Translations under genes and position numbers: made by a program
Assembly (NCBI GenBank): GCA_021813585.1
Contig: JAKAJV010000102.1
Coordinates: 1 to 64,000, forward strand
Reading direction: 5' to 3'
Length of the DNA stretch: 64,000 nucleotides
Source of the DNA: Bacteroidota bacterium
Lineage (GTDB): Bacteria > Bacteroidota > Ignavibacteria > Ignavibacteriales > Ignavibacteriaceae
Part shown: positions 1-64,000 of the stretch, piece by piece
Numbering within the stretch: position 1 is the first letter of the stretch
How the letters are laid out: every line of letters begins with the position of its first letter
Notes under the pieces: model-generated
Database searches by the model: none
Seen by the model: only the letters and a program-made list of their open reading frames with translations
Told to the model about the DNA's origin: nothing

Positions 1-2
1 GG

Positions 3-22
3 ATTCCCACTTTCGTGGGAAT
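3..22. repeat. Short hairpin repeat ATTCCCAC-TTTC-GTGGGAAT at window edge
   Basis: 8-bp perfect stem, 4-nt loop, read directly; resembles dispersed intergenic repeat 'ATTCCCACTTTCGTGGGAATGAC'. Confidence 0.6.
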
Positions 23-111
23 GACAATGCGGACATCAAAATGTATTCCTGCGTAACATGAGTTAAATAATTTACAAAAGATGCGATTTTAATTTCCCTT
101 GGCTTTTAAAA

Positions 112-139
112 CAAAAAACCCGCTTTTAACGGCGGGTTT
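112..139 (-). terminator. Rho-independent terminator downstream of hsp20
   Basis: AAACCCGC (116-123) / GCGGGTTT (132-139) stem; followed by a T-run on the minus strand (A-run at 113-118 on plus). Confidence 0.8.
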
Positions 140-159
140 AAGAAGTGATTGATAATCTA

Positions 160-558
160 TTAGTTAATATTGATAATTCTCGGTTTGAATTTATCGTTCT
201 TCGGCAAATTAACAATCAACTGACCGTTTTCATACTTTGCATCAATCTTATTTACATCAATACTGTCTGCTATTTTGAATTTCCTATAATAGTTCGCCGT
301 TACATTTTCATTCAGAATAACTTTTTTATTTAATGCCGAATCGAAATTTACTTTACCGAAGATGGCGATAGTCTTTTCATCAAGCTTTACATGAACATCA
401 TCTTTATCTACGCCGGGCATATTAGCCACAAGAATATATTCGTTATCGGTTTCATAAATATCTGCCGGAGGCATTACACTTCTTTCCGTTTCTACCAGAC
501 TTTGCCATGAACTTTGTTCTTTTACTTCTGCTGTTGTGTTTTCGTTATATTCTGTCAT
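160..558 (-). CDS. Hsp20/alpha-crystallin family small heat shock protein
   Basis: 'MPPADIYETDNEYILVANMPGVDKDDVHVKLDEKTIAIFGK' alpha-crystallin domain pattern. Confidence 0.9.
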   Translation of the reverse strand: MTEYNENTTAEVKEQSSWQSLVETERSVMPPADIYETDNEYILVANMPGVDKDDVHVKLDEKTIAIFGKVNFDSALNKKVILNENVTANYYRKFKIADSIDVNKIDAKYENGQLIVNLPKNDKFKPRIININ

Positions 559-594
559 TTTATCGCTCCTAATTAATTTAATTCAGAAAAATAA

Positions 595-2529
595 TTATTT
601 CTTGTCGTCGTCAACCACTTCGTACGATGCATCCTGTACATCTTTATCGTCGCCTTTCGGTTTTTCACCTGTTGCCTGCTGCTGGCTGCCCTGCGCGCCC
701 GCACCGCCGCCCGGCTGTTGACCGGCGTTTGCCTGGGAATAAAGCTGGGATGCCAGTTCATTCCATACCTTGCTTAACGATTCGGTGGCTGCTTTAATCT
801 GATCGGTATTATTTGCGGCTATTGCATCTTCTACCTTCTTAATCTCCGACTCAAGCTTTGACTTTGCATCCGGTGAAATTTTATCCTTCAACTCTTCGAT
901 TTGCTTTTTAGTCTGAAAGACCAGGCTGTCTGCCTGATTTTTAACTTCCACGGCTTCCTTCTTTTTCTTATCATCGGCAGCATGTTCTTTAGCATCGCTT
1001 TTCATTTTGTCAATTTCATCCGAAGATAAACCGCTTGACGAAGTAATTCTTATGCTTTGCTCTTTATTTGTAGCTTTATCCTTAGCCGATACGTGCATAA
1101 TTCCGTTAGCATCGATATCGAAAGTAACTTCAATCTGCGGAACTCCTCTCGGTGCAGGCGGAATCCCGTCCAGATGGAATCTGCCTAGAGTCCTGTTATC
1201 CGCCGCCATAGGTCTTTCGCCTTGAAGAATATGAATCTCAACCGATGGTTGGCTATCCGAAGCTGTCGAGAATATTTCGCTCTTCTTGGTGGGGATAGTT
1301 GTATTCGCGTCAATCAATTTGGTCATAACTCCGCCTAGAGTTTCAATGCCCAGGGATAGCGGAGTAACATCAAGCAGCAGCACGTCCTTTACGTCTCCTG
1401 TAAGAACGCCGCCTTGAATGGCAGCACCAACGGCAACTACTTCATCGGGATTAACACCTTTATGAGGCTCCTTGCCGAATAATTTTTTAACAAGTTCCTG
1501 AACCATAGGAATTCTGGTAGAACCTCCGACAAGGATAACTTCATCAATTTGAGAAGGTGAAACCCCTGCATCTCTAATTGCTTGTTCGCATGGTATTTTT
1601 GTCCTTTGTACAAGGTCGTCAATAAGCTGTTCAAACTTAGCTCTGGACAGGCTTATGTTAAGATGTTTCGGTCCGTCCTGAGTAGCTGTAACAAACGGTA
1701 GGTTAACATCGGTAGTTGCAGAAGATGAAAGCTCTATTTTAGCTTTCTCCGCTGCTTCTTTTAACCTCTGCAGCGCCATGGGATCTTTGCGCAGGTCTAT
1801 TCCTTCCTGTCTCTTAAATTCGTCCGCTAAATAATCTATTATTCTCTGGTCAAAGTCATCGCCGCCCAGGTGCGTATCGCCGTTTGTAGATTTAACTTCA
1901 AATACACCTTCGCCCAGCTGCAGAATTGAAATATCGAATGTACCGCCGCCCAAATCGTAAACTGCTACAGTGTGGTCCTTTGTTTTCTTATCCAAGCCGT
2001 AAGCCAAAGCAGCAGCCGTAGGTTCATTAATTATTCTTCTTACTTTTAATCCTGCAATCTCACCGGCATCCTTTGTAGCCTGCCGCTGAGAATCGTTAAA
2101 ATATGCCGGCACCGTAATTACCGCTTCGGATACTTCCTGTCCCAGATATTCTTCCGCTGTCTTCTTCATTTTTTGAAGTATCATTGCGCTTATTTCCGGC
2201 GGTGAGTAAACTCTGTCGCTTATTTTAACACGCGCAGAATTGTTGTCGCCGGAGATTACCTCGTATGGAACTTTAGTTTTCTCATCCTGAACTTCGCCTA
2301 TTAGTCTACCCATAAACCTTTTGATAGAAAAAATCGTGTTCTTAGGATTTGTAATTGCCTGTCGCTTTGCAGGCTGACCAACCAGTCTTTCTCCCGATTT
2401 GGTAAAAGCAACAACAGACGGAGTTGTTCTTCCGCCTTCTGAATTCGGTATAACAACCGGGTCGTTCCCTTCCATTACCGCAACACAGGAATTAGTTGTT
2501 CCTAAGTCTATTCCAATTATTTTTCCCAT
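595..2529 (-). CDS. dnaK: Chaperone protein DnaK (Hsp70)
   Basis: '[16 protein letters not shown]', '[14 protein letters not shown]', '[14 protein letters not shown]', acidic C-terminus 'YEVVDDDKK'. Confidence 0.98.
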
Positions 2530-2591
2530 TATAAATCACTCCTTAATGAAAATTTAGGCAGGAATACCTCCTGCCCAATGATAAATATATT

Positions 2592-3026
2592 TTAATTAAT
2601 TTTAATTTCTTTCTTTGTGTCTACCTTTTCGGCAATAGCTATAGAAATTTTAAGAACGCCGTTTTCGAAAGACGCGTCAACCTTATCAGGATTTATTTCC
2701 GCAGGTAAATTAATTTCTTTTGAAAAAGCGCCGAAGGCTCTTTCATTCTTAAAATAATTTACCTTTTCATTTCCCGCATTCAAATTTTTCTTTTCGCCGC
2801 TAATTGTTAATACATTATTCTTTAACGATATCTTCAGATCATCTTTGGAAACTCCCGGAATCTCCAGCTCAACAAACAGATGTTCATCATCTAGATAGAT
2901 GTCTGTCTTAGGCTTGAATGAAAAATCGATATTAAATTTTACATTCGGCAAGTCGTTAACAAAGCTATGTATCTTACTGTTCAATTCCTCAAAATCTTTT
3001 ACAGGTCCAAATTTTACGAATGTCAT
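2592..3026 (-). CDS. Hsp20/alpha-crystallin family small heat shock protein
   Basis: 'DIYLDDEHLFVELEIPGVSKDDLKISLKNNVLTISGEKK' and 'ENGVLKISI'. Confidence 0.92.
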   Translation of the reverse strand: MTFVKFGPVKDFEELNSKIHSFVNDLPNVKFNIDFSFKPKTDIYLDDEHLFVELEIPGVSKDDLKISLKNNVLTISGEKKNLNAGNEKVNYFKNERAFGAFSKEINLPAEINPDKVDASFENGVLKISIAIAEKVDTKKEIKIN

Positions 3027-3252
3027 TTTTATCTCCTACATTAAATTTTATTTGTTTTATATCCAACAAGCATTATGCCAGAAGATAAGCTCGGTGCTAA
3101 GTTGTTACAAGTAATTGAATTAAGGGAAAGATCAAAAAATTGCCGGCATCCTCAATCTGGCAGGCCATAGGACTTTATGTCGCACAGATTAAATATCATG
3201 ACAATTAATCTGACAGTTTTACGAATTTTAATTATTTTTCGCCCATAAATTT

Positions 3253-4038
3253 TTGAGGTTATCATTGTTCAGTCTGGAAAATTTTGATATTAAATTAAAC
3301 ACAGAGTACATCGGAAGAAATTTCATCTATAGTGAAGAGATTGACTCTACAAATACTTTCCTGTTAAACAAAGGCAACAAGTTTAATACAGACGGCACCG
3401 TGCTGTTGGCAGAAAAACAAAATAAAGGCAAAGGAAGAAAGGACAGAATTTGGTACAGCGCCAAAGGGCAGAACCTTACATTCTCTATCCTTCTGACAAA
3501 CAAAAAAAGTTTTCAAAAGAATTTTAATCTGATAAATTTTGTGGCGTCGCTGTCGGTTGCAGTCTCCATAGAAAACTTGTACCAGTTAAAAACAGAGCTG
3601 AAGTGGCCTAACGATGTCCTTATCAACGGTAAAAAGGTTGCTGGTATATTACTAGAATCCGTCTCGCAAGGGAATAAAATTGAAAGGCTTGTAGTTGGAA
3701 TAGGCTTAAATGTAAACCAGCAGCTTTTCCAGGGAACCTTTAATATTCCGCCGACTTCATTGAGGCTGGAAACCGGCGAGAATATCGACAGGGAAAGAAT
3801 TCTGGCAGAGGTGCTGAATAATTTTGAAGAAATTTTCGAAAGGATGTCTGCCGATCCCAAAGCACTGCTTGAAGACTGGAAAACAAGGTGTAGGTTGATT
3901 GGTGAGAAAATATCTATCATCGAAGGAGAAAACGTAAAGTACGGAATATTTGATGACCTTGACAGCGACGGATTCCTGCTGCTTAGAACTAAAGGCAAAA
4001 TAGAAAAAATTCATTTCGGCGATGTGAGCGTACGTTAA
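3253..4038 (+). CDS. birA: Biotin--[acetyl-CoA-carboxylase] ligase
   Basis: 'EEIDSTNTFL', 'KGKGRKDRIWYSAKGQNL', 'KWPNDVLINGKKVAGILLE', 'VVGIGLNVNQ'; apparent TTG start (another in-frame TTG at 3265). Confidence 0.93.
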   Translation: MRLSLFSLENFDIKLNTEYIGRNFIYSEEIDSTNTFLLNKGNKFNTDGTVLLAEKQNKGKGRKDRIWYSAKGQNLTFSILLTNKKSFQKNFNLINFVASLSVAVSIENLYQLKTELKWPNDVLINGKKVAGILLESVSQGNKIERLVVGIGLNVNQQLFQGTFNIPPTSLRLETGENIDRERILAEVLNNFEEIFERMSADPKALLEDWKTRCRLIGEKISIIEGENVKYGIFDDLDSDGFLLLRTKGKIEKIHFGDVSVR

Positions 4039-4814
4039 TGCTTTTAGCCTGCGATATAGGGAACACAAATATTAAAACCGGAATTTTTGAATCCGGCAGT
4101 CTTAAGGAATTTAAGATTTTCAGTTCTTACCGGCAGTTTATTGAATATAGCGAAACAATTACTCTACCTAAAATTGCCATCTCATCTGTAGTGCCGCAGA
4201 TAACTGATAAATTGATTGAGCATTTATCCAAACTGCCGGCCGCCGAATATTTCGTTATTGATAAATCAGTTAAATTCAATTTGAAAATTAAATACAATTC
4301 TATTGAAACACTGGGAATAGACAGGATATGCGCGGCTGAAGGTGCGTTTTATTTATTCCGCAACTCTGCAGAATTCGACGGTTATAATTCCGAAACTTTA
4401 CTTATTTGCGCCGATTTGGGAACTGCCACTACCATAAATTTTGTCCAATTCCCGGGAGAGTTTACCGGCGGCTTAATAGCTCCCGGGGTTGGTATTATGT
4501 TCAGTTCGCTTAACAAAAATACCGCTCAGTTGCCTGAGACAGACGAAAGTTATTACAAGAACTTTATCGGGCACGATACAAAATCTTCAATTGCCAGCGG
4601 CGTTATTAATTCTACTGCCGGGCTTATCGAAAAGTCAATTAATTATTTACGAGCCAATTCTCAGGTAAAAAAAGTTAAATTGTATATTACCGGCGGGAAT
4701 GCGGAAAAAGTTATTCCTTATATTAATTTCAACTATGAATTTGTAAAAGGGTTGGTACTTACGGGCATTAAATCCATTCACGATGCAAATTCAAGTCCGT
4801 TCCGAAAAATCTGA
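4038..4814 (+). CDS. coaX: Type III pantothenate kinase
   Basis: 'LLACDIGNTNIKTGIF', 'LGIDRICAAEGA', 'CADLGTATTINFV', 'GGLIAPGVGIM'; overlaps the birA stop. Confidence 0.93.
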   Translation: MLLACDIGNTNIKTGIFESGSLKEFKIFSSYRQFIEYSETITLPKIAISSVVPQITDKLIEHLSKLPAAEYFVIDKSVKFNLKIKYNSIETLGIDRICAAEGAFYLFRNSAEFDGYNSETLLICADLGTATTINFVQFPGEFTGGLIAPGVGIMFSSLNKNTAQLPETDESYYKNFIGHDTKSSIASGVINSTAGLIEKSINYLRANSQVKKVKLYITGGNAEKVIPYINFNYEFVKGLVLTGIKSIHDANSSPFRKI

Positions 4815-4830
4815 AAAAGTTCCCAATGCT

Positions 4831-5025
4831 CTAACCAACCCAATTTACATTTTGCTTTTTCGGATAAGTCTTTGGCGAAAATTTTAAGCAGTTTTTTCCA
4901 TCGACAAATAAAATTTTAACGGAAGGAATTTCATTGCTTTTAAATCCGAATACTTTACATGCATAGGGATTTTCCTTTTCCCAGGTAATTTTAAAAAAGA
5001 TGCACTTGCGGCAGTCGATAGACAT
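4831..5025 (-). CDS. Small conserved-looking Cys-containing protein of unknown function (64 aa)
   Basis: 'DCRKCIFFKITWEKENPYACKVFGFKSNEIPS...GKNCLKF' with four Cys (CxxC, C, C). Confidence 0.65.
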   Translation of the reverse strand: MSIDCRKCIFFKITWEKENPYACKVFGFKSNEIPSVKILFVDGKNCLKFSPKTYPKKQNVNWVG

Positions 5026-5181
5026 AAAAATAATGTTTTTATCTATTATCGAAATGATTTAGGAGAAGTTTAGTTTTCCTGACTTGTGCAAATTAGTGCG
5101 GCGCAGATTTTGGGCTGCCAAATTAAGCCAAACTAAAAGGAAATTTCCACTTTTTTTGCCACTTTTTCTTACTTGCTCAAG

Positions 5182-7428
5182 TCAGGGATTCTTCGAATAC
5201 GCATCCCACAACGCAACTGCATAAGCGCCGGCACCAAAGCCGACCATAGGCACCGCGCCATCATAAAAAGATGTTTTCTTATCATATAATTCTGGAATCA
5301 AATTGTAGTTTAGCGCCGCCTGGTCGGTAACCCAGTTGACCAAACGTAGCGCGCCTTTTTGATCGCCGAATCTATGCATTGAAGATGCAACCCGTAAATC
5401 CAAAAGGATCCATTCTGCGGTTTCGTACCAGTCACCTTTGTTGATGCGCGAGAAGCCGTGTATTCCGCCCTGGACTCCTAAAATTTTTTGATACTCGTTA
5501 AGCTGGGAACGGAAAAAGTTTTTGTTCTTGAATAATCCGAAACCAAAAGCTTCAAAAGTTCCGCCGTCAAAATAATCGTAAGCATTAGAGTCTGCAGCCT
5601 CAACATTTCCTTTTATGAATTTATTATTGACAACCAATTCTTTGCGGATTCCGGCGAGTAATCGCATATAAGCTTTATTATATTTTTCAGAATCACCAAT
5701 TTTCAATTTAGATGAAAGCTCAGCAAAATCTCTTAATCCTGCAGCGCACGCAATTGAAGTGTATGCAAATTGTTTCCCGGGAAGATGACGCTCCCACGGA
5801 CCGGAATCAATTCTAATTACATTATTCGTGTCGATACAATGAATAATTGGATCTGCAACTTTTGAAGAAAGCAGTTCATAATTTTTTCGGAAGAACGCAG
5901 TGTCGCCGCTGCGATGTACATAATCGCAGAGTGCAATTAGAGAAAGACCGAAGCCGTCCAGCTCAATGTTCGGACCATCATCGTTATAATCCGATTCCTC
6001 TTTCCCATCGCCAAAATAACGGCAGACAGAAATTTGATACGCTACTCCAACTCCATAATCTTTACCGTCTTTAAAAACAAAATGAACGTAATGACTCGAT
6101 TCAGTATGAAGCATAAATGAAAGGACGCGTCGAGCCTCATCATATAGACCAAGTCTGCTTAATCCTAAAGTTGAGTAACATCCGTCGCGAACCCAGGCAA
6201 TATTCCAACCGCCGGGTGGAAGCGAAGCAAGAATTTGTCCGCTTGCCTTTGGAAAAACTTCCTGCGGAGGAACCTGCGCCATTTTCAATACCGAAATGGA
6301 TTGCTCAAGAAGACTGCGCTGCTTGGATGAAATTCCTTTCGGAAATTTTGCACGCGCAAAAACTTTTTTCATGAATTTAATTTCATCGTTCAATAAATTG
6401 CCGTTGTTTGCAATCAATCTCGATTTAGCTTCCGCAACAATTTGATCATCGGTCTGAAGCGAATCGGTATAGCTTAGCAAATAATATTTCTCCGCCTGAT
6501 CATCCGGTCTTTTAAATTCAACCGAGTCGACCAGTACCTTCGTCTTCTGCAATAAATAATTTAAATAGCACTTATAAACTTTTGATCGCTTACCGCGAAC
6601 ATCGATATAAAAAACTTTATCTTCATTTGTGAATGAAGCAAAGTAATTCACTTCGACGTCAGGATATTTTACTGTGATTACATGCGTGTTGTCTTTATAA
6701 TATGTCCCTAACGGTTTTGAATTTATTGAAAGTGAAACCATCCTTAAAAACGGATGGACATAATTTGCGGAATAATAAGCTTTAAAAATAAACGGACTAA
6801 TATTTTCAATGTGCTTGCGCCGGGCATCGTAAACAGCAGCTATCAATCCATTTGTCGTGACAAGCTGGTAAAAAGATTTCTTTGGCCCGCGAGGAGGATT
6901 AAATTCTTTTTGATAATCTTTCTCATCATAAATTCCAACCGGGCCATAAACTATTCCACCGGGACCGCCCATGTCAAATACCCGGACAGCGATTACATTT
7001 TCCTTCTTTAAAAGTTTAATCGGAATTTTATAAAACCGCATCTTGTCGTAAGCAGTTGCGGCATGCGGCGGAAAAACTCCCATTCCGCCAATGCGAACTC
7101 CGTTTAGATATGATTCATCAGCATCATCAATCTTTCCTAAAATTACATAGGCACTATCACCGGTAAATTTTTTGTTTAAAGTGAAATGAACCCGATACCA
7201 AGCAATCCCATCGTAGCCGTCAAAGCCTTGATTCTCCCAATAATCCGGAACGTCAATCAGCGCCCATTTTTTGTCATCGAATTTTGGATTTAAATATTCA
7301 GGATTGTCTCCCGTTGTAAAATGCCAGCGTTCCGGAAGTAGAATTGTCTGAGCAAAACCAGCAGCGTTAAAAAGAACGAACACACAAACAAGCAGACTCT
7401 TAAAACCTTTCATACAACACCCTTTCAT
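5182..7428 (-). CDS. Secreted (alpha/alpha)6 six-hairpin glycosidase-like protein with N-terminal GH2-like jelly-roll domain
   Basis: Signal peptide; 'DKKWALIDVPDYWENQGFDGYDGIAWYRVHF...ESYLNGVRIGGMG' jelly roll; 'SGQILASLPPGGWNIAWVRDGCYSTLGLSRLGLYDEARRVLSFML' GH15-like region. Confidence 0.75.
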   Translation of the reverse strand: MKGCCMKGFKSLLVCVFVLFNAAGFAQTILLPERWHFTTGDNPEYLNPKFDDKKWALIDVPDYWENQGFDGYDGIAWYRVHFTLNKKFTGDSAYVILGKIDDADESYLNGVRIGGMGVFPPHAATAYDKMRFYKIPIKLLKKENVIAVRVFDMGGPGGIVYGPVGIYDEKDYQKEFNPPRGPKKSFYQLVTTNGLIAAVYDARRKHIENISPFIFKAYYSANYVHPFLRMVSLSINSKPLGTYYKDNTHVITVKYPDVEVNYFASFTNEDKVFYIDVRGKRSKVYKCYLNYLLQKTKVLVDSVEFKRPDDQAEKYYLLSYTDSLQTDDQIVAEAKSRLIANNGNLLNDEIKFMKKVFARAKFPKGISSKQRSLLEQSISVLKMAQVPPQEVFPKASGQILASLPPGGWNIAWVRDGCYSTLGLSRLGLYDEARRVLSFMLHTESSHYVHFVFKDGKDYGVGVAYQISVCRYFGDGKEESDYNDDGPNIELDGFGLSLIALCDYVHRSGDTAFFRKNYELLSSKVADPIIHCIDTNNVIRIDSGPWERHLPGKQFAYTSIACAAGLRDFAELSSKLKIGDSEKYNKAYMRLLAGIRKELVVNNKFIKGNVEAADSNAYDYFDGGTFEAFGFGLFKNKNFFRSQLNEYQKILGVQGGIHGFSRINKGDWYETAEWILLDLRVASSMHRFGDQKGALRLVNWVTDQAALNYNLIPELYDKKTSFYDGAVPMVGFGAGAYAVALWDAYSKNP

Positions 7429-7460
7429 TCAAAGACATAAAGTGTTTATCTAAAAAATTA

Positions 7461-9317
7461 TTACTGCGGCAGCTCAGATTTTTTCTGCAAATATAAGCTA
7501 TACCAACCGGCAAACAACGGCTCGTATGGAAAGGCATAAATTCTTCCGCCGAAGCCGATCAGTCTAATCGTTACGGTATTAAATTGAAAAACCGGAACCG
7601 AATCATAAACGTCCTTATTAATTTCCACTCCGTATTTAAGTGCAAGATCAGCAACGTAGGATTTTAATTTTTTTTCGAATTCAATATTTCTCATAACATC
7701 CTTCAGCTCATCTTTAATTTTAACGAAAGAAGTGTCTTTGCTGTCTTCGGCATTTTGAATATCCAATAGCTTCAGCAAAGCAAAACCATCGCTAAGCTTA
7801 ACCGGACCGTAAACTACTCCGGCTTTCATATTCTTCACAATATTTTTGATCTCCCCGATAGTTCCCGTTTGAGTCGGCGGTAAATATCCAAGATTGCCTC
7901 CTCTTTCACGCAGCGAATCAATTATAGAATATTTTCCTGACACAGTTTCAAATGAAACGTGCTTATTCAATTCATCTAATGCTTTCTGAATTGTTTCCAG
8001 GCTGTCAACAAGAATTTCCTGCACATTAAATCTTTCCTGCGGAAACATGATCTTATGGTTCTTTGAATAAAATTCATAAGCATCAGCGTCATTGATCTTA
8101 ATTGAGTCTTGAATTCTTTTCATCAACCGCTGGGAAAGATAATAATCTTCCCAAAGACCCAGATCATTTCTCACCGCCGGTTCTCTTTCAAGATTTTGCC
8201 TCAGACCTTCGCGCGCCAACAGTTCGCTTTCAAGATAATTTTTCACATAATTATTGAAAGCCTGCGCAACGGTTTGATAATCCGTCGTATCGACTCTAAA
8301 GCCGTTGATCTTCAACTGATCTAAAAACTGTTTGACGGTTTCCGGATTCTTTTTGTACTTAATAAAGTTTGATCCCAACACTTCAGCACTAAGCGAATCT
8401 TCTATCCTGCTGAAATCTTCTTTGACTAAATAATAATATTTCGGCTTGTCCGCTTTCTTATAACTTTCCTGTCTTTCGTAAAGATACTTCTGCATCTGAT
8501 TTAAGATCTTCGTAAACAGCGCCCGGTCAACGCTTATCTGAAATTGCTGAAGAAAATTATTTAGATAATCGTCTTCCAAAACTGTTGCTTGTCTTTTCTC
8601 AACCGTCTGCTTAATCTTAAGCAAATTATCCGGAGTATTGAAGTAAGGCTGTTCAATAATTTTCCCCAGTTTAAAAATGTACCAACGGTAACCGGTATAA
8701 ATCGGCTTGGTAAACTGTCCGACTTTCAAACCGTAAACAGCATCCTCAACATTTTCATCAAGCGTTCCGAAGGTTATTGTTCCGGGAGTTTTTTGTCCTT
8801 CTGCTTCCGGTCTTCCGGCAAGTAGAGAATCGATCGGCGTTCCATTTTTCAGTTCGGAATACAATTTTTGAATTTCATTAATGTCCGTCGAATATAAATA
8901 CTTCATCACAAGAAGCTTCTTCATTCTTTCTTTTGCTTCGGAAATTTCTTTCTGTGTTACTTTAACTTTGCTTGAGATTTCTTTCTTGTACAAAGCATCT
9001 CTAACAAAAAGTCTCCCCATGTATGTCAGCATGTTTTGAATGAACTGTGTTGTGTCCAGCTTTAATTCTTTTGCCTTTTGTGCAAGAAGTTTTTCGGCGA
9101 GCAAAGTATAAAGATATTCCTTTTTAACTATCGCTGTATCGAGCGATTCCGTGGTGCGTGGATGCGGACTGAAATCAAATCGTTCGCGGAATTCTCGCGC
9201 CGTTATTTTGACGCCGCCCGCTTTTGCAACAACATCGCTGCCGGAAAAATTTTCTGTTTGACAAAAAACCTGTAAACTGAAAATCAAAAAAAATATAACA
9301 GCAATTATCGGCTTCAT
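7461..9317 (-). CDS. Parvulin-type peptidyl-prolyl isomerase (SurA/PpiC-like), periplasmic
   Basis: Signal peptide; two parvulin-like segments ('...TPGTITFGTLDENVEDAVYGLKVGQFTKPIYTGYRWYIFKLG'; 'ERGGNLGYLPPTQTGTIGEIKNIVKNMKAGVVYGPVKLSDGFALLKLLDI'). Confidence 0.85.
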   Translation of the reverse strand: MKPIIAVIFFLIFSLQVFCQTENFSGSDVVAKAGGVKITAREFRERFDFSPHPRTTESLDTAIVKKEYLYTLLAEKLLAQKAKELKLDTTQFIQNMLTYMGRLFVRDALYKKEISSKVKVTQKEISEAKERMKKLLVMKYLYSTDINEIQKLYSELKNGTPIDSLLAGRPEAEGQKTPGTITFGTLDENVEDAVYGLKVGQFTKPIYTGYRWYIFKLGKIIEQPYFNTPDNLLKIKQTVEKRQATVLEDDYLNNFLQQFQISVDRALFTKILNQMQKYLYERQESYKKADKPKYYYLVKEDFSRIEDSLSAEVLGSNFIKYKKNPETVKQFLDQLKINGFRVDTTDYQTVAQAFNNYVKNYLESELLAREGLRQNLEREPAVRNDLGLWEDYYLSQRLMKRIQDSIKINDADAYEFYSKNHKIMFPQERFNVQEILVDSLETIQKALDELNKHVSFETVSGKYSIIDSLRERGGNLGYLPPTQTGTIGEIKNIVKNMKAGVVYGPVKLSDGFALLKLLDIQNAEDSKDTSFVKIKDELKDVMRNIEFEKKLKSYVADLALKYGVEINKDVYDSVPVFQFNTVTIRLIGFGGRIYAFPYEPLFAGWYSLYLQKKSELPQ

Positions 9318-9319
9318 TA

Positions 9320-11545
9320 TTATTTCTTTAGTTCAAAAGATGTCTTCAAATAATCATCGGAATTTCTTCCGATCATCACGTCGTAAATTCCGGGCTCAAC
9401 AACTTTCTTCATATCAATATTGTAGAACGCAAGCATCTTCGGTTTGATCACGAACTTAACGATCTTTGATTCGCCGGGCTGCAAATAAATTCTCTTAAAT
9501 CCCTTCAGCTCTTTTACAGGAGGAGTTACATCGGCGTAATGATCATGCGTGTAAAGCTGAACAATTTCGGTTCCGCCGACGCTTCCGCTGTTTGTAACCT
9601 TTATCGAAGTGGTCAAAGAATCCTTTTCAGAAATATTTTTTTTGTCGATCGTTAAATCCGAATAAGAAAAATTTGTATAGCTCAATCCGTAACCGAATGG
9701 ATAAAGCGGAGTAACAGGACAATCGAGATATTTAGAAGTGTAATGATCGGTCGGAGACGGCGGTCTGCCGGTGTTCATGTGGTTGTAAAAAATCGGTATC
9801 TGTCCAACCGCCCGCGGGAACGTTGCGGTTAATTTTCCGGATGGATTGTAATCGCCGAACAAAACATCGGCAATTGCATTTCCGGTTTGATTTCCTAAAA
9901 ACCATGTTTCTAAAATTGCCGGGATGTTTTCAGATTCCCAATTTATTGTCAACGGTCTGCCGTTCATCAAAACTACAACTACCGGCGTTCCTGTTTTGTA
10001 TATTTCTTTTATAAGATCTTCTTGAACTCCGGGAATATCAATAAAAGCGCGGCTGGAGGCTTCTCCGCTCATCTCCCGCGATTCGCCTACGACTAAAACC
10101 GCAACATCGGATTCTTTGGCTGCGTTTACCGCTTCGTTAAATTCCGCTCGGCTTGAATCGAGGAAGTCGCAGCCTTTCACGTAATTTATTTTCGTCTCAG
10201 ACGGAATTTTATTTTCTATTCCATCAAGAACCGTTACAACATTTTTAGGAATTCCATCCGGCGCCCACGGACCAATCAAGTCCTCTTGATCATCTGCTAG
10301 CGGACCGATCAATGCAATTGAATGAATATCTTTTTTCAGCGGAAGAATATTTTTCTCGTTCTTCAAAAGCACAATTGATTCATCCGCAAGTCGACGTGCA
10401 ACTTTATTCCTCTCCTCCTGCGGCGGCAAATTTTTTCTGAAGAAAGGGGTATCAACATAAGGATGATCGAACAAGCCGAGTTCATATTTTAATCTAAGCA
10501 CTCTTCGTACGGAGCGGTCAATTAATTTTTCCGGAACGATTCGATTCTTAACTAAGCCTTCAAGATACGGCGCGTAAATATTCCCCATCACTGTATCGCC
10601 TGCAAGGTCAACATCAACTCCGGCAGTGATCCCTACTCTCGCGGCATCTGATTTATCCTTCGCAATTCCGTGATTAACAAGCTCGCCGATTGAATTGTAA
10701 TCGCTTATCACCACGCCTTTAAATTTCCACTCGTCTCTTAAAATTTTTGTTAAGGTAAAATAATTCCCGGATGCCGGCACGCCGTTCAAATCGTTGAATG
10801 CGCTCATGATCGATCCCGCACCGGCATTAACAGCCGCGTGAAAAGGCGGAAGATAAATTTCTCGCAGCGTTCTAACCGAAATATCAACGGTGTTATAATC
10901 TCTTCCGGCTTGAGCCGCGCCGTAAGCGACGTAGTGCTTTGCCGTTGCCGAAATTGATCCTTCATCGCTTAAAGATTTTCCTTGATAGCCTTTTACATAA
11001 GCCGCCGCCATTACGCTTCCAAGGTAAGGGTCTTCGCCCGCGCCTTCTACAATTCTTCCCCACCGCGGATCGCGTGCTATGTCAACCATCGGCGAAAATG
11101 TCCAGTTCAATCCGTCGGATGAAGCTTCCAGCGCTGCTATTCTTGCAGCCTTGGTTACTAGTGCCGGATCCCAACTGCACGACTGCGCGAGCGGAACGGG
11201 AAAGATAGTATGATATCCGTGAATTACATCCGCAGCAAAAGCTAATGGAATATGAAGACGCGATTGTTCGACAGCAATTTTTTGCAAGCTGTCTCTTACC
11301 TGCCGTCCCGGATTTCCCATCATTCCGAATTTACCTTCTCTGATCATTTCTCCAGTTTCGGAATTGACTTCAGTTTTTCTAACAAGCTGCCCGATCTTTT
11401 CTTCCAAAGTCATTTTGGAAAGAAGTTCGTCAACTTTCTTCTCGATAACCGGATCTTTTCTTAAATATGAATTCTGTTGAGCATAATTCTGAAAAGAAAA
11501 AAAACTAATTACTAAAAGCGTGAAGGAAAAAATTTTTATCCGCAT
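9320..11545 (-). CDS. bglX: Glycoside hydrolase family 3 (beta-glucosidase-like)
   Basis: 'KVDELLSKMTLEEKIGQL', 'DVIHGYHTIFPVPLAQSCSWDPAL', 'KGVVISDYNSIGEL', C-terminal fibronectin III-like domain; signal peptide. Confidence 0.93.
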   Translation of the reverse strand: MRIKIFSFTLLVISFFSFQNYAQQNSYLRKDPVIEKKVDELLSKMTLEEKIGQLVRKTEVNSETGEMIREGKFGMMGNPGRQVRDSLQKIAVEQSRLHIPLAFAADVIHGYHTIFPVPLAQSCSWDPALVTKAARIAALEASSDGLNWTFSPMVDIARDPRWGRIVEGAGEDPYLGSVMAAAYVKGYQGKSLSDEGSISATAKHYVAYGAAQAGRDYNTVDISVRTLREIYLPPFHAAVNAGAGSIMSAFNDLNGVPASGNYFTLTKILRDEWKFKGVVISDYNSIGELVNHGIAKDKSDAARVGITAGVDVDLAGDTVMGNIYAPYLEGLVKNRIVPEKLIDRSVRRVLRLKYELGLFDHPYVDTPFFRKNLPPQEERNKVARRLADESIVLLKNEKNILPLKKDIHSIALIGPLADDQEDLIGPWAPDGIPKNVVTVLDGIENKIPSETKINYVKGCDFLDSSRAEFNEAVNAAKESDVAVLVVGESREMSGEASSRAFIDIPGVQEDLIKEIYKTGTPVVVVLMNGRPLTINWESENIPAILETWFLGNQTGNAIADVLFGDYNPSGKLTATFPRAVGQIPIFYNHMNTGRPPSPTDHYTSKYLDCPVTPLYPFGYGLSYTNFSYSDLTIDKKNISEKDSLTTSIKVTNSGSVGGTEIVQLYTHDHYADVTPPVKELKGFKRIYLQPGESKIVKFVIKPKMLAFYNIDMKKVVEPGIYDVMIGRNSDDYLKTSFELKK

Positions 11546-13056
11546 TATTTCACCTTCTTGAATCCTAAAACTTTCAATCCTTTTTTAATGACCGGGTCGC
11601 GCATCATGTATTTCCAGATTAAACCCGATCTGAAATTTTCCAGCATTAAAACCAACGGACCTTCATCAATTCCAAGATCGTCTTTATCAAACCAATTGGC
11701 GGTCAAGTTAAAGGCATCGACAAAACCATACTCGCCCCAAATGCCTTTGTCTTTGTACTTATCATAAAAATTCATCAGAGTCGGAATTACAACCTCCGGC
11801 GCAAATACAATCGAGCTTCCAGCCGCATACGGCGCGATTGTTCCGTCGTCGAAATAATTGTACTGCGGACCGGAAGTTCCTCTGCCGGCATATCCAATAA
11901 ATTTCTTGTCGCCAAAATTATAACTGTCTCCAGGTCCGTCGCAAGCGCTTATTCCCCAGTTCAATGAGTCGTAGCCTTTCCACCCGTGCGGATTTTCAAT
12001 CGCGTACAATCTCTGCGTCAACGTTGCGCGTCTCGAATTTTCAAAATAATCAATTCCTTTCGCCAGCATATACTTGTCGGCAATCCCTCTTAAATCAATA
12101 AACAAGTTTGTAAATTGATGACCGAACAATGGAGGAAAAACTACATGAGCTAAACCTTTGTATGGTTCTTCCCACTTATAAGTTTTAGTCCATGTTTCAT
12201 ATCCTTTAGCTGCGTTTTCCATCCCATCGCCGGCAGCAATTACAAACATAATTTGAGCTTCGTTATAACCGCTCCAGCCGTCATTTGACATGCCGTGCTC
12301 AGGTTCCCAGCCCATGGCAATATCGTACGGAAATTTGCTGTCTCCCGGCAGAGTAAAAAACTTCCAGTCAACTTTTTCTAAAATGGCGTTAGCTTTCTTT
12401 CTGATCTCTTTTTCTATTTTTGAATTTTTGTTGAAGTACTGCCGCGAAAAAATTATTCCCGCCAAAAGCAAGCCTGTGTCGATGGATGAAAGCTCACAGT
12501 TCCAGTACCGCAAACCGGTTTTCATATCGAGGAAGTGATAATAAAATCCTTTGTAACCGGTTGAAACGGCATCGGGGCTTTGTTTGCTGTTCAGGAAAAA
12601 ATTTAAAGTGTTTAAAGTACGTTCAGCAGCTTCCTCTCTCTTAATCCAGCGGTGCTCTACGCCGACCGCATAAGCAGGCAAAGCAAAACCAACAGCCGCA
12701 ATACTTGCCGGCGAATCCTTTGTCGAGCGGTCTTTAACCAATCCGTTAGCACGATTAGATTCACCTATAAAATAAAGAAAAGTTCTATATTCGAGAGTAT
12801 CCAGGAATGTCGACTCTTCCGAGGTAAGTCTGTAATTATTCACGCACCTTACGCAAGCTATTCTCTTTGGAGTACCGGAATGATGGAATAGTGGAGTAAA
12901 TTGGTCAATTCCATTATTCCAATACTCCATTGTTCCAAGGACTGTGTAAGATGACTTATTAATTAAATTGTTTTCCTTTGGTTTATTACTTTGACAAAAG
13001 CTGCCAAACGCCTGCAAGAAGATTGCAGCGATAACTAATAAATATTTATTAAACAT
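11545..13056 (-). CDS. Secreted glucoamylase-like (PF10091-type / GH144-like) protein
   Basis: 'AMGWEPEHGMSNDGWSGYNEAQIMFVIA', 'NWGISACDGPG', 'IDEGPLVLMLENFRSGLIWKYMMRDP' signatures; TAATG stop/start overlap with the GH3 gene. Confidence 0.85.
   Translation of the reverse strand: MFNKYLLVIAAIFLQAFGSFCQSNKPKENNLINKSSYTVLGTMEYWNNGIDQFTPLFHHSGTPKRIACVRCVNNYRLTSEESTFLDTLEYRTFLYFIGESNRANGLVKDRSTKDSPASIAAVGFALPAYAVGVEHRWIKREEAAERTLNTLNFFLNSKQSPDAVSTGYKGFYYHFLDMKTGLRYWNCELSSIDTGLLLAGIIFSRQYFNKNSKIEKEIRKKANAILEKVDWKFFTLPGDSKFPYDIAMGWEPEHGMSNDGWSGYNEAQIMFVIAAGDGMENAAKGYETWTKTYKWEEPYKGLAHVVFPPLFGHQFTNLFIDLRGIADKYMLAKGIDYFENSRRATLTQRLYAIENPHGWKGYDSLNWGISACDGPGDSYNFGDKKFIGYAGRGTSGPQYNYFDDGTIAPYAAGSSIVFAPEVVIPTLMNFYDKYKDKGIWGEYGFVDAFNLTANWFDKDDLGIDEGPLVLMLENFRSGLIWKYMMRDPVIKKGLKVLGFKKVK
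12877..12936. repeat. Imperfect inverted 'GGAATRNTGGART...' repeat lying inside the GH144-like CDS
   Basis: GGAATGATGGAATAGTGGAGTAAATTGG ... AATTCCATTATTCCAATACTCCATTGTTCC; related copy at 13139-13204. Confidence 0.7.
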
Positions 13057-13138
13057 GATTACGTTTTATAATTTATGTGTTAAGGGTCTTGAATGATTTC
13101 GAGTAATATAAATCATTAGTCGAAGCTGTGCAATCACT

Positions 13139-13204
13139 GGAATATTGGAGTAGTGGAGAATTGGAATAAACAGGAATTCAAAATTCCATTACTCCACTAT
13201 TCCA
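13139..13204. repeat. Intergenic copy of the 'TGGAATATTGGAGTAGTGGAG' inverted repeat
   Basis: TGGAATATTGGAGTAGTGGAGAATTGGAAT ... ATTCCATTACTCCACTATTCCA. Confidence 0.75.
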
Positions 13205-13222
13205 TCACCATTATTTAAGGGA

Positions 13223-14251
13223 TTAAAATCCAACACTGACCGTGAACCTATTCACTTTAAGCAAGCGTCCGTAATCTGCCCAGGCATAATCAAAGCGCAG
13301 AGTATAGCCTTCTGCAAAGGAATAATTTACACCGGCGCCAAGTTCAAGTCCGCCTTCGGAATTAGGCAGGAAAAGATTCCTGTAGCCGCCTCTAATTGAA
13401 AAGTTCTTCATCAAAGTCAGCTCTGCGCCTGCGTTCATGCTTTCGTTGTTGTCGTTCGGATGAAGTGCATCAACAGCAAGCGTAATTTTATTATCGTCAT
13501 TAAATTTGTACGGATAAGAAACTCCGATCCGGAATAACGTCGGCAGCGGAAATAAATCAGTCCTTAATTCACCCGGCAGCTGATCGTTGCCGCCGTGCTT
13601 TGAAGGATCCTGATTGTAATCAATATACAAATCTCTTCCGCTGTAGTTTGCACGCGGCCCAAAATTTAATAAGCTCGCACCGATTGTAAGCCCGCCGGGC
13701 TCAACCTGATACTGAACGCCGAGATTAATTCCGAAGTCAATTAAGTTGTCGTGCCAAATAGATTCTTGAATATAATTTATCATGAAGCCGACGGAGACGC
13801 GATCGGTGAGCATTATACCATAACCAAATCCTAAAGCAAAGTCTTGAACAGAATAATACTCACCTGTTCCCAATGGTTGAGCAACTGTTCTTACAGCAAT
13901 GTCTCCCGAATTCATTGAAATGGCTTGAAGCGCAAATGTTCCAATGTTTTCTACCTTTACTCCAAGAGCGGCATAATTAAAATTAATTCCTGCCAGCCAT
14001 TCGGTATAAGTAAACTGCGCATCTGTCTGGGTTAATCTTCCCATGCTTGCCGGATTATAATACATTGCCGACGCTTCGCCGTAGAGAGCGGTACCTGCAC
14101 TGCCCATGCCGGAAGCCCTTGAGCCTTGATCTATCTTTAAGAACTGTGCGATAGTCGTTCCAACTTTGCTTTGGGCATTTGTCGTAACCTGGAAAGGAAA
14201 AATTACCGACAAAATTAATATAGTCTTAAGATTTAAAAATATTTTTTTCAT
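13223..14251 (-). CDS. PorV/PorQ family outer-membrane protein (FadL-like barrel)
   Basis: 'VGTTIAQFLKIDQGSRASGMGSAGTALYGEASAMYYNPASMGRL' N-terminal PorV-type motif; C-terminal aromatic residue. Confidence 0.85.
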   Translation of the reverse strand: MKKIFLNLKTILILSVIFPFQVTTNAQSKVGTTIAQFLKIDQGSRASGMGSAGTALYGEASAMYYNPASMGRLTQTDAQFTYTEWLAGINFNYAALGVKVENIGTFALQAISMNSGDIAVRTVAQPLGTGEYYSVQDFALGFGYGIMLTDRVSVGFMINYIQESIWHDNLIDFGINLGVQYQVEPGGLTIGASLLNFGPRANYSGRDLYIDYNQDPSKHGGNDQLPGELRTDLFPLPTLFRIGVSYPYKFNDDNKITLAVDALHPNDNNESMNAGAELTLMKNFSIRGGYRNLFLPNSEGGLELGAGVNYSFAEGYTLRFDYAWADYGRLLKVNRFTVSVGF

Positions 14252-14269
14252 ATTAAAATACCGTAAGTT

Positions 14270-17200
14270 TTATTTTACTATCGCAAATTTTCCTATATAG
14301 GTTCCAACTCCGGGTGCATCCACATGAAATATGTACCGCCCAGGCGCAACTGATAAATTATCTCTCGAACGCAAACCCCATGGTTCGAATCCTTGCAAGC
14401 CGTTGTGTTCAATTGTTTGTACCAGTTCGCCGTTTACAGTATAAATTCTGATGGTGCAAGTTTGCGGAAGCCCGCGGAACTCAATCCTTCTTTCACCGCG
14501 GCCAGAAACAGCAAACCTCTGCGGCTCAAAGCTTGCCTGACCGATGTAAGGATTTGGAACAACATACGCTTCTTTAAATTGCTGCTTTGCCTCCTGCTGA
14601 TCAAACTTCTGCTGCACGGTTGTAAATGTAAATGCATCCGAATTTGAATACGGAATTTTTAAATTCAAATTATAAACATCTCCGTCTGTCGGCGGCTGGA
14701 AAGTTCCGCCAGTTGCGGTTGTATCTACTTGAATTTCCCACGTTGGCAGCAGCTTTTGAGGCGCACTGTTAGCTGCCGTTAGGACTTCAATATAGTCTGT
14801 TGGTCTGGTAATAGTTCCGGACTGTTGAATATTTCTAAACCGGAATTTTAATTTGATATCGCCGGACGGATCCTTTGCGATTACTTTAAACTTCACACGC
14901 TGAGACGGCATTCCTATTCCGGCAACAGAAGTGTCCATTACCTGGCTTCCAAAAATTACCTGAAGATTATTGGGGAACCCACGTCTACGCAGCGTAATTG
15001 GGAATGAAGGCGCATAGACGGATTTTAATTTTAAGTTAGTTTTGCTGCCAGAAGCAAATCCAGTATTTGCAGAATCAATTGAAATTGTCGTCGGCGTAGT
15101 AACAACAGGTAAGATTCCATCTGCAACAGGACCAATTCCAAGTCCATCAAGATCGTAACCGTAACTGAATAAAGTATCATGAGCAGTTTCGTCAACAAGC
15201 GAATAGTAATTTGCACGCACCGAATCGCTCAGATTAAAGAATACTAATTTAAAAATGTGGTTATCCGGAACTAAATCAGAATTTAAAATTTTGATACTTA
15301 CATCTCCGACTCCTGAGCCCTCATTATGTTGAAGCTGAATTGCTTGCGCAGGCGTTAAACCAAGCGATGGCGCGTTTGGAGTTACTACTGCAACATTCTT
15401 TGGAAGAATAGTTCCGCCTCTAAGTGTTTGACTTACTGTGATTGGATTTTCAGATGGATATACTGATAATGAATCTATACCGGTATTATAAGCGCAAACT
15501 GCATAATAATAAGTTTGACCGTTTGTTACAGTTGTATCAGTAAAAGAGTGCGAGAGACCGGTCTCATCTCCAAGGTAGTAGGCAACTCCCTCAACTGTAA
15601 ATTTTGAGAACCCGGCAATGCCGTCTTTCAAATCAAATTGGGCAATTGGCTTGCCGTTGCCAATTGGGCCAGAACCCGTTGCTGTTGTTACAACCCTCGG
15701 ATCGAGGAATGTGGGATCGGTGCTGCGATAAACTTTATACCCTTCAAAATCATCAGTGCCGGTTATCGGGTTGATTGCCTGCTCAGCAGTATTATCCCAG
15801 GTTATTGTAATATACTTGTCTCCGGCGTAAGCGTGTACTGCAGGAAGCGGCGGCGGAACTGCAAACTTGTAATTGCCTTTATAAATTTGGGCAACCACTC
15901 TTATCGTAGTTTCCAGCTCTCTTAAATTTGCGCCCCAGCCGAGTGCCAGGCTAAATCTTTCTCTGTCGCCTGCTGGTAATATAAATGGACCTGATGCAAA
16001 TAAAAAGGCAATGTTATAATTCTGAACAAGTGGATTATCAAATCCCGAACCAGGTGTAGTGAAAAAGTCATAGAGCCGTTCAGGCCAATGATGTCCGTCA
16101 TCAAAAAATACAATGTTATCTACCGGACCGATACCATCTCCGGCTCTGATTCTATTAAACTTAAATCCGGTAAGACCAATCATATCCGATTCATCAATAT
16201 CTGTAATATCAAAATTAGGCTCGCCTTCGGTCGGAATGCCGTCGCCTTCGCCAACATCGTGAGTTCCGAAAACGCCGTCGGCGCCGGTATCGCAATATCT
16301 TGCAACCCAATTCATGTTTTCATCTCCAGTCCACCAAACACCTTCCTTATAAGCAGGTCTTTGAGTGATAGGACCATAGAAAGCTTCAAACTTGGCAATG
16401 TTATATTTTTCAGGATGATTCTGTATGTAGTTCATGATATTATTCTGTCCGACAATTTTTTCGCCCGGACCACTATGGCGGCTCTCGTCTGTTATTCCGT
16501 CATTATCATTATCTATCCCATCATACTGGTTGCCGGGGGTTTCAAGATATGAATAACCTAAATAGCCGGTAGGGCCTCTCATTCCAATTCCATGGTTCTC
16601 CCAGTTATAAACAATATTTATTCCGATATCCTTTGTGTAGAAAGCGTTGTTATCGTCGTTCGGAATTATGCCGTTGGGTGCAAATCCTTCGCCGCCTACG
16701 CCGGTATCATTATAAATACCGAAGATAATATTTTCATCGTAGTCGGTTGTGCTTTCGTTTGAAATATCATAATGTGAGAAGATTACGTTTTCCGATTGAA
16801 TATTCGACCACTGAAAATTTCTCTGCTCAACTCTTAAGCCCAATCCCTTTCTTGTATGATCTCTGCTGTCGGGATAAAAATCCCAAGCATCATAATATTG
16901 ATCGTCATAAACGTAATAAGTTTCCTCATCGGCTACCTGAGCTTTGCCGAAATATCCATCCCATGAGCCGGGCCATCCCGGGTCTACAGGGTCATCCATT
17001 TTATTAATCCAGTAATCAGGCCATGTGCGCGGGTCGTTGCTGATTGCCGGCGAACGACCTTTATTGATATCCGGGTTAGGCTGGAAATATCCGACCCATT
17101 TCCCTCCCCAGTTATAAGGAGGTCTTGGTTCAAAGCGCATAACTCTGTTTGTATGAAAAGGGCTTTGTCCTTGTCTTTCTCTGTAGCCTGTTTCCATAAT

Positions 17201-17530
17201 GTAGCCGGGCGTTCCGTTAAGCTGATTAATTTTTGCTAGAACGTAGGGAGTATATCCGTCGCTGTTATTTTGTCCCGAGCCTTTAGGAACTTCAATCGAG
17301 TGGAAAACAGAAACATCAACATTTATAGGATCCGGAGGGTAATCGCCGACCATCCCGTAATTATAATATACTGTCCTTATATTATTTGCATCGAGCGTTC
17401 CCTCGCGTTCTGCATCTGCCGTACCTCTCAAAGAATCCGGGACAACCGGCATAAGCTGCGCAAAGTTTTTGCTTGAGAACAATAATAGAATTACAAGAGA
17501 AAATAATTCTAATCGTAACAACTTTTTCAT
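14270..17530 (-). CDS. Large secreted protein (1086 aa) with FN3-like domain and 'VPNPYI' T9SS-like C-terminal domain
   Basis: 'DPGWPGSWDGYFGK', 'DGIDNDNDGITDES', 'YVVPNPYIGQASFEPQRF...GRYIFHVDAPGVGTYIGKFAIVK'; parallels the 50597-54100 protein. Confidence 0.8.
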   Translation of the reverse strand: MKKLLRLELFSLVILLLFSSKNFAQLMPVVPDSLRGTADAEREGTLDANNIRTVYYNYGMVGDYPPDPINVDVSVFHSIEVPKGSGQNNSDGYTPYVLAKINQLNGTPGYIMETGYRERQGQSPFHTNRVMRFEPRPPYNWGGKWVGYFQPNPDINKGRSPAISNDPRTWPDYWINKMDDPVDPGWPGSWDGYFGKAQVADEETYYVYDDQYYDAWDFYPDSRDHTRKGLGLRVEQRNFQWSNIQSENVIFSHYDISNESTTDYDENIIFGIYNDTGVGGEGFAPNGIIPNDDNNAFYTKDIGINIVYNWENHGIGMRGPTGYLGYSYLETPGNQYDGIDNDNDGITDESRHSGPGEKIVGQNNIMNYIQNHPEKYNIAKFEAFYGPITQRPAYKEGVWWTGDENMNWVARYCDTGADGVFGTHDVGEGDGIPTEGEPNFDITDIDESDMIGLTGFKFNRIRAGDGIGPVDNIVFFDDGHHWPERLYDFFTTPGSGFDNPLVQNYNIAFLFASGPFILPAGDRERFSLALGWGANLRELETTIRVVAQIYKGNYKFAVPPPLPAVHAYAGDKYITITWDNTAEQAINPITGTDDFEGYKVYRSTDPTFLDPRVVTTATGSGPIGNGKPIAQFDLKDGIAGFSKFTVEGVAYYLGDETGLSHSFTDTTVTNGQTYYYAVCAYNTGIDSLSVYPSENPITVSQTLRGGTILPKNVAVVTPNAPSLGLTPAQAIQLQHNEGSGVGDVSIKILNSDLVPDNHIFKLVFFNLSDSVRANYYSLVDETAHDTLFSYGYDLDGLGIGPVADGILPVVTTPTTISIDSANTGFASGSKTNLKLKSVYAPSFPITLRRRGFPNNLQVIFGSQVMDTSVAGIGMPSQRVKFKVIAKDPSGDIKLKFRFRNIQQSGTITRPTDYIEVLTAANSAPQKLLPTWEIQVDTTATGGTFQPPTDGDVYNLNLKIPYSNSDAFTFTTVQQKFDQQEAKQQFKEAYVVPNPYIGQASFEPQRFAVSGRGERRIEFRGLPQTCTIRIYTVNGELVQTIEHNGLQGFEPWGLRSRDNLSVAPGRYIFHVDAPGVGTYIGKFAIVK

Positions 17531-17565
17531 GTGAGTCGCTTGTATTAAATTTTTATTAAAATGTA

Positions 17566-20229
17566 CTATTTAGAATTAAACGAAATTCCAATTTCAATTC
17601 TCCTCGGCTCGTAAAACCTCGATGGATTTAAAAGCTGAGAGGCATCGGTGGCCGGAGTAAGCGAATAATCGGGGCTTCCCGTGCCGGCAAATACGAAGCC
17701 GTTAACCATGTCTTCATTAAACAAATTATACACGCGCGCAAACACGCTGAAGTTGAGAAAACCTAACTGGAAAAACTTTTCGGCGCGCAGGTCTACCAAA
17801 ACATAGCTGGGCTTTCTTCCGGAGTTTGTTTGCAAGTTTGCCGTAAAGCTTGCCGGACCAATTTGCGGAGTGTATGGCTCGCCGCTTCCGTATCTAACAA
17901 TTGCACTAAGCGATAGCTGATCTTGCACATAATAAATTACCTGCAGATTCAAAGTATGTCTTTGGTCCCAGTTGAACGGAATATCGCGCGGACGGGGGTC
18001 CTGACCGGCAGCAGCTCTATTTGCGGTCTCTCGTGGATCGCTTGAATTTCCGTTTGCGAATTGTAATGTATAATCAAGGCTTGCGCTAATCGGACCAATG
18101 CTGCGCTGATCTAATGAAAGAGTAATTCCGTAAACGTTGCCAAAGTCCACGTTGGTTAATCTTGCATATTCAGCCGCGGTGTAAGTGCTGACGAACTCTG
18201 TTCCGAGAAGATCGCGAATGTCTTTGCTGAAGAATGTAAGCTGGGTCCCGAGGTTTTCAGTTATCGCCTGCTTCAATCCAACTTCGTATTGAACAGTGAA
18301 CTGCGGGTTAAGATCGGGGTTGCCCAGAACGCCGTAATCAATTCCGCCAGCCTGCAATTGATCGAGCACAAGATAATTGGAATTGTTATAAAGATCGCCT
18401 AAGCCCGGCATCTGGTAAAAATGCCCGTAAGAAAAATAAATTGATGCGGTAGAAGTTAGTGGAAAGCTTAAGCCGACTCTTGGGGCCAATGCATATTTTA
18501 TGGTCGTCTTTTTTAAATAAGAAAGGGGAGCGCCTTTAATTGAATTAGCCGGGTTTTGAAGGTCGCTCGGCACAAAAGCGTTGGCATCGAATACTTGAAG
18601 TCTTAATCCGCCGCGGACAACCAGATCGCCGAGCTCAACACGGTCCTGCAGATAAGCAACACCTTGCCTCGGATAATAAGTTTCTACTTTTGGATCTTTA
18701 GGATTGGTGCTGTAATGCGGCTGAAGAGTTTGAACGCCGTTTACATTCGTCTCGCTTAAAAATCCAGGACTTCCGAAAGAAATTTTTGAGACTTCGCCTT
18801 CCAGTCCTGCTTCAATCAAATTTTCTCTGTTTGCTTGCCAGCTGTAATCGAGCTTAACTATGCCGTCGTTTGTCTTTTGAATAAATCTTGTCAGGTCAAC
18901 GCCCTGAATTATTGCGCCGTATTCGTAGCTGGCATCGCTCTGCGGTATTCCATCCTGAAGGTATCTTGGATCGTAAACACTTGAGTACTTATAATTCCTA
19001 TAATCAAAATAATTGTATCTGAAATTAAGCTTGTAAAACATCTTATCGCTAATTGTGTGGGTAACATCCAAACCTTGAGTGAGCGAAAAAGTTGTTTGAG
19101 TCGGAATTCCTTCGGGAAGAAATCTGTATGCGTTATTATATTGAGTCTCATCGAAGCTGTTAAAAATAGCTACGTAGCTTAATTGTAATTTAGGTATTGA
19201 ATGGTTTGCAATCTTAAACTGTCCGCTCCACTCATGATGAGTCTGCATCGGAACTAATTTATTGTCACCGGTCGGGTTGAAAATTTTTTTCTCAAAATCG
19301 CTGGAGTCAGTCGGTAGAAATCTGTTTATACCGAACAGGTAACCGTCGTTTAAGTATCTTCTGCCGCTAACAAAAAAAGTAGTGTTGTTTAATATCGCCG
19401 GTCCGCTTATTGTTAATTGATAATTTTGAATTTGCGCAGGCCTGTAAGTGTTATCAAACGGATAGCGAATAACATCGGTTGTATAATAATCTCCAATATA
19501 CACTTCGCCGGAGTACTGAAAATTTTCTGTCCCGGTTCGCAGCACAGCATTAACCACGCCGCTCATAGCCTGACCGTACTTTGCATCGAACGTTCCGCTG
19601 ATTACCTGGACTTCCTGCAGAATTGATTTATCAAGCTGCAAAGTCGATGAGTTATCATATGGGTTATTAACCGTTACACCGTCAACCTGATACTGAACCT
19701 CGCCAATTCTTCCGCCTCTAAAATGCCCGTCAACCACGCCAGCCTGAAGATTTACAATATCGGTTAAGCTTTGGACGGGAAGATTCTGCATTGCTTCCCG
19801 GCTAACAGAAACGACAGAGCTTGTCTGATTGAATTCAACAAGCGGCTTTTGCGCAACAACAGTAACTGTTTGACCTTGAATTGCCTGCTCGCTTAAAACA
19901 ACATTAATTGTTGTTGTCTGGTCCGGTATAATCTTGATGTCTTTTACAATTTTAGATTGATATCCGATATAGCGATACTCTACGGAGTAGGTACCGGTTC
20001 TGAGATTAAGAATAGAATAATAACCGTTCAGATCGCCGGTAGTACCCATATTGGTGCCTTGCACTAAAATATTGGCTCCAATAAGCGGCTCGCCTTTGGG
20101 GTCGGTAATTCTTCCGGCAAGCTTTCCGCTCGTTTGTGCAAAGACCGGATAACCTGATAAAAAAATTATAAATGCAGCCGGCAAAAATTTAGAAAAGATT
20201 ATTCTTCTTGTGCGCTCCTTGATTAACAT
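17566..20229 (-). CDS. TonB-dependent receptor with N-terminal carboxypeptidase-regulatory-like domain
   Basis: 'GKLAGRITDPKGEPLIGANILVQGTNMGTTGDLNGYYSI', plug 'LPVQSLTDIVNLQAGVVDGHFRGGRIGEVQYQVDGV', C-terminal barrel 'RRIEIGISFNSK'. Confidence 0.92.
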   Translation of the reverse strand: MLIKERTRRIIFSKFLPAAFIIFLSGYPVFAQTSGKLAGRITDPKGEPLIGANILVQGTNMGTTGDLNGYYSILNLRTGTYSVEYRYIGYQSKIVKDIKIIPDQTTTINVVLSEQAIQGQTVTVVAQKPLVEFNQTSSVVSVSREAMQNLPVQSLTDIVNLQAGVVDGHFRGGRIGEVQYQVDGVTVNNPYDNSSTLQLDKSILQEVQVISGTFDAKYGQAMSGVVNAVLRTGTENFQYSGEVYIGDYYTTDVIRYPFDNTYRPAQIQNYQLTISGPAILNNTTFFVSGRRYLNDGYLFGINRFLPTDSSDFEKKIFNPTGDNKLVPMQTHHEWSGQFKIANHSIPKLQLSYVAIFNSFDETQYNNAYRFLPEGIPTQTTFSLTQGLDVTHTISDKMFYKLNFRYNYFDYRNYKYSSVYDPRYLQDGIPQSDASYEYGAIIQGVDLTRFIQKTNDGIVKLDYSWQANRENLIEAGLEGEVSKISFGSPGFLSETNVNGVQTLQPHYSTNPKDPKVETYYPRQGVAYLQDRVELGDLVVRGGLRLQVFDANAFVPSDLQNPANSIKGAPLSYLKKTTIKYALAPRVGLSFPLTSTASIYFSYGHFYQMPGLGDLYNNSNYLVLDQLQAGGIDYGVLGNPDLNPQFTVQYEVGLKQAITENLGTQLTFFSKDIRDLLGTEFVSTYTAAEYARLTNVDFGNVYGITLSLDQRSIGPISASLDYTLQFANGNSSDPRETANRAAAGQDPRPRDIPFNWDQRHTLNLQVIYYVQDQLSLSAIVRYGSGEPYTPQIGPASFTANLQTNSGRKPSYVLVDLRAEKFFQLGFLNFSVFARVYNLFNEDMVNGFVFAGTGSPDYSLTPATDASQLLNPSRFYEPRRIEIGISFNSK

Positions 20230-20378
20230 AATTTAAACCTAGAAATTTTTATCAAATATTAATAACTCCTCGCATATTTTTTCAATGATAAGATCACCTC
20301 GCTCGCAGAATCTTAAACTACGAGAAAGAAATTTGAAAATAATTATTTAAGCCTGCATTAAGCTTCAAAATAAAAAGA

Positions 20379-20410
20379 GAACGGATGAAAGTTTTTCATC
20401 CCATCCGTTC
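20379..20410 (-). terminator. Rho-independent terminator downstream of the CBM9-like gene
   Basis: GAACGGATG (20379-20387) / CATCCGTTC (20402-20410) stem with A-rich plus-strand 5' flank (T-run on minus). Confidence 0.75.
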
Positions 20411-20422
20411 CTAATAATAAAA

Positions 20423-22348
20423 TTACTTCAATAAGATCATCTTTGAAGTTTTACTGAGATAACTTCCGCCCTGGTTTGCTTTCAAAGTCATTCGATAAAA
20501 ATACACACCGGATGCAAGCTTATTGGCATTGAATTCAAAAACGTGCGTGCCGGCTGTTTGATGATACAAGTTCAAACTGGAAACCAGCTGACCCAGCGTA
20601 TTATAAATTGAAAGAGTTACTTCTCCAGTTTTGGGAATTGAATAACTTATTGTAGTAGAAGGATTGAATGGATTAGGATAATTTCCAAACAGAACTAGAT
20701 TTTCCGGAACAGTTTTGGCAGAATTATTCTTTACATCAGTCAGGACATTAGGATCCATGTACATCCATGCAGTTGGACCGGTGCCTTTATTTTCTTTAAA
20801 GAACCATGTCCTTGTACCATAATTGTTGGCAGGGTTATCGAAAACATCCGCGTCTAATACATCAACACCGCCGAATAATAAATGATCTCCCAAACCATTT
20901 GCATAGCCAAGCTTGGTAAGATCAATCTTCAATTCAACTGTGTATCCGGTATCTATATCTGTATTGTCATTAACCGTACCGTGGACCTGCATTCCTAATG
21001 TGGCAATTCCTTGCTTAACAAGCGTATCGAGGTCCTCATCAGCATTTGGATTTCCACTAGAATCAAAATCTGCTAACAAGTTTAAGAACTGCATTACATG
21101 ATCGGAATTAACGGAATCTCTTAATCCCAATACGAAACGAACCCCATCTTTCTGATCTTGATTGGTAGCGCCGCCTTCAATTAACTGATCCGCAACATTA
21201 GCACCGAGATATAAGTAGTTTCCTTTGAAGAACATTTTAACAGTAGCATCTGCCGGGTCTAATACCTGTGGTGGAGGATCGGTTGGCGGATTTGATGTAC
21301 TTACTTCGTACCATGCACTCATACTCTTTCCAAGACCAGTGTAGCTGTTTACCGTAGCAAGATCGCCGTATTTAATTTTAAAAGTTGCAGCGCCGTTCCA
21401 AACTGCTTCATTTAAATTTCCGTCAATGGCAGGGTCTGTATCCTTGGCTCCATTAGGAATAACAAGATCCGGAGGTATTTCCGGCGCTGGCCCTGAATTA
21501 ACAGTTACATCAGGGCGTATATATATTCTTGCAGCGTTCTCGTTTTGGTCGCTCCAGGGATGCTGCCACCAGGCTTTACCAACAGCTCTTTTTGCTGGAT
21601 CAGGTTGCCAATACCAATCAACATCACAAATTTGAATATTAGTCCCGACAACATCGCCGTTAGTTTGCGTTGTATTGTACCCTAACGAATCGAGATTTAT
21701 CTGCATTTCAAAAACGTATCCTGTATCCGGTGAGCTGTCGTCATTAGTCGTTCCTTGCACGGTATAACCCATATTCCAGCCCATAGCTTTAATAGCTGAA
21801 TCGGTTAACTGATCTTGATATGGACCCATATAACCGTATCTTGGACCAGCGCCTTTTCCTCTGCCGCCGGTATAACTCGATGAAGTATCTGTGAACAAAA
21901 AACTAGGAAAAATTTCTTTGCGCCCTACTGGTCTAGTCCTTACATCTTTAACATTCATCAAAACGCCATCCCACCAAATAGGACCAGGCCAATCGTGACC
22001 GCCAATTGAAGAATCGGGAACTATAAAAGCAATGTAAAGTTGATTATTATGGGATAGGAACTTTACTGTGGCTCTAACTGTATCGAAGTAACCGTCTGGA
22101 TTTGGATAGCCATCTGTATTCCACCCGCTAGTTGGCAAGCCTGAGCTTGCGCCATAAGTAATATGAATCGAATCGGCTTTTGCCCAGGATGCTTCATTAA
22201 GCTTTCCATCCAAAACAATTGGCTCCGTAGTTTCTCTTGCCCAAACCGCATCCTGCCTTGTCGGCGGAATGCTCTGGGCATTTACTGCAGGCTTAAAGAC
22301 GAATAATAGCAGTAAAGAATAAAAAGTATACTTTATATACTTGGACAT
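20423..22348 (-). CDS. Secreted protein with two CBM9-like sugar-binding domains and T9SS type A sorting domain
   Basis: 'PIVLDGKLNEASWAKADSI' and 'DPAIDGNLNEAVWNGAATF'; C-terminal 'GNYPNPFNPSTTISYSIPKTGEVTLSIYNTLGQ'. Confidence 0.85.
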   Translation of the reverse strand: MSKYIKYTFYSLLLLFVFKPAVNAQSIPPTRQDAVWARETTEPIVLDGKLNEASWAKADSIHITYGASSGLPTSGWNTDGYPNPDGYFDTVRATVKFLSHNNQLYIAFIVPDSSIGGHDWPGPIWWDGVLMNVKDVRTRPVGRKEIFPSFLFTDTSSSYTGGRGKGAGPRYGYMGPYQDQLTDSAIKAMGWNMGYTVQGTTNDDSSPDTGYVFEMQINLDSLGYNTTQTNGDVVGTNIQICDVDWYWQPDPAKRAVGKAWWQHPWSDQNENAARIYIRPDVTVNSGPAPEIPPDLVIPNGAKDTDPAIDGNLNEAVWNGAATFKIKYGDLATVNSYTGLGKSMSAWYEVSTSNPPTDPPPQVLDPADATVKMFFKGNYLYLGANVADQLIEGGATNQDQKDGVRFVLGLRDSVNSDHVMQFLNLLADFDSSGNPNADEDLDTLVKQGIATLGMQVHGTVNDNTDIDTGYTVELKIDLTKLGYANGLGDHLLFGGVDVLDADVFDNPANNYGTRTWFFKENKGTGPTAWMYMDPNVLTDVKNNSAKTVPENLVLFGNYPNPFNPSTTISYSIPKTGEVTLSIYNTLGQLVSSLNLYHQTAGTHVFEFNANKLASGVYFYRMTLKANQGGSYLSKTSKMILLK

Positions 22349-22426
22349 ATATCCTCCTGTCTTTCTTTATGGTTTAATTATGTTTAGAATTTCTGCAATC
22401 ATCTTTTGGATAGAACATCAACCGGT

Positions 22427-23443
22427 TCAGCTGTATCTGCAGCCGCAAGAACCTCCTATAACAAGTTCAATCGGAAGGACTTCAAAATGTGCTTCGGAGT
22501 TTCTTTTCTTTTTTGTAATCCTATTTAAAAGAAATTTAACGGCTTTAATTCCTAGTTCGGTAATCGGTACATGAATCGTCGTTAATCTAGGCAGAAGAAA
22601 CTGGCTTAGGTAGATATCGTCAAAGCCGGCTATAGCAACATCGTTGGGAATTTTAAACCCGAGCTCTTTAGCCGCTTCGTATGCACCTACAGCCATCATA
22701 TCGTTAGCTGCAAAAATTGCTTCAGGCCGAATTTCCTGATTCATCAAAGTAGTGAATCCAATTACACCGGACTCAACGTCGAAATTTCCGTTAATAATTA
22801 ATGAACTGTCTTTTGCTATTTTATACTTTTTTAATGCGCTTAAATATCCTGAAAATCTTTCCTCCGCATCGCAGTTCCCTTTCGGTCCGTTTATAATTCC
22901 TATCCTTTTGTAGTTATGCACTTTTATAAAATGCTCTACTACTTCGTAAGCTCCTTTGTAGTTATCAACTTTTATCTGGTCGATTTTACTAAATTCGCCG
23001 CATGTGTTAACAAGAATAACCGGGGTTTTGCTTTTTTGAATTATTTCAGAAACTTCGTTTTGCATTTGCGGGGCCATTAAAATTACACCGTCAACTCTTC
23101 CGCTGCCCATAAGCTCAATAAGAGTTTCAATTATATTCCTCTGGCTGTGGGAGCTAGAAATTAACACGTGCCAATTGTTTTTGTAAGCTTCTTCGTCTAT
23201 GCTGTGGATAAAGTCCATAAAGAACTCACCGACAAGGTCCGGCAATACAACGCCAATAGTTTCTGTAGACTGCTTCGAGAGGCTTCGGGCAATAGGATTG
23301 GGGATATAATTTAATTCTTCGACTATTTTTAATATTTTTTCTTTTGTTTTTGGTTTAACAAGCTCACCCCCATTCAATGCTCTAGATACGGTAGCAATAG
23401 AAACGCCAGCTTTAAGAGCTACTTTGTGAATATCAATTTTCAT
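22427..23443 (-). CDS. LacI-family transcriptional regulator (module A)
   Basis: 'IDIHKVALKAGVSIATVSRALNGGELVKPKTKEKILKIVEELNYIPNPIARSL', periplasmic-binding-like effector domain. Confidence 0.95.
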   Translation of the reverse strand: MKIDIHKVALKAGVSIATVSRALNGGELVKPKTKEKILKIVEELNYIPNPIARSLSKQSTETIGVVLPDLVGEFFMDFIHSIDEEAYKNNWHVLISSSHSQRNIIETLIELMGSGRVDGVILMAPQMQNEVSEIIQKSKTPVILVNTCGEFSKIDQIKVDNYKGAYEVVEHFIKVHNYKRIGIINGPKGNCDAEERFSGYLSALKKYKIAKDSSLIINGNFDVESGVIGFTTLMNQEIRPEAIFAANDMMAVGAYEAAKELGFKIPNDVAIAGFDDIYLSQFLLPRLTTIHVPITELGIKAVKFLLNRITKKKRNSEAHFEVLPIELVIGGSCGCRYS

Positions 23444-23553
23444 CTTTAATTAAGCAGTAAAATATTTGTTTCGATATTTATTTTTTTCTTAGATAGTTTA
23501 TCTGCAAAACCGCAACAGTAAAGGTTGAATAGAGATCGACGAATTCGAGAAAA

Positions 23554-23571
23554 AATGTAAACGTTTACATT
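23554..23571. promoter_or_regulatory. LacI-type operator AATGTAAACGTTTACATT (18-bp perfect palindrome)
   Basis: Perfect palindrome upstream of the LacI gene (start 23443); same core at 34911-34924. Confidence 0.85.
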
Positions 23572-23639
23572 CATACGAAACCTAATAAACAAAATTCTAT
23601 TTGTCAAGTTATATTTTTCAAAACATGATTATTTTTTCG

Positions 23640-24449
23640 CTATCCTTTAACTCCGCCAAGCATTATTCCTTTTATATAATACTTCTGAAGCGAAAGGAAG
23701 ACAAGAACCACAGGAATAATTGTAACAACCGAGCCGGCCATCATTAACTCGGTATCCTGATTGTGCTCACCCATCAGATTAGCAAGTGCTACCGGCAAGG
23801 TATACATTGAGTCGTTAGTCATAACAATCAACGGCCAAAGGAAATCATTCCACGTTCCCATGAATGTAAATATTGCCAGTGTAATCAGAATCGGTTTTGC
23901 CAAAGGCAGAATTAGAGTAAAGTATATTTGAAAATCATTTGCCCCGTCCATTTTTGCAGCCTCTATCAGGCTATCCGGTATTGCAAGCAAATATTGTCTT
24001 ATCAGAAATATTCCGAAAACAGATGCCATTCCTGGTATAACGATAGCCATGTATGTGTTTATTAGCCCCATATATTTCAACATTAAAAACAGCGGCAGCA
24101 TTGTTACCTGAGCAGGGACTATCATAAAACTGAGAAGTAATTTGAATAGACTTTTCTCTCCTGAAAACCTGTACTTTGCGAAAGCATATCCAGCCATTGA
24201 ATTTATGAATAAAGAAACAATTGTAACGCCTACAGACACTATTACGCTGTTAAAAAAATATTTAACAATGTTCAGTCGAGAGAATAAATTTTTATACTGC
24301 ACCAAAGTAAATTTATCGGGAAGAAATCTAGGCGGATAAACATTGGATTGCCCGTTTGCCATTAACGAAGATGAAAGCATCCATACTATAGGCATAAGGC
24401 ATAGAACCGCTGCACCGATTAGGATTATATATAGGAATGCTTTTTTCAT
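23640..24449 (-). CDS. Carbohydrate ABC transporter permease (MalG-like)
   Basis: EAA loop 'SLIEAAKMDGANDFQIYFTLILPLAKP'; multiple TM segments. Confidence 0.93.
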   Translation of the reverse strand: MKKAFLYIILIGAAVLCLMPIVWMLSSSLMANGQSNVYPPRFLPDKFTLVQYKNLFSRLNIVKYFFNSVIVSVGVTIVSLFINSMAGYAFAKYRFSGEKSLFKLLLSFMIVPAQVTMLPLFLMLKYMGLINTYMAIVIPGMASVFGIFLIRQYLLAIPDSLIEAAKMDGANDFQIYFTLILPLAKPILITLAIFTFMGTWNDFLWPLIVMTNDSMYTLPVALANLMGEHNQDTELMMAGSVVTIIPVVLVFLSLQKYYIKGIMLGGVKG

Positions 24450-25330
24450 ACCGCAGTTTCTTTCTGTAACTTTAGCTGAATAAGACTAATTAAAAGAATT
24501 ATGAAGAACAGAATGAAAGCCAATGCGGCTGAATATCCCATATTCCACCAGCGGAATCCCTCTTGATACATATATAAAACAATGCTTAGCGTGCTGTTTA
24601 ACGGACCTCCCTGCGTCATTACGTAAGGCTCTGCAAACAACTGGAAATAACCGATCATTGTAATGATGCTAACAAACAAGGTTGTAGGCGCCAGCATTGG
24701 CAGCGTGATGTTCTTGAATTTGTTCCATCCGGATGCGCCTTCTATATTTGCGGCCTCATACAAATCTTCGGGAATATTTTGCAGGCCGGCAATAAATATT
24801 ATCATATTATATCCGAAATTTTTCCACACCGCCATTAGTATTATTGCCGGCATGGCCCAGTGAGGATTACCTAGCCAATCAATTGGATGGACTCCTATAA
24901 ACCCCAGCAGGTAGTTTAAAATTCCAAACCGCGGATGGTAAATGAAGCGCCACAAAATAGAGACCGCCACAAGTGTAGTTACAACCGGCATAAAATATAC
25001 AAGCCTAAATATTCCTTTAAATTTTACCAGCTTAGAGCTTAACAATAGCGCCGCAGCTAACGATACAGCAATTGAAAGCGGACCGCCTGCAATTACAAAG
25101 TAGAATGTATTTTTTAACGACTGCCAAAAAAGAGGGTCTTTAAAAATTTCTATGTAGTTTTGCAGGCCCACAAACCTGGCATAACTAAAATTGCCTAACG
25201 AATAAATATCAAAATCCGTAAAGCTCATCAGCAAAGCTGCGGCTACCGGTATTAAAAAGAATATAAAAATTGCCAGCAATGCCGGGGTAAGAAATAGATA
25301 CGCTGCCGATATTTTATTCTGATGTTTCAA
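24446..25330 (-). CDS. Carbohydrate ABC transporter permease (MalF/UgpA-like)
   Basis: EAA loop 'DLYEAANIEGASGWNKFKNITLPMLAP'; 4-nt overlap with the next permease. Confidence 0.93.
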   Translation of the reverse strand: MKHQNKISAAYLFLTPALLAIFIFFLIPVAAALLMSFTDFDIYSLGNFSYARFVGLQNYIEIFKDPLFWQSLKNTFYFVIAGGPLSIAVSLAAALLLSSKLVKFKGIFRLVYFMPVVTTLVAVSILWRFIYHPRFGILNYLLGFIGVHPIDWLGNPHWAMPAIILMAVWKNFGYNMIIFIAGLQNIPEDLYEAANIEGASGWNKFKNITLPMLAPTTLFVSIITMIGYFQLFAEPYVMTQGGPLNSTLSIVLYMYQEGFRWWNMGYSAALAFILFFIILLISLIQLKLQKETAV

Positions 25331-25389
25331 CTATTTTAAAAATTTTAATTTATTAGACTTTAACTCAAATAATTTAATAAGTACTATAT

Positions 25390-26700
25390 TCATTTCCTGC
25401 TTAATATCCATCTCCTCTTGGCAAGTATGATATCTGCGTCTCTGTCAAGCAGCTTCAATGCTTCATCGGGACTCATCATTCCTCGTGCAGCAAATTCGGC
25501 ATACTGTTGAACTTTGCCGGAAACAATATGTTCCCATTCCGGAACCTTAGGAGTGGGTATTACATTTTGAAGCTGCTCATAAAATGCTTTAAGAAATTTA
25601 TTGTTGGTTAAAAGAGTATCATGCCAGGCATCATCCACCGCAGGCAGATCCGAAGATAACTTGAAGAACCGTAATTGAGAAGATCGCTCGGTTAAAAACT
25701 CAATCAATTTCCAGGCTTCAGGCTTGTGCTTTGAAGCCTTAAACATAACCAGGCTGGAACCGCCTGCCAATGATTCACCCGGGTACTGATTGCCGTTATA
25801 TGCCGGCAGAGGTGCAGTCATCCAAGAGTTCTGAAGCGAATCGGGTAATCTGTTTTTAAATTCGGTTACATTCCAAGGCCCGGTTATGTACATCGCAAAA
25901 AATCCGGTAGCAAAGGCCTGGAAAAGATTGGAAACCTGGGTCATATCAACCGGAGCTAACTTTTCTTTATAAAATTTAATTAAGAACTTGAACGCCTCGG
26001 CAAATTTCGGATCGCTGAAATTTCCGTATGAATTATTATCCTTTAGAAGAGATGCGCCGGCCTGCAGCCCGAAAATAATAAACGGCGCCCATTCATTTGT
26101 AGGAATAAAAAAAGCATACTTATCTTTACTACCGTACATTTTTTTTATCTTTAAAGAAACATCGTATAATTGCTGCCAGGTTTTAGGCGGCAAAGTATAG
26201 CCTGCTTTGCTTAAAATATCAGTCCTGTAAAATAATACTCTCGTATCCACATACCATGGAATCCCGAAAACCTTACCGTCTATAATGTTTGTCTGCCAGA
26301 TGCCGGGGAAAAATCTTTTCTCATCTACTTTACTGGAAGACTTAATCCATTTATCCAGGTCCTCAAGAGAGTTAAGAGCTACAAACTCAGGTATCCATGT
26401 ATTACCCAGTTGAACTAAATCCGGAGTAGTCTCGCTTGCGTATGCGGTAATTAATTTTTCATGCGCCGCCGTCCATGGAATAGCCTGGACTTTTACCTTG
26501 ATGCCGGGATTAAGCTTTTCAAATTCATCGGTTAATTTTTGAACGTGCTCGGCTTCCGCACCGAACGCCCAGAAATCAATTTGAACTTTTCCAGAGCCGC
26601 TTTTACAGCTTAGCGAAGTAATTCCAAAGAGAATAATAAAAATAAACCTTGCAAGCAAGGTAAGGATTATCTTAACAGTATCATCTTTCCGGAATACCAT
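25390..26700 (-). CDS. ABC transporter extracellular sugar-binding protein
   Basis: 'IDFWAFGAEAEHVQKLTDEFEKLNPGIKVKVQAIPWTAAHEKLITAYASETTPDLVQLGNTWIPEF'; probable lipoprotein signal; annotated start may be too far upstream. Confidence 0.92.
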   Translation of the reverse strand: MVFRKDDTVKIILTLLARFIFIILFGITSLSCKSGSGKVQIDFWAFGAEAEHVQKLTDEFEKLNPGIKVKVQAIPWTAAHEKLITAYASETTPDLVQLGNTWIPEFVALNSLEDLDKWIKSSSKVDEKRFFPGIWQTNIIDGKVFGIPWYVDTRVLFYRTDILSKAGYTLPPKTWQQLYDVSLKIKKMYGSKDKYAFFIPTNEWAPFIIFGLQAGASLLKDNNSYGNFSDPKFAEAFKFLIKFYKEKLAPVDMTQVSNLFQAFATGFFAMYITGPWNVTEFKNRLPDSLQNSWMTAPLPAYNGNQYPGESLAGGSSLVMFKASKHKPEAWKLIEFLTERSSQLRFFKLSSDLPAVDDAWHDTLLTNNKFLKAFYEQLQNVIPTPKVPEWEHIVSGKVQQYAEFAARGMMSPDEALKLLDRDADIILAKRRWILSRK

Positions 26701-29069
26701 TTACCCTCTGTGATAATATTGTAAATATAAATTCCCGAAGGCGCTTCATGACCGGAACTATTTATCCCGTTCCACACTACTTCATTTTCACCGGCCGGCA
26801 GTTCTTTATTAATCAACGTAATAATTTTCTGACCGAGTGTATTATAGACAGAGACTTCAATTTTTGCAAGATAAGGCAGTTCAAATTTTATCGTCGTACC
26901 CGGATTAAAAGGATTGGGATAATTTCCCTCAAGGACAAATTCATCTGGGATACTTTTATCTTTAGCTATTCCGGTTTCATCTTTAACAAAGCCAAGCTTG
27001 TCAAGCATCGGCTGAATTTCCGGGTTGGCCATAAAGTTGTTCCATAAAAGCTGGGAGCGGTAGTTTTCAATCATGTCGATTATCGGCCCTTCATCGATTG
27101 ATAGATAGCTATTCGCATACCAATTCTTACTAACATTAAATGCATCCGTAAATCCGAAAGGGCCCCAGATTTTTTTACCGTATTTACGGTACATATTTTT
27201 TAATGCCGCTATTGATTCTTCCGGCGTATAAGGCATTGAAGACAGCGCAGCAGTAGGCGTTATCGTTCCGTTATCGTTAGTCGGGCTGTGTGCATCATAT
27301 CCATTCGGATCATCGCTTGCCGTTAGCCCCCATGTAACGGAATCATATCCTGCAAAATGATGGGGATTATCAATACAGTAGGCTCTGTTAATTAAAGTTT
27401 GGTTCCTATTATTAACAAAATAATTTGTGAACTTATCTTTTATATTCCTCGGATCGAAACCTAAGAATGAATAATGAGTAAAGAACAAAGGCCCTCCGTA
27501 ATCCTGACCAACATAAAGAGGAATTCCGTAGAAAGATTTTCCGTTGGCGTATAAATAACCGGCCCAGCCGATAAAGTAATCATACTTAGAAACGCTATGC
27601 GTAGGCGATGCAGTAGCAAGCAAATAAACAATCATCGCCTCGTTAAATCCGCGGATAGGAAAATTCATTTTCCAGCCGTAATCCGGAGACCAATGCCAAT
27701 AAAGAACATAGTTCGAAGCATCAGGACCTTTGTACCAATCCCATTCCACCGATTGCCAGATGCTTGTTATCATGCTGCGTATGCTGTCCTCTTCAACAGT
27801 ATTTTGATTGAAGAACTGTCTTGCAGTAAGAAGTCCTTCCGTCATAAACGCAGTTTCAACCAGATCGCCGCCGTCATCATATGTACTGAAAGGTATTACA
27901 TCGCCGGTGTTTCCGTTCATCCAGTGAGGGAAAGCGCCGTGAAATCTGTTGGCTTTGGTAGAAAGGAAGTTAAGTATCTTCAGTATGCGCTGCGTTCCAT
28001 CGTCTCTTGTTATAAAGCCTCTTTTAATTCCCACAAGAATAGCCATTACACCGAATCCAGAACCGCCGGTAGTTACGGTGTTGCCGGAGCCGAGCCTTTC
28101 TCTTGCCAGGCCGGAAACCGGATGAGCATAATCCCAGAAATATCTGAAGGTCGCCTGCTCAAGCATGGTTAAAAACTCGTCGTCTGTCATTTGATACGTT
28201 GCCGCTGTTACCGAATCGCTCATCGCGGATTCCATTCCGTCTGAACTGACGGCAGTAATTCTGTATGTGGCGGTAATGCCCGGGCCGCCTACGAAATCTT
28301 CGTAATATCTTATATCGGGCTGAGAAATACCAATCAGTTTATACGTTGTATCTTGAAGACGGTAAATGTTGTATTCCAACAGGTTCGATTCAGGGTTCGC
28401 ATTCCATGAAAGCTCAATATGGCTATCGTATCCTTTTGCAGCAACACCTGCCGGAGTTGAAACTACCGTATTGCCGTTATTCGATTTAATCATCTTAACA
28501 TCGTCTATATACATTGTATGTTCAATTCCGTCGCTGTTTGCCTGGCCGAAATAAATTGTCTTAATTTTTGTAAGGTCTGCGCCGCCGGGATTATTTTTAA
28601 ATACTGATAAAGGGACATAAACTTGCTGCCACGTATTCGCTTTAATACCATCCATGTAATTAGATAAAAAAACTCTTGGCGTCTTTGTATTGGTTATATC
28701 TTCAATAAAGATTTCAGGAAGTTGGGAAGAATCAATTGCGGCTGCAGAGTATACCATAAATGAAATTGAATCAACCTGGTAAACATTATGGGCTACCCAG
28801 CCGCTCGATGCAACTGCCATTCCCCAATCGCCGCTCTGCTGGGAAGCCCAGTGCAGCCGTAGGCTATTAGAGCCCGAAAAGGCATAGGCAGTATCAACTG
28901 GAAATTTATTTTGGTTAATCAATTCAAGGTAACTAGGGCTGTTTGCAAAACCAAAGCTAGGATCATAATAACCGTCTGCGGGACTATCGATAAAAAATAT
29001 AAAGTTTTGAGCTTGGGAGATTCCACAGAAGGAGAAAACAGAAAAAAGTATTAGTAAAATTTTATTCAA
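26667..29069 (-). CDS. Secreted PF10091/GH144-like protein with N-terminal CBM-like and FN3-like domains and T9SS sorting domain
   Basis: 'ATFRYFWDYAHPVSGLARERLG', 'RGFNEAMIVYLLA', 'WGLTASDDPNGYDAHSP', 'IDEGPIIDMIENYRSQLLW'; C-terminal 'GNYPNPFNPGTTIKFELP'. Confidence 0.87.
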   Translation of the reverse strand: MNKILLILFSVFSFCGISQAQNFIFFIDSPADGYYDPSFGFANSPSYLELINQNKFPVDTAYAFSGSNSLRLHWASQQSGDWGMAVASSGWVAHNVYQVDSISFMVYSAAAIDSSQLPEIFIEDITNTKTPRVFLSNYMDGIKANTWQQVYVPLSVFKNNPGGADLTKIKTIYFGQANSDGIEHTMYIDDVKMIKSNNGNTVVSTPAGVAAKGYDSHIELSWNANPESNLLEYNIYRLQDTTYKLIGISQPDIRYYEDFVGGPGITATYRITAVSSDGMESAMSDSVTAATYQMTDDEFLTMLEQATFRYFWDYAHPVSGLARERLGSGNTVTTGGSGFGVMAILVGIKRGFITRDDGTQRILKILNFLSTKANRFHGAFPHWMNGNTGDVIPFSTYDDGGDLVETAFMTEGLLTARQFFNQNTVEEDSIRSMITSIWQSVEWDWYKGPDASNYVLYWHWSPDYGWKMNFPIRGFNEAMIVYLLATASPTHSVSKYDYFIGWAGYLYANGKSFYGIPLYVGQDYGGPLFFTHYSFLGFDPRNIKDKFTNYFVNNRNQTLINRAYCIDNPHHFAGYDSVTWGLTASDDPNGYDAHSPTNDNGTITPTAALSSMPYTPEESIAALKNMYRKYGKKIWGPFGFTDAFNVSKNWYANSYLSIDEGPIIDMIENYRSQLLWNNFMANPEIQPMLDKLGFVKDETGIAKDKSIPDEFVLEGNYPNPFNPGTTIKFELPYLAKIEVSVYNTLGQKIITLINKELPAGENEVVWNGINSSGHEAPSGIYIYNIITEGKWYSGKMILLR

Positions 29070-31174
29070 TTAATCCGCCTTTCAAATTTTAGTCTGTCTA
29101 CAATCTTAAACCGGAAGTAGTTTTGCGAAACCCGTTCCGCAGTATTCTTACAAATCATCACCAACTCTAATTTATATTCGCCTGCAGCAATATTCTCCGG
29201 CAAATAAAAATTAAACCGCTCGTAACTTAAAAAGATCATCTCGTTTGCAGGGAGAATTTCAATTTCAATTTCGCTTATTTCTTTTTTGTTGAGACTGAAT
29301 TTGATAATGCTATTCTCGTAACTTTTATGAAGATCGTTTATAATATACAGGTCAAAAAGTAATTTACCGCCCGGGAAATACCGATCCTGCCTTACATTTA
29401 TTGATAAGTACACAGGCTGATAAGCAGACTTCAAAGCTTCATATCCTTTTTTAGGCACGCCGTAATAATCTATTACAGACCATGTTATTGATGGCCAGCA
29501 GTCCACAAACATAAATTGGAATATGCCGTTGATACCGTTGAATCTTTTTTGCCGGTAAAAATCAATCGCGGTTCTTAAAAGATCAGCCTGGTAATCCTGC
29601 GAATTGATGATGAACGAATCAATCGAACCGCCGGTTTCTACTTTAGCGATATTGAATGTTTGTTCAGCCTGAAAATCGTGGTATTCCCATTTGGACCAAT
29701 TGATAGGGAATAAATCTTTTTCGTCAATAAACTTTTTCAGCGAATTCAGTTCAGGCAATGCCTGTGCGCCGAACTCGGTTACCAAAGGTCCCATTGGCGC
29801 CGCAGCATAATTATCTTTCTTTCCCCAGTACCAGCCTTCGTAAGCATGCTCTTCATAATTGGAAGCTCTTCGTATAATTCTGGACGAATCAATTGAATAA
29901 ACTGCTTTTTCTAAAAAAGGATCGAGTGAGTTTATTTGGAAGCCGGGCTCGTTATGGCAGCACCAAAATGAAATCGAAGGATGATTATACAGCAGAGCAG
30001 CCATTTCTTTAATTTGGATTACGGCATTATCTCTAAAAGACGGAGATTCATCGTACGTCCATTGAAGGCTGAAGTCCTGCCAAACTAAAATTCCCTGCTT
30101 GTCGCACTCATCGTAAAATTCTTTTCTGTTCACATGCGCATGAACTCTTACGATGTTTATATTTGCTTCCTTCATTGCGGATACTAGTGATCTTATCTTA
30201 CCGCTGTTGAGCTCGCTTAAGAACTGTGCAGGGATAATGTTGGTTCCTCTTAAAAAGATTTTCTTACCGTTAAGGCAGAACTGCTTTTTGTCATCCAGGC
30301 TTACATGCCTTATGCCAAAGGTAAATTCCCTCTGGCTGAATCCGGTCGAAGAGATTATAAGATTGTAAAGCCGGGCACTGCCCACATCCCAGCACCACCA
30401 CAATTCCGGGAGCTCAATATTTATCGAATGAAAAATTTCATTTTTACCGGGCTTGAACCGGATATTAATCTTATTTATAAATTCATTCCCGGATGGACTT
30501 ATTACTTTGAATTCAACCGGGCAGGCCAACTCAAAATCATTTATTGAATAATAAAAAATTTGCAGCGAAAGAATCGATCTGCTTGCGGAGGAATCAATAG
30601 TTGAAGTAATTCTAATATCCTCAACCGAAATTTTATGACCGTGTTCAATTAAAACATCGTTCCAGATGCCGCCGGTATTTTGATCCTGCCCGAATTCCTT
30701 GCTGGTTGCGCCCGGTCTGCAATCGTGATGGTTAAAAATACCCTTAATCAATTTCTTTCTGTCGGGCCATACTTTGCCGGGTATTTCGATTGGGGAATTT
30801 ACTTTTACTATCAGTGTGTTCGAGGGCTCTAAAAATTTTGTTACGTCGAAAGAGAACGGCGAAAAATATCCCTCGTGATTCCCCAAGTATACATTGTTTA
30901 TCCAAACATCAGCAAAATAATCGACGCCGAAGAATTTTAATAATTTTAAGTCGTCGTTTTGGATAGAAAATTTAAACTGCTTTACAAACCAAACAGAACC
31001 GTTAAAATTATGGAGACCGGCAAGTTCCCAATTTACAGGCAAATCCATTTCCGGAAGCTCATTTTGAGTGCACAGCATCTTTACTACATCGTCAAAAACA
31101 AAATTACACTCCGCATCCTTAACATAAGACCATTTACCGTTCAATAAAATTTTGTTGTTTAAGTCTATATTCAT
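29066..31174 (-). CDS. Glycoside hydrolase family 2 protein, beta-mannosidase-like, apparently cytoplasmic
   Basis: No signal peptide; 'NPSISFWCCHNEPGF'-type acid/base motif ('HPSISFWCCHNEP'), nucleophile region 'GPLVTEFGAQALPEL'. Confidence 0.82.
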   Translation of the reverse strand: MNIDLNNKILLNGKWSYVKDAECNFVFDDVVKMLCTQNELPEMDLPVNWELAGLHNFNGSVWFVKQFKFSIQNDDLKLLKFFGVDYFADVWINNVYLGNHEGYFSPFSFDVTKFLEPSNTLIVKVNSPIEIPGKVWPDRKKLIKGIFNHHDCRPGATSKEFGQDQNTGGIWNDVLIEHGHKISVEDIRITSTIDSSASRSILSLQIFYYSINDFELACPVEFKVISPSGNEFINKINIRFKPGKNEIFHSINIELPELWWCWDVGSARLYNLIISSTGFSQREFTFGIRHVSLDDKKQFCLNGKKIFLRGTNIIPAQFLSELNSGKIRSLVSAMKEANINIVRVHAHVNRKEFYDECDKQGILVWQDFSLQWTYDESPSFRDNAVIQIKEMAALLYNHPSISFWCCHNEPGFQINSLDPFLEKAVYSIDSSRIIRRASNYEEHAYEGWYWGKKDNYAAAPMGPLVTEFGAQALPELNSLKKFIDEKDLFPINWSKWEYHDFQAEQTFNIAKVETGGSIDSFIINSQDYQADLLRTAIDFYRQKRFNGINGIFQFMFVDCWPSITWSVIDYYGVPKKGYEALKSAYQPVYLSINVRQDRYFPGGKLLFDLYIINDLHKSYENSIIKFSLNKKEISEIEIEILPANEMIFLSYERFNFYLPENIAAGEYKLELVMICKNTAERVSQNYFRFKIVDRLKFERRIN

Positions 31175-31263
31175 CTAATTATTTTTCAGTACATATGTTT
31201 GATGATCGGGCAAAACTTCATATGAAATGATAATTACTGCTCGATGATTTTTCATCATTAACT

Positions 31264-33654
31264 TTATTTTTTCCCCAGATAAACACTCACTTTAATTTTA
31301 TCCTTACCATAGTCGCTGCTTATCAAATTACCGGAGATTTTCACTCCATCAACCTCAATATAGTTGATGCCGGAATAAACGTGGTCCGGGTTATAAAAAT
31401 TTATTTCGTAAACTTTATTTCTGAATTTCCTTTTTACAGAATAACCTTCCCATTCTTTAGGAATACATGGGTCTATTATCAAACCTTTTTCGTCCGCTCT
31501 TATTCCCAAAATCCAATCAACAATAACCTTCTGCAGCCAAGCTGCAGAGCCGGTATACCACGTCCAACCGCCTCTCCCGTAATGCGGCGAATCGGGTCCG
31601 TCAATGTTACCCGGCGTTACATAAGGCTCGCATGAGTATTCATCGGCATTCAAACCGTTATAAACCGGTGCTAGCTTTCTAAAAATCTTATACGGCATGT
31701 CGTCTTGCTTTAATTCGGCAAAAGCCCAAATAGACCAGGTGGCAGCATGGGTATAAACGCCGCCGTTCTCCCTTCTTCCCGCTGCATAACGGGAAAGATA
31801 GCCGATAAATTTATCAGGCTTTTTATAAGCAGGAAATAATAGCAGCGGGCCGTTCTTCTTATCAAGATTTTTTTTCACCGATTCCATTGCTTCGATATTC
31901 TTTCCCTCTTCACCAATTCTGCTTATTACCGACCATGTTTGTGCATTGAGATATATTTTACCTTCTTCGCACGACGAACTGCCGATTAAATCTCCGTTAT
32001 CTTTTGTCGCACGGATATACCAGTTGCCGTCCCAGGAAGTCTTGATAAAATTTTCTTTTAATTGTGCGGCCTTTTCTTTGTACTTTACTGAAGTTTTCGC
32101 ATCTCCGTATGTGCTGCATATTTCGGTGTAATGTTCGAGTATATAATATAAAAATTCTGCAAGCCAGAATGATTCTCCCTTCATTTCAAGTCCTACTGCG
32201 CTTAGTCCGTCGTTCCAGTCGCCGGCACCTATCAAAGGTATACCGCGTTCGCTCATCCTGCCTAGAACTTTGTCAATTGCTTTTATGCAGTGCCTGTACA
32301 ACGACTCTTTTAAATTCGGGCCGTTGTAATACTCAATTTCCTCATTAAAAAAATTATAATCGTTTGTCTCGTTTAAATAATGAATCATCAGGAATGGCAG
32401 CCATAAAAGGTCGTCGGTCATTTTTGTTTCAAGACCGGTCTCGGTAATGGGGTGCCACCAATGCAATACGGTTCCATCGGCAAATTGATGTTTCGCGTGA
32501 AGCTTAATCTGGCTCTTGGTATACTCAGGATCAATCGGCAGAAAAACCAGGCTGTCCTGCAGTTGATCTCTAAATCCGTAAGCACCGCTCTGCTGGTAAT
32601 AAGCAGTCCTTCCCCAGAGCCTTCCCGAAATTGCCTGGTACCTTAGCCAGTTATTTACAAGGATATTCATCCCGTCATCGGGGGTTTCAATTTCCAGGGT
32701 GCCCAGCATTTTTTCCCAGAAGAGTTTTACATCTTTAAATGCAAAGTCTATCTTTTCCGGCGTAGAAAATTTTGATAACGATTTGCGTATTTCATCCTTT
32801 GAATTTTTAAGCCCGAGGAAAAATACAACCCTATCCTCTTCTTTGTTATTCAGATTTAAATTTACTTTTAAGCAGCCTATCGGATCAGTCCAGTTGCCTG
32901 TCTGTTGTGATAGCTTTCCGCTCTTTACCGATTCGGGATTAATCAAATCTCCATACTGCCCTATGAATGCTTCTTTATCTCCTTCATACCCGCTTACTTT
33001 TTTATTTGAAGAAATAAAGCCGGTATAGGTATAATTTATATTCCAATGGCCGCGGTCTCCAAGGGGAATTTCCCAAAGCCGTTTCCCGGCCGTCATGGCG
33101 TTTATGCTTTCGTCAAATTCTGTTTCTAAAAATGTCTTATGGAATTCACGGTGATGGTCTGCCGAGGAGCCGAGGCACCATTCGAAATATGTAAAGAAGG
33201 ATAGATCAACGGCTTTGCCGGAACTATTTATAATTTTCAAATCCCATATTTCAAGGGTTTCTTCAACGGGTATAAATATTGTTAAAATTATTTTTATCCC
33301 CTTGTACTCGGAAGTAAACAATGTATACCCCAGGCCATGCCGGCATTCAAAATTATCGAGCGGAGTTTTTACAGGCAAAAATGTAGGGCTCCAGACTTCA
33401 CCTGTATTATTATCTTTTACATAAATATATTTTCCCCAGTTATCCCGCACCAGGTCCTGATGCCATCTGTTAACCCGGTTAAATTCGGAATGATCAAGCC
33501 AGCTAAAACCGCCGCCGGTCTGAGATATTACCAGACCATACCGGCCGTTCGAGATAACATTTACCCACGGTTTAGGAGTACGGTATGTTTTTAGTACATA
33601 TTCACTTCCATCTTCTGTAAAATATCCATATTTAGTTTCGAACTTTTTATTCAC
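31264..33654 (-). CDS. GH94 family glycoside phosphorylase (cellobiose/cellobionate phosphorylase-like), cytoplasmic
   Basis: 'VISQTGGGFSWLDHSEFNR', 'GRTAYYQQSGAYGFRDQLQDSL', 'LIGAGDWNDGLSAVG', 'RGGWTWYTGSAAWLQKV'. Confidence 0.9.
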   Translation of the reverse strand: MNKKFETKYGYFTEDGSEYVLKTYRTPKPWVNVISNGRYGLVISQTGGGFSWLDHSEFNRVNRWHQDLVRDNWGKYIYVKDNNTGEVWSPTFLPVKTPLDNFECRHGLGYTLFTSEYKGIKIILTIFIPVEETLEIWDLKIINSSGKAVDLSFFTYFEWCLGSSADHHREFHKTFLETEFDESINAMTAGKRLWEIPLGDRGHWNINYTYTGFISSNKKVSGYEGDKEAFIGQYGDLINPESVKSGKLSQQTGNWTDPIGCLKVNLNLNNKEEDRVVFFLGLKNSKDEIRKSLSKFSTPEKIDFAFKDVKLFWEKMLGTLEIETPDDGMNILVNNWLRYQAISGRLWGRTAYYQQSGAYGFRDQLQDSLVFLPIDPEYTKSQIKLHAKHQFADGTVLHWWHPITETGLETKMTDDLLWLPFLMIHYLNETNDYNFFNEEIEYYNGPNLKESLYRHCIKAIDKVLGRMSERGIPLIGAGDWNDGLSAVGLEMKGESFWLAEFLYYILEHYTEICSTYGDAKTSVKYKEKAAQLKENFIKTSWDGNWYIRATKDNGDLIGSSSCEEGKIYLNAQTWSVISRIGEEGKNIEAMESVKKNLDKKNGPLLLFPAYKKPDKFIGYLSRYAAGRRENGGVYTHAATWSIWAFAELKQDDMPYKIFRKLAPVYNGLNADEYSCEPYVTPGNIDGPDSPHYGRGGWTWYTGSAAWLQKVIVDWILGIRADEKGLIIDPCIPKEWEGYSVKRKFRNKVYEINFYNPDHVYSGINYIEVDGVKISGNLISSDYGKDKIKVSVYLGKK

Positions 33655-33720
33655 ACCGGATTCCTTATTTTAATATAATTAATAAGCTGACACCTATATT
33701 ATATAATTTTTTTTAGATGA

Positions 33721-33757
33721 CAAAAAGACAGCCGGTACATATTTCATTACCGGCTGT
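33721..33757 (-). terminator. Rho-independent terminator downstream of 33789-34865
   Basis: ACAGCCGGTA (33728-33737) / TACCGGCTGT (33748-33757), 10-bp perfect stem with T-run on the minus strand. Confidence 0.85.
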
Positions 33758-33788
33758 AAATATAATTCCAGTTTTCCGGAATTTAGTT

Positions 33789-34865
33789 TTACTTCAACAG
33801 CATCAATTTTTTAGTTGCAACATTATTACCCGCGGTAATCTGGTAATAATAAACTCCGCTGCTTAAGTTAGATGCGTTAAAGTTTACCGAATGTTCACCA
33901 GCTTCCGTCTGGCTGTTAACAAGCGAGGCAACTTCATTTCCGAGAACATCATAAACCTTTAATGTTACAAATGATTTTTCCGGAACCGAATAGCTGATAG
34001 TTGTAGATGGGTTGAAAGGATTGGGATAATTCTGATTCAACGCGAAGCTGACGGGATTGGAAATATTTACTTCAACAATCTGTGAATATTTGTAGCTGCC
34101 GTCCAGATCAACCTGTTTCAGTCTATAATATAAATGGCCGTTGGTGTTTTCATCAACAAAGGAATATTCGTTCGCCTTTGTTGTTGTACCATTTCCTTTA
34201 ACGAATCCTATTTTGGCAAAATTTAAATTATTGCTGCTTCTCTGAATTTCGAAGCCTGAATTGTTAACCTCGGTAGCGGTACTCCATTTCAATTCAACTT
34301 TATTACCAACAGCAAGGGCCGCAAATGAAGTAAGTTCTACGGGAACTACAGTAGGGACAAAAGTAATCAAATCAAAATAGTTTACACTGCTGTAATTTCT
34401 ACTTGTTGGAGGAAAATCGGGAATTACAGTTATAGTTGTTACCGTTTTCCCAATATATTTAGAGAAATCATATGTAACCATTTGCCATGTATTTGCCACT
34501 GTATTGGAATCAAAAGTATCACCTGAATTCCATCCGGCCCCTTCGTATTTAAAGTCGACTCTTGAAACTACACTTTTATAAACCAGTAATGTGGGATGCG
34601 CGTTTTGAGCCGTAACAACAAACGGGGTTATTTTGTTATTGAAAATCCCTGCCCAGGGATCGGCAGTCGAATTAATGACCAGTTTCGCAACATTATTAGT
34701 AGTATTTAAACCGGATTTGTCAGGATTAGGTACTACTGAAAATTGTTCTTTAGTATTATCAAAGAGAGTCCAACCTGTATCTTGCGCAGTCGTTTCAAAA
34801 TCCCATGTAGATTGAGCAAATGCGCAGAAAGAGATGGAGAACAGAAAGAGTATTAAATATTTCAT
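33789..34865 (-). CDS. Secreted T9SS type A sorting domain protein with putative carbohydrate-binding N-terminal domain
   Basis: Signal peptide; 'VPVELTSFAALAVGNKVELKWSTATEVNNSGFEIQR'; 'NYPNPFNPSTTISYSVPEKSFVTLKVYDVLG'. Confidence 0.8.
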   Translation of the reverse strand: MKYLILFLFSISFCAFAQSTWDFETTAQDTGWTLFDNTKEQFSVVPNPDKSGLNTTNNVAKLVINSTADPWAGIFNNKITPFVVTAQNAHPTLLVYKSVVSRVDFKYEGAGWNSGDTFDSNTVANTWQMVTYDFSKYIGKTVTTITVIPDFPPTSRNYSSVNYFDLITFVPTVVPVELTSFAALAVGNKVELKWSTATEVNNSGFEIQRSSNNLNFAKIGFVKGNGTTTKANEYSFVDENTNGHLYYRLKQVDLDGSYKYSQIVEVNISNPVSFALNQNYPNPFNPSTTISYSVPEKSFVTLKVYDVLGNEVASLVNSQTEAGEHSVNFNASNLSSGVYYYQITAGNNVATKKLMLLK

Positions 34866-34910
34866 ACAACCTCCTAATGGTTAAAAAATTTGTTTATTGG
34901 GACTAATTAT

Positions 34911-34924
34911 TGTAAACGTTTACA
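34911..34924. promoter_or_regulatory. LacI-type operator TGTAAACGTTTACA
   Basis: 14-bp perfect palindrome in the divergent 34865/35123 promoter region. Confidence 0.85.
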
Positions 34925-34968
34925 TCAAAATTAACGTCAAACTTATAAATCGGAAAAAGGGAGAAAAA

Positions 34969-34982
34969 TGAAAACGTTTACA
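34969..34982. promoter_or_regulatory. Second LacI-type operator TGAAAACGTTTACA (one mismatch to palindrome)
   Basis: Same core, centre 58 bp from the first site. Confidence 0.7.
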
Positions 34983-35122
34983 TTATAATCTAAGATTTAT
35001 ATATTTGTTTGTCAAGTAAAATCTTCTTCCGGCTTAAATTTATTTTTAATTACGGTTTTATTATAATCTTTTTCCAGAAGTTTAAAAGTCTTAAAGAATA
35101 ACAACACTGAAAGGCGAATAAT

Positions 35123-38100
35123 ATGAAATCATTAAGAAAAGTTTTTGTGTTTTACTTATGCATCACTGCTTTTTTTACTTCAGATGCTCAAACTAAGCTA
35201 ATAGATAGCTTCGAAGACCTTTCAACTTGGCATAAAGTAGTATCCGACGGCGCTAAGATGGAACTATCGCTTGCCCCTGGAGAAAACGGAAATTCTTTGG
35301 TAATTAATTACGAATTCAGCGGCGCCGGTTACTGCGGAATTGTTAAAGATATTCCTATGCAGCTTCCGGAAAATTACAAATTTTCATTTTACTTAAAAGC
35401 TAATTCGCCAAGGAACAACTTAGAGTTCAAATTAGATGATTCTACAGGCGATAACGTCTGGTGGCATGTAAACAGAAGCTATAACTTCCCTGCAAAATGG
35501 ACAAAGCATACAATTAGAAAAAGGGATATTACTTTTGCCTGGGGCCCTAAAGGCGGAGGTGAATTGAATAAACTGTATAAAATTGAAATAATTATTTCCG
35601 CAGCCGCCGGAGGCAAAGGAAAGGTCTGCTTGGATAATCTTGAATTTACTAAACTCCCTCCTCCTTTAAAAGAAATTATTACACCTACTGCCGAAGTAAC
35701 TTCTGCGTTAAGCGGAAAAGCAGGCTATCTTCTTGATAATAATTTTAACTCTGCCTGGCGAAGCAAACAAAATGACGATCAATCAATAGTTCTCAATTTT
35801 AAATATATGCGTGAATACGGCGGTATAATTATAGTCTGGGATTCGCTGGATTATGCCACGGATTTTAATATCGAATCATCCGACGATAAGAATAAATGGG
35901 AAATAATCTATAAGGCACGGAATGAAAAAAGAAACATAAGCTTTATCCCTTTACCCGATAATGAATCGAATTATATGAAACTTGATCTTTTAAAAAGCAA
36001 CCGGAATAAAGGATATTCCATAAAGGAAATTGAAATACAGAGCTACAAATTTGCCGAAGACGATAATTATTTCTTCGAGCAGGTAGCTAAACATTACCCT
36101 AGAGGTTTCTTTCCGAAGTATCTATATAATATTCAAACTTACTGGGATGTAATCGGAGTAAACGGAGACGCAAAAGAAGGTCTGATAAATGAAGAGGGAA
36201 TGATTGAAACCGACAAAGAAAATTTTTCAGTTGAGCCGTTTGTTTTTTCAAATAATAAATTTATTAACTGGAATAACGTGGAAACAAAACAAAGCCTTGA
36301 AGATAACTACTTACCCATTCCAAGCGTTGAATGGAAAAGCAAAGGCCTGTCGTTGCAGATTAAAGGTTTAGCTGCTGGCGATACAGGCGCATCTTCTATG
36401 TATGTTAGGTATAGAATAAGCAATAATTCGTCTTCGACTCAAAAGGGCTCACTGTTTCTGGCTTTAAGACCGTTCCAGGTAAGTCCGCCCTGGCAGTTCT
36501 TAAATCTCAACGGAGGTGCTGCCGAAATAAACAGCATAATGTATGAAAGAGGTACTGCAACTGTTAACAACGATAAAAGAGTTATATCTATAACTAGGCC
36601 TTCAAATTTCGGTGCAGTTAATTTTACCAACGGCTCTATTATAGATTACATTGATAAAAATATTTTACCTCCCTATCAACAAGTAAATGACTCGCTCGGC
36701 TATGCATCTGGCGCGTTCCAATACCCTTTCAATTTGAAACGGGGAGAGCATAAAGATGTTGTAATTGCCATCCCCTTTTATAAAACAAGCCCAAATACGC
36801 CGAGCGAAGAATCAGCCGGCAGCGCAGATATATTCTTTAATAAAGAATTAAACAATAATAAAAATTATTGGAAGAACAGATTAGATAATGTAAAGTTCAA
36901 ATTGCCTGCCTCTGCAGATAAGATTGTAAACACGTTGAAGAGTAACCTTGCATACATCTTAATAAATAGGGACGGCAGCGCTTTGCAGCCGGGTTCCAGG
37001 TGCTACGAGAGAGCGTGGATACGGGACGGAGCTTTGATGTCTGCCGACTTGCTGAGGATGGGCATTACTGAAGAAGTAAAGGATTTTATCAACTGGTATT
37101 CAAAGTACCAGTTCCCCTCGGGCAAAATTCCGTGCGTGGTTGATAGGCGCGGCGCCGACCCGGTTCCGGAAAACGACAGCCAGGGGGAATACATCTTTTT
37201 GTTGCTTCAATATTTTAAGTTTACTAAAGATACCTCCTTACTAAGAGACAAATGGGAAAATATAAAGAAGACGGTAAGCTACATCGAACAGCAGATAAAT
37301 GAAGAATCAACTGACAAAAATAAAAACGGTACTAACGAACAAAGGTCTTTTTACGGGTTAGTCCCGGCTTCAATAAGCCACGAAGGCTATTCAGCTAAGC
37401 CCATGCATTCTTACTGGGATGATTTCTTCGTGATGAAAGGTTTAAAGGATGCCGTTACTATTTCGGAAATTCTTGGGATGAAAAAAGAAGAGAGTGAATA
37501 CAAAGTCTTAAGAGATACATTCAGGACTAATTTGTACAACTCAATGCGGCTTGCAATGAAGAATGCGGGCATAAACTACATCCCGGGGTGTGCAGAGCTC
37601 GGCGATTTTGACGCGACTTCTACGGCAATTGGAATCTTCCCCTGCGGTGAGCTTAAAAATATTCCCGAACCGCAGTTAAAAAATACCTTCGATAAGTATT
37701 ATTCTAATTTTAATAAAAGACTAAACCCGAACGATAATTGGATAAACTACACTCCTTACGAAATAAGAGTAGCCGGCACATTTATTTTTTTACATCAAAT
37801 TGACAGGACATATAAGCTTCTTAACTTTTTCTTTAAGGACCAAAGACCGGAAGGATGGAATGAATGGGCGGAGGTTGTTTGGAAAGATAAGAACGCTCCC
37901 AAGTTTATAGGCGATATGCCGCATTCCTGGGTGGGTTCCGGTTATATAAATACCGTAAGGTCTTTATTCGTCTATGAAGACGAGGGTGATTCTACCCTGG
38001 TCTTGGGTGCCGGTATAAAAAGCAAATGGCTCAATAATTCTAAAGGGATTTCAATAGATAATCTACCCACATATTACGGGCATTTGTCTTATTCTATGAA

Positions 38101-38293
38101 ACGCAGCGGTAAAAAAGTTTTTGTGAAGCTGAACGGCAGCCTGGATTCCTCATGCAAAAAAATCACTTTGGTATCCCCGTTAAACCTTAAAATAAAAAAT
38201 GTTTTGATTGACGGTAAGTCTTATTCATCATTTAAAGGAAGGGACATCTGGTTCCCTCCGTCTTCAAAGGAAATAAAAATTGAATACAAATAA
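35123..38293 (+). CDS. Secreted multidomain protein: CBM11-like + F5/8 type C (discoidin)-like + (alpha/alpha)6 glycosidase-like domain
   Basis: Signal peptide; 'LIDSFEDLSTWHKVV...VCLDNLEF'; 'LDNNFNSAWRSKQNDDQSIVLNFKYMREYGGIIIVW'; 'GSRCYERAWIRDGALMSADLLRMGITEEVKDFINWY'. Confidence 0.75.
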   Translation: MKSLRKVFVFYLCITAFFTSDAQTKLIDSFEDLSTWHKVVSDGAKMELSLAPGENGNSLVINYEFSGAGYCGIVKDIPMQLPENYKFSFYLKANSPRNNLEFKLDDSTGDNVWWHVNRSYNFPAKWTKHTIRKRDITFAWGPKGGGELNKLYKIEIIISAAAGGKGKVCLDNLEFTKLPPPLKEIITPTAEVTSALSGKAGYLLDNNFNSAWRSKQNDDQSIVLNFKYMREYGGIIIVWDSLDYATDFNIESSDDKNKWEIIYKARNEKRNISFIPLPDNESNYMKLDLLKSNRNKGYSIKEIEIQSYKFAEDDNYFFEQVAKHYPRGFFPKYLYNIQTYWDVIGVNGDAKEGLINEEGMIETDKENFSVEPFVFSNNKFINWNNVETKQSLEDNYLPIPSVEWKSKGLSLQIKGLAAGDTGASSMYVRYRISNNSSSTQKGSLFLALRPFQVSPPWQFLNLNGGAAEINSIMYERGTATVNNDKRVISITRPSNFGAVNFTNGSIIDYIDKNILPPYQQVNDSLGYASGAFQYPFNLKRGEHKDVVIAIPFYKTSPNTPSEESAGSADIFFNKELNNNKNYWKNRLDNVKFKLPASADKIVNTLKSNLAYILINRDGSALQPGSRCYERAWIRDGALMSADLLRMGITEEVKDFINWYSKYQFPSGKIPCVVDRRGADPVPENDSQGEYIFLLLQYFKFTKDTSLLRDKWENIKKTVSYIEQQINEESTDKNKNGTNEQRSFYGLVPASISHEGYSAKPMHSYWDDFFVMKGLKDAVTISEILGMKKEESEYKVLRDTFRTNLYNSMRLAMKNAGINYIPGCAELGDFDATSTAIGIFPCGELKNIPEPQLKNTFDKYYSNFNKRLNPNDNWINYTPYEIRVAGTFIFLHQIDRTYKLLNFFFKDQRPEGWNEWAEVVWKDKNAPKFIGDMPHSWVGSGYINTVRSLFVYEDEGDSTLVLGAGIKSKWLNNSKGISIDNLPTYYGHLSYSMKRSGKKVFVKLNGSLDSSCKKITLVSPLNLKIKNVLIDGKSYSSFKGRDIWFPPSSKEIKIEYK

Positions 38294-38447
38294 GAGCGGA
38301 TAAAATAACCGGGATATTTAAGAAACATAATTTAAGCAATGCCTTAAAGCCATTGCTGCAATGCTTCGATATGCAGAAAATGTTTTTAATAATTTGAGTT
38401 CGCAGGTAAATTAACTGCAGCAAGGGTTTTCTTGAGAAAGTTCTAAT

Positions 38448-39674
38448 TTATTTAAGAACAATTAATTTCTTTCTTTTATAACTGTCTCCCGCCTGCAATT
38501 CATAAATGTACACGCCGCTAGGAAGCAATTTGCTATTAAAGCTTATGTTATAACTGCCGGCTGGTTTGTTTTCATTTAAAAGATTCAATATCTCATGTCC
38601 GAGCAAATCATAAATTTTTATTTTTACCAAGCAATTAACCGGGATTGAATAACTAATATTCGTTGTTGAATTGAAAGGGTTAGGATAATTTTGTTCAAGC
38701 ACAAACGAATCCGGGAAGAGAAATGAAATCCGTACTGCCTTTGAATAATAGGCTGAGCCGTTGTAATCCAGCTGCCTTAGGCAATAATAATATATCCCGC
38801 TGCTTTTCGGCTTATCCGAAAAGGAATATAAATGATTATCTGCTGAGGAACCATACCCTTTTACAAAACCGATTTTTTCAAAATTCTGTCCATCGGTTTT
38901 TCTTAGTACATCAAAGCCCAAATTGTTGGTTTCAGTGGCTGTCTCCCAGGTCAGCAATGCCTTATCTTCAAAAATTTTAACCGAAAAGGTTGTTACTTCT
39001 ACCGGTAAAAAATCTTTATCTCTAAGAGCGTTTTCAATTACGGGCAGCACGCTCGGTATTATTACATTTATTCCACCTTGTTCGTTGGGATGAAGCCCGT
39101 CCGGAATGTAACTCCATAATGTTTCATTATCCAGTCTTTCCCAGCGGCTAGTAACATCAATATAACCTACGCCTTTCTCGCCGGCAACGTCTTCCCAAAT
39201 TTTGTAATAGTCTTTCCATGCAGGCCGCTCAAGAGCGGGATTTCTGTCCAACACCAAACTGTCCAAAGGCATATTCATACCGAGAATAAAAATTTTTATT
39301 TTAGAATTATATTTTTTTACAGAATCAATCATGTCCTCTGCGTTCTGCTTTGATAGCTCCGGAGAAACCGAAGTACTGTTATAGTAGGGATTGGGAATAT
39401 TAAGACAATCGTTTATTGCGAATTCCATTGTTAAAATATCCGGGGCTCTATCTATCACCAATTCTTTTAGATTATTTTTTCCCCATATTGAATTCATTCC
39501 TCCCTTTGCAGCATTAAAATAAATAATGATTGGGTATTCGTCTCTCAAATCTTCTATTAAATTTGCAGCCCACTTGCCGGTTGCCGTTAAACTGGTACCG
39601 TAGAAGACTATCGTTTTATACTGAGCAAAATTAACCGCTGCAGAAATTAATATTAAGAAGATAATCTTTTTCAT
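38448..39674 (-). CDS. Secreted SGNH/GDSL-type hydrolase with T9SS sorting domain
   Basis: 'IVFYGTSLTATGKWAANL', 'INDCLN', 'PDGLHPNEQG'; 'QNYPNPFNSTTNISYSIP'. Confidence 0.87.
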   Translation of the reverse strand: MKKIIFLILISAAVNFAQYKTIVFYGTSLTATGKWAANLIEDLRDEYPIIIYFNAAKGGMNSIWGKNNLKELVIDRAPDILTMEFAINDCLNIPNPYYNSTSVSPELSKQNAEDMIDSVKKYNSKIKIFILGMNMPLDSLVLDRNPALERPAWKDYYKIWEDVAGEKGVGYIDVTSRWERLDNETLWSYIPDGLHPNEQGGINVIIPSVLPVIENALRDKDFLPVEVTTFSVKIFEDKALLTWETATETNNLGFDVLRKTDGQNFEKIGFVKGYGSSADNHLYSFSDKPKSSGIYYYCLRQLDYNGSAYYSKAVRISFLFPDSFVLEQNYPNPFNSTTNISYSIPVNCLVKIKIYDLLGHEILNLLNENKPAGSYNISFNSKLLPSGVYIYELQAGDSYKRKKLIVLK

Positions 39675-39875
39675 AATTCCTTATTGATGATCACCCAAAA
39701 TTATATTGCTTCGGAAAATTCAGTAATTGAATTCAGCTTTTTAAGAAAACCTGATATACCCTATTCCCTTTTTTTATCTGTTTTAATCTGCTATTTTTTA
39801 TTCAAATAGTCAACTTCCGTTAATAATGGTTATTAACTTTAGTACCGCCGGAACACATTTATTGATTAAAATATT

Positions 39876-42368
39876 TTACGGCAGTGCGGACAGACTGCTT
39901 TTAGCTTTAGAATAGACTGTAATCGACGCCCCTTTAAGTCCGTTTGATTTTGCAGTAAACTTTATTTTTCCTTCTTTAAATGTTGATTGAATAACCGCCA
40001 GGCACAGGCCATGAAAGGCATTCCTCTCTTCTGCTTTGTAAGGGTTATGATCCAGCGGATTGCCGTTATCAACACCGATGATCTTTCCTTCTCCTTCAAT
40101 TGAAAATTTAATTAAATTATCTGCGTACGGCACAACATTCCCGTTTGCGTCCAGTACTTCAGCTGTTATATCAGCCGCGTCCTCCGCATCAGCGTCAATC
40201 GTATCTTTATCAATGCTTAGCTTTAATAAGACAGGCTCGCCTGTTGTTCGCACCTCTTCAACGCAGACAACCTTGCCGTCTTTTTTGCCTACTGCCTTAA
40301 GCACCCCGGGTTCAAAAGGAACATCCCATTCAAGATGAAGATCGGCAGTAGTAGGATGCACTTCCGGCTTATCATATTTATTCCACGCACCGGAATGGCC
40401 CTGGCGCGGAAACTCAAGACGTTTCTCACCGAAAGATTTTCCGTTAAGATAAAGCTCAACCGAATTACAATTTGTATAACACAGTACGGGGACTATCTTA
40501 CCTCGTTTTACTTTCAAGTTCCAATCGGGTAAAAGGTGTATCATCGGCTTTTCTGTCCACTGGCTTTGATAAAAGTAATAGCCGTCCTTTGGAAATCCGC
40601 AGAGATCCAGCACGCCGAAAGACCAATTTTTATAAGGCCAGAATGATTCCCCCAGGTAATCTATTCCAGTCCACATAAAATCGCCTATAACATAATCATG
40701 AATGCGGACAAACTTCCACAGTTGCTCGGCATCAATCATTTCATAATTATAGTTTGGATAAAAATTAGAAGAATCGCTGCCGAATGAATAATCGCCGCGT
40801 ATGCCGCCGCTGTAGGAAGTGCTTTCCGTCCCGATCATCTTCCATTTGGGATGATTATGACGGTCTATGCTGTAGTAAAGCTCTCTGCGCTCGTGCCATC
40901 TATCTACATAATTATAGCCGATAATATCAAGACCGTTTAGAAATGCCGGAGTAGTTGCGCCTCCGTCGGCTGCAATATTGTCGCATGCAGAGGTAACAGG
41001 TCTGGTAGGATCAAGACGGTGACAGGCTTTTACAAGCATGCCAAGCAGCTCTGCGCCTTTTTCTGTTTTCTGCTCAGGCACCTCGTTGCCAACACTCCAT
41101 AGTACTAGCGATGGATGGTTTTTATCGCGCTCGATCATGGAGGTCAAATCTTTCTTCCACCATTTATCAAAGTAAAGATGGTAGCCGAATTCTTTCTTCC
41201 CTATTTCCCATTCATCAAATGCTTCGTCCATAACAAGGAAACCCATCTCATCGCAAAGGTCCAGAAACTCGGGCGCAGGCGGATTATGTGAAGTACGGAT
41301 AGCATTGCATCCCATCTCTTTTAATTTTTCCAGGCGGCGTTTCCACACCTGCAAAGGCACGGCAGAGCCTACACACCCGCCGTCATGGTGCAGGCAAACT
41401 CCGTTCATTTTGATATGCACGCCGTTAAGAAAAAATCCTTTATCCGTATCGTATTTAATTTCTCGTAAACCGACTGCAGTATTTAAATTATCAATTTGGC
41501 TTTTTCCTTCACGGATTGTTGAATGAAGATTATATAACACGGGTGAATCAACCGACCATAAATCGGGAGACTTAACGGTAATATTCTGTTTCAGCTCCGT
41601 CTTTAAGCCGGGAGCTAAAGTAAAAGGCGTCTCCGTTCTTCCGGCTGCTCTGCCTTCTTTATCATAAAGTACAGCTATAAGGATGCCTGTCTTAAGCTTA
41701 TTACTTTTGTTTATAATATTGGTTTTTATATCTACTACGGCAGACACTTTGGAAACGTTGGGAGTTGTAACAGTAACTCCCCAATGCCTAATATGAAGCG
41801 GGTCCATTTTAACGTACCAGACATGTCTGTAAATACCTGAGCCGGTATACCATCTTGTATTGGGCTGAAGTGAATTATCTACCCGCACTGCAACGAGGTT
41901 TTCACCTTCTTTAAGGTAAGGGGTAAGCTCATAAAAAAAGCTTGTGTACCCGTAAGGATGGCTGCCCAGGTGATGCCCGTTTATCCAGACGTCGCTGTTC
42001 ATATAAACGCCGTCAAATTCTATCCGGATAATTCTATTCAAGTCGCTCTTTAAAACCCGGAAATGCCTGCGGTACCATCCTGTGCCTGTGGGAAGGTAAC
42101 CTCCGCTGCCTCCTGTCGGCGCTTCTTTATCGTACTTGCCCTCTATACTCCAGTCATGAGGCAGATTAAGTGTACGCCAATCGCTGTCGTTAAAAGAAGG
42201 ACTTTCAGCACCTTTAAAATCACCTATCTTAAATTTCCAGTTATAATCCATAAGCAGTCGCTCCCTGCCTTCGTATTTGTTCTGTGCAAATAGAATTCCC
42301 GGTAAGCTTACGAGTGCCGCTAAAAAAAACGCGAACAAATTCCTAAAAATTTTTCTTGAATTATTCAT
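39876..42368 (-). CDS. Glycoside hydrolase family 2 beta-galactosidase (DUF4982-type), secreted
   Basis: 'LPHDWSIEGKYDKEAPTGGSGGYLPTGTGWYRRHF', 'CLHHDGGCVGSAVP', 'AIRTSHNPPAPEFLDLCDEMGF', 'LWSVGNEVPEQ', 'IGTESTSYSGG'. Confidence 0.92.
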   Translation of the reverse strand: MNNSRKIFRNLFAFFLAALVSLPGILFAQNKYEGRERLLMDYNWKFKIGDFKGAESPSFNDSDWRTLNLPHDWSIEGKYDKEAPTGGSGGYLPTGTGWYRRHFRVLKSDLNRIIRIEFDGVYMNSDVWINGHHLGSHPYGYTSFFYELTPYLKEGENLVAVRVDNSLQPNTRWYTGSGIYRHVWYVKMDPLHIRHWGVTVTTPNVSKVSAVVDIKTNIINKSNKLKTGILIAVLYDKEGRAAGRTETPFTLAPGLKTELKQNITVKSPDLWSVDSPVLYNLHSTIREGKSQIDNLNTAVGLREIKYDTDKGFFLNGVHIKMNGVCLHHDGGCVGSAVPLQVWKRRLEKLKEMGCNAIRTSHNPPAPEFLDLCDEMGFLVMDEAFDEWEIGKKEFGYHLYFDKWWKKDLTSMIERDKNHPSLVLWSVGNEVPEQKTEKGAELLGMLVKACHRLDPTRPVTSACDNIAADGGATTPAFLNGLDIIGYNYVDRWHERRELYYSIDRHNHPKWKMIGTESTSYSGGIRGDYSFGSDSSNFYPNYNYEMIDAEQLWKFVRIHDYVIGDFMWTGIDYLGESFWPYKNWSFGVLDLCGFPKDGYYFYQSQWTEKPMIHLLPDWNLKVKRGKIVPVLCYTNCNSVELYLNGKSFGEKRLEFPRQGHSGAWNKYDKPEVHPTTADLHLEWDVPFEPGVLKAVGKKDGKVVCVEEVRTTGEPVLLKLSIDKDTIDADAEDAADITAEVLDANGNVVPYADNLIKFSIEGEGKIIGVDNGNPLDHNPYKAEERNAFHGLCLAVIQSTFKEGKIKFTAKSNGLKGASITVYSKAKSSLSALP

Positions 42369-42408
42369 AACAAAACCTGTTAACTTTTTTTTGTAGCCCG
42401 GTTAATTT

Positions 42409-45015
42409 TTATTTTAGAGTGATTGACTGGATTTCGAAACCAGCTTCAAATTTATCGTTAACCTTTTCAGAGCCGGTTTTATCACACTGGATTTGAATGA
42501 AATTAATTTCTGCCGGGTTCAGCCGTCCTTCGTCTGAATAATTAGCCGGCTTCCAAATCTCCGGAAGGAACCGTGGATATGCATCGGGCATAATAAGCGA
42601 GTTGCCGCCTTCCATTGAGGCAACTGGTATTATAATATCTTCCCAATCCTTCCCTAGCTTTATTTTTACCCGGTAGCTTTTGCCGTCAACAGTCAATATG
42701 CTTAAATAGATAAAAGCATCGCTGTCATTTATCGATTTGGCTTTAAGGACAAAATATTTGTAATCCTTCAGAATATTTTTTAAAGGATGAATAATATCTA
42801 CCGGACTAAACTGAATACCGAAAGGAATTTCAGAGTCGCCGGAGAAAGTTACTTTTACCGCCAGCGCGGTACTTTCATTATTGCTGCCGTCTTTATAGTC
42901 AGCAAAATATTTCATCTCCTTGCTGAACTGTGGGAAAACCAGATCATGTCTGTCCCTGCCGGCATCGAAAAGTACGACCGGCTCGCCGGTATTTAAGACA
43001 TTAACCGTCCAGAATTTATTCGAGTAAAAATCCCAGTCATCCGGCGAGCCGTTTATTCCTCCGGGGAAAGTATAATTGCGGCCGCCTAAGTTTACAACAA
43101 CGCAGTATTCAAGCTTGCCGGGATTTAATATTCTTATTGAGTCTTCAACAGTATAATTAAATCCGCCTGTATTTTTTAGAATATATTTTTCAAAGCCTCT
43201 CCAGCCCAGGCGTCTTATAAACAAAATTGCTTCTGTTATTTTCTTATCAGCAGCAATATTAAATCTGAAATGATGCGGCACATTGTAGAACATATTCTCA
43301 CTCGTCTTATTTACAACCGCAACGGGCGGAGTATTTGCCGGCGGCACATACAACCCCTCTAAGAAATTTTCTTTTCCCGGTAAATATTTCTTAATAGAAT
43401 TTATTCCGTAAGCAGATGAGGCCAATAAATATATGCCGGGCTTAACATCAAACCTGGCTTTTACTGCACTCTGTTTTTTTGCCGTCTCTCCAGACAGCGG
43501 AAAAACATTAAAATCACCCCCAAGACCCGGAATTGAAAGCTGCATTTTCCTTTTGTTCCAATAAAGCCTGGCCGCCTGCCTTTTCATACTGGCAGGCTCA
43601 AACGGATCGCGCAGCAACATACAGTCCGGGTAAATTTCCAGCTTCCATATTCCGTTACCCAGCTTGTCTAAAAAGTATGCGCCAGTCCCGTTATATTTAA
43701 CCAATGATGAACTGCCGCAGCCTGCAATATGTTTTACCCCACCGGCATTCCGGGGAATATCATCTGTAGAGTTGGAATAATAAAAAGCCGTATCGGAATT
43801 CATCAGGCTTAAGTCTTCCTTATAATCAACTCTAAAGTAGCCGAATTTATTGTTGGCCGGATAATCCCCGTAGGATTTGTATAAAGTAAGCGCATGAAAC
43901 GCTCTGGCTGCAATCATCATGCTTATTGCCTTCGAAGGCGTGTATAACAAATTCATAAAGTGGGTGCCGTACTCAGTGTTGCTCCAGGCAATCTGGCTGG
44001 GGTCGTAGCTGAACATAGCGGCAAACTGCATTCCGGCCTCGCGGAAGCTTCTAATAATTGCTGGATACATGTAAGAGGCACCTATATCGGCGGCTTCAAA
44101 CTCGTAAACCATTTTGGCTTTTTGCTTATAGCCGGTAATGCCGCCCGAAGGAATTTTATAATGGTTAACATTAATAAGATAATTCCCGTCTAGCATCTTG
44201 TTGTGAACTAGGCCGGTAGGGTACCACTGAAAAGATATGCCCTGAATATCCGCATTGCAAACAGCCTGCGCCTGCACCTTGTTCCAATTCTGGCTTATGT
44301 TGTAAAACAGCGGTTTTGAAAATCCGGCCTTCCGCAAAGTCCTGACCATTTCGTTTATATAACCGGTTACTTCCCCGGCAGTATCCGGGTGGAAAGGCTC
44401 ATTAATAATTTCCAATGCGATTATCGAAGGATCATCCTTGTATGATAACTTTGTATACGGATTATAATGACGGGCAAACTGCCTGAGATAATTCCTTTCC
44501 GCCGCTCTGGCATTAGGGTTAGTTATCAGTTCAACCTTTGAATAGAACTGCGAAAATCCTTTTGTATTCTTATCGGGCTGGGGCCAGCCGTTACCCCACC
44601 AGGCAATGGGAGTAAGAATTATTTTTATTCCTTTAGCCTCCAGCTTGTACAACAAATAATCTAACAGCTTAAGATGCTCGTTGTTAAAAATATTCCCGTC
44701 CTTGTCCGAAATTTCCCTGTCCCAAACGTGTAGACGAAAGGCATCAAGCCCAAGCCTGGCAAATTGGTCTACATCAATATCTATAGCTTGCTTTAAAGAC
44801 AGCCCAAGCTTTTTTTGAGCGCGATACGAATAGGCAAACGGCGTTGTATAATTTATACCGAATAGGCTGACTTCCTTATTTGAGCCTTCCCAGCGAAGCA
44901 CTCCGTTCGTATCAACATAAACGCTGCTTTGTTTATGGCCGTTCTGCTGCGCATAGCAGGCAAAGGAAAATATAAAGAAAGCCGTTAAAAAAAATTTAGA
45001 AATATTCATTCTCAA
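42409..45015 (-). CDS. Secreted clan GH-A glycoside hydrolase (family not assignable by eye)
   Basis: 'GLDAFRLHVWDREISD', 'IIALEIINEPFHPD', 'MVYEFEAADIGASYMYP'; signal peptide; C-terminal CBM-like domain. Confidence 0.75.
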   Translation of the reverse strand: MRMNISKFFLTAFFIFSFACYAQQNGHKQSSVYVDTNGVLRWEGSNKEVSLFGINYTTPFAYSYRAQKKLGLSLKQAIDIDVDQFARLGLDAFRLHVWDREISDKDGNIFNNEHLKLLDYLLYKLEAKGIKIILTPIAWWGNGWPQPDKNTKGFSQFYSKVELITNPNARAAERNYLRQFARHYNPYTKLSYKDDPSIIALEIINEPFHPDTAGEVTGYINEMVRTLRKAGFSKPLFYNISQNWNKVQAQAVCNADIQGISFQWYPTGLVHNKMLDGNYLINVNHYKIPSGGITGYKQKAKMVYEFEAADIGASYMYPAIIRSFREAGMQFAAMFSYDPSQIAWSNTEYGTHFMNLLYTPSKAISMMIAARAFHALTLYKSYGDYPANNKFGYFRVDYKEDLSLMNSDTAFYYSNSTDDIPRNAGGVKHIAGCGSSSLVKYNGTGAYFLDKLGNGIWKLEIYPDCMLLRDPFEPASMKRQAARLYWNKRKMQLSIPGLGGDFNVFPLSGETAKKQSAVKARFDVKPGIYLLASSAYGINSIKKYLPGKENFLEGLYVPPANTPPVAVVNKTSENMFYNVPHHFRFNIAADKKITEAILFIRRLGWRGFEKYILKNTGGFNYTVEDSIRILNPGKLEYCVVVNLGGRNYTFPGGINGSPDDWDFYSNKFWTVNVLNTGEPVVLFDAGRDRHDLVFPQFSKEMKYFADYKDGSNNESTALAVKVTFSGDSEIPFGIQFSPVDIIHPLKNILKDYKYFVLKAKSINDSDAFIYLSILTVDGKSYRVKIKLGKDWEDIIIPVASMEGGNSLIMPDAYPRFLPEIWKPANYSDEGRLNPAEINFIQIQCDKTGSEKVNDKFEAGFEIQSITLK

Positions 45016-45056
45016 TAGTGTTAAGATAGGACGGCATCATTAAAAAGATGACATCT

Positions 45057-47273
45057 TTATTTGATCAATAACATTTTCCTAGTTTGTATAAAATCTCCGG
45101 CTTGCCTGCCGATAGGCACGGCTTCAATTCTATAAAAATATATCCCGCTTGCAAGCTTGCTGCCGTCGAAATAAACCCGGTAAAATCCCGCAGGCTTTTC
45201 TTCATTTACAATCGTTTCAATTTCTCTTCCCAAAACATCATAAACTTTTAAAGTAACATGGCTGAAAGCTGAAAGCTGATAGCTGATAGCTGTTGCCGGG
45301 TTAAACGGATTCGGGTAATTTTGATATAAATAAAATTTATCCGGGGCATAATCTTTATAATTTTTTATTCCCGTAATCGAAATTCCATCATTGAAAAATT
45401 TCCAGGAAAGCGTTGTATCTTCCCCGGGAAAATTAAACGTCCTGCTGCCGATCCCCGGTTCAATGCCTCCGAACTGACTGTTCTCCACATAAAATTTATA
45501 ACTTACTGGCGTCCCGGCTGTAATTTTGTCGGCAGGAAAATAAGCAACACCCGACCAAAAAGTTCCTCCTCCTACGCTTTTCGATTCTTTATTCAATATC
45601 AATTTATCCGAATACCAGGATAACACTCCTGCAGAATTTGCCGAATCGCCGCGGACAGCTATTGGGCCGTTTTTAGTCGTATCGAATAAGCCGCTCTGCA
45701 TTAGCTTGGCAACGTTTACCCTGAAGAGAATTCCTATCGAATCCTGTTTAGGTTCGATGGGAGTCCTGTACTGCGGCAATTTACTTTCATAGGTATTGTA
45801 ATATTCAAGCTCAAGAGTAGTGTCTTTTAATCCGGCGGTAAACACCCGGTAGCTGCTGCCGGAACTGTCGTAAGGAGTAACCGTACTTTCCCAACCGAGA
45901 TTGCGAAATGTAGGTTTGGTAAGGCTGAAGCCCGACCAGAATAGAAACTGCAGCTGGTCTGCCGGGTACATTTTGAAAGTATATTCCCAGTAATCGCCGC
46001 CGGCATTTTTTAAGATTACTTGTGAAGTCTGATCCCATGCGATTTTTTCACCGCTGGGAAGAAATCCTGAGCTAACTCCCTGCACCTGTCCCCTTAGCTG
46101 CAGAATACTTTTGCTGTTTATCGTATCTCCCATTGTTGCGGTATTTAACCTTACGGTTACATTAACGGTTGGTAGAGTATCGGTATTCTGGCTGCGGTAA
46201 ACATTCATTGAGTTCATCGTGTTGCCGTCGAAATCAAACAGAGTATAATTTTCCCACGGCGAGCCGATGGGCGGGACTGAAATATATGCAGGTTCCCAGT
46301 AAAAGAACCCGATGCATTTATGGTTGGTTGTATTTTTAATAATCTCTTCAAGGTACGTCATAAAATCTCTTTGTCCCTGCACGGTAACCGGATAGCCGGC
46401 AGGCAGCTTCGAAGGATCGTAACTTACGTTTGGATAGCCGTCGTTCTTATTTAATGTAGTCCACGGGTATGCTGTCTCAGCAATAACAATATCTTTATTA
46501 TACCTGGTTGCAAGATCATTTAAGTTACTCTGTAATTGAGAAAAAGTTCCATGCCACCAGGGATAATACGAAAGCCCGATTACATCAAAGTCTACTCCCT
46601 GGCTTATCAGGTTATCAAAGAACCATCGCGAAGTTGAATTGCTTCCGCCTTTATCGATGTGAATCATTATTTTCACTTGAGAAGTATCGGCGGCATCTTT
46701 CACTCCTTTAATTCCCGCCTTAACCAGGTCGGCAAAATTAGTCCAGGCATTTGCCGAGCCGGAATTTCTTCCGTCAGGCCAAAGCATCCCGTTTGTAATT
46801 TCATTTCCAATCTGAACCATATCGGGTAAAGTTCCCTGATCTTTAAACGCGGTTATTACATCCTTTGTATACTGGTAAACGCTGTCTTCCAAAATATTAT
46901 AAGGAAGGTTTGCCCACGCTGCCGGTTTGGTCTGATGTCCCGGATCAGCCCAAGTATCGGAATAGTGGAAATCGAGTAATAATTTTAATCCCTTCGCTTT
47001 AATCCTTTTTGCGAAAGCCAGAGTCTTTGTAAGTCCGCAGTAACCGCCTGCCGGTGCATACCACAAACGCAGCCTTACATAATTGGCACCGTACTCTTTA
47101 AAGATTTCAAGTACATCTTTTACTTTGCTGCTGTCTTTAAACTGCCCGCCTGCATCTTCAATTTGGGGGGCGGACGACAGGTCCGCTCCCCGTATTTGAA
47201 TATCATTTCCGGATTGTGCATAACCGGCTATGCTTGATAAAATTATTATGCACAGAAAAATTATTCTTTTCAT
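45057..47273 (-). CDS. Arabinogalactan endo-beta-1,4-galactanase (GH53) with two beta-sandwich repeats and T9SS sorting domain
   Basis: 'QIRGADLSSAPQIEDAGGQFKD', 'YVRLRLWYAPAGGYCGL', 'LLLDFHYSDTWADPGHQTKPAAW', 'MVQIGNEITNGMLWPDG', 'IVIAETAYPWT'; start at 47273 (MKRIIFLCIIILSSIAGYAQ) preferred over 47324 in the ORF track. Confidence 0.93.
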   Translation of the reverse strand: MKRIIFLCIIILSSIAGYAQSGNDIQIRGADLSSAPQIEDAGGQFKDSSKVKDVLEIFKEYGANYVRLRLWYAPAGGYCGLTKTLAFAKRIKAKGLKLLLDFHYSDTWADPGHQTKPAAWANLPYNILEDSVYQYTKDVITAFKDQGTLPDMVQIGNEITNGMLWPDGRNSGSANAWTNFADLVKAGIKGVKDAADTSQVKIMIHIDKGGSNSTSRWFFDNLISQGVDFDVIGLSYYPWWHGTFSQLQSNLNDLATRYNKDIVIAETAYPWTTLNKNDGYPNVSYDPSKLPAGYPVTVQGQRDFMTYLEEIIKNTTNHKCIGFFYWEPAYISVPPIGSPWENYTLFDFDGNTMNSMNVYRSQNTDTLPTVNVTVRLNTATMGDTINSKSILQLRGQVQGVSSGFLPSGEKIAWDQTSQVILKNAGGDYWEYTFKMYPADQLQFLFWSGFSLTKPTFRNLGWESTVTPYDSSGSSYRVFTAGLKDTTLELEYYNTYESKLPQYRTPIEPKQDSIGILFRVNVAKLMQSGLFDTTKNGPIAVRGDSANSAGVLSWYSDKLILNKESKSVGGGTFWSGVAYFPADKITAGTPVSYKFYVENSQFGGIEPGIGSRTFNFPGEDTTLSWKFFNDGISITGIKNYKDYAPDKFYLYQNYPNPFNPATAISYQLSAFSHVTLKVYDVLGREIETIVNEEKPAGFYRVYFDGSKLASGIYFYRIEAVPIGRQAGDFIQTRKMLLIK
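45099..45119. repeat. 21-bp apparent in-frame insertion (VPIGRQA) in the T9SS domain of the GH53 protein
   Basis: TGCCT-GCCGAT-AGGCA mini-hairpin, flanked by GCC codons on the coding strand; breaks the usual 'YRIEAGDFIQTRKM'. Confidence 0.65.
45261..45295. repeat. Heptanucleotide tandem repeat (GCTGAAA x2, GCTGATA x2, GCTGTTG) inside the GH53 CDS
   Basis: Read directly; encodes 'AISYQLSAFSH'. Confidence 0.8.
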
Positions 47274-47310
47274 TTTACTATTACGATACTTGTCGTCTAC
47301 AAGTTTATGT

Positions 47311-47395
47311 TCCCTAACCCTCACTCCCGTCCTCTCTCCCGAAGGGAGAGAGGAGGTTAGAACCCTCTCCCTTTGGGAGAGGGCAGGGTAAGGGC
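47311..47395. repeat. Intergenic double-hairpin repeat (CCTCTCTCCC-GAA-GGGAGAGAGG and CCCTCTCCC-TTT-GGGAGAGGG)
   Basis: 10-bp stem (47331-47353) and 9-bp stem (47363-47383) read directly. Confidence 0.8.
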
Positions 47396-47396
47396 A

Positions 47397-49448
47397 CTAT
47401 TTTTCCAGAACCATTTTTTTAGCTTGTATAAAAGAGCCTGCCTGTATTCTTACAAAATATACGCCGGAAGTTACATTAATGCTATGGTCATTCCTGGCAC
47501 TCCACTGGATGCTGTGCGTTCCGGGAGTCTGTTCACTGTTTATAAGAGTAGCAACCTTTTCACCCAGGACGTTAAAGACCTCAATTTTTACATTTACGGT
47601 TTTGGGTATTGAATAAGTAATTGTTGTCGTCGGGTTAAACGGATTAGGATAATTCTGAAGCAACTCATAGCTGTCCGGAATGCCCGGTTCAGTATCGACT
47701 GCATTCACAGAGCCTAAGTCCGGCGGATTTTCTACAGTCAGATTATTCTGAACCCATTTAACTTCTGCAAGGTCGAATGAGCTAGGCCAGGTAATACTGC
47801 CGCTGTTTACGCTAGTCGGAACTATATACTGGTAATATCTTCTTCCGAAGTTTGTACCGCCGCCGTCTTCAACCTCTCCCGTGGTAGATGTATAAACAAG
47901 CCTGTAGCAGACCTGAAAGAAAGTTGGCGGAGTTAAATTTATTGAGCCAGTATATTTTCCGTCGGAGTTGGGCGAAGTAAGCATAATCCGGTTATCTGTT
48001 CCCCACATCGATTTACCCTGGGTAATCGGTATTAAGCATCCGTCGAATTGAATATAGACAGTATCTATACCAGGCCTGAAAAGAGTATTCGTAGGATTGG
48101 TAGTTGCACTCGCAGCAGGAGTCATATCAACATGGAAAGTTAATTTAATAGGCGTTGTAATTACGCTGTTGGGATGAAGGCTGTTAAAGAATTCCTGGTC
48201 GGCGCCAAAATCGCCGGGCACTGTTTGATCGGATGCAGCCTGGAAGTTATAAGTTCTATTGCCGCCGCCGGTAACTCCGGGCTCTTCCCACCCGTCGGAA
48301 AGCGCCAGGCCCTTAATATAATTTTTACTGGTTGAATCAACTCTCGAAGAATCCCACGCGATAAAATATTTATAGATTATCTGGGTCCCGGCAGTCATAG
48401 TAAACGGCTCGGATAAAACCCATTCCTGAATTGAAGGAACGTAAGTCATCTTTAACATTGTCGGTTCGGTATCGAAAGTAAAAGATGAAGGAGGCCAGCC
48501 TTTGGCTCCTGTTACCGCCACCTTATCACCGAGTCCCCTGTTAAACAGTCCTGCCTTTTCTAGCGCATCCAGCTTAAGCCGGAAATTTACATTAGAGGTT
48601 AAAGGCGGACCTGTAGGAGGCTGGTTGTTAAAATAAACCCAGCTAATAGTAGTATCGCCGCTTGCTGCTACATTTGCAGAGAATGTAAAAGACCTGTCGC
48701 TGGTGCTCTCCCATGTAGAGCCGTTAATAACAAATTTGTATGATTGAAGAGTACCGGCAGATGCATTCGATTTGGCAACATAAGCTACGCCTGACCAGAA
48801 AGAACCCTGGTTAACGCTGCCTGTTTCGCGGGTAAGCGGAATAATCTGAACCCAGTTAGGCGATGCGCCAAGAGGCGCGCTGCCCCAAACCTGCGGCGTT
48901 TGAGATGAAGGATCGAACGAAGACATACCGCCCATGTTTACCCTGAAATAAACGGCAACAGTATCCTGCTTATCCTGGAATGGCCGCCAGAACTGCGACA
49001 TGTTGGTTTCGTAAGGATTGAAGTACTGCATCGGAAGAGTAGTGTCTTTGGTTCCTATCGTTATCTCTCTGTTTTTGGATGCTGTAGAAAACGGCCCGTC
49101 CCAGCCGCTCCAGTGAAAAGTCGGATGCTTAAAGTCCGATAGGTAAGTTACAAACTTGTATTGAATATTATCGCCCGGCTTTGCCTTAAAAGTAACCGTC
49201 CAATAATCTCCGCCTATATTGGTAAGCTTAACGCCGGTAGTCGTATCCCATGTAACTGCAGGCGTGGTTCCCAGAGTAGATGCGCCGCAAAGTATAACCT
49301 TACCCTTGGAAGAAAGTGTGTCCCAGCAGGTAGATGTATTTAAGGTCATGGTAACGTTTACAGTCTGCGCAGCAAGCTGGCTTAAATTCGCACCGGCATA
49401 AAGCGCAAACATAGTCAGTGCCAAAAAGGAAGTAAGTTTTGCTTTCAT
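47397..49448 (-). CDS. Secreted protein of ~four tandem beta-sandwich repeats (putative glycan-binding) with T9SS sorting domain
   Basis: Signal peptide; repeats starting 'VNVTMTLN', 'VAVYFRVNM', 'SNVNFRLKLDALEKAGLF', 'IKLTFHVDM'; 'QNYPNPFNPTTTITYSIPKTVNVKIEVFNVLGEK'. Confidence 0.78.
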   Translation of the reverse strand: MKAKLTSFLALTMFALYAGANLSQLAAQTVNVTMTLNTSTCWDTLSSKGKVILCGASTLGTTPAVTWDTTTGVKLTNIGGDYWTVTFKAKPGDNIQYKFVTYLSDFKHPTFHWSGWDGPFSTASKNREITIGTKDTTLPMQYFNPYETNMSQFWRPFQDKQDTVAVYFRVNMGGMSSFDPSSQTPQVWGSAPLGASPNWVQIIPLTRETGSVNQGSFWSGVAYVAKSNASAGTLQSYKFVINGSTWESTSDRSFTFSANVAASGDTTISWVYFNNQPPTGPPLTSNVNFRLKLDALEKAGLFNRGLGDKVAVTGAKGWPPSSFTFDTEPTMLKMTYVPSIQEWVLSEPFTMTAGTQIIYKYFIAWDSSRVDSTSKNYIKGLALSDGWEEPGVTGGGNRTYNFQAASDQTVPGDFGADQEFFNSLHPNSVITTPIKLTFHVDMTPAASATTNPTNTLFRPGIDTVYIQFDGCLIPITQGKSMWGTDNRIMLTSPNSDGKYTGSINLTPPTFFQVCYRLVYTSTTGEVEDGGGTNFGRRYYQYIVPTSVNSGSITWPSSFDLAEVKWVQNNLTVENPPDLGSVNAVDTEPGIPDSYELLQNYPNPFNPTTTITYSIPKTVNVKIEVFNVLGEKVATLINSEQTPGTHSIQWSARNDHSINVTSGVYFVRIQAGSFIQAKKMVLEK

Positions 49449-49541
49449 AAACTGCTCCTTGGTTTATTAAATAATTAAATTATTTTTTAAGTCGACTTCC
49501 GAATAGGATATTCTTTTTCATTTAACTGCCCGAAAAAATTT

Positions 49542-50585
49542 TTAAAATCTTATTATTAAAGTGAACCTGTTCGAGTTTCCCAAATGCACAAAATTCTGGT
49601 AAGCGTAATCGACGGAGACAAAAACATCGCCGAAAACATTTATTCTGTTCAAGCTGAAGCCGAATGTATAATTTGCCTCCCCGTTGGGAAGGAACAAATC
49701 TTTATATCCGCCGCGCAGCTGGAATTTATTTTTCAGCAGACCGACCTCTCCGCCCAGGTCCACACTCTGGGCATTATCATTCGGACTCACACCGTCGGCT
49801 GCAAGCGTTAACCGGAAGTCGTCGGTCTGTACTATATCATCCGAGATTCCGAATCTCATTATCAGCGGCAGATCGAATGCGTCCGTATTAAGCTTTGCAG
49901 TAATGCTCTGGTTGGTTCCCTGCTGGTTGGAAATTACCGCCGGTATGTTCAGGTCCTCGCCGGTCATCTGCATTTTAGTTCCGAAGTTTGAAATGCTGGC
50001 GCCGAGCCTTATTCCAGCAAACGGCGTATTAAAGATAGTTCCAACATCAAAGCCCAGTCCATCGGCATATTCGTTATAGATTGTTTCGCGTATATACTTA
50101 AAGGTACCGCCGATTGAAAAGCGGTCGGTTAAAGAGCGGCTGTACGAAATGCCGATTGCAAAGCTTGAAGCGTTAAAAGTTTCTCCGGTTCCCATCGGCT
50201 GATCGGGAGTAGTAACTTCCATATCGTTCGTGTGCATAATCGTAGTACTCAATCCCATCGTGCCTAAATCGCCGAGCGGGATAACCATTCCCACAAAGTC
50301 AAAATAAATTCCCGGCAGCCATAGAGTGTGGTCGACAACAAGCGCATCCGATTTTACGGAGGATATGACCGACGGATTCCAGTATAGCGCGGTAGGATCG
50401 TCTACCATAGATACGAAAGCACTGCCCATTCCTATTGCCCTTGCACCGACGGGAATTCTTAAAAAAGTTGCAGCCGACGTACCGACCTTGGTAATGCCTC
50501 CGGCAAATGCAGCCTGCGTATAAATACAGAATGAAAAGACCGCAATTGAAAGGATAGCTTCTATTTTTGATTTCATTTTATTCAC
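49542..50585 (-). CDS. PorV/PorQ family outer-membrane protein
   Basis: 'KVGTSAATFLRIPVGARAIGMGSAFVSMVDDPTALYWNPSVIS', barrel C-terminus 'RFTLIIRF'. Confidence 0.9.
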   Translation of the reverse strand: MNKMKSKIEAILSIAVFSFCIYTQAAFAGGITKVGTSAATFLRIPVGARAIGMGSAFVSMVDDPTALYWNPSVISSVKSDALVVDHTLWLPGIYFDFVGMVIPLGDLGTMGLSTTIMHTNDMEVTTPDQPMGTGETFNASSFAIGISYSRSLTDRFSIGGTFKYIRETIYNEYADGLGFDVGTIFNTPFAGIRLGASISNFGTKMQMTGEDLNIPAVISNQQGTNQSITAKLNTDAFDLPLIMRFGISDDIVQTDDFRLTLAADGVSPNDNAQSVDLGGEVGLLKNKFQLRGGYKDLFLPNGEANYTFGFSLNRINVFGDVFVSVDYAYQNFVHLGNSNRFTLIIRF

Positions 50586-50596
50586 TGGTGTAAAAT

Positions 50597-53500
50597 TTAT
50601 TTTATTATTGCAAACGTACCTGTCTTTTGCCCTATGCCCGGCGCATCTATGTAGTAAACGTAAACGCCGTAAGATATTTCAAACTTCTCGCTGCTCAATA
50701 CGTCCCATATCTCGGTTCCGTTTTCAAAGGAGGAGTTATGATCTATCTTTTTTACTTGCACGCCGCTTACGTTAAATATCCTTATAGTGCATTTAGCGGG
50801 AAGATTTATAAAATGTATCTCCCTGGGGCCGCGCCCGCTTGAATACGTGTTTCGAGGCTCCCATATCTCGGCTGCTATATAAGGATTGGGAACAACTCTA
50901 ATTTTACTGAGATCGCTTTTCGCCTTGGAATCGGAAATTGAAGAGCCCTGCATTCTGAAAGTATAAGTATCGTAAGATAGGAACGGCTTGTTGAGAATTA
51001 TTTTTAAAGTATCTCCGGGCTGCGGATTCCTTATTCCCTGCCTAATGTTAAGAACCAGCTGCCAGGTAAACTGCAGCCGTCCGTTCTTATCCGGCTCAAG
51101 AAAATAAATTGCATCTGCAAGATTAGTGTTTGACGAATCAATACTGAACTTTCCGTCGCTGCCGTCTGCTTCGCTGAATGCAAACGGTATCTCCTTATTC
51201 TGAGTTAGATTAATTACTTTGAAATTAACCTGCTTTGCAGGCAGCCTTATAAATCCTATGGAAGTATCTTTGGATGTTGCAATGCCTACGCTGCCGAAGA
51301 CAATTTCATAATCGCTGGGGCTCTGCACTCCGTGCACCGTTAAGAAGGTTACCGGGTCAAAATCAAATGAGTAGACATCGGGATTATTCCAGTGGGTTTT
51401 GTCGTTGTTTAAAGAGATAGTCTGTACATTATTAAAGCTTAACTGGAAGCCTTCCGTTATGGGCTGTTCGGCACCGTTGGCCAGCGAAGTGTCGTTTGAA
51501 ATTAAATACTGATTTGTTGAAGCGTTCTTTAACGAATACGTACGCGTTGTGGTAACGTCCTTATTATTTACTTTGTAGGTTGTGTCAGTAAAAGATATTT
51601 GATATTCGTTGCCGCTTTTTATTGCACCGGGATCGATAACGCTTATGCCTACCGAGCCGCTAGCACCGCCGGTTGTATGCGTAAAGTATTGTACTTCGGG
51701 CGGCAGATAACCGGCAGCACTTGTAGTAGGCCTTACTACCGCCACATTTATACCGTGAGTTATGGTGCCGTCCGGTGATACGCTTACCTGTATAGGGGTT
51801 TCGGCGGGAGCGATGTTTCCTGCCGGGTAGCCGAAGTTGTATGCGCAGACAGCATAAAAATATCTCTGGCCGTCAATAACACTCGTGTCCACAAAAGAAT
51901 GTTTCAGCCCCGTCTCGCTGCCGAGCCAGTATTTAACTCCGTTTATATCAACCTGGCTGTATCCCTGCACACCGTCTATCAGATCGAACTGGGCAATAGG
52001 ACTTAGCAGAGTTTTAACTCCCTGGCCGTCGGTAATAACCTTAGCATCAAGAAAGGCCGCATCAGTTGCCCTGTAAACACGGTATCCCTCAAAGTTATGT
52101 CCGTTGCCTCCTATTTTATTTATGTACCTGTCAAAGGACTTCTCGGCAAAATCGTCCCAGTAAAGCGTTACCTTTTTATCGCCCGGCACGGCGTGCATGG
52201 TAACCTGCTGCGGAGCCGAGGCGAACTGGTAATCGGCTTCGTAGGCAAGATCGGCCTGATGCATTTTACTAGTTACGCTGGCAATGTCGTCGTCTTTTGT
52301 TTTACCGCCGCCTGCAATTGCAACTGCAACCGCCATCCGCTGTCTTTGCCCGGGCAGCATCGGAAAAAATCCTGAAGAGACGTAAACATCGTAATCGCCT
52401 ACTCCGCGTATAAGATTTATATTTCCCGGAACCATAAGCAAATCCCATAGCCCCTGATCGGCGGCGGTTGAAAAATTCAATGCGCCCACCGGAATTTGCA
52501 CCGCACTCGTTACACCGAGCTGATCTGATTCGCTTACATCCGTCTTATCAATCCCCGGTTCACCCGGAAATTCCGTACCCGCACCGCTTGTCGGCTTCCC
52601 GTCTCCTTCTCCGTAATCACCTGTATGCGGAACTCCGTCAAGACCTACATCATCCAGAACCGGATTCCAGTCTTCATCATTATCAAATCCGTCGTCTCTG
52701 GATTCGTCTATCATCGGGGCTACGTTCTGGTAATTCCATGCTGCGTTTGTTCCCGGCACAATAAAGCCGCGCTTTATAGTATCGCCTACGGCAAATGAAA
52801 GATAATTTATAAACCGGACCGGCTTTACTACTCCGGTGTACTGGTTTACGTGGTTAAGATGAATAGAAGCTCGTTCGTCTATCAGGCCGTTCAAGTTATC
52901 ATCGTAGCCGTTGGCAACCGTATCCTCAGAAACGGTAATCCCATTCGGAGGCAGGTCGTATTCTTTTCCCAGGCTGTAAACTTTTCCGCCCCCGGCGGGA
53001 TAAGTAGTAATAATTCTATTGTAAGTATCCGGTTCAATCAAAACTATCTTGTCTCCGGGTTTAATAAACCTGGGCTGGAAATCCTGCTCGGTAAAATGAG
53101 GACAAACCGAATCGGCAATTCCGTTTATCTGAGAAAGCAGGTTAGGGTAATCGTCGGAGTCGCCGTCGTTATCAATTCCGTCAACGCTGTTGCCGGGCGT
53201 TTCAATATACTTTACTGCAGCAACACCCACAGGGTCGTTACCGAAAGCAGCATTGCCCTTTCTATCTGCGCTTGTTAAAAACGTAATTGCTGTCTGAAGA
53301 TCGACATACGGGAAATTGTTCGGCCCTACGCCGCCCACATAGTCGGCAACAAACATCATGAACGATGCCTTGTTAATCGGCTTTGTACCATCGTTCAATA
53401 CATCGTGGATGAAGAAGACAACATCGTTAATTAAAATTTGAGACCATGCAAGCGCGCGTACATTTACAATTAATCCAAGCCCGTCCCGTGTAGGATCGGT

Positions 53501-54100
53501 TGTATCCGGATTGTAAGGATACCGGTTGTATTTATCATCGGAAGTAACGTAATAAAATTCCTGGTCGGCGTTAAAAATGTTTTTTCCGAAATACCCGTCC
53601 CACGAACCCGGCCAGCCGGGGTCAAGCGAGTCGGACCTCTTATCGCGCCAGCCGCCCTGGTAATCCTGCGGCCAAGAGTTCTTATCGTCGCTTCTTGCAA
53701 TTTCCTGCTGCTGCGGATTTATAAATCCAGGTACAGGCTCAAAGTTCCATGAATTTCCGTTCGGGTCAGTTTTATAAACCGGCATTTCTACAAGATGGAT
53801 TGTATCTTTATTATTATCGATTACTTCTCCCGCCGCCCAAAAGGAAATGAGTGCAATATAAATTCTGCCGGTGTTCTTCGGCCATTCGTAATCAATATAG
53901 TTTGCCTGCCCGTTAGGGTTGCCGCTGTAACCGGAATTAAAGATGGTTGCCCGGATATTATTTCCGTCGATATTGGAAAACCTCCTGTAGTTCGGGTCGC
54001 TTCTGAAATCGGAAGGCTTATAATTTAGGACCTGTGCATTTACTGCAGCGGCTAATATTATAAAAATCAAACAAAGGAAATAAAACTTTAGTCTAATCAT
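50597..54100 (-). CDS. Large secreted protein (1167 aa), parallel to 14270-17530, with 'VPNPYI' T9SS-like C-terminal domain
   Basis: 'DPGWPGSWDGYFGKNIF', 'ETPGNSVDGIDNDGDSDDYPN', 'IRVVPNPYIAAEIWEPRN...GVYVYYIDAPGIGQKTGTFAIIK'. Confidence 0.82.
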   Translation of the reverse strand: MIRLKFYFLCLIFIILAAAVNAQVLNYKPSDFRSDPNYRRFSNIDGNNIRATIFNSGYSGNPNGQANYIDYEWPKNTGRIYIALISFWAAGEVIDNNKDTIHLVEMPVYKTDPNGNSWNFEPVPGFINPQQQEIARSDDKNSWPQDYQGGWRDKRSDSLDPGWPGSWDGYFGKNIFNADQEFYYVTSDDKYNRYPYNPDTTDPTRDGLGLIVNVRALAWSQILINDVVFFIHDVLNDGTKPINKASFMMFVADYVGGVGPNNFPYVDLQTAITFLTSADRKGNAAFGNDPVGVAAVKYIETPGNSVDGIDNDGDSDDYPNLLSQINGIADSVCPHFTEQDFQPRFIKPGDKIVLIEPDTYNRIITTYPAGGGKVYSLGKEYDLPPNGITVSEDTVANGYDDNLNGLIDERASIHLNHVNQYTGVVKPVRFINYLSFAVGDTIKRGFIVPGTNAAWNYQNVAPMIDESRDDGFDNDEDWNPVLDDVGLDGVPHTGDYGEGDGKPTSGAGTEFPGEPGIDKTDVSESDQLGVTSAVQIPVGALNFSTAADQGLWDLLMVPGNINLIRGVGDYDVYVSSGFFPMLPGQRQRMAVAVAIAGGGKTKDDDIASVTSKMHQADLAYEADYQFASAPQQVTMHAVPGDKKVTLYWDDFAEKSFDRYINKIGGNGHNFEGYRVYRATDAAFLDAKVITDGQGVKTLLSPIAQFDLIDGVQGYSQVDINGVKYWLGSETGLKHSFVDTSVIDGQRYFYAVCAYNFGYPAGNIAPAETPIQVSVSPDGTITHGINVAVVRPTTSAAGYLPPEVQYFTHTTGGASGSVGISVIDPGAIKSGNEYQISFTDTTYKVNNKDVTTTRTYSLKNASTNQYLISNDTSLANGAEQPITEGFQLSFNNVQTISLNNDKTHWNNPDVYSFDFDPVTFLTVHGVQSPSDYEIVFGSVGIATSKDTSIGFIRLPAKQVNFKVINLTQNKEIPFAFSEADGSDGKFSIDSSNTNLADAIYFLEPDKNGRLQFTWQLVLNIRQGIRNPQPGDTLKIILNKPFLSYDTYTFRMQGSSISDSKAKSDLSKIRVVPNPYIAAEIWEPRNTYSSGRGPREIHFINLPAKCTIRIFNVSGVQVKKIDHNSSFENGTEIWDVLSSEKFEISYGVYVYYIDAPGIGQKTGTFAIIK

Positions 54101-54112
54101 TTTAACTACCGG

Positions 54113-56884
54113 TTATTTATTTAATGATATTTTAGTCCCGATATAAACGCTCCTTGGCGCACTGTAAAAGTTGGGATAAACGAACCACGAGAGATCATAG
54201 TTCCTTACCGTTTGTTCCTGAAGTGTGTAATCAGGCCTGCCCGTATCTCCGTAAACAGTAGTGGGATTTTTTGAATCGAGCAGGTTAAAAACTTTTATAA
54301 AGAACTGGAAACCGTAATCGGCATAAGAAAAATCTTTATGCAGCTCAAGATCGATATTTGCGGTTATGGGCTTGCGCCTGCTGTTGTTGGGCAGACCCGT
54401 AATAATATTCCTGCCCGTATAAGCGCCGGCGGTAACGGTAGGAGTATACGGCTGCCCGGTATTTAAATTTCCAATTAAACTCATTCCCCAGCCATCGCCT
54501 CCTACATATACGTTTGCATTTATAGTATGTGTCTGGTCCCAATCAAGAGGAGTAAGATACTCAGTCGGCTGAGCGCCGTTCTGCAGCGCAAAGAACTCCT
54601 GGTCGGGAGATGAATTGGTACCTTCGGCAATTTGGAAAGTATAATCCAGGCCGAAGGAGAAATTATCGGAGAAACGCTTGTTAACCGAAAGAGTAAAGCC
54701 TCTAACGTTCGCAAAGTCGCGGTTAATCCTTTCGGAATAAGAAATGCCTGCAACAAAAGTAGGTATAGGAACGCTTGAAGAAATCCAATCGCGGATGTCG
54801 CGGTAATATGCCGTAACATCCATAGCCAGATCGTTTGTAAGCTGCTGCTGGAGGCCGATTTCATAAATTGTAGTACGCTGCGGCTTAAGATCGTTATTAC
54901 CGAACGGACCCTGAATACCCTGAGTTGAAGTAAGCTTAAATTGATCGCCGAGATACAGCTCGCTGTAATCGGGAATCTGCTGGAATATTCCGAACGAAAA
55001 TCTTATTATGCCGCGGTCAGTAATCGGGTAAGCAATCCCGAAGCGCGGGCTTAGTCCGGTCTTAACCGTAGTCTTCCTGTACCAGAAAGCTTCCCGCTCA
55101 GCCAGGGTATACTGATTGGACGGCGTTTGCTCGTCAAGACTAATTTTTCCGTCGTGGTTCAAGTCGCGATAAATATGTTCAAGCTTATAAGGATTGTAAA
55201 CGTCCGGGTCTGAAGGATCAACCGGGACCTGTCCGTTCGGGTTAAACAAATCGAAACGCACACCGATATTTATTATTACGCTCTCAAATTCAATTTTATC
55301 CTGCATGTAAGCCGCAAAGCTAAACGGATGACGTGTAAACCTGTCATGCTGCGGTGAGCTGATATCCGGTATTGCAGGTACAAACGGAGTTATCTGCTGG
55401 CCGTTTGAACCTAATGCGGGAATCAAGTTTATGTTCTCATAAAAAAGATTATCGGACTGCAGTTCGGCACCGACTTTACCGAGATTTATCCTGTCCAGCT
55501 GGCTTGTTAGATCCCATTTTATGATTGTACTTTTTGTACTCCGCTGGAATCTGTTTAGGTCCGTACCTGCAGTAGCAAAGTGATAGCCTTGAATATTCGC
55601 AGAATCAGGAGAAGTATAATGGGGATCGAACGGGCTATCGTACAGCCTGGAATAATAATCATTGAATTTATAAGCTGCCGTTAATTCCTGGTAAGTTGTC
55701 TTGCTTATAAAATGAGTTAATGTGGTCATAAAACTGTAGCCGTAGCTGTTTGCGGGGTTGGCGCCGTAAGGGTCCAGCTGATAGATATGATTATAGACGC
55801 GGTCAAACTCCGTGCTGCCGAAAGCGTCCAGCTTAAACCTAAAGTTATTGGATATTCTCCAGTCGAGTGTTCCCTGTCCGCTCCACCTGTCGCTGGAATT
55901 CATCGAGACGAAAGAGCTGTCGCCCGTAATAGGCACAAGCTTTCCGTTAACAAACTGCGATCTTCCCTGAGGCAAATAAATATTTTTACCGTATATATAG
56001 CCGCCGTCATAAAATCTTCTCCCGGAAAAAAAATAAGTGAGCTTATCGTTTACGATGGGTCCGCTTAAAGAGCCCTGGAAATTATAATTGGCTACCGGAT
56101 TTATTTTATTTATGTTCCAAAAAATATCCGTGTGGCCGCTAACGTAATCGCCGGTCCATAGTTCAAGGTTGCCGTTAAGCTGCGAGCCGCCGGTCTTGGT
56201 AACTACGTTAACCACGCCGCTCATTGCGTTGCCGTATTCGGCGTTAAATGTACCGCTAATAACCTGAAGTTCCTGCACCGATTCCGGTTCAACCGTTAGC
56301 GCCTGCGTGCGCGTAAAGTCATCGGTTATGCTTATGCCGTTAACAAGATAAGAAATCTCGCTCGATCTTCCGCCGCGAATATGAAGCCCGCCGTTAGCAT
56401 CCCTGCTTACCCCGGCCTGTAAATCAATCAGCTGATTTAAATCCTGCAGAGGCAGCGCTTTTATTTCGTCTGCAGATACTCTTGCCTCTGTTGAAGTCAT
56501 ATCCTTAATTACAAGAGGAGATTTTGCAACAACAACAACCTCATTCATGTTAACAGATGTTTGTGCCATTCTAAAATTTAGCTGCGTAGTCAAGTCGATA
56601 GAGACCTGTACATTTTTTGTAATCGTTTTAGTATAGCCGATGCACGTAGCAGTAACTGAATAGCTGCCGGGCGGAACATTTATAATAACATAATACCCGT
56701 CAACATCGGTTGCCGCCCCCATGTAAGTGCCATCTATTAAAATATTGGCTCCTACAATCGCCTCGCCTGTAGAGGCATCTACAACCTTGCCGGTTATCTT
56801 TCCGGAATTCTGCGAATACGCTAAGCCGGGAACCACAAAGAATAAAAAAATTATCAGCCGTATAATTTCTTTTTTCATATTCAA
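54113..56884 (-). CDS. TonB-dependent receptor with carboxypeptidase-regulatory-like N-terminal domain
   Basis: 'GKITGKVVDASTGEAIVGANILIDGTYMGAATDVDGYYVI', 'LPLQDLNQLIDLQAGVSRDANGGLHIRGGRSSEISYLVNGI'. Confidence 0.93.
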   Translation of the reverse strand: MNMKKEIIRLIIFLFFVVPGLAYSQNSGKITGKVVDASTGEAIVGANILIDGTYMGAATDVDGYYVIINVPPGSYSVTATCIGYTKTITKNVQVSIDLTTQLNFRMAQTSVNMNEVVVVAKSPLVIKDMTSTEARVSADEIKALPLQDLNQLIDLQAGVSRDANGGLHIRGGRSSEISYLVNGISITDDFTRTQALTVEPESVQELQVISGTFNAEYGNAMSGVVNVVTKTGGSQLNGNLELWTGDYVSGHTDIFWNINKINPVANYNFQGSLSGPIVNDKLTYFFSGRRFYDGGYIYGKNIYLPQGRSQFVNGKLVPITGDSSFVSMNSSDRWSGQGTLDWRISNNFRFKLDAFGSTEFDRVYNHIYQLDPYGANPANSYGYSFMTTLTHFISKTTYQELTAAYKFNDYYSRLYDSPFDPHYTSPDSANIQGYHFATAGTDLNRFQRSTKSTIIKWDLTSQLDRINLGKVGAELQSDNLFYENINLIPALGSNGQQITPFVPAIPDISSPQHDRFTRHPFSFAAYMQDKIEFESVIINIGVRFDLFNPNGQVPVDPSDPDVYNPYKLEHIYRDLNHDGKISLDEQTPSNQYTLAEREAFWYRKTTVKTGLSPRFGIAYPITDRGIIRFSFGIFQQIPDYSELYLGDQFKLTSTQGIQGPFGNNDLKPQRTTIYEIGLQQQLTNDLAMDVTAYYRDIRDWISSSVPIPTFVAGISYSERINRDFANVRGFTLSVNKRFSDNFSFGLDYTFQIAEGTNSSPDQEFFALQNGAQPTEYLTPLDWDQTHTINANVYVGGDGWGMSLIGNLNTGQPYTPTVTAGAYTGRNIITGLPNNSRRKPITANIDLELHKDFSYADYGFQFFIKVFNLLDSKNPTTVYGDTGRPDYTLQEQTVRNYDLSWFVYPNFYSAPRSVYIGTKISLNK

Positions 56885-58611
56885 TCAGCTCTTGTTAATA
56901 GATTTAATGCATTTAATTTTTCCGGGAACAATTTTACCGGGATTTCTTCTTTAAGCTTGTCAGTGTATGCTTCGCGAATCTTGAACCAGTTAAATGTTGT
57001 AAGAGTTTCTTCAATATCTTTTGAGCATTTCGAAAGAGGTTTTAGAACCGGCGCTTTATGCCCGGTGCACTTCAGGAATACGAATTTACCGTATTCGGAT
57101 ATTGGTCCCTTCCACTCGCCTATCTTAAGAGAAAAAATTTCTTTGCCCAGGCCGCCCAGGCTTTCCTCAGTAAAGTACCCTATGTCTCCTCCCTTTTGGG
57201 CAGTTATTTTTTGGACTGAATATTTTCTAGCCAGACTTGAAAACCCGGCGCCTTGTTGTAATAAACTCTTTATTGAATGGGCAAGCAGGGAATCGTCAAC
57301 TAAGATTGAGCTCAATCCGATTTCCGGTTTTGAATAGAACAGCGTTCTGTTTTTTTCATAGTAAGCTTTAACGGAATCATCCGATATTTTTATGCCGCTT
57401 CTCAGTTTATTATCCATTTGAGTAAGAAGGTAAGTATCGAAGCTGTAATCAACATTTTTTTTGAAAGACGGAGCTTTATCCAATTTCTCTTTCAGCGCGG
57501 ATTGTATAATATACTTCCTTATTATCAATCCGGATATGAAATCCTCAAGGTTTTCTTCAGTCCGGATCCACTGCCTTTGTGTGCCGGTTGTAATACTCAT
57601 TTCTTTTACCAGGGTATGGAAGTCCCAGCTGCAGATGGCAGAAGTAACCACGACTCTACTTAAATCATTCTTATTTATTAAAGAACTATTTTCAAGAATA
57701 TTTTCGGTCGAATCCTGTTTTAGGCTGTTAAATATTTTCAGAACGAACGGCTTGTTGAATTTTATTTTTAACTTTTCATGTTCCGATTTTGTAAACTCCC
57801 TGGCGGCCTCTTCATATTTTCTTTTATAGACAAAAGCTCTTATCCTTTCCCGCGCCTTTAGATACTCGCTCTCGGTAGTAAGCGGATTGTATTTAATATC
57901 TAACACTTTTATAATGCTGTATCCTTCCACCGTCTTTACAGGTTTGGAAATTTCTCCGACCTTCATAGAAAAGGCGGCTTTTTCAAATGCCGGGTCCATT
58001 TCATCTACCGAGATATACCCGAGCAGCCCGCCGTTATTCCTAAGCTCGGGGTCTTCGAAATCAGTTTCCGCAAGTTCTTTAAACGTCTTGCCTCTCATTA
58101 ACTCACTGTATAAAGAATCGGCCTTTTGTTTTGTAGAAGCGTAAAGATGTCTTACTTTTATTTTCGTATTAAGCATTCTGTAAAATTGCTTCAAATCGTT
58201 TTCGGTAATTTTAATTCCCGGCTCGATGTTGCTTGCTGAGTATGCGTTCAATAATTCCTGCATCCATGTCCGTTTATATTCCTTGCGCGATTCTTTAGTC
58301 TTATCCATGTCCTCAATTTTAGCACGGTTAATCAATAGCTGGTCGTTAACCATATCCATTAAATATTTATAACGTGTGTCTCCGTTGTCGGTAAGTCCCA
58401 CCCTCATTACTTTGTCTTTATATGCCTTGATAAAGTCATTCATCGAAATTACATGATTTCCTACTACAGCAAGAGTATCTATCGATTGATCATTTAAACT
58501 TTGAGCATGCAGAAATGCAAAAGGCATGAATGCAAAGAGAACAGCTACCGCTCTAATCGTTAAAATGAATTTAAGAATGGAATTAATCTCTGTCAGTAAA
58601 TTTCTTTTCAT
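56881..58611 (-). CDS. Parvulin-type peptidyl-prolyl isomerase (SurA/PpiC-like)
   Basis: 'IKVRHLYASTKQKADSLYSELMRGKTFKELAETDFEDPELRNNGGLLGYISVDEMDPAFEKAAFSMKVGEISKPVKTVEGYSIIKV'; second parvulin-like segment; 4-nt overlap with TonB receptor gene. Confidence 0.9.
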   Translation of the reverse strand: MKRNLLTEINSILKFILTIRAVAVLFAFMPFAFLHAQSLNDQSIDTLAVVGNHVISMNDFIKAYKDKVMRVGLTDNGDTRYKYLMDMVNDQLLINRAKIEDMDKTKESRKEYKRTWMQELLNAYSASNIEPGIKITENDLKQFYRMLNTKIKVRHLYASTKQKADSLYSELMRGKTFKELAETDFEDPELRNNGGLLGYISVDEMDPAFEKAAFSMKVGEISKPVKTVEGYSIIKVLDIKYNPLTTESEYLKARERIRAFVYKRKYEEAAREFTKSEHEKLKIKFNKPFVLKIFNSLKQDSTENILENSSLINKNDLSRVVVTSAICSWDFHTLVKEMSITTGTQRQWIRTEENLEDFISGLIIRKYIIQSALKEKLDKAPSFKKNVDYSFDTYLLTQMDNKLRSGIKISDDSVKAYYEKNRTLFYSKPEIGLSSILVDDSLLAHSIKSLLQQGAGFSSLARKYSVQKITAQKGGDIGYFTEESLGGLGKEIFSLKIGEWKGPISEYGKFVFLKCTGHKAPVLKPLSKCSKDIEETLTTFNWFKIREAYTDKLKEEIPVKLFPEKLNALNLLTRAD

Positions 58612-58623
58612 AATTTCTTTTCA

Positions 58624-59694
58624 TCAGGAAATATTTAAGTCCGTTTTCATTTTAGTCCTATAGTGGATGTCCGGCAGTTCTCTTAAAACTTTAGCGCTGA
58701 GCTCCGCGGTAACATCCCTCTGCGGTTCGGAAAGCATTTCGTATCCTACCATAAATTTTTTTATGCTCGCAGACCTTAACAGCGGCGGATAAAAATGCAT
58801 GTGAAAATGCCATTCCTTATATTCCTTTCCGTCCGTGGGCGCTTGGTGAATTCCAGAAGAATACGGGAAGGAAGTTTTAAAAAGGTTGTCGTACTTTGTT
58901 GTTAAAATCTTAATAGCATCTGCAAAATCAATCTCCTCTTTCCTTTTAAATTGAAGTATGGTTGAAATTTTTCTTTTTGAAACTATTAAACATTCAAAAG
59001 GCCATACAGCCCAGAACGGCACAAAAACCACAAAGGAATCGTTTTTATAAACAATTCTTTCGTTCAGCTTTAATTCGAGTTTTAAATAGTCATTTAATAT
59101 AGTCGTTCTATTTTGCCTATAATATTTTCTAAATTGTTTTAATTCTTTGGCAGGCTCAACGGGAATGCTTTTCTGCGCCCATATCTGGCAATGCGGATGA
59201 GGGTTGCTGTTTCCCATCAGCGCTCCTTTGTTCTCGAAAATCTGCACATAATTTATCTCCGGATTTGAGCCGAGGTTTTTAAACTCTTCGCGCCAGGCTG
59301 ATACAACATTTGCAATGTCATTTACATCCATTTCCGCAAGTGTTAAATCGTGTCTTGGTGAAAAATTTATTACTCTGCATATTCCGCTTTCACCCTTTGC
59401 AACAAGGAGACTCTTTTTATTGTAAATTCTTTCCGGTACATTTTCAACAAGGGAAGGGTAATCATTAGTAAAAGCAAAAATACTTTCGTATTTCGGATTA
59501 ACTTCACCGTTTGCACGCTTGTTACCGGGGCACAAATAACATTCGGGCTCATAAGGCTTTCGTTGTTCGGCTTCAGGCTCAGCCATTTCTCCCTTCCACG
59601 GCCGTTTAGTCCGCTGAGGAGAAACCAACACCCACTCGCCTGTTAAAATATTTTTTCTTCTGTGAGGCAGATTATTTAATTCAAACTGTTTCAT
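58624..59694 (-). CDS. galT: Galactose-1-phosphate uridylyltransferase
   Basis: 'GEWVLVSPQRTKRPWKG', 'CYLCPGNKRANGE', 'GNSNPHPHCQIWA', 'KEWHFHMHFYPPLLRS'. Confidence 0.96.
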   Translation of the reverse strand: MKQFELNNLPHRRKNILTGEWVLVSPQRTKRPWKGEMAEPEAEQRKPYEPECYLCPGNKRANGEVNPKYESIFAFTNDYPSLVENVPERIYNKKSLLVAKGESGICRVINFSPRHDLTLAEMDVNDIANVVSAWREEFKNLGSNPEINYVQIFENKGALMGNSNPHPHCQIWAQKSIPVEPAKELKQFRKYYRQNRTTILNDYLKLELKLNERIVYKNDSFVVFVPFWAVWPFECLIVSKRKISTILQFKRKEEIDFADAIKILTTKYDNLFKTSFPYSSGIHQAPTDGKEYKEWHFHMHFYPPLLRSASIKKFMVGYEMLSEPQRDVTAELSAKVLRELPDIHYRTKMKTDLNIS

Positions 59695-60856
59695 TTTCTT
59701 TTATTGAAATTATATTGGTGCCGCTGCTTATTTGGGTTACATAAGTTTTAGCTTGCAGCCCGAACTTCTGTTTGTATTTTTCAGTTATTTCTGTGCTTAT
59801 TAAATCTATAGCATCATTCTCTACTAGATTGATAGTGCATCCTCCAAAGCCTCCCCCCATCATTCGCGAGCCGTACACTGCAGGGTATTCTTTTGCTAAC
59901 TGCACTAAATAATCCAGCTCGTTGCAGCTTACTTCATAATCATTGCTTAATCCTTCATGAGTGCTGTACATTAAAGAGCCGAATAATTTTAAATTGTGCG
60001 AGACTAAAGCATCGCAGGCTTGAAGGAGTCTGCTGTTCTCTTCCACAACATACTTGCAGCGTTTATAAACATTAGGGTTTAATTTAGATTTATATTGGCT
60101 GATTAAATCGCAGGTAACATCACGCAGACTTTTTACATCCGGATGATCTCCGGAAATAACCTTTACTCCATCGCTGCATTCCTGTCTGCGCTTGTTATAT
60201 TCCGATGTAAAAAGTGAATGTGAGACATTCGAATCGAAAAGGACTATAGAAATATTATCAAACTCGAACGGGAAATATTGATATTCAAGCGAGCGGCAGT
60301 CAATCCGGAGTGCGTTCCCTTCCTTACCGAAAATATTAATATACTGATCCATAATTCCGCATTGGACGCCGACGAATTCATTCTCCGCCTTTTGAGAGAG
60401 CTTTACAAGGTCAAGTTTACCTATACCAAGATCAAAAATTTTATCAAGCGCAAACGCAAGTCCCGCTTCAAGTGCCGCAGAGGAAGACAAACCCGCACCG
60501 ATCGGGATGTTGCCGCCGAAAACGCAGTTGAATCCGGATAAAGAACAGCCGTATTTTTTTATCTCATCGACAGCACCGATTAAATAATCCGGCCAATGCT
60601 TACCGGATTTGCGGATATCATTCAATGAAAACTCAAATGAGTCGTTCATGTCAATTGAATATATTTTGCAGTAATCATCATTTCTTTTGTTAACGGCAAA
60701 ATAAATTGATTTATCAATCGCAGCGGGCAATACGAATCCCATATTATAATCGGTATGCTCGCCTATCAAATTTATCCTTCCGGGAGATCTGAAAAGTACC
60801 GGGGTTTCATTAAAGAGCTCATTATATTTTTTTGCAACATTTGTAGCCAGGTTCAT
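59681..60856 (-). CDS. galK: Galactokinase
   Basis: 'FRSPGRINLIGEHTDYNMGFVLPAAID', 'IPIGAGLSSSAALEAGLA', 'SRMMGGGFGGCTI'. Confidence 0.97.
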   Translation of the reverse strand: MNLATNVAKKYNELFNETPVLFRSPGRINLIGEHTDYNMGFVLPAAIDKSIYFAVNKRNDDYCKIYSIDMNDSFEFSLNDIRKSGKHWPDYLIGAVDEIKKYGCSLSGFNCVFGGNIPIGAGLSSSAALEAGLAFALDKIFDLGIGKLDLVKLSQKAENEFVGVQCGIMDQYINIFGKEGNALRIDCRSLEYQYFPFEFDNISIVLFDSNVSHSLFTSEYNKRRQECSDGVKVISGDHPDVKSLRDVTCDLISQYKSKLNPNVYKRCKYVVEENSRLLQACDALVSHNLKLFGSLMYSTHEGLSNDYEVSCNELDYLVQLAKEYPAVYGSRMMGGGFGGCTINLVENDAIDLISTEITEKYKQKFGLQAKTYVTQISSGTNIISIKENETV

Positions 60857-60878
60857 TTATATTTTATCCTCATTTAAT

Positions 60879-60909
60879 TTGCAAACCTTATCGCAAACGT
60901 TTGCAAAAT
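60879..60909. promoter_or_regulatory. Composite LacI-type operator upstream of galK (contains GCAAACGTTTGC palindrome at 60893-60904)
   Basis: TTGCAAACCTTATCGCAAACGTTTGCAAAAT, 27/31 identical to 61944-61974. Confidence 0.82.
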
Positions 60910-60922
60910 CATCTAAATTTTT

Positions 60923-61930
60923 TTAAGTCGATTTTCTTATAATTAATTCAGCATTCAATATTACTGTTTTGGGCTTTATGGATTTTTCTTCATCTTCAAT
61001 AACTTCAATTAATATTTCCGCAGCTTTTTTCCCCATGTCAAACGAAGGTTGATTTAAAGTTGTAATCGGCGGATCGACAAGAGAAGTGATTTTATTGTTT
61101 GAAAAACCTACTATGCCTATATCATCTGGAATTTTTAATCCCGCCTCCTTTATCCGCTGGAATGCGCCTATAGCCACCGGGTCGTTTACCGCAAAGATAG
61201 CATCGGGAATAAGATTCTGCTTAAGAAGGCTATCCATTGAATTGTAACCGTCCTTTTCATCCAAACCTCCGTACTGAACAAAATCCTTTATCAAAGGCAG
61301 ATTGCCTTGTTCCAAAGCTTCGGTAAAACCAAGCAGTCTTTTCCTGCAAATTTCCAGAACCTTAGGACCTGCAAAATGAGCAATCTTTTTATACCCGCGT
61401 TCTATTAAATGGGATACTGCATCAAACGCACATTTTGTATCGTCAATAATTACTTTACTTGCATCTACATCCTCACAAACTCTGTCAAAAAAGACTAACG
61501 GTATACCGCGTTCAATTACGCTTTGAAAATGTTCGCTGTTTTTGGTATTCTGGGAAATTGATGCAACAATTCCGGCTACCCTTTGTTGAATAAGTGAATT
61601 TGTATTTACAACTTCCCTTTCAAAACTTTCATTCGATTGACATACAATTATCGTATAACCTGATTGGTATGCAACTTCTTCAATACCGCTAATTGCCGAG
61701 GAGAAAAAGTCGTGCTTAATCTCGGGAACTATAACGCCAATAATAGTTGTCCTGTTGTTTTTAAGGCTTTGTGCTATCTGGTTTGGTCTGAAATTAAATT
61801 CTTTTGCTAGCTTTTTTACCTGAGTTTTTGTGGATGCTTTAATATCGGGATGATCATTAAGGGCGCGGGACACTGTGGAGGGTGATATCCCGAGCTTTTT
61901 AGCTATGTCCGTTATTGTTGTATGTTTCAT
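60923..61930 (-). CDS. LacI-family transcriptional regulator (module B)
   Basis: 'TTITDIAKKLGISPSTVSRALNDHPDIKASTKTQVKKLAKEFNFRPNQIAQSLKNNRTTIIGVIVPEI'. Confidence 0.96.
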   Translation of the reverse strand: MKHTTITDIAKKLGISPSTVSRALNDHPDIKASTKTQVKKLAKEFNFRPNQIAQSLKNNRTTIIGVIVPEIKHDFFSSAISGIEEVAYQSGYTIIVCQSNESFEREVVNTNSLIQQRVAGIVASISQNTKNSEHFQSVIERGIPLVFFDRVCEDVDASKVIIDDTKCAFDAVSHLIERGYKKIAHFAGPKVLEICRKRLLGFTEALEQGNLPLIKDFVQYGGLDEKDGYNSMDSLLKQNLIPDAIFAVNDPVAIGAFQRIKEAGLKIPDDIGIVGFSNNKITSLVDPPITTLNQPSFDMGKKAAEILIEVIEDEEKSIKPKTVILNAELIIRKST

Positions 61931-61943
61931 TATGTTTTTAATT

Positions 61944-61974
61944 TTGCAAACGTTCCCGCAAACGATTGCAAAAT
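61944..61974. promoter_or_regulatory. Composite LacI-type operator upstream of the module-B LacI gene
   Basis: TTGCAAACGTTCCCGCAAACGATTGCAAAAT. Confidence 0.78.
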
Positions 61975-62035
61975 ACTTTAGAGATTTGTCTTTGTCAAGT
62001 ATTAACTGGAATAATTCTTAAAAATAGATGAGCTA

Positions 62036-62962
62036 TTACAACAGACCCATTGCTTTTAGCCAATTTTCACAAAGTCTCGTCCAATCGGATTCCGTTCCGC
62101 CGTTCTTAGCAAGCCCAAAGCCGTGCCCGCCTTTCTGAAAAATATGAAGCTCCGCAGAAATGTTGAATTTCTTTAAGGATGTAAAATAATTTATACTATT
62201 CTCAACTGGTACAACTTTATCGTCCTCAGCCTGAACAATAAAAGCAGGAGGCGTATCCTTATTTACTTGAAGATCACATGAGAAATGTTCCACTTCCGAT
62301 GGCGGCGGATTGCTGCCTAATAAATTTCTTCTCGATCCCTTATGTGTAATATTAGGTTCCATAGAAATGACAGGATAAATCAGAATTGAAAAGTCTGGTC
62401 TGGCGCTTGTTGTATCCGAATCATATACTTTTTGATTATACAGAGTGCACAGCGAAGCAGCAAGATGCCCTCCGGCAGAAAATCCCATCACTCCGATTTT
62501 ATCCGGATCAATATTCCATTGTTTTGCATTCCTTCTAACTATTCTTATTGCCTCCTGGGCATCCTGCAAAGGTCCTATGCTTTTATTCTTCATTATTGAA
62601 TCGCTGGGCAGGCGGTACTTCAATACAAAAGCTGCAACACCAATCGAGTTGAGCCACTCAGCTACATTTACACCTTCCTTTTTAAAAGCCAGATGCGAAT
62701 ATCCGCCGCCGGGACAAACGATAACAGCAGTACCGTTAGCATTTACCTTAGCAGCAAAAAATACCGTAAGAGTTGGAGTAGTAACTTTTCTAACTTGGTA
62801 AATTCCGTCTGCATTGCTAAGGTCTACTTCTTTATAAGAAGTATCTTCAATTGCGCCGGGTACTTTTTCATTCCAGATATTAATTACTCTTTGCTGGGCA
62901 GAGGCTTTTAAAATAAAAAGCAGTAAGATTGCAGCAAATAAAATTTTCTTCATATTAATCAC
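62036..62962 (-). CDS. Secreted alpha/beta hydrolase (acetyl-/carbohydrate-esterase-like)
   Basis: 'AVIVCPGGGYSHLAFKKEG', 'IGVMGFSAGGHLAASL', 'AEDDKVVPVENSI', 'GGHGFGL'. Confidence 0.88.
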   Translation of the reverse strand: MINMKKILFAAILLLFILKASAQQRVINIWNEKVPGAIEDTSYKEVDLSNADGIYQVRKVTTPTLTVFFAAKVNANGTAVIVCPGGGYSHLAFKKEGVNVAEWLNSIGVAAFVLKYRLPSDSIMKNKSIGPLQDAQEAIRIVRRNAKQWNIDPDKIGVMGFSAGGHLAASLCTLYNQKVYDSDTTSARPDFSILIYPVISMEPNITHKGSRRNLLGSNPPPSEVEHFSCDLQVNKDTPPAFIVQAEDDKVVPVENSINYFTSLKKFNISAELHIFQKGGHGFGLAKNGGTESDWTRLCENWLKAMGLL

Positions 62963-63060
62963 CGCCGATTTACTGATGTATTTTTTCGCCTCTTAATATA
63001 AAAATAATTTTTTTATTAAATACCCGCCCAACCCATATCTGTCCGAAATTAAATTTTACT

Positions 63061-63225
63061 ATGTCGTCCCTACAGGACTTTCTTAGTTATTCTTTTTAAT
63101 GATTTATAAATATTTTGTCACTCGGTGACAAATAATGATGAAAAATGCTTTGAGTCCCGATAGGGACGATATATCTATAGAAAAAAATACCCCAATGGAA
63201 ACCAAAGTCCCGTAGGGACGATATA
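63061..63225. repeat. Three copies of a short palindromic 'AGTCCCGTAGGGACGATAT' intergenic repeat (one inverted)
   Basis: ATGTCGTCCCTACAGGACT (63061-63079), AGTCCCGATAGGGACGATATA (63153-63173), AGTCCCGTAGGGACGATAT (63206-63224). Confidence 0.8.
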
Positions 63226-63371
63226 GTGAATCTGTTTTATTGATCTTCTTGAGAATTAACAAGTTCTTGTAATTTCAAAAAAAATTTTCAAATCTAAATT
63301 TATTTGGGACAGCACCGCCACAACCTTTTAATTGCCAACCGGGTCTAATCTTCAAACTAAACTGAAAAGCT

Positions 63372-64000
63372 ATGAAAACAATTCTTCCATTTATTCTTTT
63401 GATAACTCTCGCTGAACTATCCTATGCAAATTGTTTATTTAAAAAGGACAGCAGTAATACGATTGAGGTAAATGCAATACGTACAAATCAAGCAATAATT
63501 GTTGACGGAATATTGGATGAAGCGGTTTGGCAAAAAGCCGCACCGGTATCGAACTTTATCCAGAGAGACCCGCTTGAAGGAAAGGCGGCTACGGAGAAAA
63601 CAGATGTAAGAATACTTTATGACGACGATGATCTTATTATCGGAGCCAGATTGTATGACACTTCACCCGACTCCATAATTCAAAACCTGGCACGAAGGGA
63701 TGTGCAAATAAATTCCGACCTGTTCCTGGTTTACCTCGATCCCTATAATGATAAGCGCAGCGGATTTTATTTCGGTGTTAACGCTTCGGGTACTCTTTAT
63801 GACGGTACACTTTATAACGATACATGGGATGATAATTCATGGGATGGGGTGTGGGAAGCCAAAGCTCATATCGATGACAAAGGCTGGACTGTTGAAATGA
63901 AGATTCCTTTTTCCCAACTTCGTTTTAAATTGAAAAATATAAATGTCTGGGGAATAGATTTTGAACGCGACATTGCCAGAAGGCACGAGAACGACTATCT
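63372..64000 (+). CDS. CBM9-like/DUF5916-type protein, truncated at window end (missing from the ORF track)
   Basis: Manual translation: MKTILPFILLITLAELSYANCLFKKDSSNTIEVNAIRTNQAIIVDGILDEAVWQKAAPVSNFIQRDPLEGKAATEKTDVRILYDDDDLIIGARLYD...; no stop before 64000. Confidence 0.85.
   Translation, partial: MKTILPFILLITLAELSYANCLFKKDSSNTIEVNAIRTNQAIIVDGILDEAVWQKAAPVSNFIQRDPLEGKAATEKTDVRILYDDDDLIIGARLYDTSPDSIIQNLARRDVQINSDLFLVYLDPYNDKRSGFYFGVNASGTLYDGTLYNDTWDDNSWDGVWEAKAHIDDKGWTVEMKIPFSQLRFKLKNINVWGIDFERDIARRHENDY

Follow-up and report, generated by a model that had tools for sequence, protein, structure and literature searches.

A receptor, putative surface protein and PorV-like barrel cassette recurring in glycan loci of Ignavibacteria: a probable SusD-independent unit for glycan capture

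Analysis of a 64,000-nucleotide stretch of DNA from an Ignavibacteria genome (the window) revealed two cassettes in which a TonB-dependent receptor (TBDR), a secreted protein of about 1,100 aa, named BIG here, and a PorV-like barrel are encoded in the same order beside genes for glycan use. We think it probable that each cassette forms one outer-membrane unit for glycan capture and import that is independent of SusD, with BIG exported by the T9SS and carried on the PorV-like barrel. A sequence-only reading of this DNA had suggested a locus-dedicated secretion or surface-assembly cassette; the lack of a SusD match, the separate PorV clade and the conserved linkage described below fit that suggestion.

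Results

To describe the cassettes, the open reading frames of the window were re-read, and the coordinates and lengths given earlier for cassette A proved exact. TBDR A (887 aa, 17566..20229, minus strand) was recognized by Pfam models PF00593 (1.4e-31), PF13620, and PF07715, and consists of a signal peptide, a CarboxypepD_reg domain, a plug, and a beta-barrel. BIG A (1086 aa, 14270..17530, minus strand), for which no Pfam match was obtained, comes next, followed by a PorV/PorQ-family barrel of 342 aa (13223..14251, minus strand; NF033709, 191 bits), a candidate dedicated shuttle or anchor. The recurrence of this order at 49542-56884, as previously noticed, corresponds to cassette B, also on the minus strand, which comprises TBDR B (923 aa, 54113..56884; CarboxypepD_reg, plug, and barrel domains by Pfam), BIG B (1167 aa, 50597..54100; 33% identical to BIG A and likewise below the cut-off of every Pfam family), and a barrel of 347 aa (49542..50585; NF033709, 179 bits). 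In both cassettes glycan-related genes follow the barrel gene. The cut-off of NF033709 is 90 bits, so the earlier PorV-like call stands for both barrels. SusC/RagA model TIGR04056 gave 73 (A) and 84 bits with the window TBDRs, below its cut-off of 368.

Searches with PorV A and BIG A, followed by reading of the neighbourhoods on the retrieved stretches, traced 15 cassettes of strict order in the genome: A, B, and 13 others (C142, C122, C25, C36, C1, C95, C19 twice, C83 twice, C20, C73, and C13). The C25 cassette lies at a contig edge, and only the end of its TBDR is present. Two rearranged cassettes were found besides, one with BIG apart from the TBDR-PorV pair (C99) and one with PorV ahead of the TBDR (C19). 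BIG is shorter in four cassettes (609-763 aa), with the sorting domain unchanged.

To examine the linkage elsewhere, 84,980 species genomes were scanned with BIG A. Among the best 80 loci listed, out of at least 80, the order was complete in all 73 that were uncut by contig ends. These 80 loci came from Ignavibacteria, Calditrichota, KSB1, Eisenbacteria, Krumholzibacteriota, Latescibacterota, Gemmatimonadota, Rhodothermota, Neomarinimicrobiota, WOR-3, and others, although the phylum labels of some of the MAGs may be wrong. Against a bias to the best BIG A matches, 40 further loci were taken from class and phylum searches, a few of which may duplicate records among the best 80; 39 were complete; the exception has its TBDR about 1.8 kb farther upstream. 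In both sets together, which hold 120 foreign loci collected through BIG with neighbour order read from domain coordinates, the order was complete in 112 of the 113 uncut by contig ends. The 15 genome copies and these 112 foreign loci argue against a chance linkage, and the co-occurrence of the three families in other genomes, proposed earlier as a check, held in many families and in several phyla. A search of openly available papers yielded no description of the cassette.

Across the entire genome (4.54 Mb, completeness 99.95%), neither of the SusD models PF07980 and PF14322 had a match, whereas a Bacteroides control was matched; no SusD model matched the large open reading frames scanned within the window. 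The two Pfam models and the working control rule out a SusD hidden elsewhere in the genome. The earlier statement that SusD is missing thus stands for the window and extends to the whole genome, but it does not hold for the wider group: one SusCDE starch operon has been described in Melioribacter roseus (PMC3534657), and of the 297 genomes sampled from the phylum, 64 have both BIG and SusD. In the class sample, BIG was present in 189 of 197 genomes and SusD in 46, mostly as one or two copies; in one family (f25), three genomes carried 4-8 SusD matches and no BIG. Across the phylum, BIG was found in 16 of 97 genomes with at least four SusD matches, 48 of 54 with one to three, and 82 of 146 with none. 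Strict mutual exclusion holds in f25 but not across the phylum, where the odds ratio is 0.57 (p = 0.02). These counts, together with f25, indicate that BIG cassettes and SusD tend to replace one another but may coexist.

BIG A consists of a Sec signal peptide, a mostly-beta body with an FnIII-like middle, and a C-terminal Ig-like T9SS sorting domain (CTD) at about residues 985-1086. Its AlphaFold2 model (pLDDT 87, pTM 0.80) is mostly beta and best matched strings of Ig/FnIII domains and PorZ (5m11). SusD was absent from the 50 best PDB matches, and with the mostly-beta model this rules out BIG as a disguised SusD. Dextran dextrinase 9ju0, returned by Foldseek, matched too weakly to be used as a relative (TM about 0.2). 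No recognizable carbohydrate-binding domain was found in BIG. The signal peptides of the BIGs, read by eye, are of the Sec type, and a simple lipobox-like pattern, applied without SignalP, occurred in 3 of 76, none convincing. With a Sec signal peptide and a C-terminal sorting domain, BIG has the features of a putative T9SS substrate.

To compare sorting domains, a CTD profile was made from the last ~105 residues of BIGs. All 15 genome BIGs tested scored 93-152 bits on it and 53-70 bits on the type A profile (BIG A, 141 vs 53; BIG B, 152 bits on the BIG profile), the former scores being raised by construction because 14 of the 15 were used to build the profile. Other sorting-domain proteins of the loci scored about 35 bits or less on the BIG profile. 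The domain was also detected in 78 of 79 foreign BIGs, which lie outside the profile. In Pfam and NCBIfam scans, BIG stayed below the type A cut-off (TIGR04183/PF18962), whereas the neighbouring enzymes matched. The type B model PF13585 gave 15.9 bits with BIG B against a cut-off of 27 and nothing with BIG A, and TIGR04131 was unmatched. The BIG profile reaches PorZ (5m11) and PorU (6za2) at their CTDs; the similarity is weak, and these are the nearest known domains. Judged by profile, the BIG CTD is a distinct predicted subclass of Ig-like sorting domain that can be told apart from the type A domain of its neighbours.

The genome encodes SprA, TonB proteins, and one core PorV (257 bits) alongside two PorU copies. 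Likewise, 30 genomes of the order carried one core PorV each, and 16-67 PorV-like candidates per genome at first look. The window barrels scored 65-67 bits on core PorV model NF033710 (cut-off 250) and far below the cut-off of the PorQ model, and the cassette barrel gave 22.7 bits on PorP/SprF model TIGR03519 (cut-off 90.55). In a tree of 105 rows, the 24 core PorVs grouped as a single clade with 100/100 support, set off by a long stem (1.68 changes per site), and none of 77 cassette PorVs fell inside it. The separate core clade rules out that the locus PorVs are random core duplicates, and the tree check proposed in the earlier reading accordingly came out with locus-linked copies apart from the core T9SS PorV. 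Cassette PorVs clustered largely by locus type and less by organism; that of module A grouped with module-A-type copies from several phyla.

The model of PorV-like A is a confident barrel (pLDDT 90), and its best fold matches in the PDB were the PorVs of T9SS translocons, 8gl6 (8gl6_F, TM 0.70) and 6h3i (TM 0.67). The PorV structure in 8gl6 has a bound RemA CTD. It could be asked whether the barrels are instead FadL-type channels for oligosaccharides or small products, unrelated to BIG secretion. PorV is itself a member of the FadL superfamily, FadL/TodX channels are among the fold matches of the model, and a porin would be ordinary in a glycan locus. However, these matches are lower (TM 0.50-0.57), the best matches in both sequence and fold are to PorV, and the NF033709 scores exceed the family cut-off. 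Moreover, a sorting-domain protein adjoins the barrel in every locus examined, the loci having been found via BIG, and the CTD co-diverges with PorV. We therefore regard a FadL-type role as very unlikely; by profile and predicted fold, the cassette barrels are assigned to the PorV/PorQ family, outside the core PorV clade.

Co-divergence was analysed in two sets. In 14 genome cassettes the distances of TBDR, BIG, and PorV are correlated with one another (r about 0.95; Mantel p = 0.0001), a value that whole-operon duplication alone would also yield. In 49 foreign triads, the partial correlation of the BIG body with the TBDR, controlled for PorV, was 0.77, and that with PorV, controlled for the TBDR, was -0.05; the BIG CTD followed PorV given the body modestly (partial r 0.36); linked inheritance and rate differences can mimic part of this pattern. 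Contact of the BIG body with the receptor and of the CTD with the barrel would be expected to give such values.

These values also bear on the possibility that BIG and the barrel are a cognate T9SS substrate/shuttle pair, as SprB/SprF are, which displays an adhesin or binding protein, the TBDR being a neighbour that is merely co-regulated and is tied to BIG neither physically nor functionally. Type B substrates of Flavobacterium johnsoniae need a shuttle that is usually encoded just downstream (PMC12618676), the same arrangement as in the cassettes, and BIG, being Ig/FnIII-like and mostly beta, resembles surface adhesins. A neighbour without such a tie does not account well for the partial correlations, in which the body goes with the TBDR and not with PorV, nor for the position of the TBDR directly upstream in 39 of the 40 class and phylum loci and in all 75 other loci uncut upstream. 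We judge this possibility to be improbable and favour a unit that includes the receptor.

Genes adjoining the cassettes were examined for their relation to glycans. In module A, all on the minus strand, a CBM9-like protein with a type A T9SS sorting domain (20423..22348; PF06452, PF18962) is encoded upstream of TBDR A. Pfam further identified a LacI-family regulator (22427..23443), a sugar ABC importer with two permeases and a solute-binding protein (23640..26700), a GH94 phosphorylase (31264..33654), a GH3 enzyme (9320..11545) and, directly downstream of the cassette, a PF10091 glycoside hydrolase (11545..13056; 6.9e-67); the module also holds more than one PF10091 enzyme and a GH2. Together these genes point to a beta-glucan as the substrate. 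PF10091 is what we take to be the family of GH144 endo-beta-1,2-glucanases, and on that ground the glucan is probably beta-1,2-linked. In other genomes, PF18962 occurred in 37 and CBM9 in 18 of 47 upstream neighbours. Of 45 genes next downstream, 16 matched PF10091 and 14 carried a GH94 domain.

Module B, on the same strand, encodes a GH53 endo-beta-1,4-galactanase with a type A sorting domain (45057..47324; PF07745, 5.4e-115), a GH2 enzyme (39876..42368; Pfam), and galactose-1-phosphate uridylyltransferase (GalT) with galactokinase (58624..60856; domain matches), from which beta-1,4-galactan is the predicted substrate. Other copies in the genome adjoin GH9 (C122, C25), GH13 (C36), GH38 (C73), and rhamnosidase-like (C19) genes. 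From these families, the predicted targets of the cassette loci of the genome are starch, cellulose, galactan, mannan, and a beta-glucan.

The glycan link may be true of some copies only, the cassette being a general uptake unit for large nutrients such as glycans, peptides, muropeptides, and cofactors. No glycoside hydrolase was found adjoining the C83 and C95 cassettes in the neighbourhoods examined, and the Rhodothermus marinus copy adjoins a gene for a peptidoglycan-recognition protein, its neighbours being peptidoglycan-related. In the cultured strain Rhodothermus marinus DSM 4252, this copy lies on pRMAR01 and comprises TBDR RMAR_RS14120, BIG RMAR_RS14115, and PorV-like RMAR_RS14110; its BIG carries the annotation 'hypothetical protein'. 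In some species SusCD pairs, too, act on ligands other than glycans, peptides among them. However, most copies examined adjoin glycoside hydrolase genes, CBM proteins or sugar ABC importers, and we consider a general role unlikely, though less so than the two alternatives above. It overlaps with glycan capture and import by the cassette, since the ligand differs and the mechanism is the same.

Discussion

We propose the following course of assembly for the favoured glycan-capture unit. BIG, made with a Sec signal peptide, would be exported through the single SprA translocon by means of its special CTD. The cassette PorV-like barrel would receive this CTD from SprA, a task that for the type A enzymes falls to the core PorV, and would probably keep it docked, so that BIG may stay anchored in the membrane, uncut by PorU. 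The docking is modelled on PorZ held by PorQ and PorU held by PorV, whose CTDs stay uncleaved on their barrels (review, PMC10202324). At the cell surface, the BIG body would sit with the TBDR, the presumed importer, as a binding subunit or lid in the place of SusD. One copy per glycan locus would then give each locus its matched importer, surface protein, and shuttle.

The cassette is most probably SusC/SusD-like in purpose and SprB/SprF- or PorZ/PorQ-like in assembly, and by the tests applied it is a member of none of these systems. As with SusC/SusD, each glycan locus has one TBDR with an N-terminal carboxypeptidase-regulatory domain and one surface protein as its partner, together with glycoside hydrolases and a regulator. 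In contrast, the cassette has no SusD; its surface protein is of T9SS type, with a signal peptide and a CTD, where SusC/SusD has a lipoprotein; the third constant member is a barrel of the PorV family; and the TBDR falls under the SusC/RagA cut-off. In SprB/SprF of F. johnsoniae (type B CTD with PorP/SprF), too, the barrel encoded immediately after the substrate is a dedicated shuttle, a genome holds several such pairs, and the sorting domains form a class of their own; however, the cassette shuttle is of the PorV/PorQ family, the BIG CTD is Ig-like and nearer to type A and PorZ, a TBDR lies upstream, and the tie is to glycan use and not to gliding.

PorZ-PorQ and PorU-PorV also pair a T9SS-exported protein with a barrel through an uncleaved Ig-like CTD, weakly like that of BIG, but they are housekeeping parts of the secretion machine, whereas the cassettes are 15 locus-bound pairs with a TBDR. 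The core T9SS PorV has its superfamily and fold in common with the cassette barrels; it occurs once per genome beside PorU, whereas the cassette copies lie outside its clade and score far under 250 bits.

We tentatively go further, to a reading that we hold to be possible but somewhat short of probable. TBDR, BIG, and PorV paralogue may form a stable three-part outer-membrane importer in which the shuttle barrel is the permanent anchor of an uncleaved T9SS substrate. The cassettes might then represent a second way of capturing glycans at the surface, one that is independent of SusD, is widespread across the FCB group, has a third T9SS CTD/shuttle class of its own, and may predate SusCD.

Glycan uptake in Bacteroidota and their relatives has been read almost entirely via SusC/SusD. 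Because BIG is present in 189 and SusD in 46 of the class genomes, PUL finders based on SusCD pairs would miss most such loci in the class. Across a wide range of taxa the linkage is almost without exception, and simple predictions follow from the model. The cassettes are also a large natural set of PorV-type CTD/shuttle pairs. It has been suggested, as a hypothesis, that handling by cognate PorV-like barrels protects CTDs from PorU cleavage and determines the destination of T9SS cargo (PMC10202324), and such a set makes this idea testable.

Variants of the cassette

BIG, the ~1,100-aa cassette protein with a C-terminal T9SS sorting domain (the copy at window 14270-17530, minus strand), contained a strongly conserved acidic stretch at residues ~335-455 (DGIDNDxDG...DDVGxDG...GEGDG...DESDQIGLT), which looks like Ca2+-binding sites. 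Short BIG proteins of 609-763 aa were found in four stretches of the genome (L019, L020, L021, and L023); these had the sorting domain in common, and much of the conserved N-terminal body was apparently missing from them. Two cassettes were rearranged: a TBDR-PorV pair with BIG located elsewhere (L016, contig C99), and a PorV preceding TBDR with no BIG in between (L020:14660-18859, contig C19). Contig C83 (L017/L018) carried a tandem pair of much alike cassettes separated by a histidine kinase; BIG of the first copy extended past the usual sorting-domain end by residues EQQYLDRF.

SurA-like, PorU, and TonB genes

Three cassettes had a SurA-like/parvulin peptidyl-prolyl isomerase gene close by (window 7461-9317 and 56881-58611; L009:6020-7573). 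These isomerases are possibly locus-bound chaperones serving the barrels or BIG. On contig C47, the core T9SS PorV was adjoined by two tandem, near-complete paralogues of the PorU sortase (L024:9338-13312 and 13550-17533; 986 and 968 bits). TonB_C scored above the cut-off at eight places in the whole genome, which has several TonB paralogues, perhaps divided among its many receptors.
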